From positions 40,942,501 through 41,006,500 of the forward strand of contig NC_088919.1 in assembly GCF_963576675.1 (NCBI RefSeq): 64,000 bases of DNA, read 5' to 3'. This stretch comes from Euphorbia lathyris. Its lineage: Eukaryota > Streptophyta > Magnoliopsida > Malpighiales > Euphorbiaceae. Shown here one piece after another: positions 1 to 64,000 of this stretch (position 1 is the first letter of the stretch; every line of letters starts with the position of its first letter). A model generated the notes under the pieces. It searched no databases. It was not told where the DNA came from and was given only the letters and a program-made list of their open reading frames with translations. A program made the translations under genes and the position numbers.

Positions 1-529
1 TTTTAAAACGAGGTTTTTTATTTCAAAATAAAAACCGAACGTTTATTTAATATGAGACGGAAATTAAGTAAATACAAAAAATTATAAATAAATGTGCTAA
101 ATAAATAAATAAATAACTACTACATAAATAAATAAATAAATAAATAAAACGAGTCTAGTTCCTCGGATAATACCTCAAGATCGGTATCTGCGGCCAATGT
201 TGGTTGATTCCACGAGTTATGATTTTTTTGGTGTTTTTTGGTGTTTTTTTATGATTTTGGTAAAATATTTAACTTTTAGGAATTTTTGATTTTTTTTAGG
301 ACGTTGGTCATTCATCGGCCGACGCTCGACCTCCGGGGCCCTCTCATTTATCGATATGACGATGAACGGGCCCGATCTTACTCAGGAGATGCTGAATTTG
401 TTAGCGGGGCTATCACATGCCGGCTCTCCGAGTTTCCCTTTGATTTTTAAATTTCTTAACTAATGGAATCAACTGCTTTAGCCGTTTGTCGTGGGTTTTC
501 ATCACAGGTCCTCCGACTCGGTGTCTACA
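1..529 (-). mobile_element. LTR fragment of a Tat-like Ty3/gypsy element (5' end of LTR at 529)
   Basis: Read on the minus strand, this begins at 529 with TGTAGACACCGAGTCGGAGG, the same start as the LTR of gypsy element A at 5748. It continues with a diverged version of the A LTR: the segment around 145-290 matches 7090-7240 inverted, including the phrase on bases 165-190, and 1-60 matches 7330-7390 inverted. It lacks the GC-rich palindrome array of A. Because copia sequence resumes at 530, base 529 is an outer edge, so the rest of the LTR or element lies left of the window. The first five flanking bases are GCTGA. A solo LTR or a full element are both possible. Confidence 0.75.
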
Positions 530-707
530 GCTGAGCATTGGTGTGTCGCACGTGGTTGAAAGTAACTCGAGAGTACTTCAGGATTTCATTCGTTTTGAGC
601 TAGTCAGTTTCCATCTCTTCCTTGCTTAAGTTTAGCGGACGTACAGCCTCACTGATTTGCTCAATTGAGCATTGGGATGAGGAAGAGAGTTGGTGATTGG
701 TTTTCTC

Positions 708-3146
708 TTACTCAGTGTGAAGCTGGTTGAAGAGATGATGAACTTCGGCAGAAGTTGCATACATTGAGTTCGCAGCTGACAATTGATGAAGTTGACCCTG
801 TAGAGAGTTCATGTGATTAACCATGGTCAGCTGGAGTTCGGCCAGCTTCGTTATTGAGTCCTGCCTGGGCTGCTGAGACTGTAATGAAGTCATGACACTC
901 AAAAGATCCTTAAGACCTTTAATCTCTGTAAGAAGCTGAGTGACAGACGAAAGCTGAGTTGGCTCAACATTAATAGACCTAGCGGCATCGGCGTTTGTTT
1001 GATGAAGGTCCTGGAGAAGGGCTTGAGCTGAGTCAATGATTCTTCGACCAAACTCAGAGGCAGTAAGATAGCTGAAGGATCCATCATTTGTTGGCCCAGA
1101 TGCCGGAAGAGGTGTAGAACCGAATGGAGGCGGTGTTTGGTTCTGCTCAACATTAGAAGTGCCAGCATGATTAGCGGCTGGTCTTGAGTTAAGATTTCCA
1201 TTGGAGGCTGACTGGATTGGATTCTGCACTTGAATTTGTGGAAGAGGATGATCGGCAGAATGTGTTACTTGCTCAGGGTCAGGCTAAAGCTGACTGGATT
1301 TGGGAAGCTGAGGAAGTTCAGTATTGACCTGAGCAGGCATTTCCTTAGATTGCTCAACATGTTGAGCAGGAACTTCGAGCACTTGCTCGGGATCATCTTG
1401 GCTTAGGAGAGCAGTTAAGTCGGCATGTTCCTTAGGTTGAGAAACAGAGGCTTGCTTTTCCTGTTGCTCTGGTGGAGATTCAATAGGATTTGAGAAGAAC
1501 CTAAACTCCTTATCGGATAGGTCAGTGATCGGATCCCGCAGAGGTGAGTCTCCCATAAGGTCAATGACGGGGGATCGAAGTGCCTTCTTCTTAAGTCTTC
1601 TTAGTCTCTTTGTCTTTGGAGGAGAGGGGTAAGCAGGAATAGACTCAATAGAGTCAGCAGGTGAAGGTTCCCTTTGAACAGTGTGTTCCTTTTCTGTTGG
1701 CTCAGCTTCTTCCTCTTCAATCTCCTCAGTGTAGATTGTGCCATGTTGATCAGCATCTGATGGCTCATCATGCTCATCATCCACTGTTTCCTCATCATCG
1801 AACTGACCACCCAGTTCTTCTTCATCTTGTTCATCCTGTGATTGCTCAGTATCAATGCCAAGACTTCTCACATAGTGTGAGTCTTCAGGAATAACGACGT
1901 TGGTAGGAGGTGCATTGATGGGTCTTAACTCAAAAGAGAGTTTCTTCTTCTTCCTTAGTGGTTGCTCATCAGCTTCCTCTCTCTCTTCTACCTCAGGCTC
2001 AGCTTGCCTTGGTCTTTTCTCAGTTGACCTAGGTCCATCCTGACCTTGTTGAATTTGAGGCTTAGTTCCTCTGGATACGAATTTAAGCTTCTTTGGTGGA
2101 GAAACAACTTCTTTAGAGGTGCTTTGAACAGCTTTCCTCTTTCTTTCCGTCCTTCCCTTTCGAGTCACCATTACCTCAGTGTCCTGAACAGCAACTGCTT
2201 TCCCTTTCTTGGGCACAATTGGTTGATCGTAGAATAGACCAAACAGTGCCGCTGTAGTGATTTCTGTTCCAATAGTGTGGATTTCCTCAACCAAGCTCAC
2301 CCTGTGATCCTTAAGGATTTTGGTGATAATAGAGCCTAGCCTAAGGGTTCCGGTACTTCTTTGAAACCCACCGATTATGAAGACAGGCATGTTTATCGGC
2401 GTATAGGTCAGTATGTGCCAGATGAAGCACTGCTCAAAGTTTGTCACTGAGTTGGTGCAGTTGATCTTAGGGAAGAGGAAATTGGTCAGTATGTAATGGG
2501 CCATCTTCTGATGCTGACCCATGGAGGTACTCGAAATTTCCCCTACATGACCAGGAGGTTTACAGAATTCAACGGAGTAGTTGGTTTTGTCTTGGTCACC
2601 AGATTTACGAAGTATTGCTCCTTCGGTTTTCAGCTTGAGTAGTGAGGCAAGATAAGCGGGGTTGATGAAGATATCATTCCCTTTAACTTGGGTGACCATG
2701 TAGTCCCGATTATCATCCGCGGCTTTTAGGTTAGCGTAGAATTCCTTCACTAACTCAGGATAGGTCTCTTCGCGAACTGAGAACAGCTCGGTCCAGCCGT
2801 TGTTTTTGATCCAGTCACAGAAGGGTTGCTCAACTTCCACAAAACCCCTTGAGAATCATCTAGAGTGGTCTACCTTATACCCCCTCACACTCTCGTAAAC
2901 CGGAGAGTAGGTGCGTTCCACGGGCTTCTTTGCCTTATCTTGCTTTTGCTTCCCTTTCGAGGAGGTGGCTTGGTCAGCCTTGGTTTGCTTCCTCGGTGTA
3001 GTGACCTTTGAGTAGTCATGCTGACTCGTGTCTTGAGACTTGGTGGGAGTCTCACCGTGTTCCTACTGAGCAGGGATTTTAGGGTTTTCATCGGAGCGAT
3101 TAACAGTGTAACCGGCACCGGAGACATTCTGAGAATCTTTTGTCAT
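708..3146 (-). pseudogene. Sirevirus third ORF (putative plant transposon protein / env-like position)
   Basis: One minus-strand frame of about 810 codons runs from ATG 3146 to a stop at 708, broken by three in-frame stops (near 3064, near 2860 and at 1284). The conserved part (2840-2200) resembles the domain Pfam calls putative plant transposon protein: CDWIKNNGWTEL near its start, an FYANL motif, and a hydrophobic middle. The C-terminal half is acidic, rich in Glu, Asp, Pro and Lys-Arg tracts, and ends in a region likely to be helical. I see no clear signal peptide or fusion-type membrane segment, so the env-like label is positional only. The gene has its own TATA box upstream. The domain name is recognised by pattern, not by search. 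Confidence 0.7.
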
Positions 3147-3156
3147 GATTCTTAGA

Positions 3157-3626
3157 GAAGTTTTGAGAAGTTTGGGAGATTTTAGAGAGAGTATTTGAAT
3201 ACCAGAAATTTCTAAGCGTAAAGAGATAAAAGTGGAAAATCATCCACTATTTATAGAGGTGTCGAATTGATCCTAAGCGTTGAGGTGGCCGTTTGACCTC
3301 GAGATACTCAATCGACAAATATTCTGGCTTTTATGACACATTCGGCGCATGTGTTTTCTAATCATCGCGCTTACGTCATCCTAGGTGGCTATTTAATTTG
3401 CATGTTATGCATTAAAGTTTGCAACGGATCTTTACTCAGTGTTAAGGATCTCAAACGTTTAAGGTTCTGAGTAGTCAGTGTTATGCAAAGGAATAATTCT
3501 TATGCTTAGTTTCTCAGCTTAAAACACTCAGTATGTAAATCTACTCAGCATATGATAGTTATTGATTAAGCATAAATCATTCAACATGGTAATTCACTCA
3601 GCATGCATACATACTATACTTGGAAT
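3157..3626. other. Spacer between copia pol and third ORF
   Basis: This stretch lies between the end of RNase H coding (3627) and the third ORF. It holds the TATA box at 3247-3256 and many copies of ACTCAG or CTCAGC-like words (for example around 3430-3600), a word family that is also dense in the LTR and coding parts of the same element. I see no gene. Confidence 0.6.
3247..3256 (-). promoter_or_regulatory. TATA box for the Sirevirus third ORF
   Basis: On the minus strand this reads CTATAAATAG, a near-consensus plant TATA box, about 100 bases upstream of the ATG at 3146. The bases between are pyrimidine-rich and lack an ATG, as expected of a plant leader. It would allow the third ORF to be expressed separately from the genomic RNA. 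Confidence 0.55.
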
Positions 3627-5747
3627 TTATTGAAGAGGATTAAACATACCAATGGCTTCTCTAAGTATGTTGAATTGCTCACGAGCCAGTGGCTTTGTGA
3701 AGATATCAGCAAGCTGCTCATCTGTTGGGACATAGGTCAGCTTGATCTCTCCCTTGAGTACATGATCTCTGATGAAGTGATGTCTTATGCTGATATGCTT
3801 CATCCTGCTGTGCTAGATTGGGTTCTTTGATAAGTCAATGGCACTCTTGTTGTCACATTTGACTTCAATTGTTTTAGTCTGAACGCCATAATCTTCAAGC
3901 TGTTGCTTAATCCATAGGACTTGAGCAACACAGCTTCCAGCAGCGATGTACTCAGCTTCAGTGGTTGACAGGGCTACTGACGCCTGCTTCTTGCTGAACC
4001 AGGACACAAGACAGCTCCCAAGGAAGTGGCATCCTCCTGAGGTGCTTTTTTGTTCAAGCTTGTCTCGTCTGTAGTCAGCGTCAGTGTATCCAATGAGTGT
4101 GAAATCATGAGTATTGGGATACCACAAACCTGCATTCACTGAGCCTTGCAAATATCTAAGGATTCTTTTTACAGCTATGTAATGAGATTCCTTAGGGTTA
4201 GATTGATATCTAGCACAATAACATACTGAGAACTGAATGTCCGGCCTAATGGCAGTTAAGTAAAGTAGAGAACCAATCATACCTCGGTACAATATGTTGT
4301 CTACTGACTTACCATTTTCATCAGCGCAGAGGACAGTGTCAGTGCCCATTGGGGTGGATATTGACTTACAATTCTCAAGTTCATACTTCTTCAATATCTC
4401 CTTAGCATACTTAGTTTGACTGATGAAGATGCCATTTTTCCCTTGTTTGATTTGAAGTCCAAGGAAGAAGTTGAGTTCTCCCATCATTGACATTTCAAAC
4501 TCAGTCTGCATCTGCTTGCTAAATTCCTTGCACATTGACTCGTTAGTGGCACCAAAAATAATGTCATCAACATATATTTGAGCCAGCAGGGTATCTTTAC
4601 CCTTCCTCTTAATGAATAAGGTTATATCAGTTTTACCTCTGACATAATTTCTAGTCAGCATGAAACTGGTCAGCCTCTCATACCAAGCACGTGGTGCTTA
4701 CTTGAGACCATACAGAGCCTTTTTGAGCTTATAAATGTGGTTTGGGAACTTAGGATCCTCAAACCCTGGAGGCTGGTTAACATAAACTTCCTCGTTTATA
4801 ACTCCATTAAGAAATGCACTCTTAACATCCATTTGAAACAATTTAAAGTTCATATAACTTGCATATGCACATAAAATTATAATAGCCTCTAGCCTTGCCA
4901 GTGGGGCGAAGGTCTCATCGTAGTCAATACCTTCTTGCTGACTGTAGCCCTGAGCTACAAGTCTTGCTTTGTTCCTGACCACATTCCCTTATTCATCCAG
5001 CTTGTTGCGGAAGACCCATCTTGTTCCTATGGTCTTTTGGCCTCTTGGTTTTGGCACTAAGTCCCGTACTTCATTTCTTCTGAACTGATCAAGTTCTTCT
5101 TGCATTGCATTCATCCAGAATTCATCATACTCAGCTTCAGCGAAATTCTTTGGTTCCTGGACTGAGACGAATGCTACGTTGCTGAGGTATGTCCTGAGTT
5201 GATTTCTTGTCATCAGGGTGTTCTCAGCGGCATCAAGAATGGCACTCTCTGAGTGTCCTCTTGGTATTCTGATTTCCTTTGGTAGATTGATGTCTTGTGC
5301 TGGTTGTGTTTCAACAATCTCTGCAGGTGTAAATTGGTCAGTGAAAATAATTTGAGTTTCACTTTTACCTTTGGTCAGCCCTTGAGGCAATGACTCAGCG
5401 GCTGTTTCTTGGTCAGCGGGAGCTGAGTGTGGATCATCCTCAGTCAGCTGCATGTCTCTTCCTGCAGGGTTAGTTTCATCGAACTCAATGTGTACTGACT
5501 CTTCTAAGACCTGAGTTCGTTTATTGAAAACTCTATATGCTTTGCTGTTTGTTGAGCAGCCTAAAAAGATAGCTTCATCAGCTTTTAAATCAAACTTAGC
5601 AAGGCTGTCTTTCGTATTTAGAATGAAACATTTACAACCAAAGGCACGAAAGTATCCAATGTTGGGCTTTCGTCCTTTCCAAAGTTCGTAGGGAGTCTTC
5701 TTTAATATGGGTCTAACTAGAGCCCTATTAAGTATGTAGCATGCTGT
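3627..5747 (-). pseudogene. Copia pol, 3' half: integrase C-terminus, reverse transcriptase, RNase H
   Basis: A single minus-strand frame from the gypsy A insertion point (5747) to a TAA at 3627. It begins with ACYILNR, which continues the integrase core that stops at 22572, and contains the GKKP-like PYELWKGRKPNIGYFRAFG segment. RT follows with [19 protein letters not shown], the [10 protein letters not shown] active-site region and IYVDDIIFG (catalytic YVDD, about 4565-4580). RNase H contains YTDADY, a degenerate catalytic region, STTEAEY and the C-terminal motif LADIFTKPL. Stops interrupt the frame at about 4983, 4698 and 3813; the last sits where CAG (Gln) is expected. The rest of the frame is well conserved, so decay is recent. 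Confidence 0.9.
5743..5747 (+). repeat. Target site duplication, left, of gypsy A (GCTGT)
   Basis: GCTGT here and GCTGT at 22567-22571 flank the TG...CA ends of gypsy A. Removing the insert and one copy restores a continuous copia integrase frame, which is strong proof of the insertion. Confidence 0.95.
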
Positions 5748-5901
5748 TGTAGACACCGAGTCGGAGGACCTGTGACGAAAACCCATAACAAGACGGTTGA
5801 AGCGGTCGGTTCCGATAATTTAAAACAAAAATAATAATAAAAATCACGAGAGGATCTGTAGGGGTTGCGGTCGTCGAGTGGACGGCTCGTGGGTGCTCAG
5901 C

Positions 5902-6243
5902 GGCGTTGGGCGAGCGCCTAGCGGCAGCCGGCGCGTGTCCAACGGCAGTTGGACGCGCGTCCGGCAGCGCGGGGCGCATGCCCAGCGACAGCGGGGCGCG
6001 CGCGCCCAACCTACATTGGGCGTGCGCCCAACGTCCGTCGGGCGAACGCCCAACGACGTTGGGCGAACGCCCAACATCTGTTGGGCGCACGCCCAACGAC
6101 GTTGGGCGAATGCCCGACCAACGTGGGGCGAACGCCCAACATCTATTGGGCGCACGCCCAACGTTGGTTGGGCGCACGCCCAACAGAAGTTGGGCGTTCG
6201 CCCAACCAAGTTGGGCGTTCGCCCAACTGATGTTGGGCGTCCG
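5902..6243. repeat. Array of 18-bp palindromes in the LTR
   Basis: From about 6014 there are ten complete copies of the 18-bp palindrome GTTGGGCGNNCGCCCAAC separated by 3-8 bases, and an eleventh that is split by the MITE (GTTGGGCGTCCG before it, CCCAAC after 6922). Looser copies extend left to about 5902. The central two bases vary (AA, CA, TG, TT, TC). The array is CpG-rich in an otherwise AT-rich LTR. Without the MITE its edge would lie about 70 bases upstream of the TATA box. Confidence 0.9.
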
Positions 6244-6914
6244 TAGGGCTGTAATCGAGCCGAGCCGAACCGAGCTTTGGCCTGTTCAAGCTCGGCTCGC
6301 TATAAAATTAACGAGCTCGAACCCGAGCCGAGCTTGCTATAAAATTAACGAGTCGAGCCCGAGGCGAGCTTTGGCTTGCTCAACGAGCTTGAGCCGAGCT
6401 TCGAGCTTGTTTCGAGCCTAAAATCCTCTTTTGGACTTGGTTCATTAAGAAAATTATCTAATCATGAATTGTTTGTGAGTAAATTGTTAATTATATTTGT
6501 GAAGTTTGCTCGCAAATAACTCTTTAATTGTGTACATAAACAAGCTCACAAGCAAAGTTCGTGAATAAATAAACAAGATGCTTACAAATAGTTCGTCTAT
6601 TACTTATTTATTATGTTTGTGAACGAACTCATCTAATAGCAAATGAAATAATATTAAATTTAGATATTTGTGAACTAACACAAAACTATATAGTTTTCTA
6701 CAAAACTAAAATTTGTTTATAAATGTTCTAATCGAGCCTGCTCGCGAGCTTTCAATCCGAGCTTTGGCCTGCTCAAGCTTGGCTCGTTTACGAACCGAGC
6801 CAGTAAATCGTGTTCACGAGCGGCTCGTTTACAAATCGAGCCGAGTCGACCCGAGCTTTTATCGAGCCGATCACCTAGCCGCTCATGAGCGGCTCTATTC
6901 ATTTACAGCCCTAG
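6244..6914. mobile_element. Non-autonomous hAT MITE, 671 bp
   Basis: Ends are TAGGGCTGTAA and TTACAGCCCTA, an inverted repeat typical of plant hAT elements, and the element is flanked by an exact 8-bp duplication GGCGTCCG (6236-6243 and 6915-6922). Subterminal regions are full of GAGCCGAGC and GCTCGG words on both strands; the middle is AT-rich. It contains no transposase. A related element begins at 54899. Confidence 0.92.
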
Positions 6915-6976
6915 GCGTCCGCCCAACCATTTTGGGCGTAGCCCGACGCCCTTCGGGCTACGCCCAAAATTTTTTT

Positions 6977-7007
6977 GGGATCCGTGCCTATAAAAGGCAC
7001 GGATCCC
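6977..7007 (+). promoter_or_regulatory. LTR core promoter: TATA box inside a 12-bp inverted repeat
   Basis: The sequence is GGGATCCGTGCC, then TATAAAA (6989-6995), then GGCACGGATCCC, a perfect 12-bp inverted repeat around the TATA box. Thirty or so bases downstream begins a GAGAGCTTCTCACTCT leader typical of a transcription start region. The same arrangement is kept in the 3' LTR at 20338-20368. Confidence 0.8.
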
Positions 7008-9188
7008 CATGCATTTAGGGGGGAGGAATTTTGAGAGCTTCTCACTCTAAAACATTTTTTAGAGAGAGAAAGTGATTTTTTTTGGGAAAAACCATTTTTT
7101 TTCCTAAAAATTTGGAAATTCCTAAAAGTTAAATATTTTACCAAAACACGAAAAAACACCGAAAAATCATGTCGTGGAATCAACCGACTTCAACTGTCAA
7201 TACCGATCTTGAGGTATTATCCGAGGACTAGACTCGTGTCATTTATTTTAATTATTTTGTTCATTTATTTTTATTGTTAGTTTTTATTTATTTATTTATC
7301 ACGTTTATTTACTTTCCCGTATTTATTTAATTCTCGTCTCGTATTAAATAAACGTTTGTTTGGGTTTTGAAATAAAAAACCTCGTTTTAACATCCCAATA
7401 TGAACCGTGATCCCGTTTGAGGGTAGTTCGGGAATTCCGACATTGTATATGTATAGATTTTAGAAAAGCCTTTTTAATTAACGTTTTAAAAATAAAACAT
7501 CGTTTTAGGAGCCTCCGTTATAGACTATGATCCTATTTGGGTAGTTCGGAGGTCCAAAACGATGGAATAGATCTAATTTAAAGTGTTTGAACAAATCTGG
7601 AATGTTAGGTACTGTTTCTGTAATTTTCTATTTTCTGTCACAAACGGAATTTCCGTCGGTAAAGCTGCTGAAATGTAAAAAAATGCTATTTTGGTCGTTC
7701 TTTCTCAACTTTTAGACTTTTGGTCCTTTATATATATATATATATGTATAATTATGTAATATATGCATTCAAATTATTTTTAATTATTTTGTATATATAT
7801 TTATTCAACATGTTTAGATATTATTTTTCATTAATTTGATTTGATAAAATTATGTATATATATAGATTTTCCTTTAAATTCATTTAAACTATACATATTT
7901 GTCATTTTGGGATTATTAAGGGTTATTTTCTATATATACTTGTCATAATAGTTATTTTGGAGTTAAAAGTTAATTTCTTATCATTTGTGAATATTAGTGT
8001 CATTTTTATCTATTAATCATAGTCTTTATTATTTACCTTTTCTTTTAAATGTATATGTATAATTATCATTTCTATTAAAAATATATATATATATATGTAC
8101 ACCTTTCTTCCCTTTTTAAATTTCCTATATGTATATATGATTTGGAAAATGTTTTGGTTGGGTGAATTTGGATTTAATTTATTAATTGTTGTCATTATAT
8201 TCAAATGAAGGATAATTGAGTGAAAAAGGGGAAAATAAACCACAAAAAGAGATTTTAATTTGCTTATTTAAACTTAAGTTTTCTAGAAGTTCCTAATGTA
8301 AATAAAAGGCTTTCCTATTATTTTAAACCGTTTCCTAAAACATCACGTTTTAAAACCTTAATTCGTTCCAACGACGGATTAAGCGAACATTGTAATTAAA
8401 ATTGTTTTTTTTGTGAATAATGAAGTTTTGAATTGTTTTCCTAACTAAATGGTTTTGTACAAAATAAATTGACTTGTATGCTTAATCACGTTTTTAGATT
8501 AAAACTGTTTGCTCAACGTTTTCAAACACTCGAGTCGTTCCAACGACGATTCGAGTGAACATCATTAACGGGGTTTTGAAACGTACCTAAATCGTTCCAA
8601 CGGCAATTAAGGTACGAACCATGTAAATAAACTCGTTTTTTTGGGAGTGAGATTAGCGTAGATGTAATATACGATATAAAGCATAAATCACACTGTGAAT
8701 AAATCAATTCTTTCTTCTCCCCCTCTCTCTCCTATATACTTTAAATTTATGCAAAATGGGTGATTCTTTACTAAAATGGCTTTTAATGACATGCTCAAAA
8801 CGGTTTTCAAAACGAGAAAGAAAAGGTTTCAAATGAATTTTAAACTTAAAGAAATATGCGATTAGTCCGTTATCGCCTAACACGCTGAGTAGGAGGCCGG
8901 TGGTTCATAACCGGGCGATGTCGGGGTGCCTAGTAGCCTTTCTCCGGAAAGGAGCTAGCCTTCTCGGCTCGTACCTAAGTTTCCCGAACCCTCACCGGTC
9001 TCCCGCAAGGGATCGGTGTTCATTTTCCCATTCGTGGGTGGCGACTCTTCCATACTCCAGGCTCCGGTCCTGCCGAGCACCTTGATTCCACGATTGGTTG
9101 CTTTTGGCGCCAATCACCGCTTACGTCGCCATGAGGTGTCCACCCCCCGGTCCGCCCGGGCGAGGCCGTCAGCACCTTGTCTAACAAG

Positions 9189-9206
9189 TGGCGACTCTGC
9201 TGGGGA
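9189..9206 (+). other. Primer binding site of gypsy A
   Basis: TGGCGACTCTGCTGGGGA starts two bases after the LTR end (CTAACA at 9181-9186). Starting with TGG it can pair with the CCA end of a tRNA. I do not assign the tRNA species. Confidence 0.8.
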
Positions 9207-11113
9207 AGCGAGAAATTTGATTCCGGAAGGTGTTTATTGAGCCCTTAACGGGGACGGATCGTATTATTTCTTTTCGTATGCATTCATAAGAATTATTGCA
9301 AACCTTTTGGGTAATTTCCGCGAAACCTCTAGCGAGAGTCCATTCGTCGCTCGAAAGAGGCTAGTGTAAGTTCCCCCTTACAGTAAGGCGCCAAAGGGTC
9401 CCCATCCATTCGTTAGGGGCGAATTTGTGCGGTCCTGTGATGTCCCGCGATCAGCCGTGTCAGCATATAGTAGCCTTAGAAGTTACCATAAGATTACCCG
9501 TTACTATTTTTTATGTGATAAATGAATCAGTTCGTGTTTTCAAATTGCCATGATACGTGTCTAATCCTAAAATATGTAAAGGAAATGAAGCGATGCGTTA
9601 ATATATACTCTTGAATCGATATACAAACTACCCCAAAACATCGAAACAATGCGAACTAAAGACGACTTAGTCATCTCGTATGAATGGACTTGTGCGACCC
9701 GCCTGACCCCTTTCCGTGTCCCGAAGAAGGCACATGTTCAGGAAATACGTTATGACGTAAGCACGTATTAGTACAAATTATTTTTGATATTAAGGATAAT
9801 TATATCTCGATTCAAAAGATTATATTAACGATAGCCGTTATTCACATTCTTTAAATACGTTGGGATAAAGCGAAATCATGACAAAACGAAAACAAAGAAC
9901 ATTTCTGTTTTAAACGACCCCGTTGTAACGTAAAGAGTTTTGCAAACATGGCCCGTCCCTTCCGAATAAAAGACGAGCTCTTACGTTATGCCTTGTGTTG
10001 TTCTAAAGAGAAATGGATGTATCCGCAAAAGTGACTAATAAAATGAAAAGATAAAAATGACCAAAATCATTCTGTATCTACAATATATATCCATCCCGAG
10101 AGTAGTTAAAGGAAATGAACCAATGCTGTTCAATACGTGCCTCGAGTCAGTGTATACGCCGTTTAAAATCGTAAAGCCGAATTAAGCTAAACCGCATAAT
10201 TGCGCCATATGGACGAGACTGTGGGTTTGACTAATGGCTCGATCATTTCGACCGTTACCAAAACTACAAGAAGTATGGCCCGATCTATGTGTTTGCTTGA
10301 CTCGTGCCTAAATGAAAAAGAACGGTAATATCCCTGCTTCGAATAAGCATGCGATTCAACGAAACGTTGATTTTCTATAACCACGCTAGGGTGATATATC
10401 CCGTAGATGGGAAGAAATGGAAACTTGTTGCTAGCCGAAAGATTACCATGCGCTCAAATAAGACTCGCCGTCTTTTCACGTAGCAAAAACGAGCAAACGG
10501 ATTCTTGACGCTAAAAAAACAAACACGTTATGCGATGAGTCCGTTCCCTAAAAATAAAAAGTGATTTCATCACTGAATAAACACGTGGTTACGTCTCTCG
10601 ATAGATCCAAAAGGTCCCGTTGTAATCCAAAAATCGAGACACGAACCCATACGAATAAAAGGGAACGAGTCATTGTCAATAACGGACGATTGAACCAGAA
10701 GAATAACTCGTACCACGTCTAAAAACCGAGATGCGTTCAAAGGGTGTCAAAACCGGAACTGATGCATCTCATAAAATAACGAGGGACGAGTTACTCTGAA
10801 AGGACAATCCAAGTTGGTCGATATCTTAGTCACTAAACGTTGATGTGTCAAAACGAACTGTATTGTCTGATGGATGATTTACTTTTTCCGCAATAATCGA
10901 CGGCATCACGCGTCCCTTGGACCGCAATGTGAGCCCCAAACCAAAATGCTAAGAAAGAGACTTGGACCATCGAGTGTGTGGAGGATAAGGGTGGAAGAGC
11001 GATGCTGTGATACGTGTAATTAGACTGACGTTTGTTCTTCTTATCTTATATATCCGTAAATAAATAAACGCACACACCACGAATCATACATATAAAATCA
11101 TGCATACATACTA
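9207..11113 (+). other. Untranslated leader of gypsy A, no gene seen
   Basis: About 1.9 kb between the primer binding site and gag. It has many stops in all frames and no recognisable protein. Loosely similar phrases recur (AAAGGAAATGAA followed by an ATGC at about 9580 and 10108), hinting at an old internal duplication, but the match is weak. Long leaders are usual in Tat elements. Confidence 0.6.
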
Positions 11114-12943
11114 ATGGATGCCGTTCGCGCAGACTTCATCATTAAGCGGTTGTGGTTTCGCGAGAGTAGCCGGCTAGTCAAGCAGTTTGATCAACTACAG
11201 ATTGACGGTTCCGAATCGGCAGTTGTGGCTTCTGAATCATCTTCGTCTGAGTATACTCAGCCTTCTGCCAGTATGTCAGCGACCGACGAAAAGGTGGCCG
11301 AATTGGAAAACTCTAATGATCAGTTGGCCGCAATTTTGGCCCAACTCGCTGAGCTAGCGTTGAAGGATAACAAGAGTGGTAGTAAGCGTGCTGAGAATGA
11401 GGTGAACACCGGTCCCCGCTTCGGGAACGAGGATGACTATCAGGATTATATCCAGAAACAGCTTGAGAAAGAGAAGGCTAAGGAAGAGGAGTGGAAGCAG
11501 CACATCACTCAGGAAGTGCAGGATCTGGGTGGGGGAAGTTTCGGGAGTCAGGACTTTTATAATTTGAAGAACTGCTTGTCGGCAACGGCTTTGCCTTTGA
11601 AATTCCGGCTCCCGGGCATGAAGAAGTTCGATGGAACTTGGGATCCCACGGCTCACATGAATCAGTATGTTGCAATAATGAAGCACATGATCCTGACTGA
11701 GGATCAAGTCCTGGGACTGTTTAATACCTATCTGGAGGGAGCTGCCCCCGTATGGTTTCATGCGTTGCCGGTGGTGACGAAGAGAGATTGGAAGGAGTTG
11801 GCAAAATCATTTATCGCTCAGTATAGTTTCAACACTATGCTTGAGGTTACTCTAAAGGAGCTGGAAAGCACTAAGCCACAAATTGGTGAGTCTTTTTCCG
11901 ATTTTGTGAGGAGGTGGAGAGCTAAGGCGGCGGTTATGAAGCAAAATCCGCTTGAGCAGGATCAGATCCGAATGGTAATTGGCAACACGTTGCCATATAT
12001 TAAGAATGAGCTGCGGTATATGCCTTTTACCGATTTCAATCAGATGTATAGCTGCGCCTTGACAGTCGAGGGGGACGGAGAGCCGAAGAAAGCTTATACC
12101 AAGTGGACAAAGTCTGGATATAGTGCCGGAGGGCCAAGCGCGAGTACAGAATCGGCCGCCGTGAAAGTGCTTGATCTTAATGCTATCGAGAAGAGGCAGT
12201 TCGCCAAGTTTGATCAGACCTACGCAAAAGTTTTCGAACGATTGCAGAAAAAGGGATTGTTGAAAGCCCTCACTCCTTATAGCAAAGCACCGCCTACTCC
12301 GCAGATACAAGCTAGGGGATACTGCGAGTTCCACAGTAATTATGGGCACACTATTGAGAACTGCGAGAGACTGAAACACAAGATTCAGGATTTGATTGAG
12401 GAAAAGAAGATAGTTGATCCTTCATCAGCGAACCCTTCCACTAGGCGTAATCCATTGCCTAACCATAGGGTGAGCATGATCGGGTCTGGGCTCGGAGCAA
12501 GTTTAGTCATGGAATCCTTCGGGGAAAATGAAGAGGAGTTGTTGGACTCCGATGAGAAGAGTAATGTTGGAAATGGTTTATACGTGTCCTTCCTTGGCAA
12601 GGAGAAGGAGGGTGAACCGATGGATGAAGGGTTAGACGGCGGAGCACCGTATGATGAAGATAGTGCTGAAGAGACCGGGGAAGGGTCGTCTCGAACTATT
12701 GTGCCAGAATTGAGTCTATTCAGTGGAGGAGAGAATCCCGATGTGCACTTGCGTGAGTATATGCATGATATGTTTGTTGAATCCTTTGGGATGGACGAGA
12801 TTGCTCAGTGGTTCCACCATTCGTTAATAGGCGAGCCTTTGGGGTGGTTCCACTCATTGCCTGACTCCTGCAAGCATGATTGGGAACAGTTGTCCAATTT
12901 ATTCCTAGAAAAGTACAAGAAAGCTAAGGATAGGACCGCATAG
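11114..12943 (+). CDS. Gag of gypsy A, first part: capsid-like domains 1 and 2 plus zinc knuckle
   Basis: A 609-codon frame. Residues about 1-160 are a charged, Gln-rich N-terminus. Capsid-like domain 1 (about 11599-12090) has both lobes: KKFDGTWDPTAHMNQYV, a VWFHALP turn, and SFSDFVRRWRAKA. A CX2HX4HX4C knuckle (CEFHSNYGHTIENC) lies at about 12322-12363. Where a protease would follow there is an acidic linker and then a second N-lobe (12701-12940) with the shared motif SLIGEPLGWFHSLP. The TAG at 12941-12943 is in frame with the next block, so the protein probably continued. Gag forms the particle shell around the element RNA. The Met at 11114 is the first in frame; an upstream start is not excluded. 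Confidence 0.85.
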   Translation: MDAVRADFIIKRLWFRESSRLVKQFDQLQIDGSESAVVASESSSSEYTQPSASMSATDEKVAELENSNDQLAAILAQLAELALKDNKSGSKRAENEVNTGPRFGNEDDYQDYIQKQLEKEKAKEEEWKQHITQEVQDLGGGSFGSQDFYNLKNCLSATALPLKFRLPGMKKFDGTWDPTAHMNQYVAIMKHMILTEDQVLGLFNTYLEGAAPVWFHALPVVTKRDWKELAKSFIAQYSFNTMLEVTLKELESTKPQIGESFSDFVRRWRAKAAVMKQNPLEQDQIRMVIGNTLPYIKNELRYMPFTDFNQMYSCALTVEGDGEPKKAYTKWTKSGYSAGGPSASTESAAVKVLDLNAIEKRQFAKFDQTYAKVFERLQKKGLLKALTPYSKAPPTPQIQARGYCEFHSNYGHTIENCERLKHKIQDLIEEKKIVDPSSANPSTRRNPLPNHRVSMIGSGLGASLVMESFGENEEELLDSDEKSNVGNGLYVSFLGKEKEGEPMDEGLDGGAPYDEDSAEETGEGSSRTIVPELSLFSGGENPDVHLREYMHDMFVESFGMDEIAQWFHHSLIGEPLGWFHSLPDSCKHDWEQLSNLFLEKYKKAKDRTA

Positions 12944-14026
12944 TGTTTTGCGCTGCAAATTGGGCCTATTAAGCGTCCATTGCCAGCTGTCAGTAAATAC
13001 AACGGCAACAAGGATCCAATAGAGCACCTTCACTTCTACTTGTCGGCCATGGGGCCGTTGGGTTTTAAGGAAGAAGAGATCACCAGTCTGTTTTGCAATT
13101 CACTGATAGGAGAGCCGCTGATGTGGTATATGTCTCTACCGATGCGTATCAAGTGCGATTGGGCCGCGATGACCAAGAGGTTCATTAAGGAATATATAGT
13201 ATGGATGCTTGCGGAGCAAACACCGGACTCACCCTCTTATGAAACACCTGAAGCGGTGTTGGCAATGCCCAAGTATGGCGGATATCGGGATCCTGTGGAG
13301 CACGCAAGGTTGTTCCGCAATCATATGTATGATGTTGGGTTCCCTCAATGTGAGTTACATGAACACTTCTCGGAAACTCTCATGGGAGAAGCCTTGTTGT
13401 GGCACCAAGGCCTATCAGAGGAAGAAATGGGTCATTGGATACCTCTTAGGGATGCGTTTGTGTCAAGGTATGAGATGTATGTTCCATGGACGGGATCCCT
13501 GGAAGATCTGGATAGGATCAGGCAATTCCCCGAGGAACCGTTTGTGGATTACGCTAGGAGGTGGAGGTACCACTACGAGCAGTGTCAAGAGACGATGAGT
13601 GAAAAGGTGCAGCTCATGTGCATACAAAGAGGCGCAATTCCGATGGCGGAAAGAAGGATGAATAGAGTGTCCCTCAGGGACTATGATGATTTGATAGGCT
13701 GGGCTGTGTATGGATCAGCGGATCCCTTGTACGTAAATCCGAACGTCCCTCACGTGATGGATCTGATGGTTGTGGATATCTGGGGAAGTTCCTCGGACGA
13801 GGAAGGTATCAATCAGAAAGCTTCAGTCCATATCTGGGATGAGTCTGATGACGAGCCGAAAATTGCCGTAATGGTAGAGTCGGGCCGAGGCACCGAGGGA
13901 AAGAATCTGCCAGGATTTAAGATCTTCAACGATGTTACCGACTGGGGCAAAGGAAAGGCAAGCTGCTTCATAGAGGGGATCATGATGCTTGACCTGAATG
14001 CTGAGGAGCAAGTTATCACTGCATAG
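12944..14026 (+). pseudogene. Gag of gypsy A, continuation: capsid-like domains 3 and 4
   Basis: Same frame as the preceding 609 codons after one TAG. Domain 3 (about 12971-13200) has KYNGNKDPIEHLHFYL and SLIGEPLMWYMSLP. Domain 4 (13249-13726) has KYGGYRDPVEHARLF, TLMGEALLWHQGL and a C-lobe with FVDYARRWRYHYEQC that matches the C-lobe of domain 1. Then comes an acidic tail to a TAG at 14024. No Asp-Thr/Ser-Gly protease motif is visible in this frame between the zinc knuckle and RT. The order N-C lobe, knuckle, N, N, N-C lobe is not the usual single capsid of gypsy elements. Confidence 0.8.
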
Positions 14027-15704
14027 GCAACCGTGGGAGCGGTGGATGAACCAAGCACCTCCAAGGCCCATGAAAACCCCGAGAACCCCGATGACGACAA
14101 CTAGATTACCGCTTTGTTTGAATATGACGATGTACTCACCAATACTATCAATGAAATGAATTCTGATTTTGCTTACTTGCTTGATGTTGATTCTGATCAT
14201 TCCATGCATTCTCATTCATATAACATGCCTACATTTGAAATCAATGCAATAGAAATGTCAACTTTAAATCTTGGCACGGATGAAAATCCTAAACTTATAC
14301 AAATTGCTCAAGAATTAACTATTGAAGAGAGGAAAGAATTTGAGAGAATAATTAAAAAATACGAAATAGTGTTTGCTTAGACGTATGAAGACATGCCAGG
14401 AATTGATAAATCCATCGTAGCTCACCGTATTCCAACATACCCCGATGCTAAGCCTGTGAAACAGAAGCTCCGACGCATGAGGCCGTAATAGGCAGATAAG
14501 ATCAGGGAAGAAGTGAAGAAACAGTTAGAGGCAGGTTTCATCGAAGTAATTGAATATCCGCCATGGGTGGCAAATGTAGTGCCAATCGCAAAGAAGGACG
14601 GTAAGGTGCGAATGTGCGTCGACTATAGAGATCTCAACAAGGCTTGAAGATGAATTCGCATTGCCCCACATTGATGTATTGATCGACAGTGCAACATCAA
14701 GCATCTTGCACACAAACGTAGATGGCTTCATGGGCTACATGCAGGTTCAGATGGCCGAGAAACACAAAGCAAAGACCTCGTTCACTATTGAGTGGGGGAC
14801 ATATTGCTATAGAGTAATGCCATTTGGTTAAAAAAACGCCGGTGCAACTTATCAGCGAATGGCTACGGCACTGTTCCACGACATGATACACAAAGAGGTG
14901 GAGGTCTATGTGGATGACATGATTGTCAAGTCAAAGACAAGAGAAGGGCATTTCGTGGCACTTGAGAAGTTTTTGGCCTGAATCACAGAATTCAAGCTAA
15001 GGTTGAACCCGAAGAAGTGCTTCTTTGGCGTTTCCTCGGGGGAAATCCTAGGCTATGTAATCAGCAACATGGGGATTGAGGTGGATCCCGATAAAGTGAA
15101 AGCCATACAGGAAATGCCGGCACCGAAGAATGAGAAAGAAGTGAGAGGATTCCTGGGGCAGGTTCAGTATATCAGTCGATTCATAGCACGACTCTCCACA
15201 ATCTGCGAACCAATCTTTAAGCTGCTACGGAAAGATCAACCCACAGTTTGGAACGATAAGTGCCAGCAAGCGTTGGAAAGTGTCCGGACCTATTTGACTA
15301 ATCCACTGGTTTTGAGGCCGCCTAAACTCGGAAAACCACTTCTCCTCTATGTAGCGATCGAGGAGCGATCCATTGGAGCAATGTTGGCCCAGGAAGGGGA
15401 CACCGGTGTGGAGCACGCAATATATTATCAGAGTAAAAAGTTCATGGGATACGAGCTTAAGTATAATATGTTCGAAAAGACGTGCGTGGAAGTCGTATGG
15501 CTAACAAAGAAGTTGCGGCACTATTTTCAGTCTTATAAAGTGATCATTATTTCCCGGATGGATCCCGTGAAGTATCTGTACCGAACTCCATCCTTAACAA
15601 GGAAGCTGGCCCGATGGTTCTTGATTTTATCCGAATTCGACATCGAATATGTGACGAAGAAGGTTATCAAGGGGAGAGCCGTGACGGAATTTCTGGCCAA
15701 TTAG
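14027..15704 (+). pseudogene. Gypsy A pol: reverse transcriptase and RNase H, broken
   Basis: In frame with gag at first. Recognisable RT parts are WVANVVPIAKKDGKVRMCVD (14558-14620), the VMPFG and NAGATYQRM region (14815-14860) and VYVDDMIVKSK with the catalytic YVDD (about 14905-14940). The connection and first RNase H follow to 15704 (FLGQVQYISRFIARL, AIYYQSKKF, SEFDIEYV). Disruptions: TAG 14102 and 14378, TAA-TAG 14486-14491, a small deletion with frameshift at about 14645, TAA 14829, TGA 14979, TAG 15702. Several stops sit where Trp or Gln is expected. This copy cannot make RT. Confidence 0.85.
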
Positions 15705-16624
15705 CCCCTAAGTGCGGAAGAAGAGGAGATAAACTATGATTTTCCCGACGAGCGCCTGAACGCAATAGAAGTTATACCATGGAAAATGTTCTTTAATGGA
15801 GCGGTTAAATCGAATGGAGCGGGTGTAGGAGTGTTGCTTATCTCACCAGAAGGGGAAAGGATCCCGATGGTAAAGAAGTTGTCGTTCCCTCTCACTAATA
15901 ATATGGCCGAGTATGAAGCGTGCATCTACGGGTTAGACTCACTAGCAGTGCTAGGAGCGTCGTATGTTGAAATCTGGGGCGACTCAAAGTTGATTATCGA
16001 GAAAGCCCATGAAATTGGGAAGTAAGGGAAGAAAGGTTACGCCCGTACCTAGACCAGCTAGGAGGGTTGGCATAGAGGTTCAGTGAGTGCCGCTTTTATC
16101 ATATTCCCTGAGCGCAGAACCAAGCGGCGGATGCATTGGCCATGCTGGTGTCGGTATGGGATAATCCACGGAATCTTGCCTCAAAGCCTCTAGTACTGAG
16201 GAGGTCTCACAAACCGTGCTACAAAGATGTAATGTTGTTAGGAGTGGATGGAAAGCCTTGGTATTTCGATATCGTGAACTTCATGAAAAGTGGAACTTAT
16301 CCGACAGAATCAGAACTTAGGGATCAGGCCGTGATTAGAAGGTTAGCCTAGCAGTTCGTCATCCACAATGACTTGCTCTACAAAAGGCACGCCAATGGAT
16401 TACAATTGAGATGTTTAGACGAGGGAGAAGCCCGTGAAGCGATGGAGTCGGTGCACTCGGGAATTTGTGGAGCCCATATGAGAGGAGCAGTGTTAGCAAA
16501 GAAAATCATAAGGCAAGGCTTCTATTGGCTCACCATGGAAAGAGATTGCAACAAATATGCGAAGGAATGCCATGGTTGTCAAATCCACTGGGATTATAAT
16601 CACCTGCCAGCTATGTAACTACAT
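15705..16624 (+). pseudogene. Gypsy A pol: second RNase H and integrase zinc domain, broken
   Basis: After the stop at 15704 a second RNase H-type domain is seen (15786-16025: GAVKSNGAGVGVLL, NNMAEYEACIYGL, GDSKLIIEKAHE), as in Tat elements, though the first catalytic Asp of the usual DGA motif is replaced (NGA). The piece 16026-16372 holds further fragments with stops at 16023 and 16349. From 16373 the integrase zinc domain appears: HSGICGAHMRG and CHGCQIHW supply the HHCC residues, ending with a TAA at 16616-16618 just before the catalytic core. Confidence 0.75.
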
Positions 16625-17530
16625 GTGTTAGCACCCATTTGGCCGTTTGCGGCTTGGGGCATTGATATCATCGGGGAGGTGAGGCCTAATGCGTCGAACG
16701 GACACAAATTCATTGCAGTCGCCATTGATTACTTCACCAAGTGGGTAGAGGCAGAATCATTTAGCAAGTTGGGGTCTAAGCAGATGAGGAAGTTCATTGA
16801 AAAGCACTTGATCACCAGGTTCGGAGTGCCTCATCACATGATCACGGATAATGGGGTCCAGTTTCAGGGAGAGGTGAGAAGTCTCTTCCAAGAGTACGGT
16901 ATTGAGCATCATAGGTCTTCTCCGTATCGCCCACAAGCTAATGGTGCAGTAGAGGCGGCTAATAAGAACCTTAAAAGGATTCTTGTAAAGATAGTAGAAT
17001 CGCATCGGAATTGGCACGAGCAGCTTCCGCTCGCTTTATGGGCTTATCACACGATGGTTAGAACGTCAACTGGGGCAACGTCGTTCTCCTTGGTATATGG
17101 GGCCGAAGCCATCCTCCCAATTGAGATTGAAAAGCGATCGTTAAGCATCGCAGTAGAAGCAGAGATTCCCGAGATGGAATGGGTGAAGAAGCGATATGAG
17201 CAATTAGTATTGGTGGACGAGAAAATGATGGAGGCTCTTTACCACGTGCAGTTATATCAGAGAAGGATGGCCCGAGCCTTCAACAAAAAGGTCAAGGCCA
17301 GCCCTATCAAAGAAGGGGACCTGGTGCTGAAACAAATCCGAATGACGCACACCGACCCTAGGGGCAAGTTCAGGCCAAACTGGGAAGGACCATTCCTCGT
17401 GAAGAAAATCCTAAGCAAAGGGGCGGTGAAGCTAACTACTATGGACGACATGGAGTTCTCCGAACCTACCAATCTAGACAGGCTTAAGAAATACTTTTCG
17501 TTAAAAAAAAGAAAAAGAAAAAAGAAATGA
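16625..17530 (+). CDS. Gypsy A integrase catalytic core and C-terminus (fragment of pol)
   Basis: A 301-codon open stretch that continues the polyprotein after one stop. The DDE triad is visible: Asp in AAWGIDIIGEV (about 16665), Asp in HMITDNGVQFQG (about 16845) and Glu in ANGAVEAANKNLKRI (about 16955). The C-terminal part has the chromatin-near motif GDLVLK, PNWEGPFLV and ends in a Lys/Arg-rich tail. Integrase inserts the element cDNA into chromosomes. In the living element this is the end of Gag-Pol, not a separate gene. Confidence 0.85.
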   Translation: MLAPIWPFAAWGIDIIGEVRPNASNGHKFIAVAIDYFTKWVEAESFSKLGSKQMRKFIEKHLITRFGVPHHMITDNGVQFQGEVRSLFQEYGIEHHRSSPYRPQANGAVEAANKNLKRILVKIVESHRNWHEQLPLALWAYHTMVRTSTGATSFSLVYGAEAILPIEIEKRSLSIAVEAEIPEMEWVKKRYEQLVLVDEKMMEALYHVQLYQRRMARAFNKKVKASPIKEGDLVLKQIRMTHTDPRGKFRPNWEGPFLVKKILSKGAVKLTTMDDMEFSEPTNLDRLKKYFSLKKRKRKKK

Positions 17531-17539
17531 AAATTCCTG

Positions 17540-17693
17540 ATAGGTTGAAAACCCGCAAAGGGCGACCTATGCAACAATAAGGGACATCCCAATGGGTGAA
17601 AACCCGAAAGGGCACTCGTTTGAAAATTCCAGGATAATAAAAGGAGAGATAAAAAATCGCTGGGATCTGAAAACCGAAAAGAGGCGGGTCCTG
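17540..17693 (+). repeat. Three spaced hairpin repeats after integrase
   Basis: Three diverged copies of a unit with core TGAAAACCCGNAAAGGGC lie at 17540-17570, 17589-17621 and 17659-17693. Each has an inner CCC-GAAA-GGG type hairpin (GNRA-like loop; GCAAA and a looser loop in copies 1 and 3) and outer flanks that pair: AGGT with ACCT in copy 1, GGGTG with CACTC in copy 2. The unit is a known-looking motif downstream of pol in plant Tat-type elements; its role is unknown to me. Confidence 0.7.
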
Positions 17694-17961
17694 GTAACAG
17701 TGGCTATATCTTGAGCAATTATGAAAATAATGTATAAACGGCTAAGTATTTCTGTTGTTTGTAAATAAATAAAGGCATGAATATATTTGAAGAGGATGAT
17801 TGGAATCATTATAATCTACTGAATGCATTGTATTATGAATCATGAGTTATACATTTCCTACCTCTTTCACATAAAAAAAAGCCTATGTCCTATCCACCCC
17901 TCTCCCTATATACAAGATATGCATCAGGGTAATACTAATGAGAAAACTACAAATAATGAGC

Positions 17962-20159
17962 CTAATAAGGAGGAAGATCCCAGAAGTCCTCAAAGTCCCT
18001 CAGACGAGAAGCCCGCTCCGCAGATAAGGCCTCCTCGGCAACCCGACGACCCTCCTCGGCGGCAAGGCGCCCCGCGGTCTCCACTCGCGTCATCTCCTCT
18101 GCGGTAAGACGCCCCTCGGTCTCCACTCGCATCATCTTCGACCAATGAGCATTTCTCTCTCGATAGACATGCCCGACCCTAGCATCGGCATCCCGCTGCG
18201 ACTCACTGAGCCACTGCTCGTTTGTATGAAGATCGCTCTGCAAATAAAAAAAAGAAGAAGAAAAAAAATATATCAAAACAGACAACAACTGAAGTCATAC
18301 ATACATATGTGCATCACACGCATACATTTCACTACACTAATACAGAATAAGAATACTCACCAGGTGTCCGGCACAGCGCAGGTTGAGCTGCTCTCTGAAA
18401 TAACCGGATAATCCTATGTAATCGGTACACGTCTCCCTCGAAGTATGGAGGGCATCAGGGGGATCGAACGGCATCCTCGAGGTAAAAACCGAAGGGGCTG
18501 TCTCGATACCGGAGTAGGCCACGCCCACCTCACCGTAATGAATCACCGGAAAATCTCTCCCTGGGATCGGGAAGGGTGTGCCAAGGCGAAGCTGCTCTGG
18601 TCGGGCAGCGCCGGAGGACTCACCCGCGTGATAAGAAGCCTCGCTCACGGATGCTCGGGCTCGGGTACCATCGAAAAAATCCGACGTCCGAGCACTCCTC
18701 AAGGAACCCTCCTGCAAATAAAGGCAAAATGAATACACCTAACTATCTCATAAACAAAGAATAAATAAGTCAGACACTCACCGGAACCTCCTCTGATCCA
18801 AAAACTCCAGCAACGGCGGCCGCCGAGAACACGTCATCCGCAGGGTCCACATCCATCGCAACCTCGGGAGGATCCAGCGGGGTCAACAGAGTCAATAAAT
18901 AGTGGACGCAACTCCCTGCGTGGTCCCACACATCTCGAGGCGCAAATCGACGGGTCAAATCGCGACGGATGTCCGACAAGGGCATGACCCTCACCGCAAA
19001 CATGGACACGGGAATCTCACCTGGCGTCCAATGTGTGGCGCTAACCCCAGTAAAACCGCGGTCACCCAAATACCATGCTCGCACGCACGGGCCGGTGAGC
19101 ACACACTGCTGCCCCTGAACGCGGGTGACATAAGCATAATCGGGACCAAAATCGCGGTCGTCCCATCTGAAGGAAATCTGAAAAACAAAAGAAAGGTCAG
19201 ACAAGATCAAACGAAAATCCAGTATAGTTAGGAGACGTTCACCTATCCCAAGCTCCGCGTGTCGATCCATAATAGGAGTCGGGCCACCGTCCGGCTCCTC
19301 TCAGTGCGCAAATCAAAGTCACTCCACCTCGCCATAAGTGGAAGCCTAACCGCGCGCGGCCTACTCCTGCGGGTGCACGGAAGAATCCGCCTCTCATAGG
19401 CCCAAACCTGCTCGTAGAAACAGATGTCAGAAGCAGAAATCGCGAAGAGAATAAAGGGGCAAGCCAATGATAGAGGACGTACCAGGAGGGCAAAGGTGTA
19501 ACCGCCGAAATCCTTGCGCTTCCGACAAGTCAAGTCGAGGAATTTATATAGAAAAGCCAAGCCGGCTCCTGACCAATCATAGGACGACACCGCATCCAAA
19601 TCACGGAAAGCCTGGATGAGACCCGCATATATGGTTCCGCTCTTAGTGCGGAAGATCGTCTCGCTAAAGCATACAGAAGGAAGCTGCGAGTGGCCTGATC
19701 CGTGTCATCTCGGTCACAGAAGTCCCTGCGACTCAATAATCCAAAGGTGGTAACAAACTTCGCCGGGGTGGACTTGACACCTGGATAGACTCCGGGTCCG
19801 ATCAGAGCAGATATCTCAGCACGGTCAACCCGAGGACGCACCATGTCGAAGAAAAGCGGGACCGGGATGCCGCTACCCCGCAATCCGGTCAGCAGGGAGA
19901 AGTCGCGGGGCGAGATCGTCATCTCCCCAAACGAGAAGTGAAAGGTGTGGGTCGAGTCTACCCATCTCTCGCATAAGGCGCGCAGGCCGAACCGGTCGCA
20001 CACTCCGTTGGCATGAGGCAGCGCCAGGATGAAAGGCTCGAAGCCCAACTCTCGTACCCGGGCTTTAGCCGCCGGGCTAAGCATGGCATGCCATGTGTGA
20101 ATGTCCTCGGCGGTCCCTGAAATGCCAATGACCTGGAAGGAACGGAACGGGTAAGGCAA
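17962..20159 (-). pseudogene. Antisense plant-mobile-domain (PMD) gene with introns inside gypsy A
   Basis: Minus strand, opposite to gag-pol. Exon pieces: 20159-19483 (LGFEPFILALPHANGVCDRF, TFHFSFGEMTISPRDFSLLT, then SYDWSGAGLAFLYKFLD), 19407-19243 (VWAYERRI, RWSDFD), 19177-18782 (FRWDDRDFGPDYAYV), 18711-18361 and 18237-17962 (Arg/Glu-rich coiled coil, stop at 17962). Introns 19482-19408, 19242-19178, 18781-18712 and 18360-18238 all run GT to AG and all keep phase 0, which supports the model. The domain is that of MAIN/MAIL1-type PMD proteins, also known in plant transposons. Breaks: one frameshift near 19672 and a TAG as last codon of the exon ending at 19243, where CAG is expected before GT. 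Confidence 0.8.
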
Positions 20160-20195
20160 AGGGCCAAACTAAAGTCATTACTTTTTTTCACTATT

Positions 20196-20270
20196 CACGT
20201 GCACCGTTTACGTTTTTACTATTCACGTGCACTATTCATGTTTTTACTATTCACGTGCACTATTCACGTG
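20196..20270 (-). promoter_or_regulatory. Four G-boxes (CACGTG) upstream of the antisense PMD gene
   Basis: CACGTG occurs at 20196, 20224, 20252 and 20265 within repeats of ACTATTCACGTGCAC; the first three are exactly 28 bases apart. CACGTG is the plant bZIP/bHLH site. The cluster lies 37-111 bases upstream of the first recognised codon of the antisense gene and just outside the 3' LTR match. It is absent from the 5' LTR. Confidence 0.6.
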
Positions 20271-20275
20271 CGTTG

Positions 20276-22566
20276 GGCGTAGACCCAAAATTTTTGGGCG
20301 TAGCCTGACGCCCTTCGGCTACGCCCAAATTTTTTTTGGGATCCGTGCCTATAAAAGGCACGGATCCCCATGCATTTAGGGGGGAGGAATTTTGAGAGCT
20401 TCTCACTCTAAAACATTTTTTAGAGAGAGAAAGTGATTTTTTTTGGGAAAAACATTTTTTTTCCTAAAAATTTGGAAATTCCTAAAAGTTAAATATTTTA
20501 CAAAAACACGAAAAAACACCGAAAAATCACGTCGTGGAATCAACCGACTTCAACTGTCAATACCGATCTTGAGGTATTATCCGAGGACTAGACTCGTGTC
20601 ATTTATTTTAATTATTTTATTTATTTTGTTCATTTATTTTTATTGTTAGTTTTTATTTATTCATTTATCACGTTTATTTACTTTCCCGTATTTATTTAAT
20701 TCTCGTCTCGTATTAAATAAACGTTTGTTTGGGTTTTGAAATAAAAAACCTCGTTTTAACATCATAATATGAACCGTGATCCCGTTTGAGGGTAGTTCGG
20801 GAATTCCGACGTTGTATATGTATAGATTTTAGAAAAGCCTTTTTAATTAACGTTTTAAAAATAAAACATCATTTTAGGAGCCTCCGTTATAGACTATGAT
20901 CCTATTTGGGTAGTTCGGAGGTCCAAAACGATGGAATAGATCTAATTTAAAGTGTTTGAATAAATCTGGATTGTTAGGTACTGTTTCTGTAATTTTCCAT
21001 TTTCTGTTACAAAGGAAGTTTACCGATGGAATTTCCGTCGGTAAAGCTGCTGAAATGTAAAAAAAATGCTATTTTGGTCATTCTTTCTCAACTTTTAGAC
21101 TTTTGGTCATTTATATATATATATATATGTATAATTATGTAATATATGCATTCAAATTATTTTTAATTATTTTGTATATATATTTATTCAACAAGTTTAG
21201 ATATTATTTTTCATTAATTTGATTTGATAAAATTATATGTATATATATAGATTTTCCTTTAAATTCATTTAAACTATACATATTTGTCATTTTGGGATTA
21301 TTAAGGGTTATTTTCTATATATACTTGTCATAATAGTTGTTTTGGGGTTAAAAGTTAATTTCTTATCATTTGTGAATATTAGTGTCATTTTTATCTATTA
21401 ATCATAATCTTTATTATTTACCTTTTCTTTTAAATGTATATGTATAATTATCATTTCTATTAAATATATATATATATGTACATCTTTCTTCCCTTTTTAA
21501 ATTTTCTATATGTATATATGATTTGGAAAATGTTTTGGTTGGGTGAATTTGGATTTAATTTATTAGTTGTTGTCATTATATTCAAATGAAGGATAATTGA
21601 GTGAAAAAGGGGAAAATAAACCACAAAAAGAGATTTTAATTTGCTTATTTAAACTTAAGTTTTTTAGAAGTTCCTAATGTAAATAAAAGGCTTTCCTATT
21701 ATTTTAAACCGTTTCCTAAAACATCACGTTTTAAAACCTTAATTCGTTCCAACGACGGATTAAGCGAACATTGTAATTAAAATTGTTTTTTTGTGAATAA
21801 TGAAGTTTTGAATTGTTTTCCTAACTAAATGGTTTTGTACAAAATAAATTGACTTGTATGCTTAATCACGTTTTTAGATTAAAACTGTTTGCTCAACGTT
21901 TTCAAACGCTCGAGTCGTTCCAACGGCGATTCGAGTGAACATCATTAACGGGGTTTTGAAACGTAGCTAAATCGTTCCAAAGGCGATTAAGGTTTGAACC
22001 ATGTAAATAAACTCGTTTTTTTTGGAGTGAGATTAGCGTAGATGTAATATACGATATAAAGCATAAATCACACTGTGAATAAATCAATTCTTTCTTCTCC
22101 CCCTCTCTCTCCTATATACTTTAAATTTATGCAAAATGGGTGATTCTTTACTAAAATGGCTTTTAATGACATGCTCAAAACGGTTTTCAAAACGAGAAAG
22201 AAAAGGTTTCAAATGAATTTTAAACTTAAAGAAATATGCGATTAGTCCGTTATCGCCTAACACGCTGAGTAGGAGGCCGGTGGTTCATAACCGGGCGATG
22301 TCGGGGTGCCTAGTAGCCTTTCTCCGGAAAGGAGCTAGCCTTCTCGGCTCGTACCTAAGTTTCCCGAACCCTCACCGGTCTCCCGCAAGGGATCGGTGTT
22401 CATTTTCCCATTCGTGGGTGGCGACTCTTCCATACTCCAGGCTCCGGTCCTGCCGAGCAGCTTGATTTCACGATTGGTTGCTTTCGGTGCCAATCACCGC
22501 TTACGTCTCCATGAGGTGTCCACCCCTCGGTCCGCCCGGGCGAGGCCGTCGGCACCTTGTCTAACA
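20276..22566 (+). repeat. 3' LTR of gypsy A, lacking its first part
   Basis: Matches the 5' LTR from about 6923 to 9186, including the TATA palindrome (20338-20368), (TA)n tract and the TCTAACA end. The first ~500 bases of the LTR (TGTAGACACC start and palindrome array) and a polypurine tract are not found before it; the antisense gene and G-box repeats directly precede it. Short indels separate the copies, for example near 20635 and 21020. Confidence 0.85.
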
Positions 22567-22571
22567 GCTGT
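22567..22571 (+). repeat. Target site duplication, right, of gypsy A (GCTGT)
   Basis: Second copy of GCTGT, directly after the LTR end CTAACA at 22561-22566. See 5743-5747. Confidence 0.95.
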
Positions 22572-23589
22572 GTTGACAACTTCTCCCCAAAAGTACTTTG
22601 GAAGCCTATGCTCACTCAGCATTATCCTGGCTATTTCAACCAGGGTTCTGTTTTTCCTTTCAACAACCCCATTTTTTTGAGGCGTTCTAGGAGCAGAAAA
22701 ATTATGGTCAATGCTGTTGGCTTCACAGAATTCAACAAACTGTTGGTTCTTGAATTCTCCACTATTATCACTTCGGATGTGAGCTAACTTAAGGTCTTTA
22801 TCATTTTCAAGTTTTCTTACTAAATTTGAAAATGTCTCAAAGGTTTCATCCTTGCTACTCAGCAAGATGATCCAAGTGTACCGAGAAAAGTCATCTACAA
22901 TGACCAAGGAAAATCTTCTTCCACCCAAGCTCAGCGGCTGGACTGGACCGAAGAGATCCAAGTGTAGCAACTCTAATGGACGCTTAGTTGAGACAATGTT
23001 TTTACTATGAAAAGATTGTTTAGTTTGTTTTCCAGCTTGACAAGCGTTGCATAATTGATCTTTTTCGAACTTAAGTTCTGGCAGTCTCTCAACTAATTGC
23101 TTTCTTGCTAATTTGGCCAGGAGGTCCATGCTTACATGACCAAGTCTCCTGTTCCATAGCCAGGAATTTTCTTCCTTTGACACTAAGCATACAGTTTTTG
23201 AAAATTTCTTTTCTAAGTTCAGCATAAAGACATTATCAATACGAGGGGCAGTTAAAATCAACTCATTTGTTTTACCCTCGAATATTTTACATCCAGTGTC
23301 ATCAAATATAACTTTTCTCCCATTGTCACATAGCTGAGCTATGCTGAGCTACGCTGAGTAAGTTATATTTGAGTCCGCTGACTAGGGAGACAGACTCAAT
23401 AGTAGGATTACCACCAACGGTTCCTGACCCTACTATCTTACCCTTTTTGTTGTCTCCAAAACTTACATTTCCTCCTCGTTTACGCACAAATGTGATGAAC
23501 TGAGTTTCATCACCAGTCATATGCCTCGAGCATGCGATGTCAATATACCACATCTTTGACTTCTCAGCACACCTCAGGCTTACCTGCAA
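22572..23589 (-). pseudogene. Copia protease and integrase (5' part of the split gene)
   Basis: Protease region 23589-23326 has MWYIDIACSRHMTGDETQF; the catalytic Asp is followed by Ile-Ala rather than the usual Ser/Thr-Gly/Ala, so it is altered. The pre-integrase domain (WLWNRRLGHVSMDLLAKLAR, then CNACQAGKQTKQSF) supplies HHCC residues. The integrase core has HLDLFGPVQPLS, HIRSDNSGEFKN and KNGVVERKNRTLVE, i.e. Asp, Asp and Glu of the triad. The frame runs to FWGEVVNTA at the gypsy A insertion point and resumes at 5747. A frameshift separates it from gag near 23592. Confidence 0.88.
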
Positions 23590-23594
23590 TATAG

Positions 23595-25337
23595 CTAGTT
23601 ACTTTTAGGTACCCAATTCTTTTTGGGTCCTTGTTTGTTAGGTTCAACAAGTAAAGCATCATACTTAATTTTATGACGACATACTTGGACAGTGTGTCCA
23701 TTCTTCCTACAGAAGTCGCAGCTGACCTTCCGTTTAGGATATCTCACTGGCTGGTCAGCACCCCAGTGCTGAGCATGCCAGCACACCTTTATGGTATGTC
23801 CTTTCTTCCCACAGAAGTCACACTGGACATTCCGCTGAGGATTCCATCTCTGCTGACTAGTACTTCGGTACTGAGTGTTCAGAGGAATATTTCTTTTATT
23901 CGGAACCTTAAGTTGGTTCTGAATAGATGTGACATCCTTTTTCAGTTTCTTAGAATCTGATTGGACCTCAAAGACAAACTTTTGCATAATTTCTACATTA
24001 CTATGCAAAGTTGAGTTGTCTTAGAGAAGATATCGAAGGTCACTCCGTTTGACCTCCTCAATCTCGTCACATCGCCTGCTGAGTGCTCTAACCTTCTTGT
24101 TACACTTTTTGATAAGTGTGTAGAGGTCACTCGGGGCATTTACCATTTCATTTCTGAGCAAGGGTAGTGATATTACCTCAGTTGAGTGTACCTCATCGGC
24201 AGATGCAATGGAGGGGTCAACATGCTCAGAAACACAAGGCTCATCAAGCTCATCTGCCATGAAGCAGATCTTTGCTGACTCAGTGGCATCAGCTTCTGAT
24301 GATGATGACTCATCACTATCACTCCAGGTTGCCACCATTGCCTTCTTGCAGTTCTTCCTTTCCTTCCTCAAGGTAGGACAACTTGATTTGATATGGCCAG
24401 TTTGATGACATTCAAAGCATGTAATAGGCTTTGAGTTGTCCTTCTTGTACTTGTTGTCGCTTGACTCAGCTTTGTACTTATCAAACTTCTTGTAAGGCTT
24501 CTTGGAATATTTATCATTCTTTCTGAACAGCCTTTTCATCTTTCTAGTGAACATTGCCATTTCTTCATCATCTGTTGAGCTCCCATCAGTGGAGTCAGCT
24601 TTCATGACAAGCGACTTTTGCTTCTTGTCTTCAGACTTCTCCTTCACCTCGAAGTTCTTCATTGAGATCTCATGGGTCAGCAACGAGCCAATGAGTTCAT
24701 CATACTTGTAGGTGGTTAAGTCTTGAGCTTCCTCAACAGCAGTTTTCTTGGCTTGCCAGCTTTTAGGAAGACTCCTCAGTATCTTCTTGACTTGCTCTTC
24801 CTCAGTAAAGATCTTGCCAAGTCTCTTGAGCTCGTTGATTATGTTTGTGAATCTTGAGTTCATGTCAGAGATTCCTTCATCATCATTCATTTCGAAGAGC
24901 TCGTACAACCTCATGTGCTGGTTCACCTTGGACTCCTTAACTTTGTTGGTTCCTTCGTAGGTGACCTCCAGCTTCTTCCAGATCTCCTGCGCTGACTCAC
25001 AACCTGAAATTTTGTTGTACTTTGCAGCATCTAACGCACAGTGAAGCATGTTTATAGCCGAAGCATGATTTTGTAGCTTCTTGAGATCATCTTCTGTCCA
25101 TTTAGTCTCAGCTTTTACAACCGTTTGGCCGTCAATAGTTTCAACAGGAACAAATGGGCCTTGGACTATAGAAAGCCATGCACTCATATTTGTTACCTGA
25201 ATGAAATTTTTCATTCTGTTCTTCCAAAAGGTATAGTTAGACCCGAAGAACAGAGGAGGCCGAGTAATGGACAATCCCTCAGGTAAAATCTGAGTTGTCT
25301 GATTTCTTGGGAGGAAACGAGTGCTGTTCTCAGCCAT
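23595..25337 (-). pseudogene. Copia gag with three zinc knuckles
   Basis: ATG at 25337 begins a 438-codon frame: a UBN2-like domain (FFGSNYTFWKNRMKNFIQ, AKYNKISGCESAQEIWKKLE, FTNIINELKRLGK, ILRSLPKSWQAKKTAVEEAQ), basic linker, first knuckle CFECHQTGHIKSSC, then acidic Ser-rich and coiled segments. A TAA at 24021 interrupts; the same frame continues to 23595 with two more CX2CX4HX4C knuckles (CDFCGKKGHTIKVC, CDFCRKNGHTVQVC). Three knuckles and the long C-terminal region fit Sirevirus gag. The product would package element RNA in the cytoplasm. Confidence 0.88.
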
Positions 25338-25385
25338 TGTGGGGATCAGCTCAAGATAGTTATATCTTGCTCAGTGAGCTATTAA

Positions 25386-25397
25386 GCTCTGATACCA
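25386..25397 (-). other. Copia primer binding site (initiator Met tRNA type)
   Basis: On the minus strand this is TGGTATCAGAGC, the classic plant initiator-tRNA-Met binding site, two bases after the LTR end ACCAACA. Confidence 0.92.
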
Positions 25398-25399
25398 CT

Positions 25400-26709
25400 T
25401 GTTGGTCCCTTATAACGTGACAAGATTAGTTCCAAGGGGGGGGATATGAACTATTTAAAATTTTATCCGTTAAGGCTGACTTCTTTTCTTAAGAAAAGGT
25501 TTACACAGTGGCGCTAAGTAATTCTAAGACACAAGCTTAGTCAACTTGTGACTAAGTTTGTTTCTTTACTTGAGTCAGGAGATAGCACTTAGAGTCTATT
25601 CCTGAACTCAGCTTCTTAGTGCACTCAACTCAGCGTGAGTTTGTTACTTAGTCAGTTTTATAGCAAGCAATATGTAAAGGAGTTTAAGGGTTAGAAATAT
25701 GTTACTCAGCAGACATATCCTGGTTCGGCCTCTCCGCCTATGTCCAGTCCCCGGCACTCGTTCCGAGCTTTTTGAATTCTCTACTGAGCTCTTTAAAGGT
25801 AGAGCATGAAACCTTTTACAATAGAAGCTGAGTATACAAGAGTACCTTCCTCTATACCTCTACTCACTCCTATAACTACCGCTGAGTACTATAACCGAGT
25901 ACTCAGCCTCTCCTTTCTATTCTTCTAGAAATGATAAAGTGTTTGTCCTAAACAACAATTGCTAAGACACTTTAGATGATTGAAATCACTCTAGACTTTT
26001 ACACAATAATTTGGAAATTGGTGTAAGGTTTTTGCTTTGCTTTTCTCACAGAACTTCGTGTATGAATTTGGTCAGCGTTTCGACTAATTGAAGATCTGCA
26101 TCGAATGAAGCAAATGAGAGGCCTTTATATAGTGACACATGAGGCACCGGTAATTTCGAATTTCGAAATAACCGTTGGAGGGAAACGACTTCCTGTCATT
26201 GTCACTCAGTACGCGCTCAGTGTCGTTGGCCAATGAGATTCTTGCATCTTCTATCCACGGCAGTGCTCGGCAGCTTTTCGTCCGGTAAACAGAATGTTTC
26301 GACATTTTTGGCAAAGTCTTCCAGACAGCTTCCTGCGCCTTTTGAACTTTACCCAAAGTAGAAATACTTTGTCTAGAAGTTGGTTCTTGTCTGCCGATGT
26401 CTTGTACTTCTTATCGATACACTCAGCAGCTTCATCTTGAAGCAATTGAGAGAAGGCTTCTCGATCCTTCTTCATGCTGAGCTTGTGCTTTGTACAAAAC
26501 GACCGCGTTTTGAAATCTTGGGCCGTGATGTCTTGATGTGTTGACTTGGGCTTGACTTCCACTTATGGGCTTTATATCTTAATGTCTTATAAATCAATAA
26601 ACTCAACATTGAACAAACACATTAGTGTAAATAAATCAAAGCATTTAAATTTAATGTGTTGGAATATTTTTTTATCAATTACTTAAATAATTTTGTCAAA
26701 TCAAAATCA
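25400..26709 (-). repeat. 5' LTR of the Sirevirus-like copia element
   Basis: The inner edge is firm: ...GGGACCAACA at 25400 next to the primer site. The outer edge is placed at 26709 (TGATTTTGATTTGACAAAATT on the minus strand) because LINE coding sequence runs right up to it; an alternative start is TGTTGAGTTT at 26608. The LTR holds a TATA box at 26123-26132 and many ACTCAG/CTGAG words. The partner LTR is outside the window. Confidence 0.7.
26123..26132 (-). promoter_or_regulatory. TATA box of the copia LTR
   Basis: On the minus strand the sequence is CACTATATAAAGGCCTC, a strong plant TATA box, followed by a pyrimidine-richer leader. It is the probable start of the genomic RNA. Confidence 0.65.
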
Positions 26710-29700
26710 TGTGGAAAGGTGTTTCAACATAAGCCCCATTATTTGTCAAAGCCCAAGAATGACTATCCATATCTTCCTCCTTGTTACTTATCTTCACCCC
26801 TCTAATCCTTAGGAGCGTATCTAGACTAAAATAAGCGTCAAATTTAGACCAAATCCAATCCCCCTCTGAATCAACCACATCGGCGATCCTCCAATTGCGG
26901 ATATTACTAGGCGGAGGGGAGCTACACACTTTTAATAAAGATTTGTCTCCAATCCAGATATCATTCCAAAAGCTGATGGACTTACCATTTCCCACCTCCC
27001 AGCCTATCCCAGAGCAAAACTCTAAAAACACAGTACTAAGCCCTTTCCAAAGAAAATAACAATTGGCAACTCTCTCCTTGGGGCCCCCAAAAATCTTATC
27101 TTTTCGACACTTCCCACAAAGAAGACGAACCCAAAGAGAAGAAGGACATTGCCACATTCTCCACAGAAGCTTCATTAATAAAACTTTGTTATTATCCTTG
27201 GCTTGTCTTATCCCTAGACCTCCCATGTTTTTAGGTTGGCAAACCTCCTTCCAAGGGACAAGGTGGATCTTTTTCCCCTCCTTAGAGTCCCCTCAAAGGA
27301 AACGCCGGTTGATTTTATCAAGATCATTAAGAACAGGCTCAGGCAGTCTACAAGTTTGCATAATATGATTAGGAGCCGCACAATTGACAGACTGAATTAA
27401 AGTAAGACGGCCCGCTAGAGAAAGAGTTTTAGCTTTCCAACTGGCACATTTTCCATTAGTCTTGTCCAGAGTCTCTTTAAAAGAGGCTTTGGAAACTCTG
27501 TCATTATGGAGAGGAACCCTCAGATACTTACCCAAAGAGTTAGTCAGAGGAATATCAGATAAATCACTTAGCCTTTTGCAGACACTTTTACTCATGTTTT
27601 TAGAGCATAACATCCGGGATTTTTGGATATTGATCATCTGGCCAGAAGCAGCGCAGAAACAGTTAAGGATATCCATAACCACACCAATTTGCTCCTTATT
27701 CCCTTCCACAAAGATCATAACATCATCACCGAAGAACAAATGGGTAATCGAATGACAGAATTTGTTGATGGAAACTGGATGGAAGTTCCCATTGCCCACA
27801 ACCTCTTGGATAAGGTGCGACAACCTTTCCATAGCAATAACAAATAGGAAAGGGCTCATAGGGTCCCCTTGACGGATCCCCCTGGAAGGAGTAAACTCCT
27901 CCGACATATCTCCATTGATCAAAACCTGAAAAATAGGAGAAGAAATGCAAACCTCGATCAATCTCCTCCAACTATCTAGGATACCAGCTCTCTTCAGACT
28001 ATCCAAAAGAAAACTCCAGTTTAAGCGGTCATAAGCTTTTTCCAGGTCCAGCTTGAGAGCCACAATACCTTTCTTTCCCTTCTTAATCTTCATGGAGTGA
28101 ACCATCTCCTGGGCAATAACCACATTATCCATCATCTGTCTGCCCAGAACAAAATTGCCTTGATTCTGGCTAATAATCTAAGGAAGAATACACCGGAGTC
28201 TATTAGCCATAATTTTAGTAATAGCTTTGTACAACACATTGCAAAGACTAATAGGCCTCATTTGTAAAAAGGAGGAAGGTTTCTCCACTTTTGGGATCAA
28301 GACCAGAAGGGTTTTATTCACCAGCCTGATATCGTTGGAGCCACATAAAACTCCTTTAACAAAACTGTAAATTCCTTCACAGTTTCCCAATGTTTGTGAT
28401 AAAAGCTGACAGGAATACCATCAATCCCAGGAGCCTTGGTAGCTCCAATACTTGAGAAGGCCAGATCAATCTCTTTCTGGTCAATAGGATGGAAAGCTTC
28501 CCTAATAGTTTCCTCTTCCAACCTTGGAAAAGAAGTCCTAGAAAGGGCTTTATCCAGATCCACATTCTCCTCTTTAAATAAGTCTTTATAAAAATTAAGG
28601 GCCAATCGACGAATGTCTTCATCCTCATAGACCCAATCACCATTTGAATCTTTGATAGCATCGATCTGATTCCTCTGCCTTCTAATAATAATAGAAAGGT
28701 GGAAAAACCTGGTATTGCGATCTCCATCTTTAATCCAAGCCTTTCTAGATTTCTGAAACCAAAGTAGCTCTTCCTGCCTCAGCACAGCTTCCAACTCGTT
28801 CTGGAGAGATCTAAGAAGACTATTCAGACTATGATCAAAACTAATCTCCAAACTGCGATGAATGCCTTCGATTCTTCTTAAAAGCTTATTCTTTCTTCTA
28901 ATAATGTGGCCAAAGATGTTTTTATTCCATCCCACCACATTCCTTCTAAACCCCTCAGTAGCAAGGAGAACATTGGAGTGGGGCTGCCAATTGTCCTGAA
29001 CAAAGTTTTTAAACTCAGGGTGAGACTCCCAGGCCACCTGGTACCTAAAAGGTCTGTCCCTCTTAGGCCGATGACATTTCACCAACTTAACTAAGATAGG
29101 ACAATGATCAGAGTGGCGGAAAGGGAGATTCAACACGTTCACTTTGGGAAATCTATGAATAGTCGCAATATTCGCATAAACTTTGTCCAACCGAACAAAA
29201 ACGATATTACGTTTCCAAGTAAATCTGTGACCAGCAGCTCCCAGATCAGAAAGCCCACATAAATCCATATTCTGCTTATGGTTGAGACACCGGTTCACAT
29301 AGTGGTTCCCACCCCTTTTTTGATCACCCATAAGGGCAATATCATTAAAATCCCCAGTCACCATCCAAGCATCCACAATGCTCATAGTATACAGGATCTC
29401 CCACAACCTTTTACGATTGGCCATGATAGGATCAACATAAACAAAGGTGATAAAGAAGGGTTTATTACCAGGGTAAATAACCTTACTATGAATAAATTGT
29501 TTATCCATACTGATAATGTCAATTTGAACGCGATCTGGCTTCCAGAAGAGCCAAATCCCCCCCGCCCGACCAGTAGCCTCCGATCTGACACAATTCCAAT
29601 TCCTAAACTTTCTAACCACCTTATCTGCTTTGCTACCACTGATCTTAGTTTCCAGCAATGCAAAACAAGAAGGATTAAATTGCTTAATTAAATCTTTAAC

Positions 29701-29761
29701 ATGGATACGAGTAGCCTTACTAGCCGCACCTCTAACATTCCAAAAAAAAAAAGTCCATCAG
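26710..29761 (-). pseudogene. LINE ORF2: endonuclease and reverse transcriptase
   Basis: Starts at about 29761 with a T-run frameshift, then the AP-endonuclease domain (ALLETKIS region, TFVYVDPIMANRKRLWEIL, MVTGDFNDIALMGDQ, NLPFRHSDHCPILV). RT follows (APGIDGIPVSFY, LKLDLEKAYDRLNWSFLL, GIRQGDPMSPFLFV) with FFGDDVMIF in place of the usual FADD; both catalytic Asp residues are kept. Frames change at about 28318, 28160 and 27290, so the gene is dead. The product would nick target DNA and copy the LINE RNA there. Confidence 0.85.
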
Positions 29762-29793
29762 AAAGGAAGACTACTGACCACAGGCCCAACACC

Positions 29794-30549
29794 CTAAACC
29801 AGGTATTTATTCGGGGCTCCTGAGAGCCTTGAAGAGGTACCAGAAAGCCCCCTTTTATCCCAAACATCCAAAGAGCTATGGTTCTTTTTCTGATTACCCT
29901 TAGGTTTTTTCATATTCATTTTATTGACCCCCATAGCCTTTCCATTTGAATTATCAACATAGGTTTTCGGGATACTAACCTCATTGTGCTTCTTTTTTCC
30001 AATTGGGCCAAGATTCTGGGAGCTCCCCAAGGCAACAACTTTGGACTCAAACAGAGGATTTACAGACTCTACTTTGTTGGCCTTTGGCTCAGCAGATTCT
30101 AACCCTGGCATGCTTAACTCCATATGCTCATTTGAGTAGTCCAAATCATGAGCATCCTTAATAGATAGGACCCCGAATCTAGATCCTGAACCGAGGACCG
30201 TTTCAACACCAGAACCAATCTTTTTATCGGGGGGCCTTTCCTTGATCTCGGGGGCAATCTGGAGAGAATTCATTTCCTTACTAATGTCAGGGGGATGATT
30301 TCGAACATCGGTTGCCCGAGGCCTTCGTCTAACCGACCTCTTAGCCAACATCCAGAGGCCAAAGTTCCTCCCTCCGCCTTGAATCTCCTCTTCTCTTTCT
30401 TCATTAGCCACCATCACCTCTTCAACCAACTTCTTTTTCTTGGGACACCCTTCATAAGTATGGCCAAACATACCACACTCATAGCAAATATTATGAATGC
30501 CTTCATAGCAAATATTATGAATGCCTTCATATTCAATAAAACATACCAC
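29794..30549 (-). pseudogene. LINE ORF1 C-terminal part with zinc knuckle
   Basis: About 250 codons. A CX2CX4HX4C knuckle (CYECGMFGHTYEGC) lies near the start, followed by a long polar, Ser/Lys-rich tail. The DUF4283-type N-terminal domain expected in plant L1 ORF1 is missing. Just before the knuckle, YEGIHNIC is repeated because of a 24-bp tandem duplication. ORF1 proteins bind the LINE RNA. Confidence 0.75.
30480..30527. repeat. 24-bp perfect tandem duplication in LINE ORF1
   Basis: The 24-bp unit beginning CATAGCAAATATTATGAATG occurs twice in a row (30480-30503, 30504-30527). It is a multiple of three and keeps the frame. Confidence 0.9.
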
Positions 30550-30788
30550 AAGTTAAAAAAATTGATTTCATTATTTCTTTTTTTTTATTTGATTCCAACA
30601 ATAAAATATTAATGAAGGAAGAGAAGATCAAATTGGATAATTGTTTTATTGTGTGCTCTCCTTCCTTTTCAACCCCTTTTTCATCTACCATCTTTCCCCC
30701 ATGAAAACACATCAATCCTTAATTTCTCTTTTCCAATTTGTACTAATTTAACAAACAAACAAAAAGTTAACATACATCATTAATACTG
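30550..30788. other. Spacer between two head-to-head LINEs
   Basis: AT-rich stretch with no gene. It separates the 5' end of the minus-strand LINE from the 5' end of a plus-strand LINE. Confidence 0.5.
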
Positions 30789-30841
30789 TAGCTTTTCTCT
30801 CTAGGGAGAATAACCAAAGATAAGGTTACTGTACATCCACC

Positions 30842-32203
30842 ATGAGCAGCACCCCTGGGGGACCGCTGCTGGTGAACTTGCTGGCTTCACCTGATCAGCG
30901 GAACAGGAGCAAGAAGAAAGCCAAAGGTTTCGACGGCAACTCGAAGGACTCTGGAGTACATGAATCGCTTCAATCACCAGCAAGGAGGAAAGTAACATGG
31001 AAGAGCACCGTCCTAGGCCGCATGGAGGAAGAAGATTCCGACATGGACTTTGTTTCGAAAACAGAACCTCACCTTTAAGCAGAGCTGCTCCTCGATAATA
31101 TGGAAGATGAAGACGAGGAGGATGAGGACCCCCTTTGCCCATCAATAAAGCTGTCGATGGAAGACAAGAAAAACCTTTGGCAGCCATGTCGCCACTCTTT
31201 GATTATCAAAGTTTTAGGGAAGAGAATTGGCTTTCGCTACCTCCAGCAGAGAATTACTCAATTCTAGGTAAGAGAAGGGACGGTATCTTTAATTGACTTG
31301 GAGAATGACTTTTACATTGCAAAATTTTCGAGTCAAAATGATTTTGAATTGGCAATCAATGGAGGGCCATATCTGGTAGCAGATCATGTTCTTGCAATTC
31401 AAAGATGGAAACCCAATTTTGATCCTTATGGCACCAAGGTCAATCGTTTCCTCACAAAACTTGGAGCAAATGTGGGAGAGGTTCATTCGGTTGATAAGAA
31501 GTCTGGTACAGCTGAAAGAGGTAAGTTTGCAAGAGTGTGCGTGGAAGTGGACCTGAACAACCCCCTACTTTCTAAATTCAAATTGAGAAATACAGTATAC
31601 AGGATTGAGTATGAAGGACTGCATACCATCTGCTATGAGTGTGGGAGATACGGTCATGCCCAGGAATACTGCCCGGACTCTCTGGAGGCAAAGAAGGCAG
31701 AAGAATTGCAACAAAATAGGGATGAGAATAAATCGGAGCTAGACAAGATTACTAGTGAGGTCATCGCCAATGATTATGGCCCGTGGATGACGGCAAAGAA
31801 ACCAGCTAGGAGGAGAGCTAAAACTCACCCCATGACCTGGAAAAAAGGCACAGAGCAGGGGGTCACTAAGGGTAACATAGAGGCAGATAAAACTGTGATC
31901 CCAGAATACATAGAACAGGTGAATTGAAGCATGGAAGTTAGAGAGCAGCAAGGCCCTCGCGAGGAGATTGGTGGCGGCTCCCGCTTCAACGTCCTGTACG
32001 ACATGGAGGATGAGGTAAGTCCACATAACTTAGCACTTGATAACCAAACCATAACTGAACAGATAGATGACAAACGAGTTGGCCATGCGGAGAGCCTAGA
32101 AGTAAGGACTAAGCTCTGGAAACCTGATACAACTGAGGAAAGGAACCCAGGCCAGCTAAAGGAACCAGATACTGATCAACCATTAACAACCAGAGGCAAA
32201 TAG
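30842..32203 (+). pseudogene. LINE ORF1 with DUF4283-like domain and zinc knuckle
   Basis: Begins MSSTPGGPLLVNLLASPDQR. After a stop at 31077 and a frame change, a DUF4283-like RNA-binding region is seen (HSLIIKVLGKRIGFRYLQQR, DLENDFYIAKFSSQNDFELA, GGPYLVADHVLAIQRWKPNF), then a knuckle CYECGRYGHAQEYC at about 31630-31671 and a Lys/Glu-rich tail. A stop at 31925 and one at 31268 interrupt it. It is the RNA-binding partner of the LINE RT. Confidence 0.78.
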
Positions 32204-32340
32204 ACAAAGCAGATAGACAAGCGGCAACAGATAAAAAGCCAAGGAATCATAATAACAGTGCAGTTTTAAGCAAGAAGGGCTCCGGGACAACACGGTCCTC
32301 CTAGTGCGGACAAGGTTGCTTCCCCTTTTACCTCTCCCCT

Positions 32341-34743
32341 TTATGGATTGTTTAGTCTGAAATGTGAGAGGCGCGGCGAATAGGAAAACTCGCATTCACC
32401 TAAAGGATATGATCCGGATGTATAAGCCTACAATTTTTGCCCTGTTAGAAACAAAAGTTAGTGGAAATGCAGCTGACAGTATTGTGAGGAAATTCCAAGG
32501 TTAGAACTGGGAAATCAGGTGGGATTTGGGTATTCTGGCAAAATTCTCAAGTGCAAGTCCATGTTCTTCAGATACGCCCTCAATATGTCCACTGCGCAGT
32601 AGTCCAAAGTGGCAACCTCTTAGCCCTCATTTTAGTGATTTATGCTTCCCCATTTAGTGATTTATGCTTCCCCATGCCGAACCGAAAGAAGAAACCTATG
32701 GGATGAGCTGATCTTACTTAGTAGGAATATTTCGGACCCCTGGCTACTTCTTGGGGATTTCAACGACATCGACTCTCTCCAGGACCAACGTGGAGGTAGT
32801 GTTTAATATGCAACCAGAGCTATCAACCACAAAGCTTTGATGGGGGAATGTGGTTTCATTGACTTTGGCTTCTCCAGGCTCCGATATACTTGGCGAAGAT
32901 GATGTCTTGCGGTTAGGTTGGATAAAGTCTATGGTAACATGAATGGTAGAACAAAATTCCAGGATGCAACGGTTATTAACCTCCCATTCAGACACTCGGA
33001 CCATGCCCCGATACTCTTCCAAGCCAAAGGCCTGGTAGGGAATAAGGATCTTCGCCCCTTTCGTTACCTAATAGCCTGGGAGGAGCATGAGGATTTTGAC
33101 AGAATCATTAATGAATCCTGGGCGGGCAAGACACATCCTGTGATAGCAGCTACTGAATTCAGAAACAAAGCTATCAGCTGGAATAAATATACTTTCTGTA
33201 ATCTTTTTATCCGAAAAATAAGAATTCTGGGGAGGTTAGCTGGTATCCGGAGATCACTAACTGCCCGCGATGATAGTAATTTGCTCCAGCTTGAAAAGTC
33301 CCTCCTGAACGAACTCACAACACTTTTACGTCAGGAACTTCTTTGGTTCCAGAAATCGCGTCGCACGTGGATCTCCCAAGGGGACCGTAATACAAAGTTT
33401 TACCATCTGTCAACCCTTATCAGAAGAAAGAAGAATAAGATTGAGGCTCTTAAGGATGAACATAGGAATTGGTTGTACAACTTAGAGGATATATGGCAGC
33501 ATGCCCTTTCTTTCTACCAACAGCTCTATGAGAAAGAAGAAATACCACAAGGTGACCTACTCCGTACTATATAATCCTTTCCCCAAGTGGAAGATTCTAG
33601 AATGAGGACCATCTTTAGACCGGTATGTCATAAAGACATCCAAGCTGCATTGTTCGACATGAATCCGTCAAAGGCTCCATGTATGGATGATTTGCCGGCG
33701 TTTTTCTTCCAAAAACATTGGCATCAAGTGAAGGAATCAGTTGATCAATACATCCTTAATGTTTTCGATGGTACGGACAGTGTTGAGGCAGTGAATCAAA
33801 CCCTCCTCATACTCATACCGAAGATCCCCAATCCAGTCTCACTCCTTGAATTCAGACCTATCAGCTTATGTAAGTGATGTACAAAACAATTACTAAAGTC
33901 ATAGCTAACAGGTTTCGTCTTCTGATCCACAGATGAAACTATCTACCATGCGCTGTGGGGATGCCCAGTTAGCGCGGAGACTTGGAAGTCACTTATTCCT
34001 CAACACTCCTGGAATGCCTTCGCCTCACTACCCGATACGGGCTGGTTCAGTAGATGTTTCTCGGAACCCGAAGGATCTTTTGGAATTGCAAACTGGAAAT
34101 GTTTCTTTGTAACATCTACGGCTTTATTATGGGAATGGAGGAACAAAACTGTTTTTCAACAGAACTTCTCTCCTCCCAGAGATAAAGGTCGCATGATCCA
34201 GCAACGTGTTAAGGAGAACGATCAATGTTGGGTGCTCGTCAAAGCTCAAGCCCGTCGTCCTAGTAGAAGAGAGGTTTGGTTGGGCTGGGATAAACCTCCC
34301 CTTGGAACCTGGAAGCTGAATACCGATGGGTCTTGTCGGATGCGTGATGAACGTATAGCAGCAGGGGGACTCCTGAGGGACGGCAACGGTAGTTGGAAGG
34401 GTGGTTTTGCACACAACATCGGCAAAGGGAATTCCTTTGAGGCTGAATTGTAGGGGGTGATTTCGGGTCTGAACATGGCGTTGGACAACCAAGTAAGGAG
34501 AATCATTATTGAATTGGACTGCCTAGAGGTGGTTAAATTTGTTAATCAACCATGTCCTATACATCACCAGCTAAAGCTCTAATAAGAGGAATTCAAACAC
34601 TGATGCAAGAGTTCGATATGGCTGAAATGAACCACATCCACAGAGAGAAGAATAGGTGTGTTGACCACTTAGCATCATCAGCCTTCGATTTTCCAATTGG
34701 AGTTAATGCTCTCGCACAGGCGCTGACAAGCATATTGTTATAG
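32341..34743 (+). pseudogene. LINE ORF2, RT core deleted, RNase H kept
   Basis: Endonuclease parts are visible (LLLGDFNDIDSLQDQRGG near 32750; NLPFRHSDHAPILF near 32975) with stops and frame changes. RT begins (KAPCMDDLPAFFFQKHW, LILIPKIPNPVSLLEFRPIS) but at about 33945 the sequence jumps from VIANRFRLLIHR to DETIYHALWGCP, so the RT palm with its catalytic Asp residues is gone. RNase H follows (LNTDGSCRMRDERIAAGGLL, IIELDCLEVVKFV, KNRCVDHLAS) with one TAG at 34451 in place of Trp. Confidence 0.82.
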
Positions 34744-34860
34744 GAGGATTATTTGGGAGCTTCTTTCTCCCGTTTTATTGCTATTTAGAGTAGCCTGTTT
34801 TCTGTTTCTTTGTTGTTTTCTGGTTTTTAGTTTTCCCTGTAACAAAAAAACAAACAAATA

Positions 34861-35151
34861 ATTTTCTCGTTTAAAACTTCCACTACCAATCAAAACTACC
34901 TTTTTTATTTGTATTATTCCACTCAAAGTTTAATCACTTTTCTTCAATTTTTACTTTTCTAATGGTCTTTCTAAAAGTTTCCTTTTTTAATTTTTCAGAT
35001 TTTTTATTAGTATTTAATAATTTTTTTTAAGTTGTTAAACAAAAGTAAACTCTCAACTAACACAGACTAAGATTTTCACCATATAATTAATTAATTAACA
35101 AGTTACATTTAATAATTGTTAAATGATGCATTTGATTAAATTGGAAATCAA
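34861..35151. other. AT-rich spacer, no gene seen
   Basis: Runs of T and A with stops in all frames between the LINE tail and the Mutator-like element. Confidence 0.5.
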
Positions 35152-35160
35152 TTAATTATA

Positions 35161-36728
35161 GTGGAAAATACAAAAATAAACCTTGTGGTTACACCTGTTT
35201 TCGAACAACACCCATATGGTTTAAAGTTTGCAAAATGGTACATTGAGGTTCATTCCGTTAGCAAACACATACCAAATTGACTAACGGTGTTTAAAGTCAA
35301 AGGGAAAAGAGTAAATTTGATCCTCATATTTATTTATTTTTATAAATTAATCTTTTTATTATCTAATTATCACAAACAAACCCCAAAAGAAAAAATAAAA
35401 AGCAATTATACCATCTTCTTCATCTCTTTAATTTCTTATTTTTTTTCTCTCTCTCTTCTCTCTTAATTTTTCTCTCTCTACAATCAATTAAACCACCAAA
35501 CAAACACCCAATTATTCCACCTCGTTATCCCTTCTAACAAACATCCTAATTGCTTAATTAAACAAAAAAATTAGAAATCTCTAAACTAAAGCCTAAATTA
35601 AAAATCTTTTAGCAGCTTATAGATCCCTAAATTATATCCTTGTATGTTGGCCAATTAATGTTTTGCCGACCAGGAGGGCTCCAACTAGCAAGATTAGTAG
35701 CTTGCTTAATCTTTTAGTTTAGAGAAACTGTACAACCTTCACGAAGCTCCCTCCACAACTTTCCATCTTTTCTTTCTTTCTCCATGGATAAAATTGGTGG
35801 AAGACCATCAGAAACTGGAAGGAATACTTCTCCTTCACTGTCATCATCTATGGCCGCATGAGTATGAAGATCAATTTGAAATAGGCAATTGTAAAACCAA
35901 TCAGTGGATCAATTGAAATTAGGAATGTCTTCCGCCATGGAAGCTCCTGGCAGAGTCAGGAATGAAAACCCCTTTCCGGGGTTTTCCGGCGGAGTCGGAG
36001 AGTTGGCCGATCCTCCCCGCCCCTCTGGCTCCGCCCCTGTTTGATAGTTTTCTGTTAGCCGTATCAGACCTGATCGAAAGATAAGACATTCTGCAGGATT
36101 TGAATCCATTATACCATCAAAATTCCAGCAGCACAACTGACTAATCTCCCGCCCCATCCCTTAAAACACAACCGTAGCTTGAGAAACCCCAAAAAATCAT
36201 AAACTGTTGCATCAATGTTGCATTTAAACATTGATGATGGAGTCAGCTGCCAAGACACGACTATTTAGGGATCTATAAGCTGCTAAAAGATTTTTAATTT
36301 CTGTTTAATTAGGCATTTTTAATTTAGGCTTAATTTAGAGATTTCTAATTTTTTGTTTAATTAGGTTTTAGTTTAGAGATTTCTAATTTAAAGAACTATG
36401 GTATAAGAGAGAAGAGATAAGAGATTCTAAGAGAGAAAGAGAAAAAAATTAAGAAATTAAAGAGATAGAGAAGATGGTATAATTGTATTTTATTTTTTAT
36501 TTTGGGGTTTGTTTGTGATAATTAGATAATAAGGGGGTTAATTTATAAAAATAAATAAATATAAGGACTAAATTAACTCTTTTTCCTTTGACTTTTAACA
36601 CCGTTAGTCAATTTGGTATGTGTTTGCTAATGGAATGAACCTCAAGGTACCATTTTGCAAACTTTTAAACCACATGAGTATTGTTTGAAAATAGGTGTAA
36701 CCACAAGGTTTATTTTTGTACTTTCCCC
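35161..36728. mobile_element. Non-autonomous Mutator-like element with ~480-bp inverted repeats
   Basis: Left arm starts GTGGAAAATACAAAAATAAA and the right arm, inverted, GGGGAAAGTACAAAAATAAA. The arms pair over roughly 480 bases (35161-35640 and 36250-36728). An exact 9-bp duplication TTAATTATA (35152-35160, 36729-36737) fits Mutator. The centre (35640-36250) is less AT-rich and unlike the arms, with an 82-codon minus frame at 35909-36157; it may be captured host DNA, but I recognise no protein. Confidence 0.9.
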
Positions 36729-36737
36729 TTAATTATA

Positions 36738-37037
36738 TAAACATTTTTATTTTTTTTATCAAAGAAAAACATTTTTATTATTATTACATTAACATTTTTT
36801 ATTTTCCTATATCATTTTTGTAATTTTTTCTCATAACATCAAAATTTGTAGTGTATAATGTATTAATTTTCAACATAATATATAGGAAAATATGCATATT
36901 GCAAAATAATCCTCGATAGTTGAAACTACCCTTATTATGGATGCTTTTGGGCTCCCTGTTTCCAACGAATTAAAATTCAGAGTGGTTAATTAACTCAGTG
37001 AGTTTGTATTTTATTACAAAATCCAATTTGATCAATA
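36738..37037. other. AT-rich spacer, no gene seen
   Basis: Low-complexity AT-rich DNA between the Mutator-like element and the Stowaway element. Confidence 0.5.
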
Positions 37038-37367
37038 CTCCTTCCGTTTCATAATATTTGTCTTTCTAGAAAAATATTTTTTGTTCCATAATGTTTGACG
37101 TTTTGATTCAATCTATGTACATTGATTGATATTTTACCAAATAAACTCATATTTTTTTTAAAAAAAAAAATTGCGCACAATGCGCTTACATTAAAGAAGA
37201 AAGAAAAATCCCCACCAGACCCGGATATGATTCAAACCCATGACCTACCTAGTCATAGGCAAACTCTCAACCACTAGGCTAAGAGCTTCACCACAAATAA
37301 ATAAACTCATATTTAAGTTGTCTTTTTATTTTAGAAAATCGATAAAAAATAAAAAAGACAACTTAAA
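37038..37367. mobile_element. Stowaway-type foldback MITE, interrupted by a SINE and truncated by a LINE
   Basis: Starts CTCCTTCCGTTTCATAATAT after a TA, the Stowaway/mariner signature. Its centre is a ~21-bp hairpin: TTTAAGTTGTCTTTTTATTT (37312 on) with the inverse ending at 37367. The right arm is missing because LINE coding DNA starts at about 37368. A SINE interrupts the left arm at 37155-37298. Confidence 0.75.
37155..37298 (-). mobile_element. tRNA-derived SINE with 16-bp target duplication
   Basis: On the minus strand it has a Pol III A box, TAGCCTAGTGGTTGAGAG, and a B box, GGTTTGAATC, about 35 bases apart, then a short tail ending in a T-run and A-run. It is flanked by a perfect 16-bp duplication AAATAAACTCATATTT (37139-37154 and 37299-37314). 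About 144 bp. No clover-leaf tRNA is formed, so it is not a tRNA gene. Confidence 0.85.
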
Positions 37368-40300
37368 TTGCTCAGCATTGGGCTGATGCACAAACCTCGT
37401 TACCTCCTGCGTAACTTCTATGCCATAAATTGCGTACTTTACGTTCCATTCTTAGAATTTGGAATCGTAATGTTTTCGGGCTGCTTGAAAAAAATATTCA
37501 TGTTGCAAGTGAGAAATTAGCTGCGGTTCAACATCAGCTTGAAGAAGTGGGATTCCAGACTGATCTGCATAAGCAAGAGCTTTTAGTTGACGCTAGCCTT
37601 GAATTAGAGCTTCAGAGGAAAGAATCTTTCTATAAAGAGCGGAGCAGGGTTAAATGGTTAAAAGATGGGGATCGGAACACGTCTTTCTTCCACCGTGTTG
37701 CTGCTATTAAAAAATTGCGGGTTGGAATTGATGTTATGGAAATTAATGGAGAAATTACGAACTTAATGGAAGCTATTTCTTCACATGTGGTGAATTATTT
37801 CTCCCAACTTTTTACTAGTCGTAGCACTTCAGTGGATTTAGGAGTAGTTGCAGATGTTATGCCCCAATCTGTCACAACAGAAGACAATATTGATTTGGCG
37901 AGATGTCCTTCAAATGAGGAAATTCGAATTTCAGTTTTTAGTATGGATAAAGACAGTGCACCTGGGCCTGATGGTTTCACTGGGTTTTTTTCCAAACTTT
38001 TTGGGACATTGTTGGTTCTGATGTCTGTAATATGGTTAAAAGTTTCTTTAACAACGGTCATATTCTTCCTGGTATGAATTCTAATCTCATGGTTTTAATT
38101 CCTAAAGTCGAGGGTGTCAGCCGAGTTGATCAGTATCGACCAATTGTTATGAGTAATTTTAGTTTTAAAATTATTTCTAAAATTCTCGCAGATAGACTTG
38201 CAATTATTGCTTCTCGCATTGTTTCTGAAAACCAATTCGGGTTCATAAAAAATCGAAGTATCCACCACTGTATTTCTGCAGCTTCAAAAGGGATTAATTA
38301 TTTGGACAAACGTTGTTTTGGCGGTAATATGGCTTCGAAAATTGACATTCGAAAGGCGTTTTATACACTGGAATGGAGTTTTTTGCTTGCAGTCTTAGAG
38401 GCTTTCGGTTTTTCATTGCAGTTTAGAGACTGGATCCTTAATATCCTTTCTTCTTCTCGAGTCTCAATTCTTGTTTGGGGCCGTTCTCGGTGCTATTTTA
38501 ATTGCTCATGTGGGGTTCGTCAAGGAGATCCTCTATCTCCTATTTTATTTGGTCTTGGTGAGGATTTCTTCAGACGTTGGATCACTAAATTAGAAGCAAG
38601 TGGTGCCTGTGGGGTTTGTTTTCCTTCACATATGTTATATGCTGATGATATATTGCTTTTTGGCAAAGCTACCATCCGGAATATGTGCACTGTTAAAAAA
38701 CTTTTTGAGTTTTACGGTCTTCTTTCAGAGAAGATTGTTAATTGGGGAAAGTTGGCTGTGTATTTTGGGAAGCATACTTCAGCCCAACGTGCTGCTTTTT
38801 TGGCGCATTTAATTGGCATTCGACTGCAGGGGTTGCCTTTCTCTTATCTTGGTGCCCCACTTTTTATTAGAACTCCTAGGCGTTGCCATTTATAGCCTCT
38901 TGCGGATAGGTTCCTGGCTAATTTTAGTAAATGAAAAGGAACTTCTCTTTCATTTGCGGGTCGGTTAACTTTGATCAAGTCAGTGTTGACAGGGGGCTTT
39001 TGTTCATTCCTTCATTATTTACAAGTGGCCAATGGCGCTTTTGAAAAGGATGAATAATTGTATTAGGAATTTTCCGTGGACTGGCTGTATTGACACAAGA
39101 AAACTTGTTACTATTCCGTGGAAAGTCTATTGTACTCCAATTGAGAATGGCGGGCTAGGCATAAAAGATTTGCTTCGATTTAATAAGGCTCTTCTTGGCA
39201 AGATGGCGTGGGAATTACTTACTGAGAGCTCTTTAGTTTCAATTCTTTTAAAACGGTGTTTTCTTACACGTTCTGGGCTCCCGAAAGCTGTAATTTCTAA
39301 TTCTTCGATTTGGCCATCAATCCGAGAGGTCTACTATATTCTTAGGGATCAATCTCATTGGTGGATATGTAATAATTCAAAGCTGAATTTCTGGAGTGAA
39401 TTGTGGATTAAGCCCTCGGTGGGTGAACAATTAAATCTGCCCCGTAATATCCAACGTACTCGATTTAATAGCGTTGAGGAATTTCTTGATGGAGATTCAT
39501 GGATAAATCTGCAGCAGCTTCCACAGGTTTTACAACAACATATTATGGAGATTAGGCATGGCGGTGATGATGAGGATTTCTGCGTCTGGACATATTCTTC
39601 TTCAGGTATTTTTACTGCCAAGGATTTCTATTTTTCATTAGGTATTAATGCAGCAAAGGTTCAATGGTGCAAGTTTATCTGGTCTGAAGTCATTCCTCCT
39701 TCTCGTTCGATCGTTTGCTGGAGGGCTTTATTGGGTTACATGCCCACGCATGGCCAATTGCAGAAGCGTGGCATACCTACTGTTTCCCGTTGTATTTTAT
39801 GAAAAGCAGCCTTAGAGTCAATTGAACATATTCTGGTTCATTGTCCTTTTTCTGAGATTGCTTGGAGAGCGTTGGGCTCTCTTTTTGGTAAACATATCAT
39901 ATTGACGGATTCGCTAGTTACTCTTATCTTGAATTGTTTAAATCATAACTTCAGTTCTCAAGTGGGTTTGCTATGGTCAGTTGGAGTTGTTAGTTTGATT
40001 TGGATTTTGTGGTACACTAGAAATAATGCGATATTTGAGAATGAAACACCATCAATTCATCTTGTGCTTCGTAGTCTTTGGATTATGATTCGTGAAGGCG
40101 GTATTGGTAATAAAGATCATATGAAAAACAATGTTGATGAGCTTCGTGTTCTTAGGCAGTTACACATTCCCCTTAGACCCCTTCGAGCTCCTAATATAGT
40201 TAGTGTTACTTGGGTTCGTCCTCCACCAGGATGGCTCAAAGTTAACACAGATGGTTCTGCAAACATTAATACAGGAATGAGGGGCGCAAGGGGGGTGTTT

Positions 40301-40850
40301 CGCACTACTCGAGGATTTGCTCGGGGTTGTTTTGCGTTTCGAGTTGATACCCCTTCTACGTATATTTCCGAATTGAAAGCCGTTATTTTTGCTATTCAGA
40401 TTGCTTGGGAAAAAGGATGGCACAAATTATGGGTGGAATGCGATTCTGTTTATGTGGTAAATTTGCTTAGGAAGCGCTCTCTAGTTGTTCCATGGGCGTT
40501 GCGACAGGATTGGATTACTTGTCTTCAGCATTGTTCTATGTTACTCATATTTTTTTGCGAAGGAAATAGAACAGCTGATGCATTGGCTAAATTTGGCGTC
40601 ACAACATATCATATTATTTGGTGGAATTCTGCATCAGCTTTTTGCAATAGATTTATTTCTGATGATATGTATTGTTTAGAACAATTTCGTTTCTCTTAAT
40701 TTTTCTTCTGTATTTTTTCCTCATTTTAATAAAATCCGGGTCTGGGTTTTGTTTGGTTTTGTGAAGATGCCAACCTAGTTGGGATCTTTGCATTCCGTTC
40801 TTAGCCTGTAACCCAACATTTACTTTAAAAAAATTGGTAAAAAATAATTA
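37368..40850 (+). mobile_element. L1-type LINE, plus strand, 5'-truncated
   Basis: Only ORF2 from the end of the endonuclease linker onward is present, then a 3' untranslated region with GCCAACCTAGTTGGGATC (a short inverted repeat) and an A-rich end at about 40825-40850. It cuts the Stowaway element. No clear target duplication was found. Confidence 0.8.
37430..40699 (+). pseudogene. LINE ORF2: RT, zinc finger and RNase H
   Basis: The RT is nearly complete: VKWLKDGDRNTSFFH, APGPDGFTGFFSKLF, MASKIDIRKAFYTLEWSFLL, GVRQGDPLSPILFG and MLYADDILLF with catalytic YADD at about 38638-38649. In motif A the second Asp is Tyr (KAFYTLEW). Zinc-finger region 39032-39802 ends at a TGA. RNase H (39872-40699) has WLKVNTDGSANINTG, SELKAVIFAIQ, VECDSVYVVNLL and GNRTADALAKFG. 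Frame changes near 38030, stops at 38893 and 39800. Confidence 0.85.
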
Positions 40851-41204
40851 ATGGATGCAATTAATACAATGGTAACAAAGTCTTTTAGTTAACATTAATT
40901 ATATTTCTTAATTCTTGTGTGTTAACCTTAAAAGAGAAATATTATGAAACATATGGAATATATGATAGGCGATAAATTTCTCTAAGTTTGTTCAAAACGA
41001 TTCAATCTTACTTTTGTAGTCCAAATCTAGCTTAATTTTGAGAAGTTTTACGTTGGTACATAAAAATTGGTTCTGGACCACTAAGATGATGATAACACGT
41101 ATATATACAAAAAAAAATTGAGCAAGTTTGATTTAACAAAAAAAAATTATGCATGCACATGTAAAATTCGCCCCCAGCCGACGAATCATGTATTCACCAC
41201 TAAA
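40851..41204. other. AT-rich spacer, no gene seen
   Basis: No coding potential or clear repeat ends recognised. Confidence 0.5.
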
Positions 41205-41325
41205 CGTAACGTAATGTAACAAATGTAATGTAATATAATGTAACGTAACGCAACCTAGGATAATGTAACACAACTTAACCTAATTTAGCATAACGTAACT
41301 TAGCGTAATGTAACTTAGCCTCCAT
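41205..41325. repeat. Degenerate pentamer repeat (GTAAY)n
   Basis: About 120 bases made of GTAAC, GTAAT and related pentamers in tandem, such as ACGTAACGTAATGTAAC. It ends where copia-like coding begins on the other strand. Confidence 0.8.
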
Positions 41326-42252
41326 AATTGGCCCTTTCTTTGGATGATAAATTTTGCATTTTCCACGCTGTATAAAAATGTCCAATCTCTTTTTCAACAA
41401 GCTGCCCAAGACTTACCAAGTTGTTTTTCATACCTAGAACACACAAAACTCCTGAAATAACCTGCACAAAACCATTCACAAGCATCGGTACACTTCCTTT
41501 TCCCATCACTTTCATGCTGGAATCATCTCTTCTCAATTTCACCTTTTCTCTAAAGTTTTCTAAAAATCTAGGAAAACCTCTATCATGCCACACATATGAT
41601 TACTGCATCTAGAATCAAGAAACCACACTTCTTCCTCGTCGATGTTCTTCTCATTCAAATAGGCCATCAGCAATAATTCTTCATTATCTTCTGCATAGTA
41701 TGATTGTTTGTCTGACTCCTTCTTTAGACATTCATATGAAAAATGTCAAAATTGATGACAATTATAAGACTCGATCGATGATTTATCAAAGTTGTGTCTC
41801 CCACGACCTCTGCTTACACCTCCTCGAAATCCACCCAACCTCGACCTCTTCCTCTTGAAGGCTCTTCAAATGTAACTTTAAAGCTTGTTGTTCCATAATG
41901 TGAGCCTTCATCCGTTGCCCATGTACCAAAAGACTACTATGTAATTCGTCAATAGTGGGAGTATCTAAAGCATTTGACTCCTCGATAGAACATACCACAT
42001 AGTCAAATTTTGGATGACATAGATCTCATTATCTTCTCAATGACTACCACATCTTCCATTTTGGCCTTATTAACTCTCGGTTTATTGACTACAGCAAGAG
42101 TACGACCAAAGTATTCATTCACGGACTCCCCTTCTTTCATATGCAGTAATTCAAACTCCTTTTGCAGGGCTTGCCTTTATGATTGTTGCACTCTTGTCGT
42201 CCCTTGATATTTCTACTTAAAGGAATCCCAAATACTCTTAGCTGAATCTTTG
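41315..42252 (-). pseudogene. Copia fragment: gag C-terminus, zinc knuckle, protease
   Basis: On the minus strand: gag (VNEYFGRTLAVVNKPRVNKA, SSKFDYVVCSIEESNA, GRGRGW linker), a damaged knuckle near 41740, a protease region (EEVWFLDSRCSNHMCG near 41600) and KNNLVSLGQLVEKEIG. It resembles Ale-type copia, different from the Sirevirus element. It is cut at 42252 by another repeat and at 41315 by the pentamer array. Several stops. Confidence 0.75.
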
Positions 42253-43098
42253 TGTCATACCCTGGCTTTCAGGTTCAGGTTATGGCGCGTGGCCGGCTCG
42301 ATCCACCTTTTGTTTTTTAGGTTTTCGAGTCGCCACCAATCATCACTTGGAAATTTTGTGCGCGAGTATGATTGGTCGCCCTATTTATTTGGATTGACTC
42401 TGTATGGTTTGGTTTTGATAAGGATGGTCTTTGAAGAGATTTAGGTTCGGTTTTCCAGTTACGTGTGGGGAAGAGATGTGATATCACCCTACCCCGCCTG
42501 TTGTATCGGTACTATTGTGATATTATGTATTTGCTATTTGTTTTACTTTAAATCATTGATATAAACCAGGTACTCGCGTTTTTTTGGGTTATTGGGTTTA
42601 GGTCCACTTTAATTTGGAGTTTATATATACATGCAAATGTATTTATCGAAAAATCCTATTTTTACTTTACTTTACATACATAACAGATACGATAAATAAA
42701 ATAAAGATTTTAATAAGGGGGTATTTTGAGTTTATTATTGAATTCTAATGACGTTTTCACACCATTTAGAATTAACTTAGTTATGAATTTGAATGACGTT
42801 TTCACATCAATCCAAATTAATTTGGTTATTTTATGATTGATTCGAGATAAAATTTCAAATTGATTCTTTTTTGTTTTGGAACTACGTGTAATTATATTTG
42901 TCGAATTAAAGTCTGATTTTTATTTTATGTATATTACATATACAATAGTAAAATATAAATTCTAATAAGAAATATTTTAGATGCATTGTGGATTCAAATG
43001 ACGTTTTCTACATTGATTCAGATCAATTTAGTTATCTTTTAATTCAAAATAACATTTGGAATTGATTTATTTATTTTTTCACTTTGAAAGTATGTATA
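42253..43098 (+). repeat. LTR-like repetitive DNA, first part
   Basis: Begins TGTCATACCCTGGCTTTCAG inside the copia gag fragment and contains GAGTCGCCACCAATCATCAC, GGTCGCCC and TTACGTGTGGGGAAG, a word pattern I associate with LTRs of Tat/Ogre-type gypsy elements. From about 42600 it becomes AT-rich with diverged ~280-bp units (GAATGACGTTTTCACATC, then AATTAATTTGGTTA). It continues after the hAT element at 47143. No internal coding region is seen, so the identity is tentative. Confidence 0.45.
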
Positions 43099-43167
43099 TA
43101 ACATACTAGGGCTGGCTCTATTAGGCCGGCCCTAAGACCTCAATCAAAATTGAGGCCTCATGTTTCT

Positions 43168-44175
43168 TTTTTTTTTTTGGTAGAAAAAGAAAGGAAAGCA
43201 AAACAAAACAAGCAACTACACCGGGATTAGTCTAGGAAAGCTAACCCCAATCATATCCTCTAAAAGAAGAGGAGAAAGAGCGATAGGGGGAACGGTAAGG
43301 GTAGAAACACCTAACACCCCCTCATGGCCTGCCGCCGCCAAGTGATCTGCAACACGGTTCTGCTCCCGGAAAATGTGGCTGAACTCAAGGATATCAAATG
43401 AGGGGCTAAGCCTCTTAATAGCTTTAATAAGGTTGCGGCTATGAAGACCCATGGCATGACTACCCAAAATCATATTGATGGCCTCCAAGTTATCTGACTC
43501 CACAGAAAGCCTCTTAACACCCAGCCTAATCGCCAGCTGGATCCCAGAGAGAATGCCCCAGAGCTCCGCAGAGAAGGAAGAACCCAAACCCAAATTCTGG
43601 GTAAACCCAGAAAGCCAGGCGCCTCCCGCATCCCTAAGAACACCTCCGGCAGCAATCTTACCATTACTGAGGCAGGAACCATCAGTATTCAGCTTCACAA
43701 CCCCCTCTCTCGGCCTGCTCCAGCTCACGAGGTGGACATCACTACTCGGGGAAGATCTGGCAAGGGACTCACCTTTGAAACCATCAATAATAGAGGAGAG
43801 TTTCTTCAAGAAGAACTCACCTAAGTTAGGCAAAAGCACAGCTTTATTATCAAAAATCTCTTCGTTCCTCCATTTTCATACTTGATGACAGATAATGGCA
43901 AAGAAAATGTCCCCATGCTCCATATAAGACAATAACTTTCCCCTAATACCATATGAGAACCAGTCGTTCACAGAATGAGACATGAAGGAAGAGAAAGTAT
44001 GATGAGGGAGAATTTTCTTCCAAACCTCTTCACTCTTAGGGCAATCCCTAAGAGCGTGGCACAACGATTCAACATGGCCTCTACATCTACCGCAAGCTCC
44101 AGAGGTCGCCAAATGCCTTCTGTATCTATCTGAGTTAGTAAGTAATCTGTCTTTAACGCCCAGCCACAAGAAGCT
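43168..44175 (-). mobile_element. 5'-truncated L1 tail (zinc finger and RNase H) with 12-bp target duplication
   Basis: About 1.0 kb flanked by CCTCATGTTTCT (43156-43167 and 44176-44187), with a poly(A) (T-run on plus) at the 43168 side. It encodes FLWLGVKDRLLTNSDRYRRH, the zinc-finger HX3C-like CHALRDCPKSEEVWKKILP, a stop near 43876, then RNase H: VKLNTDGSCLSNGKIAAGGV, SAELWGILSGIQLAI, SVESDNLEAINMIL and QNRVADHLA, ending at 43216. The frame 43839-43216 is uninterrupted, so the insertion is young. Confidence 0.92.
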
Positions 44176-44187
44176 CCTCATGTTTCT

Positions 44188-44969
44188 AATTATAGTATAC
44201 TTTTTTTATATATTAATTTTTTATAAATAAACAATCTCTTGATACACCGTTTGCTTTTATTTTTATTTTAATTTTTTTAACAAGACACTAATTTACTATA
44301 ATACTCTCATTTATCTTAAGCCTTTCTATTATGTACCATCTGTCCTAAAAATAAAATATCATCACAAATATTTTTCTATAAAAAAACTACTGCTAACACT
44401 TTAGGAAACAATATAAGATAAAATGATAAGTTAGAACATGTTATTTTGCTAATAATTTAGGAAACAAGATAAGTTAATATAATGATAAATTAGAACAAAA
44501 TATTTTGTTATCAATTTGTAGCAATTTATAAATTCTTAATTTTTTTTACAGTTTACTTATTACAATTTGTAATTTGGCTTAAAGTGTTATTTAGTCTCTG
44601 ATATATTTAAAATTGTGTTATTTGGCCACTAGTTTATTATTTAGTTACATTTGGCCGCTGAACTATCTAAATTGGTGAAATTCGCCTAATTTTGAAGGAG
44701 ATTGGACAAAATCGTTATCTCTATAATATGTAGTGATATTTTGATATATGAACTTGACACATTGCACGTCTTAAAGTTTATTTGACATATAGATTTTCTT
44801 ATGTGAAAATAATTAATTACATTAAAACAAGAAAAACAAATACCTAAACTAAAATTTATCAAGTCTAATTGTCAAAATATCTCACTTGTCAATAGAATAA
44901 CAATTCTATTAAGTTTCCATCCAAATTGGGTGAAATTTCACTAATTGGGATAGGTTAGGAGCCAAATGA
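44188..44969. other. hAT interior, no gene seen
   Basis: AT-rich. A phrase TTTGGCTTAAAGTGTTATTTAGTC (about 44574) is loosely mirrored after the Mutator-like element (CATTTAGTCATC inverted near 46510-46555), so an older inverted-repeat element may enclose the younger one. Confidence 0.4.
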
Positions 44970-45273
44970 TAATTTTTTGGAAAAATTACAAAACTAGGTC
45001 AAATGGGAGGCCCATTTACATATTTAACCCATTTACTCAACCTATTACATATCTAGACTCATTTTGTGTGACTTTCCAAAAATACCCCCAATATTTACGC
45101 GCGGCTCGCCCCATCCCGTCTGACTTCGCATATTCCATACTATGCGAAGTCTGCGAAGTAAATGTTTGGGTTTGCTTGATGAATTTAGTTCGCATATGCG
45201 AAGCCTGGATGTGTTTTGAAGCTAATTCGCGAAGTGGTATATAACAAAAAAGGGCAAACAACAACGGATTCTA

Positions 45274-45373
45274 ACATTCAAATCATAACATTATCAAAAT
45301 TTACAACAAGATTGTCACAATAACGACATTCAAATCATAACATTATCAAAATTTACAACAAGATTGCCACAAT
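45274..45373. repeat. Direct repeat, two 48-bp copies
   Basis: ACATTCAAATCATAACATTA... occurs at 45274-45321 and 45326-45373 with one mismatch (GTCAC versus GCCAC). Confidence 0.9.
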
Positions 45374-45669
45374 GAACTCTACTAACTAATCATTTCAAAG
45401 TGAAACTAACTAATCCGGTACCAAGATTACGCATCCGCTTCAAAATTGGCACCATGGGATGGACGTGTCCCATGGTGCACCCCGAGATTGACACAACCTC
45501 TCATAACGAATCATTTCAGGAGTCAATGTGTCAATCTTGGGGAAGTTCATCCCTATACAGGAAGGAAAATCATCTTCCCTGCAGCCCAGTACGCCGCCTT
45601 CCAGAAAGGGATGTTACGTATTCAACCATCTACAGAAAAAATTAACCGTGTTAGTTATGAAAAAGGACG

Positions 45670-46015
45670 ATTTTGGATTCGCGAAATGAAAATTAGCGAA
45701 GCATGCGAATGTAAATGTGCATGGGAAGAGGTGATTTTACTTCGCATAACGATTTTTTCGCGAAGTCTGCGAGGTCTGAAATGTGACTATCTACGTCGCA
45801 TCGATGCTTTCGCGAAGTCTGCGAGGTCTGAAACGTAAGGATCTATTCGCAGACTTCGCGAACTAATAGATTCGCGAGGTAGATCCATACGTTTCAGACT
45901 CTTTCTCTTCGCAGAACGTCGCAAATTCATCGATTCGCGAAGTAGATCATCAAGTTTCAGGCTCGTTCTCTTCGCAGATCTCCGCGAATTCATCGACTAC
46001 GCGAAGTGAATTCAT
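45670..46015. repeat. Cluster of TTCGCGAA/CGCGAAG sites in the Mutator-like element
   Basis: About ten CGCGAA or TTCGCG words on both strands in 350 bases, including two exact copies of CGCGAAGTCTGCGAGGTCTG (about 45759 and 45811) and inverted copies further right. TTCGCATA words also occur near 45125-45200. Confidence 0.8.
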
Positions 46016-46843
46016 GGAAAACGCAGGAAAAACAGCAGATACTTACATTTTTCGCTCCTAACAATATGATAAACTGGGAAGAACGAAGGAAATAACGTAG
46101 AATAACCATTTCTGGAATGGTAACAAGAAGAAAGAAACCAATTAACGAACAGGAAGATGAAGAACCATGGCTTCGTTTTCTAGGGTTAGGAAGTTGCAGA
46201 ATCAAGAGATGAAAAGAGAACTTCATTGTGATTTGGAAACATGGTGCAGATTTCATGCAATTTAAAGGCAAATAGGAAGATCAAAAGTCTTCAAATCATT
46301 AATGGAGGAGCCAAATCGTTTTCGCGCACCAAGGAGAACAGGGGAGAGAAACCGATAGAGTGAGGGGAAGTGGGAAGGGTAGGGGTATTACGGGAAAGTC
46401 ACATAAAAACAGTCTAGATATGTAGTGGGTTGAGTAAATGGGTTAAATATGTAAATGGGCCTCCCATTTGACCTAGATTTGTAATTTTCCCTAATTTTTT
46501 TGATAGATCGATGACTAAATGATAAAATTTTGGATAAAGCCAAAGCCAAATAGTGGTTCCGGTCTTGTAATAATAAAGTAACGACTCAACCAATCTTTAA
46601 TCGCTATTCGAGTTCAACCATCCAAAACTAATTTTCAAGAATTAGTACTTTGTCGCATGCTTGCTTCTTTCATGACTGGTGAGGAGAAACTTGATTTTAC
46701 ACATCACACATATAAAAAGTAAGAAGAATTTCTTGGCTTTAGGTTATTATTATTTTATTTTGATGGTTAGTAATATATAATTTGAATTATAGTTAATAAT
46801 ATACTGATTTTATTATTTTGTATTTATTATTTCGAAAATGATA

Positions 46844-47067
46844 CTCTATCCATTCCATTATATAAATCATTTTAGGTTATTTCATACAAACTAAAAAAAT
46901 ACAATTAATATTAATATAGTGTGAAATTAATGAATTTATATTGGTTAACTAAATTTTTTTTATCTTCTATGTAATTGTTGGAGAATAAAAATTTAAATTT
47001 TCAAAAACAGATGGACTAAGATTGAAATGTTAAATTACAGATGACTTATAAAAAGGAATGAAAGATG
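46844..47067. mobile_element. Stowaway-like MITE, 224 bp
   Basis: Left end CTCTATCCATTCCATTATAT and right end, inverted, CATCTTTCATTCCTTTTTAT, both leading to ATAAGTCAT-like words; TA on each side (46842-46843, 47068-47069). Confidence 0.7.
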
Positions 47068-47749
47068 TATTAAATTTAGATATGAAAAATGTACAAAATT
47101 ATTTAGGGCCTCCAAAATGCTAGAGATGCCCCTATAACATACACGCAATTATATTTATCGAATTAGAGTCTCATTTTTACCTTACGTATATCACATATAC
47201 AATAAGTAAAATATGAATTTCAATAAGGAATCTTTCAGATAAATTCGAATGATATTTTTATATCGATTCGAATTAATTTGGTTAATTTTATTAATTCGAG
47301 ATAATACCTTGAATTGATTTAATTTTGATTTAGACTTTTCAAGGGATCCAAAATAACATTTTGAATCAACTTGTCTTTATTTAGACCTATACATATCATA
47401 TATGTACGAAATTGATTAAATCGATTATTTTCACATATAAAATATATACGTAAAAAAGTAGGAATCTTTAATTACAAATAAAATTACGAATATTAAGAAT
47501 TAGGCTAATAAAAATGAAAGGCAATTTAATATAAAAATTCAATTAAATTAATTAGGATACACTACACTATGCTAATTAAAGCTGAATGATAAAAAATAAC
47601 CTAATAACAATTTAATTATATAATCTTAACTAATGTAAAGTCTAACTACTTAATTATATAATTGTATACATATATTACACATTGATTTCAGCAAAAATTA
47701 GTGTTACGCTATTTTTTTTTATATATATAAAATAGTACGTATCATTTCA

Positions 47750-48154
47750 TTAGATAAAGAAGTTCAGAGATACAGATACATGAAAAAATGAGGAATAAAA
47801 CCCCATACTCATACAGCTAAGTGCCAGTACAAGATCCATTACAGGAAGATAGAGACTACAAAGAGTAATAAAAACCATTAAAGGTAGAACTAATATAAAG
47901 AAAATAGAAACCATATACTCCTCGAAAGTCGAATCTCGTTGAAATACTACCGCAATCCGTTCTTCATCCTTTAAACTCTTCCGGACATTCGGATCTGAGT
48001 CATTTTCTATTGTGCAACCACGCAGATCTATAGATCTACGGATAAGATAAACCTTTTCCGCTTGTGCTAAAACTGAAAAAAGGATAAAAGATAGAAGTAT
48101 GGCTAGCAGATGTAGATCTGACGTAAAGAACTTCGATAAAATAATAGATTTCAA
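47750..48154 (-). CDS. Uncharacterised 134-aa frame with hydrophobic segments
   Basis: I do not recognise it. Met at 48154; a hydrophobic N-terminal stretch (LHLLAILLSFILFSVLAQA) could be a signal or membrane segment and two more hydrophobic stretches follow (MVSIFFILVLPLMVFITLCS, then LPVMDLVLALSC). The middle is charged (NDSDPNVRKSLKDEERI). It lies in repetitive DNA with no visible promoter. It may be chance or a relic; real coding is not shown. Confidence 0.2.
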   Translation of the reverse strand: MKSIILSKFFTSDLHLLAILLSFILFSVLAQAEKVYLIRRSIDLRGCTIENDSDPNVRKSLKDEERIAVVFQRDSTFEEYMVSIFFILVLPLMVFITLCSLYLPVMDLVLALSCMSMGFYSSFFHVSVSLNFFI

Positions 48155-48401
48155 ACCAACTAAAGTTACAAACTAAGAAAATACAAGGCTAAAACTAAAT
48201 CTAAAACATAGATGGGAGGAGGAAGAAGGAAGAAGGAAGAAGGAAGACAAGCTTCCTTCTTCCTTCTCGGGATAGATTCGATTAGAAAGGAGTTTGAGGA
48301 AAAGTAAGAAAAAAATAAAAGAAAGAAGAAAAGAAGAAAAAATAGGGAGATGAACTTTGAAGGAAAAGGAAGAAAAGAGGAGAGAAGTGAGAGCTTCTCA
48401 C

Positions 48402-48410
<9 letters not shown>

Positions 48411-48454
<44 letters not shown>
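48411..48454. repeat. (AT)n microsatellite
   Basis: Uninterrupted alternating T and A for about 40 bases. Confidence 0.95.
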
Positions 48455-48456
<2 letters not shown>

Positions 48457-48621
48457 TGTTACACTAATTAACAAAGTATATATACGTGCGCAAATAAATG
48501 AAAAAGGCGGGCTTAGAATACTTACCTGTTACCTGGTCTGGTCCATCATTGAGGAGGGCAAAATGGGCTTGCTAAATCCCATTGATCCATTTAAAAGGCT
48601 TTTTACATTAATATCGCAATT

Positions 48622-48637
48622 AAATTTAAAAGGGCTA
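48622..48637 (+). repeat. Target duplication, left, of the chimeric LINE
   Basis: AAATTTAAAAGGGCTA occurs here and at 53328-53343, directly after the LINE 3' end. It brackets the aldolase-like segment and the LINE together. Confidence 0.88.
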
Positions 48638-49190
48638 AAACAGCATGCGCGACAATCTCCATCGTGCGGCGGCAGGGTAAGGTATCCATATATGTGAATA
48701 TGTCATTCTGTTCTCATTCTCTACACGACTCGGCGGATTCCGATCTTATTTGATTTTTATTTTTGTATATATTCTTTAATTAAATTAAATAGAATATTAT
48801 TATTCAAAGAGAGAATGTATTGAGGGTTTAGCGGCTGCGTAAAGAGACAGAGCAGCAGATCTCTGGTTTTCTTCTTCATCCTCTTCTTCTAATCCAACCA
48901 TGTATTGCTACAAGGGCAAATATGCTGATGATTAACTGTGATTTGATCGGGATCTGAATCTGCTCCTGATCACTGATTGGTGGATCTGATTGCTTGTTTT
49001 TTTGGATCTATAATATTCTGAATTAGTATTTACTGTTTTATCGGTTTTTGCTTATTTCATTGCATGAAGGTTTGTTGTATGTTAAACTCTTGTCATGGTT
49101 AAAATTAATTGGCTCATGCGATGTTAGAAGAGGCAGTGCTTCCTCTAATTTGCGTAATTTAATGATTTGGAATTAGTTAGCTGAAATTGT
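48638..49190 (+). pseudogene. 5' end of a fructose-bisphosphate aldolase-like gene (leader, exon 1, part of intron 1)
   Basis: ATG at 48900 follows a typical plant leader (TCTTCTTCATCCTCTTCTTC, CCAACC before ATG). The 31-base exon reads MYCYKGKYAD plus one base; cytosolic plant aldolases (EC 4.1.2.13, glycolysis/gluconeogenesis) begin with Met-Ser followed by a very similar C-Y-K-G-K-Y-A-D-E-L. Next comes ATTAACTGTGATTTGATCGG, which looks like an intron whose GT donor has become AT. About 260 bases of intron-like, T-rich DNA follow. Identity rests on ten residues, so it is tentative. The boundary with the LINE is approximate. Confidence 0.45.
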
Positions 49191-49279
49191 CTCTCCGCGT
49201 GGAGTGGTTTTTGGTCTTCTCTCTATGAGAAGTTTTAAGTTTTTGGGGCGGGTCCTGGTACACAGGCCCGCCTATTCCA

Positions 49280-52200
49280 ATGAGTATCCTAAGCTGGAAC
49301 TGTCGTGGGCTAGGCAACCCACGTACAGTTAATGTTCTTGTGGACCTGGTTAGGGTTCATAGGCCTATGGTTACTTTTTTTAATGGAAACTATGATTATA
49401 GAAGAGAAAGTGATAACGGTTTCTAAAAAACTTGGCTATAGTGGATACTTTATTGTCGATGGGCCTGGTCATGGGGGTGGTCTTGCTTTACTATGGAAAG
49501 AGAATATTTCGGTCACCATACAATCTTCATCTCTTAATCATATTAATGCTTTTATCACTTTTCCAAACATACCAGTTTGTCGTGTTACTGGATTCTATGG
49601 ATTCCTGGAAAGACAGCGACGAAGGGCCTCTTGGGATTTGCTGCGATCCCTCAAAGACCAAGACGGTTTAGCCTGGTGCTGTATCGGGGATTTTAATGAT
49701 GTGTCGAGTTTGCGTGATAAACGAGGGGGAAGAAGTCAACCTAATTGGCTTGTTGAGGGATTTAAGCAAGCAGTAGAAGCGAGTGGTTTAGGTCCAATCC
49801 TTATGGACGGTCATCCTTTCACCTGGGAAGTCGGGCGCGGCACAGATAGATGGATTGAAGAAACTCTCGATCGTGCCCTTGTCAACGCAAAGTGGAAAGA
49901 ATTGTTTGCTGACTCTAGAACCCGGAACCTTGCAACTGTGTCTTCTGATCACTCAGCTATCTTTCTAGAGTGTAAAATGTGGCTTCGTTGTTTTGGGATT
50001 AAACGCTTCCGATTCGAGAATGCCTGGCTTCGGGAGTCTAATTGCGCAGCAGTTGTACATCAGGCGTGGATGTCTGAGTCGAGTAGTTCGATATCTGATA
50101 AAATTGCGATATGTACTGAGGCTCTTAAGGGGTGGAGCTCCTTGCTGGAATCGAATTTCAAGCAATCCCTAGATATTTATAGGACCCAGATGCAAGGCTG
50201 TAAAGGTAGGAGGGATGTATATGGTATGGAGAGATATAAGCAAGCTTCACAAGCGTATTTATCAACTTTAAAAAAACAGGATGACTTTTGGAAGCAAAGA
50301 GCTAAGTTGATATGGATGAGAGACGGTGACGCAAATTCTCAGTATTTTCATGCATACGCATCTGACAGAAGGAAAAGAAACAGTTTCTCGGCACTGAAGG
50401 ACTCTAACGGGATATGGCGCACAAAATGTAATGGGATGGATGATATACTGTCTGAGTATTTCAATGGAATTTTCACCAGTATGGGCAACAATGATTCTGC
50501 TTTACTGTCGTATGTTCGATCCAGGGTCTCTCCGAAGGAAAACGAATTACTGTCTCATGCGTTTTCTAGGGAAAAAGTTAAAGGTGCATGCTTTTCAATG
50601 CATCTAGATAAAAGTCCGGGACCTGATGGGCTCAATCGGCCTTTTTTCAGCACTTTTGGAACATTGTGGGACATGATGTATGTGAAGCATGCTTCTCTAT
50701 TCTCTGAGCTAATAGGCTTCCACCAACGCTTAACGACACTCTGATCGTGCTCATTCTAAAAATTAGCAAGCCTGAATTTGTCTCTGATCTATGCCCCATT
50801 GCACTTTGCAATGTATTATTTAAGATTCTATCAAAAATGTTGGCTAACCGTCTCAAGGTAATCCTCCCATCTATAATTTCTACAACTCAAAGTGCATTTA
50901 TTGCAGGAAGATCTATATCCGACAACATTATAGTGGCATATGAAACAATCCATAAGTTAAGAGGGCTAAGACAATGGAAACACGGGACCGCTGCTATGAA
51001 GTTAGACATGAGTAAAGCATATGATCGGATTGAATGGGGCTTTCTGGAGAATATGCTTATCAAGATGGGGTTTAACAGAAGATGGATACAATGGATTATG
51101 ATGATGGTAACTACTGTCTCATATAAAATCGTGCAGGAAGGCAGGGAGATTGGACCTATTATCCCTAAACGGGGACCGAGGCAAAGAGACCCTTTATCTC
51201 CTTTCTTATTCTTAATTTGTGCTGAAGGATTATCTGCATTATTATCAGCTAAGGAATAGGTTGGTTTATTTCATGGTGCTCAGGTAGCTAGAAATGCCCC
51301 AAAAATCTCTCACTTATTCTTTGCAGATGACAGCTATCTGTTTTTTCGAGCCAATAAGAGAGAGGGAAGGGTGGTTCAAGACTGTTTAAGGTGATATGAA
51401 CAAGCTTCGGGTCAGTACATGAATTTCCAAAAGTCTTCGGTATTTTTTAGCGGCAATTCGTCAATAGAAGATCGGTCAGATGTATGCAACGAACTTTGGG
51501 GGCACCAATTGTTGTTGGAAGAAGTAAGATGCAAGTATTCAGTTTCTTAAAAGATAGAATTTGGAAGCCGATCAATAATTGGAAGGAGAAATATTTATCT
51601 CGTGCGGGGAAGGAAATCCTCATCAAAGCTGTGTTGCAATCTATTCCAACTTATGTCATGAGCATATTCCTCATGCCTATAGAGTTCTGTAATGATATTA
51701 ACAATATGCTAAATAGGTTTTGGTGGAATTCATCCTCCTCAACATCAAATGGAATCCACTAGAAGGCATGGGATAAACTTTGTTGGCCGAAAGCTAACGG
51801 AGGATTGGGCTTCCGGGACATCCATAAATTTAATCTCGCTCTTCTAGCAAAACAAAGTTGGCGCCTTGTTACGAATCCGGATTCTCTGATAGCAAGAACT
51901 CTAAAAGCAAGGTATTTTCCTAATGTTGATTTTTTACAGGCTACCCTGGGGCATAACCCTTCCTTCGTGTGGCGTAGCATCATTGCGGGTCGAGGGATCT
52001 TGATCAATGGATTAAGGAGGAAAATAGGCAATGGACAATCCAGTTCCATTTGGAATAGTCCTTGGCTGCCGGACGATCAGAACCCTTTCCCAATAAGCTC
52101 GGTTGTAACGACTTTGCCCTCAGGACTTGTCAAAGACCTTATGGATGATCAAGGAAATTGGAAGCAGGAGGTTATTAACAGCTCGTTTTGCCCACGGGAT

Positions 52201-53304
52201 GCCAAACTCATTTATTCCATACCGGCCAGGCGTACGCGTGTTGAAGATGGTTGGTTTTGGCCATCTGATAAATCTGGTGCTTATACAGTTAGGAGCGGAT
52301 ATTTTCGGGCAAGGGGACTCACACCCTCGAATCAAATAAATCCGAACGGAATAAATTGGAAGCTGATATGGAATTTGAAGGTTGCCCCAAAAGTCAAGAA
52401 CTGTTTATGGCGAATTTTTACCAACTGTCTGCCAACTTTGAATAATCTTGCAATTCGTCATAGCTCGCTACCTAACTGTTGTCCGGTGTGCGGAACTTTT
52501 GGGGAAAACGAGTTTCACGTGTTCATAGGGTGTCCTCGAGCTGCTCAGGTATGGAAATTATTGTTCAAAGAGAATCGGTTGGATCTAATCACGAATTTTA
52601 TCCATTGGTTTACAAATATCCTTGGTGATGTGACGATGGATTGTAACCTTATTGCGATAATCTGTTGGCAACTATGGAGGGCACGAAATGAAAAAGTTTG
52701 GAATGATAAAATTCGAATGCCTGAGGAAATATTTCAAACTGCCACTGCTGAACTGACGACTTGGGAGGCAGCGCAAAGACATCACCTTGATCAACAAAAT
52801 CAATACACGAGTGCTTTGTGTAAATGGAAGAAACCGGTTGCAGGCTGCTACATCTGTAACGTCAATGCAGGGGTAAATGGGTTAAATAATTTCTGCTCTT
52901 TTGGTTTCCTTTTACGCGACTATCAGGGGTGATGCTTTGCGGCAAGCATGGGTTACCTTGCTGAGATAACGGATCCACCTTTGGCTGAGGCAATGGCAAT
53001 CCGCGAAGCGCTATCATGGATCAAGAATTATAACTTAAGCCATGTTGAAGTTCAGTCCGACTGCCTGATGGTGGTATGGGCTATTCAGCTCAAAAAAAGT
53101 CAATTATCTTATTTATCTGATGTGATACGTGAGTGTTGTGATTTGTTGCGAGATTTGAACTCTTGTTCGATCTCTTTTATTAAACGATCAGCGAATTTAG
53201 CAGCCCATAGCCTAGCCAAAGCTGTTACTTCTAGTTCTGTTCGTGGTGAGTGGGCATGTCCACCACCGTTTATTATTGATGTGTTATCTTGTGATTTAAG
53301 TTAA
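49280..53304 (+). pseudogene. LINE ORF2: endonuclease, RT, zinc finger, RNase H
   Basis: Starts MSILSWNCRGLGNPRTVNVL, the usual start of plant L1 endonuclease. A frameshift lies in a T-run near 49378. The endonuclease has CCIGDFNDVSSLRDKRGG and TVSSDHSAIFLECK; RT has SPGPDGLNRPFFSTF, AMKLDMSKAYDRIEWGFLEN and HLFFADDSYLFFRAN (catalytic FADD, about 51315), with RQRDPLSPF where RQGDP is usual. Stops occur near 50743, 51257, 51391 and 51760. The zinc-finger region and RNase H follow; the first RNase H Asp appears as Asn (CNVNAG) and there is a TGA at 52930. Ends with TAA at 53302-53304. Confidence 0.87.
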
Positions 53305-53343
53305 TAAAAGTTGTTGTTTGTTTCAAAAAATTTAAAAGGGCTA

Positions 53344-54898
53344 GTTACATATAAGTCACAGTTATTAAAAGAAGGGTCAAATACATGAATATCATAATTA
53401 AGTACAAAATTACAACTAAGTCATATCACCAAACTTAATTCTAAATATGTCATTATTCTCTATATATTATGATTTACACTATAATTTAAAAAATCTAGAC
53501 TCCAATTCATAAATTATAAACCCTAAAAAATATATTCTAGATTTCTAATTTATAAATTCAAATCCTTAAAATATATTAAAAGTACTGATTTTACTAACTT
53601 GATATAATCCAAAATTATGACATGACATAGTTATAAATAATTTTTTAAATATGAATTTCTGTGTAATTTTCCCTTAAAAGAAATTATACATATGTCAGAG
53701 CTGTGAAAATAATTCTTTTTATGTCAAATACTTGAAGTATATATAAAAACAATAAAGATATTTGGATAGAAAATTTTGATTAGAGTGGCTAAAATATAAA
53801 GATGTTTATGTATATTTTTTAGATAAAAACGATTTCATTATTATTTTCAAAGCTACATGAATTCTCTTCCTCCATTAATTGTTTTTTTTTATTTAAAACT
53901 TTTTTCTAATATTTTTTTTTATGGAAATATCTTTTACTAGTGGATTATATACATTACGTTTTTAGTGTATTTCACTAAGCATATTGTTTGAGTTTTTTCT
54001 TAACCTTTTCATTTTTTTTCTCCTTTCAATATAAAATTTTAGTGTTTTCATTTTAATGATAATTTCAGTGAATAATTTATTATATTTTCTAGAATTTCTC
54101 AATAATTATCATCTAAAATTTAGAGATTTCCCTATAATTTTCTTTAAAATTATTTTATTTTAGAATCTTTATATATTATTAATTAAGATTACAAATTAAA
54201 TAAAAAAAAGTAAAAGTGAAATGATTTTTCTTTTTTATTTATACATACATATATAAATATAGGATTAAACTTGTCTGCAGATCAAGTTAGGATGTAAACG
54301 AGTCGAGTCGAGCCCTCTCAAACTGAGTTTTGTCGAGTTTTGACCGAGTTGCGTTTTGACCGAATCTAACCAACTTTTGAGTGTGTCGAGCTTTTATCGA
54401 GCTTGTAACCAACTTTAATCAAATTCATCGTACTTATGTAGAATAAGTAGAGTAGAAAAAAAGCTTTATAATATACTTTATATGAGTTTAAAATATTTAT
54501 AAAGAAAAACAATCATGTGTTATTGCCGAGATTCAAGAATACTAAATGATATTTATGGTCGGAAAACACAAACTCAGACAAAAATTTCAAACTATGAAAT
54601 ATATATTTAAGTTTGCAATGTGTTTTTTCCTCATCAAATCCTAATTTTCTAGCTAAAGATTCAAAAGCCTAAGCTTTTTTTTATGTGTTAAATCTTATGT
54701 GAGTTGTGAATTGTGATAACAACTAATAGTAACTAATGAAAGAAAAATTAAAATGATGAAATATATATTATATATAAAGTATATAAAAATATATAATAAT
54801 TAAAAATAATCGAGTTTATTTGTGTGCTTTCAAGTCGAACCTGAGGAACCTGCTTTTAGAGCACTTCCCAAAGCGGCAACTCGACCTAACCCGCATCT
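53344..54898. other. AT-rich intergenic DNA, no gene seen
   Basis: Very AT-rich with stops in all frames. Near 54285 a phrase GATGTAAACGAGTCGAGTCG and near 54885 CTCGACCTAACCC suggest an old hAT-like element with degenerate ends, but no duplication is clear. Confidence 0.5.
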
Positions 54899-55190
54899 AG
54901 GGCTGTATGAGTTGAGCGGCTCATGACCGGTTCAGAGTTTGGATCGATAAAATTTTGATCATGTTCAGCTCGATTTGTAAGCGATCTGAGCATGAACACA
55001 ATGAAGCTTGGATCGAAAGCTCACGAGCATGCTCGATTATAGGTTCATGACAAGCTCATGAGCAAGCTCGATTATAATGTTCATAACATGTTCGAAAACA
55101 AACTTGGTTTGATTTTTTTAATTTTAACATTTCCATAAAGGGAGAAGTAAAACAATGTAGTTTTGTGGAAACTTTAGTTTTATAGATTTG
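54899..55190. mobile_element. hAT MITE fragment, cut by gypsy B
   Basis: Begins TAGGGCTGTATGAGTTGAGC, sharing its end with the MITE at 6244, with GCTCATGA/TCATGAGC-rich subterminal DNA. It runs into the LTR edge of gypsy B at about 55190; the other half would lie beyond the window. Confidence 0.65.
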
Positions 55191-55669
55191 TGATGACAAG
55201 CGGAGAAATTCTGATCAACTTCCGTCCCTGTGGGGGCGTCGTTGGGTTCGACGGGGGGAAGCTCCGATGCCAAAGTCAGTAAGGAAGAACAAGAGGGCAA
55301 ACTGAATTGACAAAGGGTAAGGGAATGTGTACCTGGATAGCCTGAGACGTAGGCTATATATAGCTAGAAAGTTGTAACCTTCAGTAACTAGAAAGTCTCC
55401 ATTAATGTTCCATTAATGGTGGTTACAAGTTATCTTTAAGCTGGCGGTTAGCTAATTGATAGCTCATTAATGGTCTTTATGGCCAGGTCGGCCCATCCGT
55501 TATAATGGCGAATGAGTGTTCAAGGAGATTCGCCTCATAGGTTTGCCGGCGGGTCTCTTTTGATGGGACCTTGGTGATCCGCCAGACGGATCTCTTTGGA
55601 GGATCAATATGCGGCGTTTCTTAGGCAAATATCCATTTTGGTCCTCGGGATAATATCTCAATGTTATCA
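55191..55669 (-). repeat. 3' LTR of gypsy B
   Basis: On the minus strand it starts TGATAACATTGAGATATTAT just after the purine tract and ends TTGTCATCA (TGAT...ATCA inverted ends). It has a TATA box at 55354-55363 (CTATATATAG) and the downstream phrase GACTTTGGCATCGGAGCTTC, common in R/U5 of plant gypsy LTRs. About 479 bp. The left edge could be 55189. Confidence 0.75.
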
Positions 55670-55962
55670 GAAGCCCCCCCTAAAGTTCCCTTAAAGTCCT
55701 TTAGGGCTTTTGAGCTTCTACGCGCCGTCATGACTACCTGCATTAATGAGCACTCTGTTCGATGCCAATCGCAGAGTGACACGTGTAACAAGCGCCCTGT
55801 CCAAAGAAAGAGAAGACGCCTTCTTCTTCCTTCTCTTTCTCTTTCTTCCCTATTTCGTTTCCATTTACCTTTTCACTGCTCAAAGCTTTTCCTGGGAGTT
55901 TCAGAGTTCCTTCAAAGCTTTCTTACATGTAAGTTCATCTTTTCTCATTCTATTTTTTCTGA

Positions 55963-57900
55963 ATGTTTAGGAGTTCTTCGTCCTCCTCTAGATCGACCTC
56001 TGAGCTTTTTAATTTGACCCCTCCTCCTGAAATTGTAGTTAGTTTTAGTTGGACCACTTCGTCATCAGGAAATTCATCTTCCTCCGAGGACACAGTTAGC
56101 TCCGATTTAGCTGAGTTGCATAACTCGGCGTGTAATCGCTATCAAACTCGTTCCACTAGGAGTCAAATTCTTTCTACTTCGGCCACCGGTGTTGCGCCGG
56201 CCGTAGATTTTAAGTGTTTCTTGGGAACAATGGTCTCTTCCTCTTCCCAACCTAGAAAAAAGAATCCCCGAACGGAGTCCACTTCATCTCGCATGAATGC
56301 CGCGGATTTAGCGGATCCGACGATTCGCTTCCCGTGGATCAATAACTATGAGACTCAATTAGCGGCGGCTCATCAACGTCCCTCATGTCTGCCAAGTGGC
56401 TTTTTAACTGTGTATTGTAGTCACGTGGAGAGAGGGTTCCGACTTCCTCTTCCCAAGATGATGGCGGACATCCTTTCCTATTTTGATATCACCGCCAGCC
56501 AACTACACCCCAATGGCTGGTTGGATATTGCTTTAGATTGCTATCTAGCTTCGAATTTAGGGGTAGTATTCACTGGGCGGATCTTTAGAGCTTTTCATAA
56601 ACCGTCAAAGCGAAAGTCGGAGTCGTTTCTTACTTTTGCAAAATTTTGAGTGTATTCGCCATTCAGTGGCAAAATGTCCAATGTCCACTGTTGGGACGAG
56701 AAATTCTTCTACGTGAAGATAAACGAGGGCGAATCACTGGATTTTCCAACATTTTGGAATCCCAAACCTTTGCATATGGCGGGTGATATGCGAATATTGA
56801 CGGCGAGTGATGAGGTAGTGGCGGAGCTCATGAAGAGTGTCAAGGCGGATGCCTGGACATATGCGGATGCTTTAGCCTTCATGATGAGCGATATTCCCTT
56901 GATTCGCAAAGATGGGGACAAGTTCATTTACTCGAAGATTACACAGTTTGACCAAGGTAACTTTGTTTTCTTCTTGAACCTTGATTACTTTATTGTTTTC
57001 TTTGGCAGGGGTTTATCTAAGGCCAATCACGCTCTTGCAGAGAAGCGTAGGAAGTTGTTGGAGGATGAGGCTCTGGGCCAGTTAGGTGAGGTGCAGAGGA
57101 ATCAGAATCAGATTCCCGGATCAATTCATGCTCAAAGGGGGAAGACTGAGCTTCTCACGGTAGGTCCCCTTGCTAGAAAGGAACTTTTTCAGAAAAAACT
57201 ATACCTTTGTTCTTCCATTCTTGACAAAAAGGTTTGCCTTTGACAGATGTACACTCGCATACGTGCTATGGAGGCGGAGCTCCTTCAAGGTGTGGCGGAT
57301 AAGGCTACCATAGATAGGTTGGAGAAAGAAATAGCTGACACCAGGGCGAATATAGCATCCGCCACAACTGCCATGGCCCTTAAGGATGCCGAGATAAAGA
57401 AGCTGAAGGAGAAGATCGAGGCTGATGCCAAGGAGCTTGAGAATGCTGTAGGAGAAGCTGAGTACATGGCTGGTGAGCAGGCTTTCTTTTACGGCGAACT
57501 GATCATGGCGTATGTATCGCTGGCGCATCCTGAGATTGATTTCACAGATCCGCAGCTCGCCGTTCCAGAGCCAGAAGATGTTCTTAAATTTAACAAAACC
57601 CCTGACATCAAGGAATACCTTCGAGACTATGTTCGGAAATGGATGAAGGGACCTGTTGAAGAAAGCAAACCTGCCACCAACGTCCACCTAGTGGATCTCG
57701 AGGAAGTGCCCTCGAAGTGTGGCGAGGAGCTGATAACCGATGGCACCGTTCTTCCTGGGGAAACACTTTCCGTAGAAAAGGAAGTCTCCTTGGCGAGCGT
57801 ATCCGAGGCTGTCGAGAAGGAAGCCTCTCAAACAGGTGCTTCTCAAGCGGGTGCTTCTGGCGAGAAGAATTTTAAGGAGGATGCTCCTGTGATTACTTGA
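55963..57900 (+). pseudogene. Antisense gene of gypsy B (putative gypsy-type transposon protein domain)
   Basis: Opposite in strand to gag-pol. Met at 55963; Ser-rich N-terminus, then CSHVERGFRLPLPKMMADIL and LHPNGWLDIALDCYL (about 56400-56550), which match the domain Pfam calls putative gypsy type transposon. A TGA at 56647-56649 interrupts. The middle continues to LSKANHALAEKRRKLLEDEA. A good GT-AG intron lies at 57160-57246 (87 nt, phase 0) and joins to MYTRIRAMEAELLQG, a Glu/Lys/Ala coiled coil, ending in an acidic tail at 57900. A second candidate intron at 56957-57008 does not keep frame. Function unknown; unrelated to the PMD gene of element A. Confidence 0.7.
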
Positions 57901-58598
57901 TGTTTTTTTGTTTTGTAAAACTTGTTAAGTACAATTTGTTTAATCCTCATGGTAGCTATTTATTTTACCTTTACATTTGCGTAAGTAAATATATAAGCGT
58001 CTAGGATTTATTTTGGAGTAGGTGGCCAGCCATACTCCATTGTGCGAACCTTTGTGAAGGTTTGAAGCTGTTTTATTCCTTTAGAGGAAGTAAAACTGCC
58101 TTCAGGGATCATCTTACGACCTATCTTTGAGGTGAAGTGATTCGCCTAGAGGACTTTGTAGACCCTTCTTTGGAAAGGGAGTAAGAGAGTGTAAAGACCT
58201 TGCGTCCAAGGATCGTTTTAACTCTATCTCGAATGGGGATCCTCTAGAGATGGATCCGCCCATGAGACTTGTCCTCTTATCTTTGAGGAGAAAAAGTAGC
58301 TATGAGATAGCAGTACTTTCTCAATGTGGAGAGCGTTGGATGCCCCCCTTCTTTTTAAGACTGGAATATTTATATTGCTGCAATAAATTTTTTAAAAAGA
58401 ACATAGACAATAGAACAATTGATGTTTATTGATAGGAGAAACGCCTTATTACAGCAAGCAGGTCTTACATGTGAGCCTCGTTAAAACCTTTAATAAGAAA
58501 AACCACATGGGAAAAAAGCTTACTAAAGGAAAAAGAGTACTCAAGACCGTATGTACATCTTATTTTCTGACAAAGTATTTGCGGAGATTTTGGAGATT
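57901..58598. other. Spacer between antisense gene and integrase end
   Basis: No gene seen. The two genes converge here. Near 58480-58510 the minus strand has TTAAAGGTTTTAACGAGGC, a word often seen after integrase in plant gypsy elements. Confidence 0.55.
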
Positions 58599-60065
58599 CT
58601 ACGTGCGTGGTAATGTGTTCCCCTCCATGTCTTGAATCTTAAATGTGGCGAACCCAATCTTGTCCACTATTTGATATGGTCCCGTCCAGGTGAGCCCTAG
58701 CTTGCCCTTCCCTTCTCGAGACTGGATCTTGTCCGCTTTGCGGAGCACGAGGTCTCCCACATTCAGGTCTACAGGTTTAGCATTTTTGTTATGATAAGCG
58801 GCGATCCGCTGCTTGTATGCCGCCATACGTACATAAGCCTTGTCTCTTTGCTCCTCCACTTGATCAAGACTCTCTGTTAATCTGTGGTTGTTGTCCTCCT
58901 CGCAATAGAATGCAACTCTATCACTTGGGACCAGTATTTCAACTGGGATTACAGCTTCTACACCATGAGAGAGGGCAAATGGTGTTTCTCCTGTGGCCGT
59001 TCTAGGAGTGGTGCGATACGGCCATAAGACGATTGTCAACTGATCCGCCCACTTCTTATCATGTTCCCCCAATCTTTTCTTTATTCCTTTTACGATCGTT
59101 CGATTCGTAACTTCAGTCATACTGTTGGATTGAGGATAATAAACGGAGGCGAATCTGTTCAAAATGCCCAATTTCTCACAGAAAGTTTTGAACTCGTCAC
59201 AGTTGAACTGTGTTCCGTTATCAGTGATGATGGTGTGGGGTATGCCATATCTTCCCACGATATTGTCTTTAACAAATTCCACCATTCGTTCGGCCGTGAT
59301 GGAGGAGACAGCTTCGGCTTCTACCCACTTGGTGAAGTGATCTACTGCCACTACCACATATTTCCTCTGTCTACGAGTAGGAGGAAACGGTCCAACGATG
59401 TCAATTCCCCAGATGGCAAAGGGTCGCCCTTCAATGATAGGCCTCCGGAGATGTTTGGCCGTGTGTGATTCATTCACATGAATCTGACAACTATGGCATG
59501 ATTCCACCAATTTTTGTGCATCAAGCTCGGCAGTGGGCCAATAAAACCCTGCTAACCTGGATTTTTTTAAGATAGTGGCGGATGCCTCATGGGCCCCACA
59601 TGATCCCTCGTGCAGCTCCTTGAGGACTTGTTGTCCTTCTTCTGGCAGAATACATTTTAACCAAGGATGGCTAAATGACTTTCTATAGAGGCAATCGTTG
59701 ATCATGGAGAAATAGGCCGCTTTTCTGACGATCCGCCGAGCCTCCTCCTTATCGATGGGTAGAGCTCCATCTGACAAATACTGGCGAAGGGCTATCCGCC
59801 AATCATCCTCTACTGTTGTGAGTAGGGATACTTCCTTGGAGGCGAATGTCGGAGCTGCTTTAACCTCGAAGGGACATTGCGGATCTGTCCAGCTCTCTTC
59901 ACTGGAAGCCATTTTTGCTAGGTGATCGGCTTCAGTGTTTGATTCTCGGGGCACATGGACCAATTCCCATTTGGTTTCTTTAGCTTCGAGGTGATCCAGC
60001 AACTTTTTGACCTCGGCAACGTATTTGGCCAGAACGTCATCCTTCACCTCGTAATTTTTGATCAC
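58599..60065 (-). CDS. Gypsy B pol: end of second RNase H and integrase
   Basis: 488 codons, minus strand. It continues the RNase H (VPRESNTEADHLAKMASSEE), then the HHCC zinc domain (HEGSCGAHEA, CHSCQIHVNESH), the integrase core with Asp in WGIDIVGPFPPTR, Asp in TIITDNGTQFNCDEFK and Glu in NSMTEVTNRTIVKG, and the C-terminal region (GDLVLRKADK, LGLTWTGPYQIVDK). Overlaps the upstream frame by four bases through a single frameshift near 60063. Otherwise uninterrupted. Confidence 0.9.
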   Translation of the reverse strand: MIKNYEVKDDVLAKYVAEVKKLLDHLEAKETKWELVHVPRESNTEADHLAKMASSEESWTDPQCPFEVKAAPTFASKEVSLLTTVEDDWRIALRQYLSDGALPIDKEEARRIVRKAAYFSMINDCLYRKSFSHPWLKCILPEEGQQVLKELHEGSCGAHEASATILKKSRLAGFYWPTAELDAQKLVESCHSCQIHVNESHTAKHLRRPIIEGRPFAIWGIDIVGPFPPTRRQRKYVVVAVDHFTKWVEAEAVSSITAERMVEFVKDNIVGRYGIPHTIITDNGTQFNCDEFKTFCEKLGILNRFASVYYPQSNSMTEVTNRTIVKGIKKRLGEHDKKWADQLTIVLWPYRTTPRTATGETPFALSHGVEAVIPVEILVPSDRVAFYCEEDNNHRLTESLDQVEEQRDKAYVRMAAYKQRIAAYHNKNAKPVDLNVGDLVLRKADKIQSREGKGKLGLTWTGPYQIVDKIGFATFKIQDMEGNTLPRT

Positions 60066-63000
60066 TTGACCATCAACTTGGAGTCACTATAGATCACGAT
60101 CCGCTCGGGAGTGATTTCTTTAAGCAGGCGTAACCCTAATATTAGAGCCTCATATTCGGCGGCATTGTTGGTGGCATGGAAATCCAACTTTATGTACTGG
60201 GGGCCCTTGATCACGATACCTATGCCAGCTCCATCTACAGAGGAAGCCCCATCCGTGTACATCGTCCACTCCTCTACCTGAGATTTAGGGAGATTCACCC
60301 CTTCTTCTGTGAATTCATTCACAAAGTCTGCCAAGACCTGACTTTTCAAAGCGGTCCTGCTCTCATATCGCACATCAAATTCTTCGAGGCGAATTGCCCA
60401 TTCCATCAATCTCCCTGAAGTGTCCAGCTTTTGCAATACCTTTCTCATGGGTATATTCTTACGAACTATGACAGTGTGGGCCTGGAAGTATGGCCTAAGG
60501 CGGATTGCCGTGGTGACGATGGCCAGAGCCATTTTATTAAGTTTAGAATACATGGTTTCAACATCCTTCAATACTTTGCTCACATAATAGATAGGATACT
60601 GCTGGCCATCCTCTTCTCTTATCATGACTGTGCACACAGCTTTTTCTGTAACTGAGACATACATGTAGAGATTTTCACCTTTTAGGGGTCGGCTCATCAT
60701 GGGCGGTTCCGTGAGAAACCGTTTGATCCCCTTGAAAGCCTTTTCATAATCCTCATTCCACTCGAATGCCTTTTGCTTCTTGATGACCTCATAAAAAGGT
60801 TGACATCTACGAGCTGAACAGGAGATGAACCTGCCCAAGGCCACGATCCGCCCGTTGAGGCGCTGCACTTCCCTGATGTTCCGTGGTGCCTGCATTTCCA
60901 GAACAGCCTTAACCTTATCGGGATTTGGGCTCACTCCTTTTTCACTAATCATGAATCCCAGGAACTTTCCATATGTCGCACCAAAAGTACATTTTTCTGG
61001 GTTTAGCTTAATATTGTGGCGTCGGAGTACGGCCAGTACCTCCCTTACATCATCTGCATGCTTCTCCACAGTGGTGCTTTTGATGATCATGTCATCTACA
61101 TAGACAGAGTAGTTATCACCTTTGCTTTCTGCGAATATTTTGTTCATCATCCGCTGATAGGTGGCACCTGCGTTCTTAAGCCCAAAGGGCATGACCTTGA
61201 AGCAATAAGTGGCTTGGTGAGTCACGAACGAGGTCTTGATTCTATCCGAAGGCTCCATGGGGATTTGATGATAACTCGACTTTACGTCTGTGAAGGAGTA
61301 CATAGCATGTCCAGCGGTTCCATCTACGAGTATGTCAATACACGGTAAAGGATAATTGTCCTTGGGATAAGCTTTGTTAAGATCCGTAAAGTCAATGCAC
61401 ATGCGGTAGGATCCGCCAGCCTTCTTCACCAAAACGACGTTCACCAACCATTGTGTATAAAGGACCTCTTCAATGGCGTCCACCCGCTGGAGCTTGGTGA
61501 TCTCTTCCTCTATCACCTTCTGCCTTTCAAGGCCATGGTTTCTCCGTTTCTGAGCTACGGGAACTGCATCTTTGTCGATGTTAAGTTTGTGAGTGATCAC
61601 GTCTGGACTGATCCCTGGGAGGATCTCATCTTTCCATGCAAAGACGTCCTCCGCTTCATGGAGAACTTTCGTGATTGCTTCTTTAACTTCACCTTTGAGC
61701 CCTTTAGCCATTCGTACCTGCTTTTCATTCGCCATGAGGTACATTTCTGTCTCGCCCAAGGCCATTGTGACGAGTTCCTCTTCATCTTCGTCCTTAGATT
61801 GGGGGCGGATCATTAGTGATGCCGAATATGTCTCCTGAGCCACCTTTTGGCTCCCTCTGATCATTACACCTCCCTTGGTCGTAGGGATGTAAAGAGTTAA
61901 GTGGCGTATGGAGATGAGGGCAGCCGCCTCGGAGATAAAGGGCCGTCCGAGGATAATATTATAGGCTAACTGACCATCCAAGATAGAAAATTCCAGATCA
62001 CCCCTCCAGACTTGATCCTCATCTGCTAACTCACAATCCAACGTTACTTGGCCTTTTGTCTGAATGGTATGTCCTGTCACTCCCAGGATATCCACTACAG
62101 TTGGTTCTACTTGGACTGGATCGACCATGAGTTTGGCGAAAGCTCCTCTTGTGATGACATTGCACGAGCTCCCAGTATCGATCATCACCCTTTTCATCTC
62201 CCAGCCTTCCATCATCATAGTAATGACCAAGGCATCTGCATGAGGAGAGATCTTTGGTCCTATGTCTGCAAATGGGCGATTCAGCGATGTCCTGTCAAGA
62301 GCAGTGGTTTTTTCCTTTTTCAGTACTGGTTGATACCCAGGTCCGCCTGCTATGGCATTGATGGTCCCCTTTCCTTTCTTCTTTGGGTCATCTCTGGATC
62401 TATCACCATCTCCCTTTTTGCCATCATTTTGGATGAACCGATCCAACTTGCCCCTCTCAATGAGACGCTCTATTTCTCGCGCTAACTCCCAGCATGCATC
62501 TGTGTCATGGTCGTTTTTCCTGTGATACTTACAATAATTTTTAGGATTTTTACCAGTATTGGTGTACTCCCCCCCTTTTGGTTCGGGGTATGAAATGCTC
62601 CGCTTATGTTGACTGTTCTCAATCCACATAAGCACTTCACTTTTGGAAGAATTGAGAGGTGTGAAGGAGGTGACAAATGCCGATTTGTTCTTAGAACCCC
62701 TTCGCCTACTTCTAGAGGAGGAATCTTGATGCTTGTCCTTTTCCCTATCTCGATGGCGAGATTCGCTTTTGTCCATCCTAGGCGGAGATGCTGATTCACG
62801 GCGAATGTCATCCACCTCCATAAAGTCCTTGCAGCGCTCTATTAATTCTGCCATGCTGGTGGGCTTCTTGCGAATTAGATCCTCCTGTAAACTCCTACAA
62901 GTGGTATTTTTTACCAGAGATTCCACTGCCATGGAGATATCTACATCAACAATTTGGATACACAATTTGTTGAAGGAGTTTATATAATCTCGAAGGGATT

Positions 63001-63509
63001 CATTCGCCTTCTGCTTTAATTCAAAGAGCTTCCTCGATTTGACCACTGGAGGGATACAGCCGGCGAATTTAGCACAAAACTCTCTACTTAGTTGGTCCCA
63101 ACTATCTATCGAGCCAGGTGGTAGTGATTGGAACCAGCCATAAGCGGGACCTCCTAACGTGGTGACAAACATTTTGAACAGCACTGGTTCAGTTGCACGG
63201 TTGAGGCGAAGCAATATTCGGTATTTTCTGACATGGGCCTCTGGGTTGTCAACACCCGTGTATATGGCGAGATTTGGTATTTTAAAATGCCTATCCGTTT
63301 CCTCTGCTTCAATCCAAGCCGTGAAGGGCGAATCTCGATTGGCGAACGGATTATGCCTGGCATTCTCCTCATTCATGCGAAGCACCGCAGCTCGAACTCT
63401 GTCGTCAAAATTCTCTGGATCCGCCCTTGGGCGACCCCTCCGTGGAGATCTACTTGGAGAAGATGATGAACTAGATCCCGAAGATGGATCTGAGGGTGAT
63501 CCTCCAGAC
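60062..63509 (-). CDS. Gypsy B Gag-protease-RT-RNase H polyprotein
   Basis: About 1150 codons open on the minus strand (the open frame extends into LTR-derived DNA up to 63649). Gag capsid domain about 63290-62780 (IPNLAIYTGVDNPEAHVRKY, YGWFQSLPPGSIDSWDQLS); knuckle-like CKYHRKNDHDTDAC near 62520; protease MIDTGSSCNVI near 62167-62190; RT with RMCIDFTDLNKAYPKDNYPL, VMPFGLKNAGATYQRM and VYVDDMIIK (YVDD about 61091-61102); RNase H; then the second RNase H starting EWTMYTDGASSVDGAGIGI (about 60270). A single capsid and a normal protease contrast with element A. No start Met of the normal gag remains; the ORF opens at GTG. Confidence 0.9.
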
Positions 63510-64000
63510 GGTTCGCCGGTGGGTCTCTTTTGATGGGACCTTGGTGATCCGCCAGACGGATATCTTTGGAGGATCAATACGTGGCGTTTCTTAGGCGAAT
63601 ATCCATTTTGGTCCTTGGGATAATATCTCAATGTTATCAGAAGCCCCACCTAAAGTTCCCTTAAAGTCCTTTAGGGCTTTTGAGCTTCTACGCGCCGTCA
63701 TGACTACCTGCATTAATGAGCACTCTGTTCGATGCCAATCGCAGAGTGACACGTGTAACAAGCGCCCTGTCCAAGGAAAGAGAAGACGCCTTCTTCTTCC
63801 TTCTCTTTCTCTTTCTTCCCTATTTCGTTTCCATTTACCTTTTCACTGCTCGAAGCTTTTCCTGGGAGTTTCAGAGTTCCTTCAAAGCTTTCTTACATGT
63901 AAGTTCATCTTTTCTCATTCTATTTTTTCTGAATGTTTAGGAGTTCTTCGTCCTCCTCTAGATCGACCTCTGAGCTTTTTAATTTGACCCCTCCTCCTGA
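63510..64000 (-). mobile_element. Second copy of gypsy B 3' end (antisense gene start, purine tract, U3) fused to gag
   Basis: 63510-63639 matches 55540-55669, the first ~130 bp of the B LTR, and 63640-64000 matches 55670-56030 (purine tract and start of the antisense gene) with few differences. At about 63510 U3 joins gag directly, so the rest of the LTR, the primer site, leader and gag start are lost. Both sides of the junction carry CCGTCTGG(C/A)GGATCACC-like words. Most likely two tandem copies sharing an LTR, with a deletion. Confidence 0.8.

Follow-up and report, generated by a model that had tools for sequence, protein, structure and literature searches.

The 64,000-nucleotide stretch of the Euphorbia lathyris genome analysed here (the window) contains element A, a member of a many-copy Ogre-type Ty3 retrotransposon group in this plant. 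The following features were assigned to element A:

6914..9186, plus strand: 5' LTR, 96.6% identical to 20276-22566 (5' edge approximate)
9189..9206, plus strand: primer-binding-site-like stretch TGGCGACTCTGCTGGGGA, directly 3' of the 5' LTR, from sequence reading alone
11273..14026, plus strand: gag frame with four capsid blocks, open from 11096, with an in-frame TAG at 12941 and a terminal TAG at 14024
11588..12130, plus strand: capsid 1 (CA1), N- and C-lobe; N-lobe profile 1.6e-34, PDB sequence match to Arc 4.6e-5 (C-lobe end approximate)
12323..12364, plus strand: Cys/His knuckle-like motif (nucleocapsid), CEFHSNYGHTIENC, read by eye
12701..12919, plus strand: capsid 2 (CA2), N-lobe only; profile 9.9e-16, Pfam 3.5e-5
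12980..13198, plus strand: capsid 3 (CA3), N-lobe only; profile 2.7e-16, Arc-type N-lobe model
13265..13700, plus strand: capsid 4 (CA4), N- and C-lobe; profile 3.4e-11, Pfam 2.2e-8 (end approximate)
13873..13890, plus strand: joint, where protease-bearing copies have about 1.0 kb more, including the protease; capsid 4 is here fused to the tail
14243..16022, plus strand: RT, RNase H and additional RNase H (aRH), interrupted by stops and a frame change; RT located by tblastn with P0011, RNase H and aRH by Pfam
16619..17527, plus strand: integrase core (Pfam rve 1.2e-12)
19246..20165, minus strand: antisense plant-mobile-domain (PMD) ORFs in two overlapping frames (Pfam PMD 3.1e-11 and 4.5e-8)
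20276..22566, plus strand: 3' LTR, 96.6% identical to the 5' LTR

The LTR pair differs by a K2P of 0.019 over 2259 aligned sites. An aRH between RNase H and integrase is a feature of the Ogre clade (Tat, non-chromovirus plant Ty3/gypsy elements), an antisense plant mobile domain occurs in 57% of Ogre elements, and their order is given as GAG, PROT, RT, RH, INT (excerpts of PMC6317226). Element A shares the first two features: Pfam places RT_RNaseH in 14982-15701, RVT_3 in 15705-16022 (2.4e-7) and rve in 16619-17527, and the PMD frames lie near the 3' LTR on the minus strand, one above the Pfam cutoff (3.1e-11) and the other below it (4.5e-8; 33.1 bits vs a cutoff of 34.9). In contrast to the GAG-then-PROT order of the clade, it has four capsid units, as do its other copies and the sister family described below, and the window copy has no protease between gag and RT. 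Element A is thus Ogre-type by its remaining features and a variant by the absence of a protease. As to a further Ogre trait, an intron between the gag-pro and RT frames, the gag of the window copy stops at 14026, before RT, but one other copy has a continuous frame from the capsids through aRH.

Four capsid units in one Gag

Ty3 elements and retroviruses are usually described with a single capsid in each Gag, and the original prediction was that element A carries four capsid-like domains. This was borne out by a capsid profile, Pfam, structural models and many genomic copies. The motifs on which the prediction relied were found where they had been placed, in one frame (11114-14026) with a single in-frame TAG at 12941. 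The start of the closest protein, P0001, aligns to window position 11273, which probably puts 11114 ahead of the actual gag start. A profile of the N-lobe was made with nine first-capsid sequences from outside element A. It recovered block 1 at the value listed above and blocks 2 to 4 far above background (9.9e-16, 2.7e-16 and 3.4e-11, vs 0.97 for the best unrelated piece among 453 six-frame pieces of at least 50 aa). Element B, the other element in the window, has one capsid, as had been proposed, and also a protease; its capsid scores 1.8e-30 but is one of the nine profile sequences and is therefore no independent control. Pfam Retrotrans_gag was detected in two stretches of 11114-12940 (7.1e-10) and two of 12944-14023 (2.5e-12). 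When the blocks were searched alone, block 2 scored 3.5e-5 (24.4 bits, cutoff 24.1), block 4 scored 2.2e-8 and block 3 fell under the cutoff (0.037). For all six block pairs, none of 1000 shuffles matched the real score, and the units are 21-33% identical among themselves, with the tandem ones spaced 93 and 92 codons apart.

A C-lobe is present in blocks 1 and 4, and none was found in blocks 2 and 3, just as predicted. Structure prediction gave a two-lobe capsid for block 4 (its N-lobe, poor in the first model, was modelled anew on its own) and an Arc-type N-lobe for block 3, so that both helical folds of retroviral and Ty3 capsids are represented, and the N-lobe models of both blocks agree with the Arc N-lobe that was crystallised with peptides. 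Foldseek returned no match at E ≤0.001 for a model of blocks 3-4 together, and the structural case is that of the separate models. At the knuckle-like motif Pfam reports no knuckle family. Protein database searches with blocks 3-4 and with blocks 2-4 gave no match, nor did searches of viral contigs and genome contigs. The Pfam and CA1-profile scores rule out a chance resemblance of blocks 2-4, and a nested second element as the source of the extra capsids is ruled out by the shared frame, the regular spacing and the presence of the units in 30 copies and the sister family.

Copies, sister family and protease

The sequence lies at no fewer than 40 genome places (1.1-1.3 kb, 91-100% identity, window copy included; scoring covered 40 of 3916 first-look candidates), which refutes a local rearrangement of a single copy. 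Of the 30 same-genome copies fetched, 29, 29, 30 and 30 have a scoring match for the four domains in turn, and a single capsid, the outcome named beforehand as contrary to the prediction, was found in none of these 30. A diverged sister family has the identical capsid order. The polyprotein order of the group is CA1, knuckle, CA2 (N-lobe), CA3 (N-lobe), CA4 (both lobes), followed in most close copies fetched by protease, RT, RNase H, aRH and integrase.

Three protease queries found nothing better than E 0.34 in element A; the two Tasmannia queries among them found the element B protease at 1e-10 and 2e-9. Domains 2-4 had been thought to occupy the place of the protease. However, 25 of the 30 close copies carry an aspartic protease (typically VMVDDGSAINVC) on the 3' side of capsid 4, and the extra capsids therefore precede the protease and do not replace it. 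The reported lack of a visible protease thus holds for the window copy but not for most of its close copies. For the sister family it does hold: the protease is absent from all 13 informative copies (L046 and 12 of 12 more), from 14 hand-chosen places read among 95, of which L045 was uninformative, in a table drawn from 16819 first-look candidates. The 12 additional copies all show CA2, CA3 and CA4-N. The absence is therefore a recurring variant, not merely local damage, and the idea of a replacement, overturned by the close copies, regains some ground in the sister family alone. A related branch thus seems to lack the protein-cutting enzyme usual in such elements.

The window copy itself looks like a mosaic of the protease-bearing family and the protease-less sister family. 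Positions 13890-14240 are 98.3% identical to the protease-less copy L049; 26 of the 29 other close copies can be aligned over this stretch, with 81.6-88.0% identity. Positions 13541-13873 show 85-90% identity to those 29 copies and 78-84% to the 12 sister copies. Since the left side near the joint resembles the close copies less than gag does elsewhere (92-95%), the mosaic may involve more than one switch. The pol region has 10 stops in 1091 codons, with about 1.75 expected since insertion, and gag has 1 in 970 (Fisher 0.013). This expectation used a higher LTR K2P (0.026, from ragged ends) than the 0.019 obtained later, so the test is conservative; the excess, which comes from one copy that is itself recombinant, was counted in favour of movement in trans.

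Selection on the extra units and comparison with relatives

We counted biallelic codons in 29 copies (one of the 30 was dropped) and used no reference codon. In CA2, CA3 and CA4-N together, single-copy variants comprised 33 nonsynonymous and 11 synonymous changes and variants in at least two copies 11 and 31 (Fisher 1.1e-5), although recombination can also create shared variants. In CA3 and CA4-N, most of the shared variants are synonymous. No such shift was seen in the knuckle-CA2 linker (p 1), CA2 alone (13:7 vs 5:5, p 0.46), CA4-C (p 0.22), CA1-C (p 0.47) or the knuckle region (p 0.24). Between the window and sister copy L046, pS is 0.89, 0.98 and 0.76 and pN 0.26, 0.10 and 0.29 for CA2, CA3 and CA4-N, against a pN of 0.23 and a pS of 0.61 for the linker. 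Amino-acid change in CA2 and CA4-N is thus no slower than in the linker, and only CA3, CA4-C and CA1-N are clearly slower. Taken together, the sequence comparisons point clearly to purifying selection on CA3 and CA4-N, with the capsid order kept across two synonymous-saturated families, and the extra units appear to be kept by selection.

A second N-lobe was found in 9 of 20 database relatives, with a protease within the same protein in none of the nine. In these beech-type Tat proteins (P0005-P0011, P0013 and P0017; P0011 and P0017 are from Fagus sylvatica and the others are JGI proteins) it follows the knuckle and an acidic linker, as in the window, but there is only one extra unit whereas element A has three. 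The beech-type unit is closest to its own capsid 1 (42% in P0010, vs 24-25% to blocks 2-4), and a common origin with blocks 2-4 is disfavoured (p-AU 0.03 and 0.02, on 87-residue rows with long branches). The tree forks for a duplication of its own are weak (63/75 and 29/80). The beech-type N-lobe was probably gained independently of the spurge units. The Tat proteins P0012, P0016 and P0020 of Tasmannia lanceolata share the Gag type and knuckle with the window, and the P0012 tail LPGFEIFFD resembles the window LPGFKIFND. Yet they have at most one capsid unit followed by a protease, in contrast to four units and no protease: a protease was found in 3/3 (with a profile partly made from P0012 and P0020) and extra capsids in 0/3. 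A domain duplication is on record for the foamy virus capsid but, by the title of the report, it is an ancient one within the capsid itself, whereas the extra units of the window lie beyond the knuckle (PMC5379526). Corky, considered as a possible oak relative, is a 5.9 kb element described with a protease in excerpts of PMC3465219. A few phrases searched in open-licence PMC returned, among the matches listed, neither a plant element with several gag or capsid domains nor a protease-less Ogre lineage, which does not prove their absence.

Possible roles of the extra capsids

As first suggested, the extra capsids may alter particle assembly or act on related elements. The best explanation overall, which we put forward tentatively, is that CA2-CA3-CA4 could be a built-in assembly module and that the protease-less branch may co-assemble with a partner whose protease it borrows. 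The N-lobes of such a structural module would make lattice contacts with the CA1 of their own or a related Gag. Where a protease is present the module would be released by cuts between knuckle and protease, and where it is absent the module would remain attached to Gag or Gag-RT. The protease-less branch would then most likely spread by co-assembly, through the extra lobes, with a protease-bearing Gag-Pol, whose protease would be borrowed in trans. The borrowing step is drawn from the missing protease and the copy number; the same picture would be expected with a host protease or with particles that require no cleavage. It is possible, but doubtful, that a many-copy plant Ty3 lineage gave up its own protease and that its four-capsid Gag packs as uncut particles or inserts its lobes into the particles of the protease-bearing sister, with which it recombines. 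The lobes would then have evolved, separately in spurges and in beeches, as the tool of a retrotransposon parasite or of a life cycle without protease.

By analogy with the Arc N-lobe, the extra N-lobes might be peptide-binding adaptors for host factors, integrase or the PMD protein and not lattice parts. The fit of blocks 3 and 4 to the peptide-bound Arc lobe is in line with this, as is the lack in two of the three extra units of a C-lobe, the dimerisation lobe in Arc and retroviral capsids. We consider it rather unlikely nonetheless, because a common fold proves no function and the match covers the fold, not the peptide groove residues. Also unlikely is a self-encoded brake, in which freed CA2-CA4 fragments would poison particle assembly by the element itself or by its relatives and limit copy number. 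The precedent would be Ty1 p22/p18, a Gag fragment thought to block assembly (excerpts of PMC8458377). N-lobe-only units would be natural partial lattice subunits, and the two branches coexist and appear to recombine. However, p22/p18 belongs to Ty1/copia and derives from a sub-genomic transcript of an ordinary gag, whereas the extra units of the window are diverged and lie in frame inside the polyprotein, and would therefore be made in an amount equal to CA1. Neither the high copy number nor the constraint fits easily with self-limitation.

That the missing protease reflects no more than separate deletions in dead copies, and that a lineage without protease does not exist, is improbable. The five protease-less copies among the 30 close ones do show at least three different joints, but all the informative sister copies lack the protease with recurrent joints, and unbroken protease-less frames exist, one of 1652 aa running natively from the capsids to aRH and another, in a second copy, of 935 aa. 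By our own count, an open frame of at least 900 aa with no stop in the match occurs in 17 of the 95 main rows of the sister table (protease checked in part of the 17). Least credible, and largely refuted for CA3 and CA4, is that the repeats are roleless passengers of template switching between co-packaged RNAs, for even if recombination between branches is likely in the window copy, the spacing is tandem and CA2 alone is without clear constraint, the units still score as capsids at their low mutual identity, amino-acid changes are scarce among the old variants of CA3 and CA4-N and all units are kept in two families at synonymous saturation.

Whether or not the extra lobes form an assembly module, a many-copy four-capsid family in which at least some units are under clear constraint suggests that the architecture of Gag is less fixed than has been assumed, and provides a natural test of capsid-lobe function outside the standard lattice. 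The similar, apparently independent beech-type gain suggests selection for extra capsid lobes. Such elements could escape annotation that expects one GAG and then PROT. Since one genome has both branches, with and without protease but alike in their capsids, it offers a system in which to ask if maturation can be borrowed or skipped.

The four-capsid arrangement and its distribution

Element A can be assigned to the Ogre type by two features, the placement of its additional RNase H (aRH) and its antisense plant mobile domain. Pfam searches gave the domain order RNase H, aRH and integrase, plus the antisense plant mobile domain, and an excerpt of PMC6317226 places aRH between RH and INT for both Ogre and Retand and reports that 57% of Ogre elements have a plant mobile domain. 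The plant mobile domain ORFs lie antisense to element A at 19246-20165 (-) of the window and have a 95% identical counterpart in L037, a longer stretch around a related copy. The window also holds a second element, element B.

Repeats and open frames of the window
~6914-9186 and ~20276-22566: LTRs of element A, 96.6% identical (K2P 0.019 over 2259 sites)
51763-52932 (+): open frame of 389 aa, by eye presumably a LINE-type reverse transcriptase C-terminal region
55540-64000 (-): element B, Retand-like, with one capsid, protease (MIDTGSS), RT and RNase H
60065-63649 (-): single frame of element B, capsid through RNase H
58599-60083: further frame of element B
55963-56646 (strand opposite to element B): Transposase_28 ORF (Pfam 1.2e-9)
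55540-56030 and 63510-64000: 491-base direct repeat, 98% identical, which may be part of the element B LTRs

The original prediction of four capsid units in one element was borne out, and the arrangement is a real variant, the same units being present in many copies and in two families. A whole-genome search with blocks 2-4 plus the tail, in which the best 40 of 3916 candidates were scored, gave at least 40 places at 91-100% identity over about 1.1-1.3 kb, the window copy (100%) included, and one further short match. Among 30 fetched close copies the capsid profile detected CA1 and CA2 in 29 each and CA3 and CA4 in all 30, counts that include split and partial matches; by script count, only two of the 30 are free of stops and gaps across 11588-13870. 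Separate query pieces were used to screen eight longer stretches (L031-L038), with matches counted at 60% identity or more. All eight carry CA1, knuckle, CA2, CA3 and CA4; six have a protease downstream of CA4, six have RT, RNase H and aRH, and four have integrase inside the stretch. No domain was detected by this screen beyond the protease in L035 or beyond CA4 in L038.

The best database match, the E. lathyris protein P0001, is 88% identical over 74% of the query. A second E. lathyris protein, P0002, is 66% identical to the window gag and led to a sister family with at least 95 main places (the best 95 of 16819 candidates scored with P0002 as query). P0002 itself was found at 100% in the same genome as the window. 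Its locus (L045, C2:37706446-37710200) stops after CA1 and the knuckle, then enters a different gag-bearing element, and is uninformative for the protease; the annotated protein joins a truncated gag to the beginning of that other element. The sister copy L046 has an uninterrupted 935-aa frame with four capsids, which are 80% (CA1), 49% (CA2), 83% (CA3) and 60% (CA4) identical to those of the window. In a further E. lathyris gene model, P0004, duplicated RT pieces from a different element are fused to the knuckle portion of Gag from the element A family.

No report of a four-capsid arrangement was found in the literature searched. The available text of PMC11963269 describes Retand clusters without GAG, without GAG and AP, or without RH and INT, and mentions none with extra GAG; that of a review of additional ORFs mentions no extra capsid (PMC7264820).

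The protease and the origin of the window copy

Intact elements carry GAG, PROT, RT, RH and INT, with PROT in nearly all, according to part of PMC6317226. The absence of a protease, also predicted, holds for the window copy, in which three protease queries found none (best E 0.34), but not for its family: 25 of the 30 close copies have one downstream of CA4 (typical motif VMVDDGSAINVC), mostly at ~2900-3340 of the oriented locus and further along in L026. As a positive control, a Tasmannia query detected the element B protease at 1e-10. Pfam scored three protease pieces of close copies at 5e-4 to 0.02, under its cutoff; with a profile made in this analysis the matches scored 6e-11 to 2e-35. 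No protease was found in L001 (the window copy), L002, L003, L013 and L028. Compared with L001, the other four lack it at several differing joints between CA4 and tail, some with a common right edge, as if template switching or deletion had occurred repeatedly at one place.

What emerges for the protease is richer than simple loss. In L046 there is no protease and the tail directly follows CA4. Reading downstream in 12 additional sister places, chosen by hand among plus-strand matches, showed CA2, CA3 and CA4-N in all 12, a protease in none, and the tail within ~100 bases of CA4. As read, the joints are mainly of two types, a long one (window, sister copy L049 and similar) and a short one (L046, L002, L003 and others). 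At 13890-14240 the window is 98.3% identical to the protease-less L049 and 97.7% to L047 (over 300 bases), whereas the remaining ten sister copies match it at 86.6-93.7% and the close copies, 26 of 29 of which align in this segment, at 81.6-88.0%. At 13541-13873 identity is 85-90% with the 29 close copies versus 78-84% with the 12 sister copies, and upstream of 13541 it reaches 92-95% with most close copies. These identities make the window copy a probable mosaic that switches near the boundary of CA4 and protease, and such a switch would account for the absence of a protease in it. The event may have been more than a simple switch, because identity dips to 85-90% just before the joint.

Three pieces of its pol, each read in its own frame, total 1091 codons and contain 10 stops. 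The number expected to have arisen since insertion is about 1.75 at rate 0.013 (P 0.0003) and 3.5 at the doubled rate (P 0.0045), and gag has one stop in 970 codons (Fisher 0.013 versus pol). This suggests, for one copy that is itself recombinant, that pol was damaged already before the copy was made; the copy would then have moved with borrowed enzymes.

Constraint on the capsid units

Biallelic codons were counted in 29 copies, leaving out L027, whose 5' part is unalignable. For CA2, CA3 and CA4-N together, single-copy variants were 33 nonsynonymous and 11 synonymous, versus 11 and 31 for variants in at least two copies (Fisher 1.1e-5). By region, the shift was found in CA1-N (p 0.0003), CA3 (p 0.0002) and CA4-N (p 0.005); no clear shift was seen among the 29 copies in CA2 (p 0.46), CA1-C (0.47), CA4-C (0.22), the knuckle region (0.24), the stretch downstream of CA4 (0.13) or the linker between knuckle and CA2 (1). 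Between the window and L046, pN/pS was 0.11/0.57 in CA1-N, 0.26/0.89 in CA2, 0.10/0.98 in CA3, 0.29/0.76 in CA4-N, 0.16/0.67 in CA4-C and 0.23/0.61 in the linker, so that amino-acid change is well under silent change throughout, with CA2 and CA4-N no slower in amino-acid change than the linker. The case for constraint is weakest in CA2, where the support is that this unit still scores as a capsid in both families.

Outside Euphorbia, a second N-lobe follows the knuckle in nine of 20 database relatives (P0005-P0011, P0013 and P0017; two of them, P0011 and P0017, carry the name Fagus sylvatica, and seven come from JGI). A protease was found in the same protein in none of these nine, among which P0011 is a gene model from which parts may be missing. 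Three Tasmannia proteins have a protease and lack a second capsid, the protease profile having been built partly from two of them. In the remaining eight, several of them short, neither was detected. Among eight of the beech-type proteins (P0005-P0010, P0013 and P0017), the second capsid differs by 9% on average. For capsid 1 the difference is 3-4%, for the knuckle regions 10-16% and for the two linkers plus tail 15-24%. The second capsid thus looks constrained too, less than capsid 1, in a set that was found through capsid 1 and so favours it in this comparison. Trees resting on short rows favour separate duplications for the beech-type second capsid and the extra units of the window. By eye, two knuckle-like regions in tandem separate the two capsids in P0005-P0010, P0013 and P0017, whereas element A of the window has a single knuckle.

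Possible roles of CA2-CA4

A structural role seems the most likely for CA2-CA4, which would give extra lattice contacts and may serve the protease-less branch as a means of entering particles of the protease-bearing one; action as a brake and action as an adaptor are rival explanations. The segment could be cut out in protease-bearing copies, since it lies in frame between knuckle and protease; the released protein would have some 400 residues and contain three N-lobes and one C-lobe. Where the protease is lacking, the segment would remain attached. Retroelement recombination usually happens during reverse transcription. If recombination between the two branches did so, both RNAs must have shared one particle, which gives indirect support for co-packaging.
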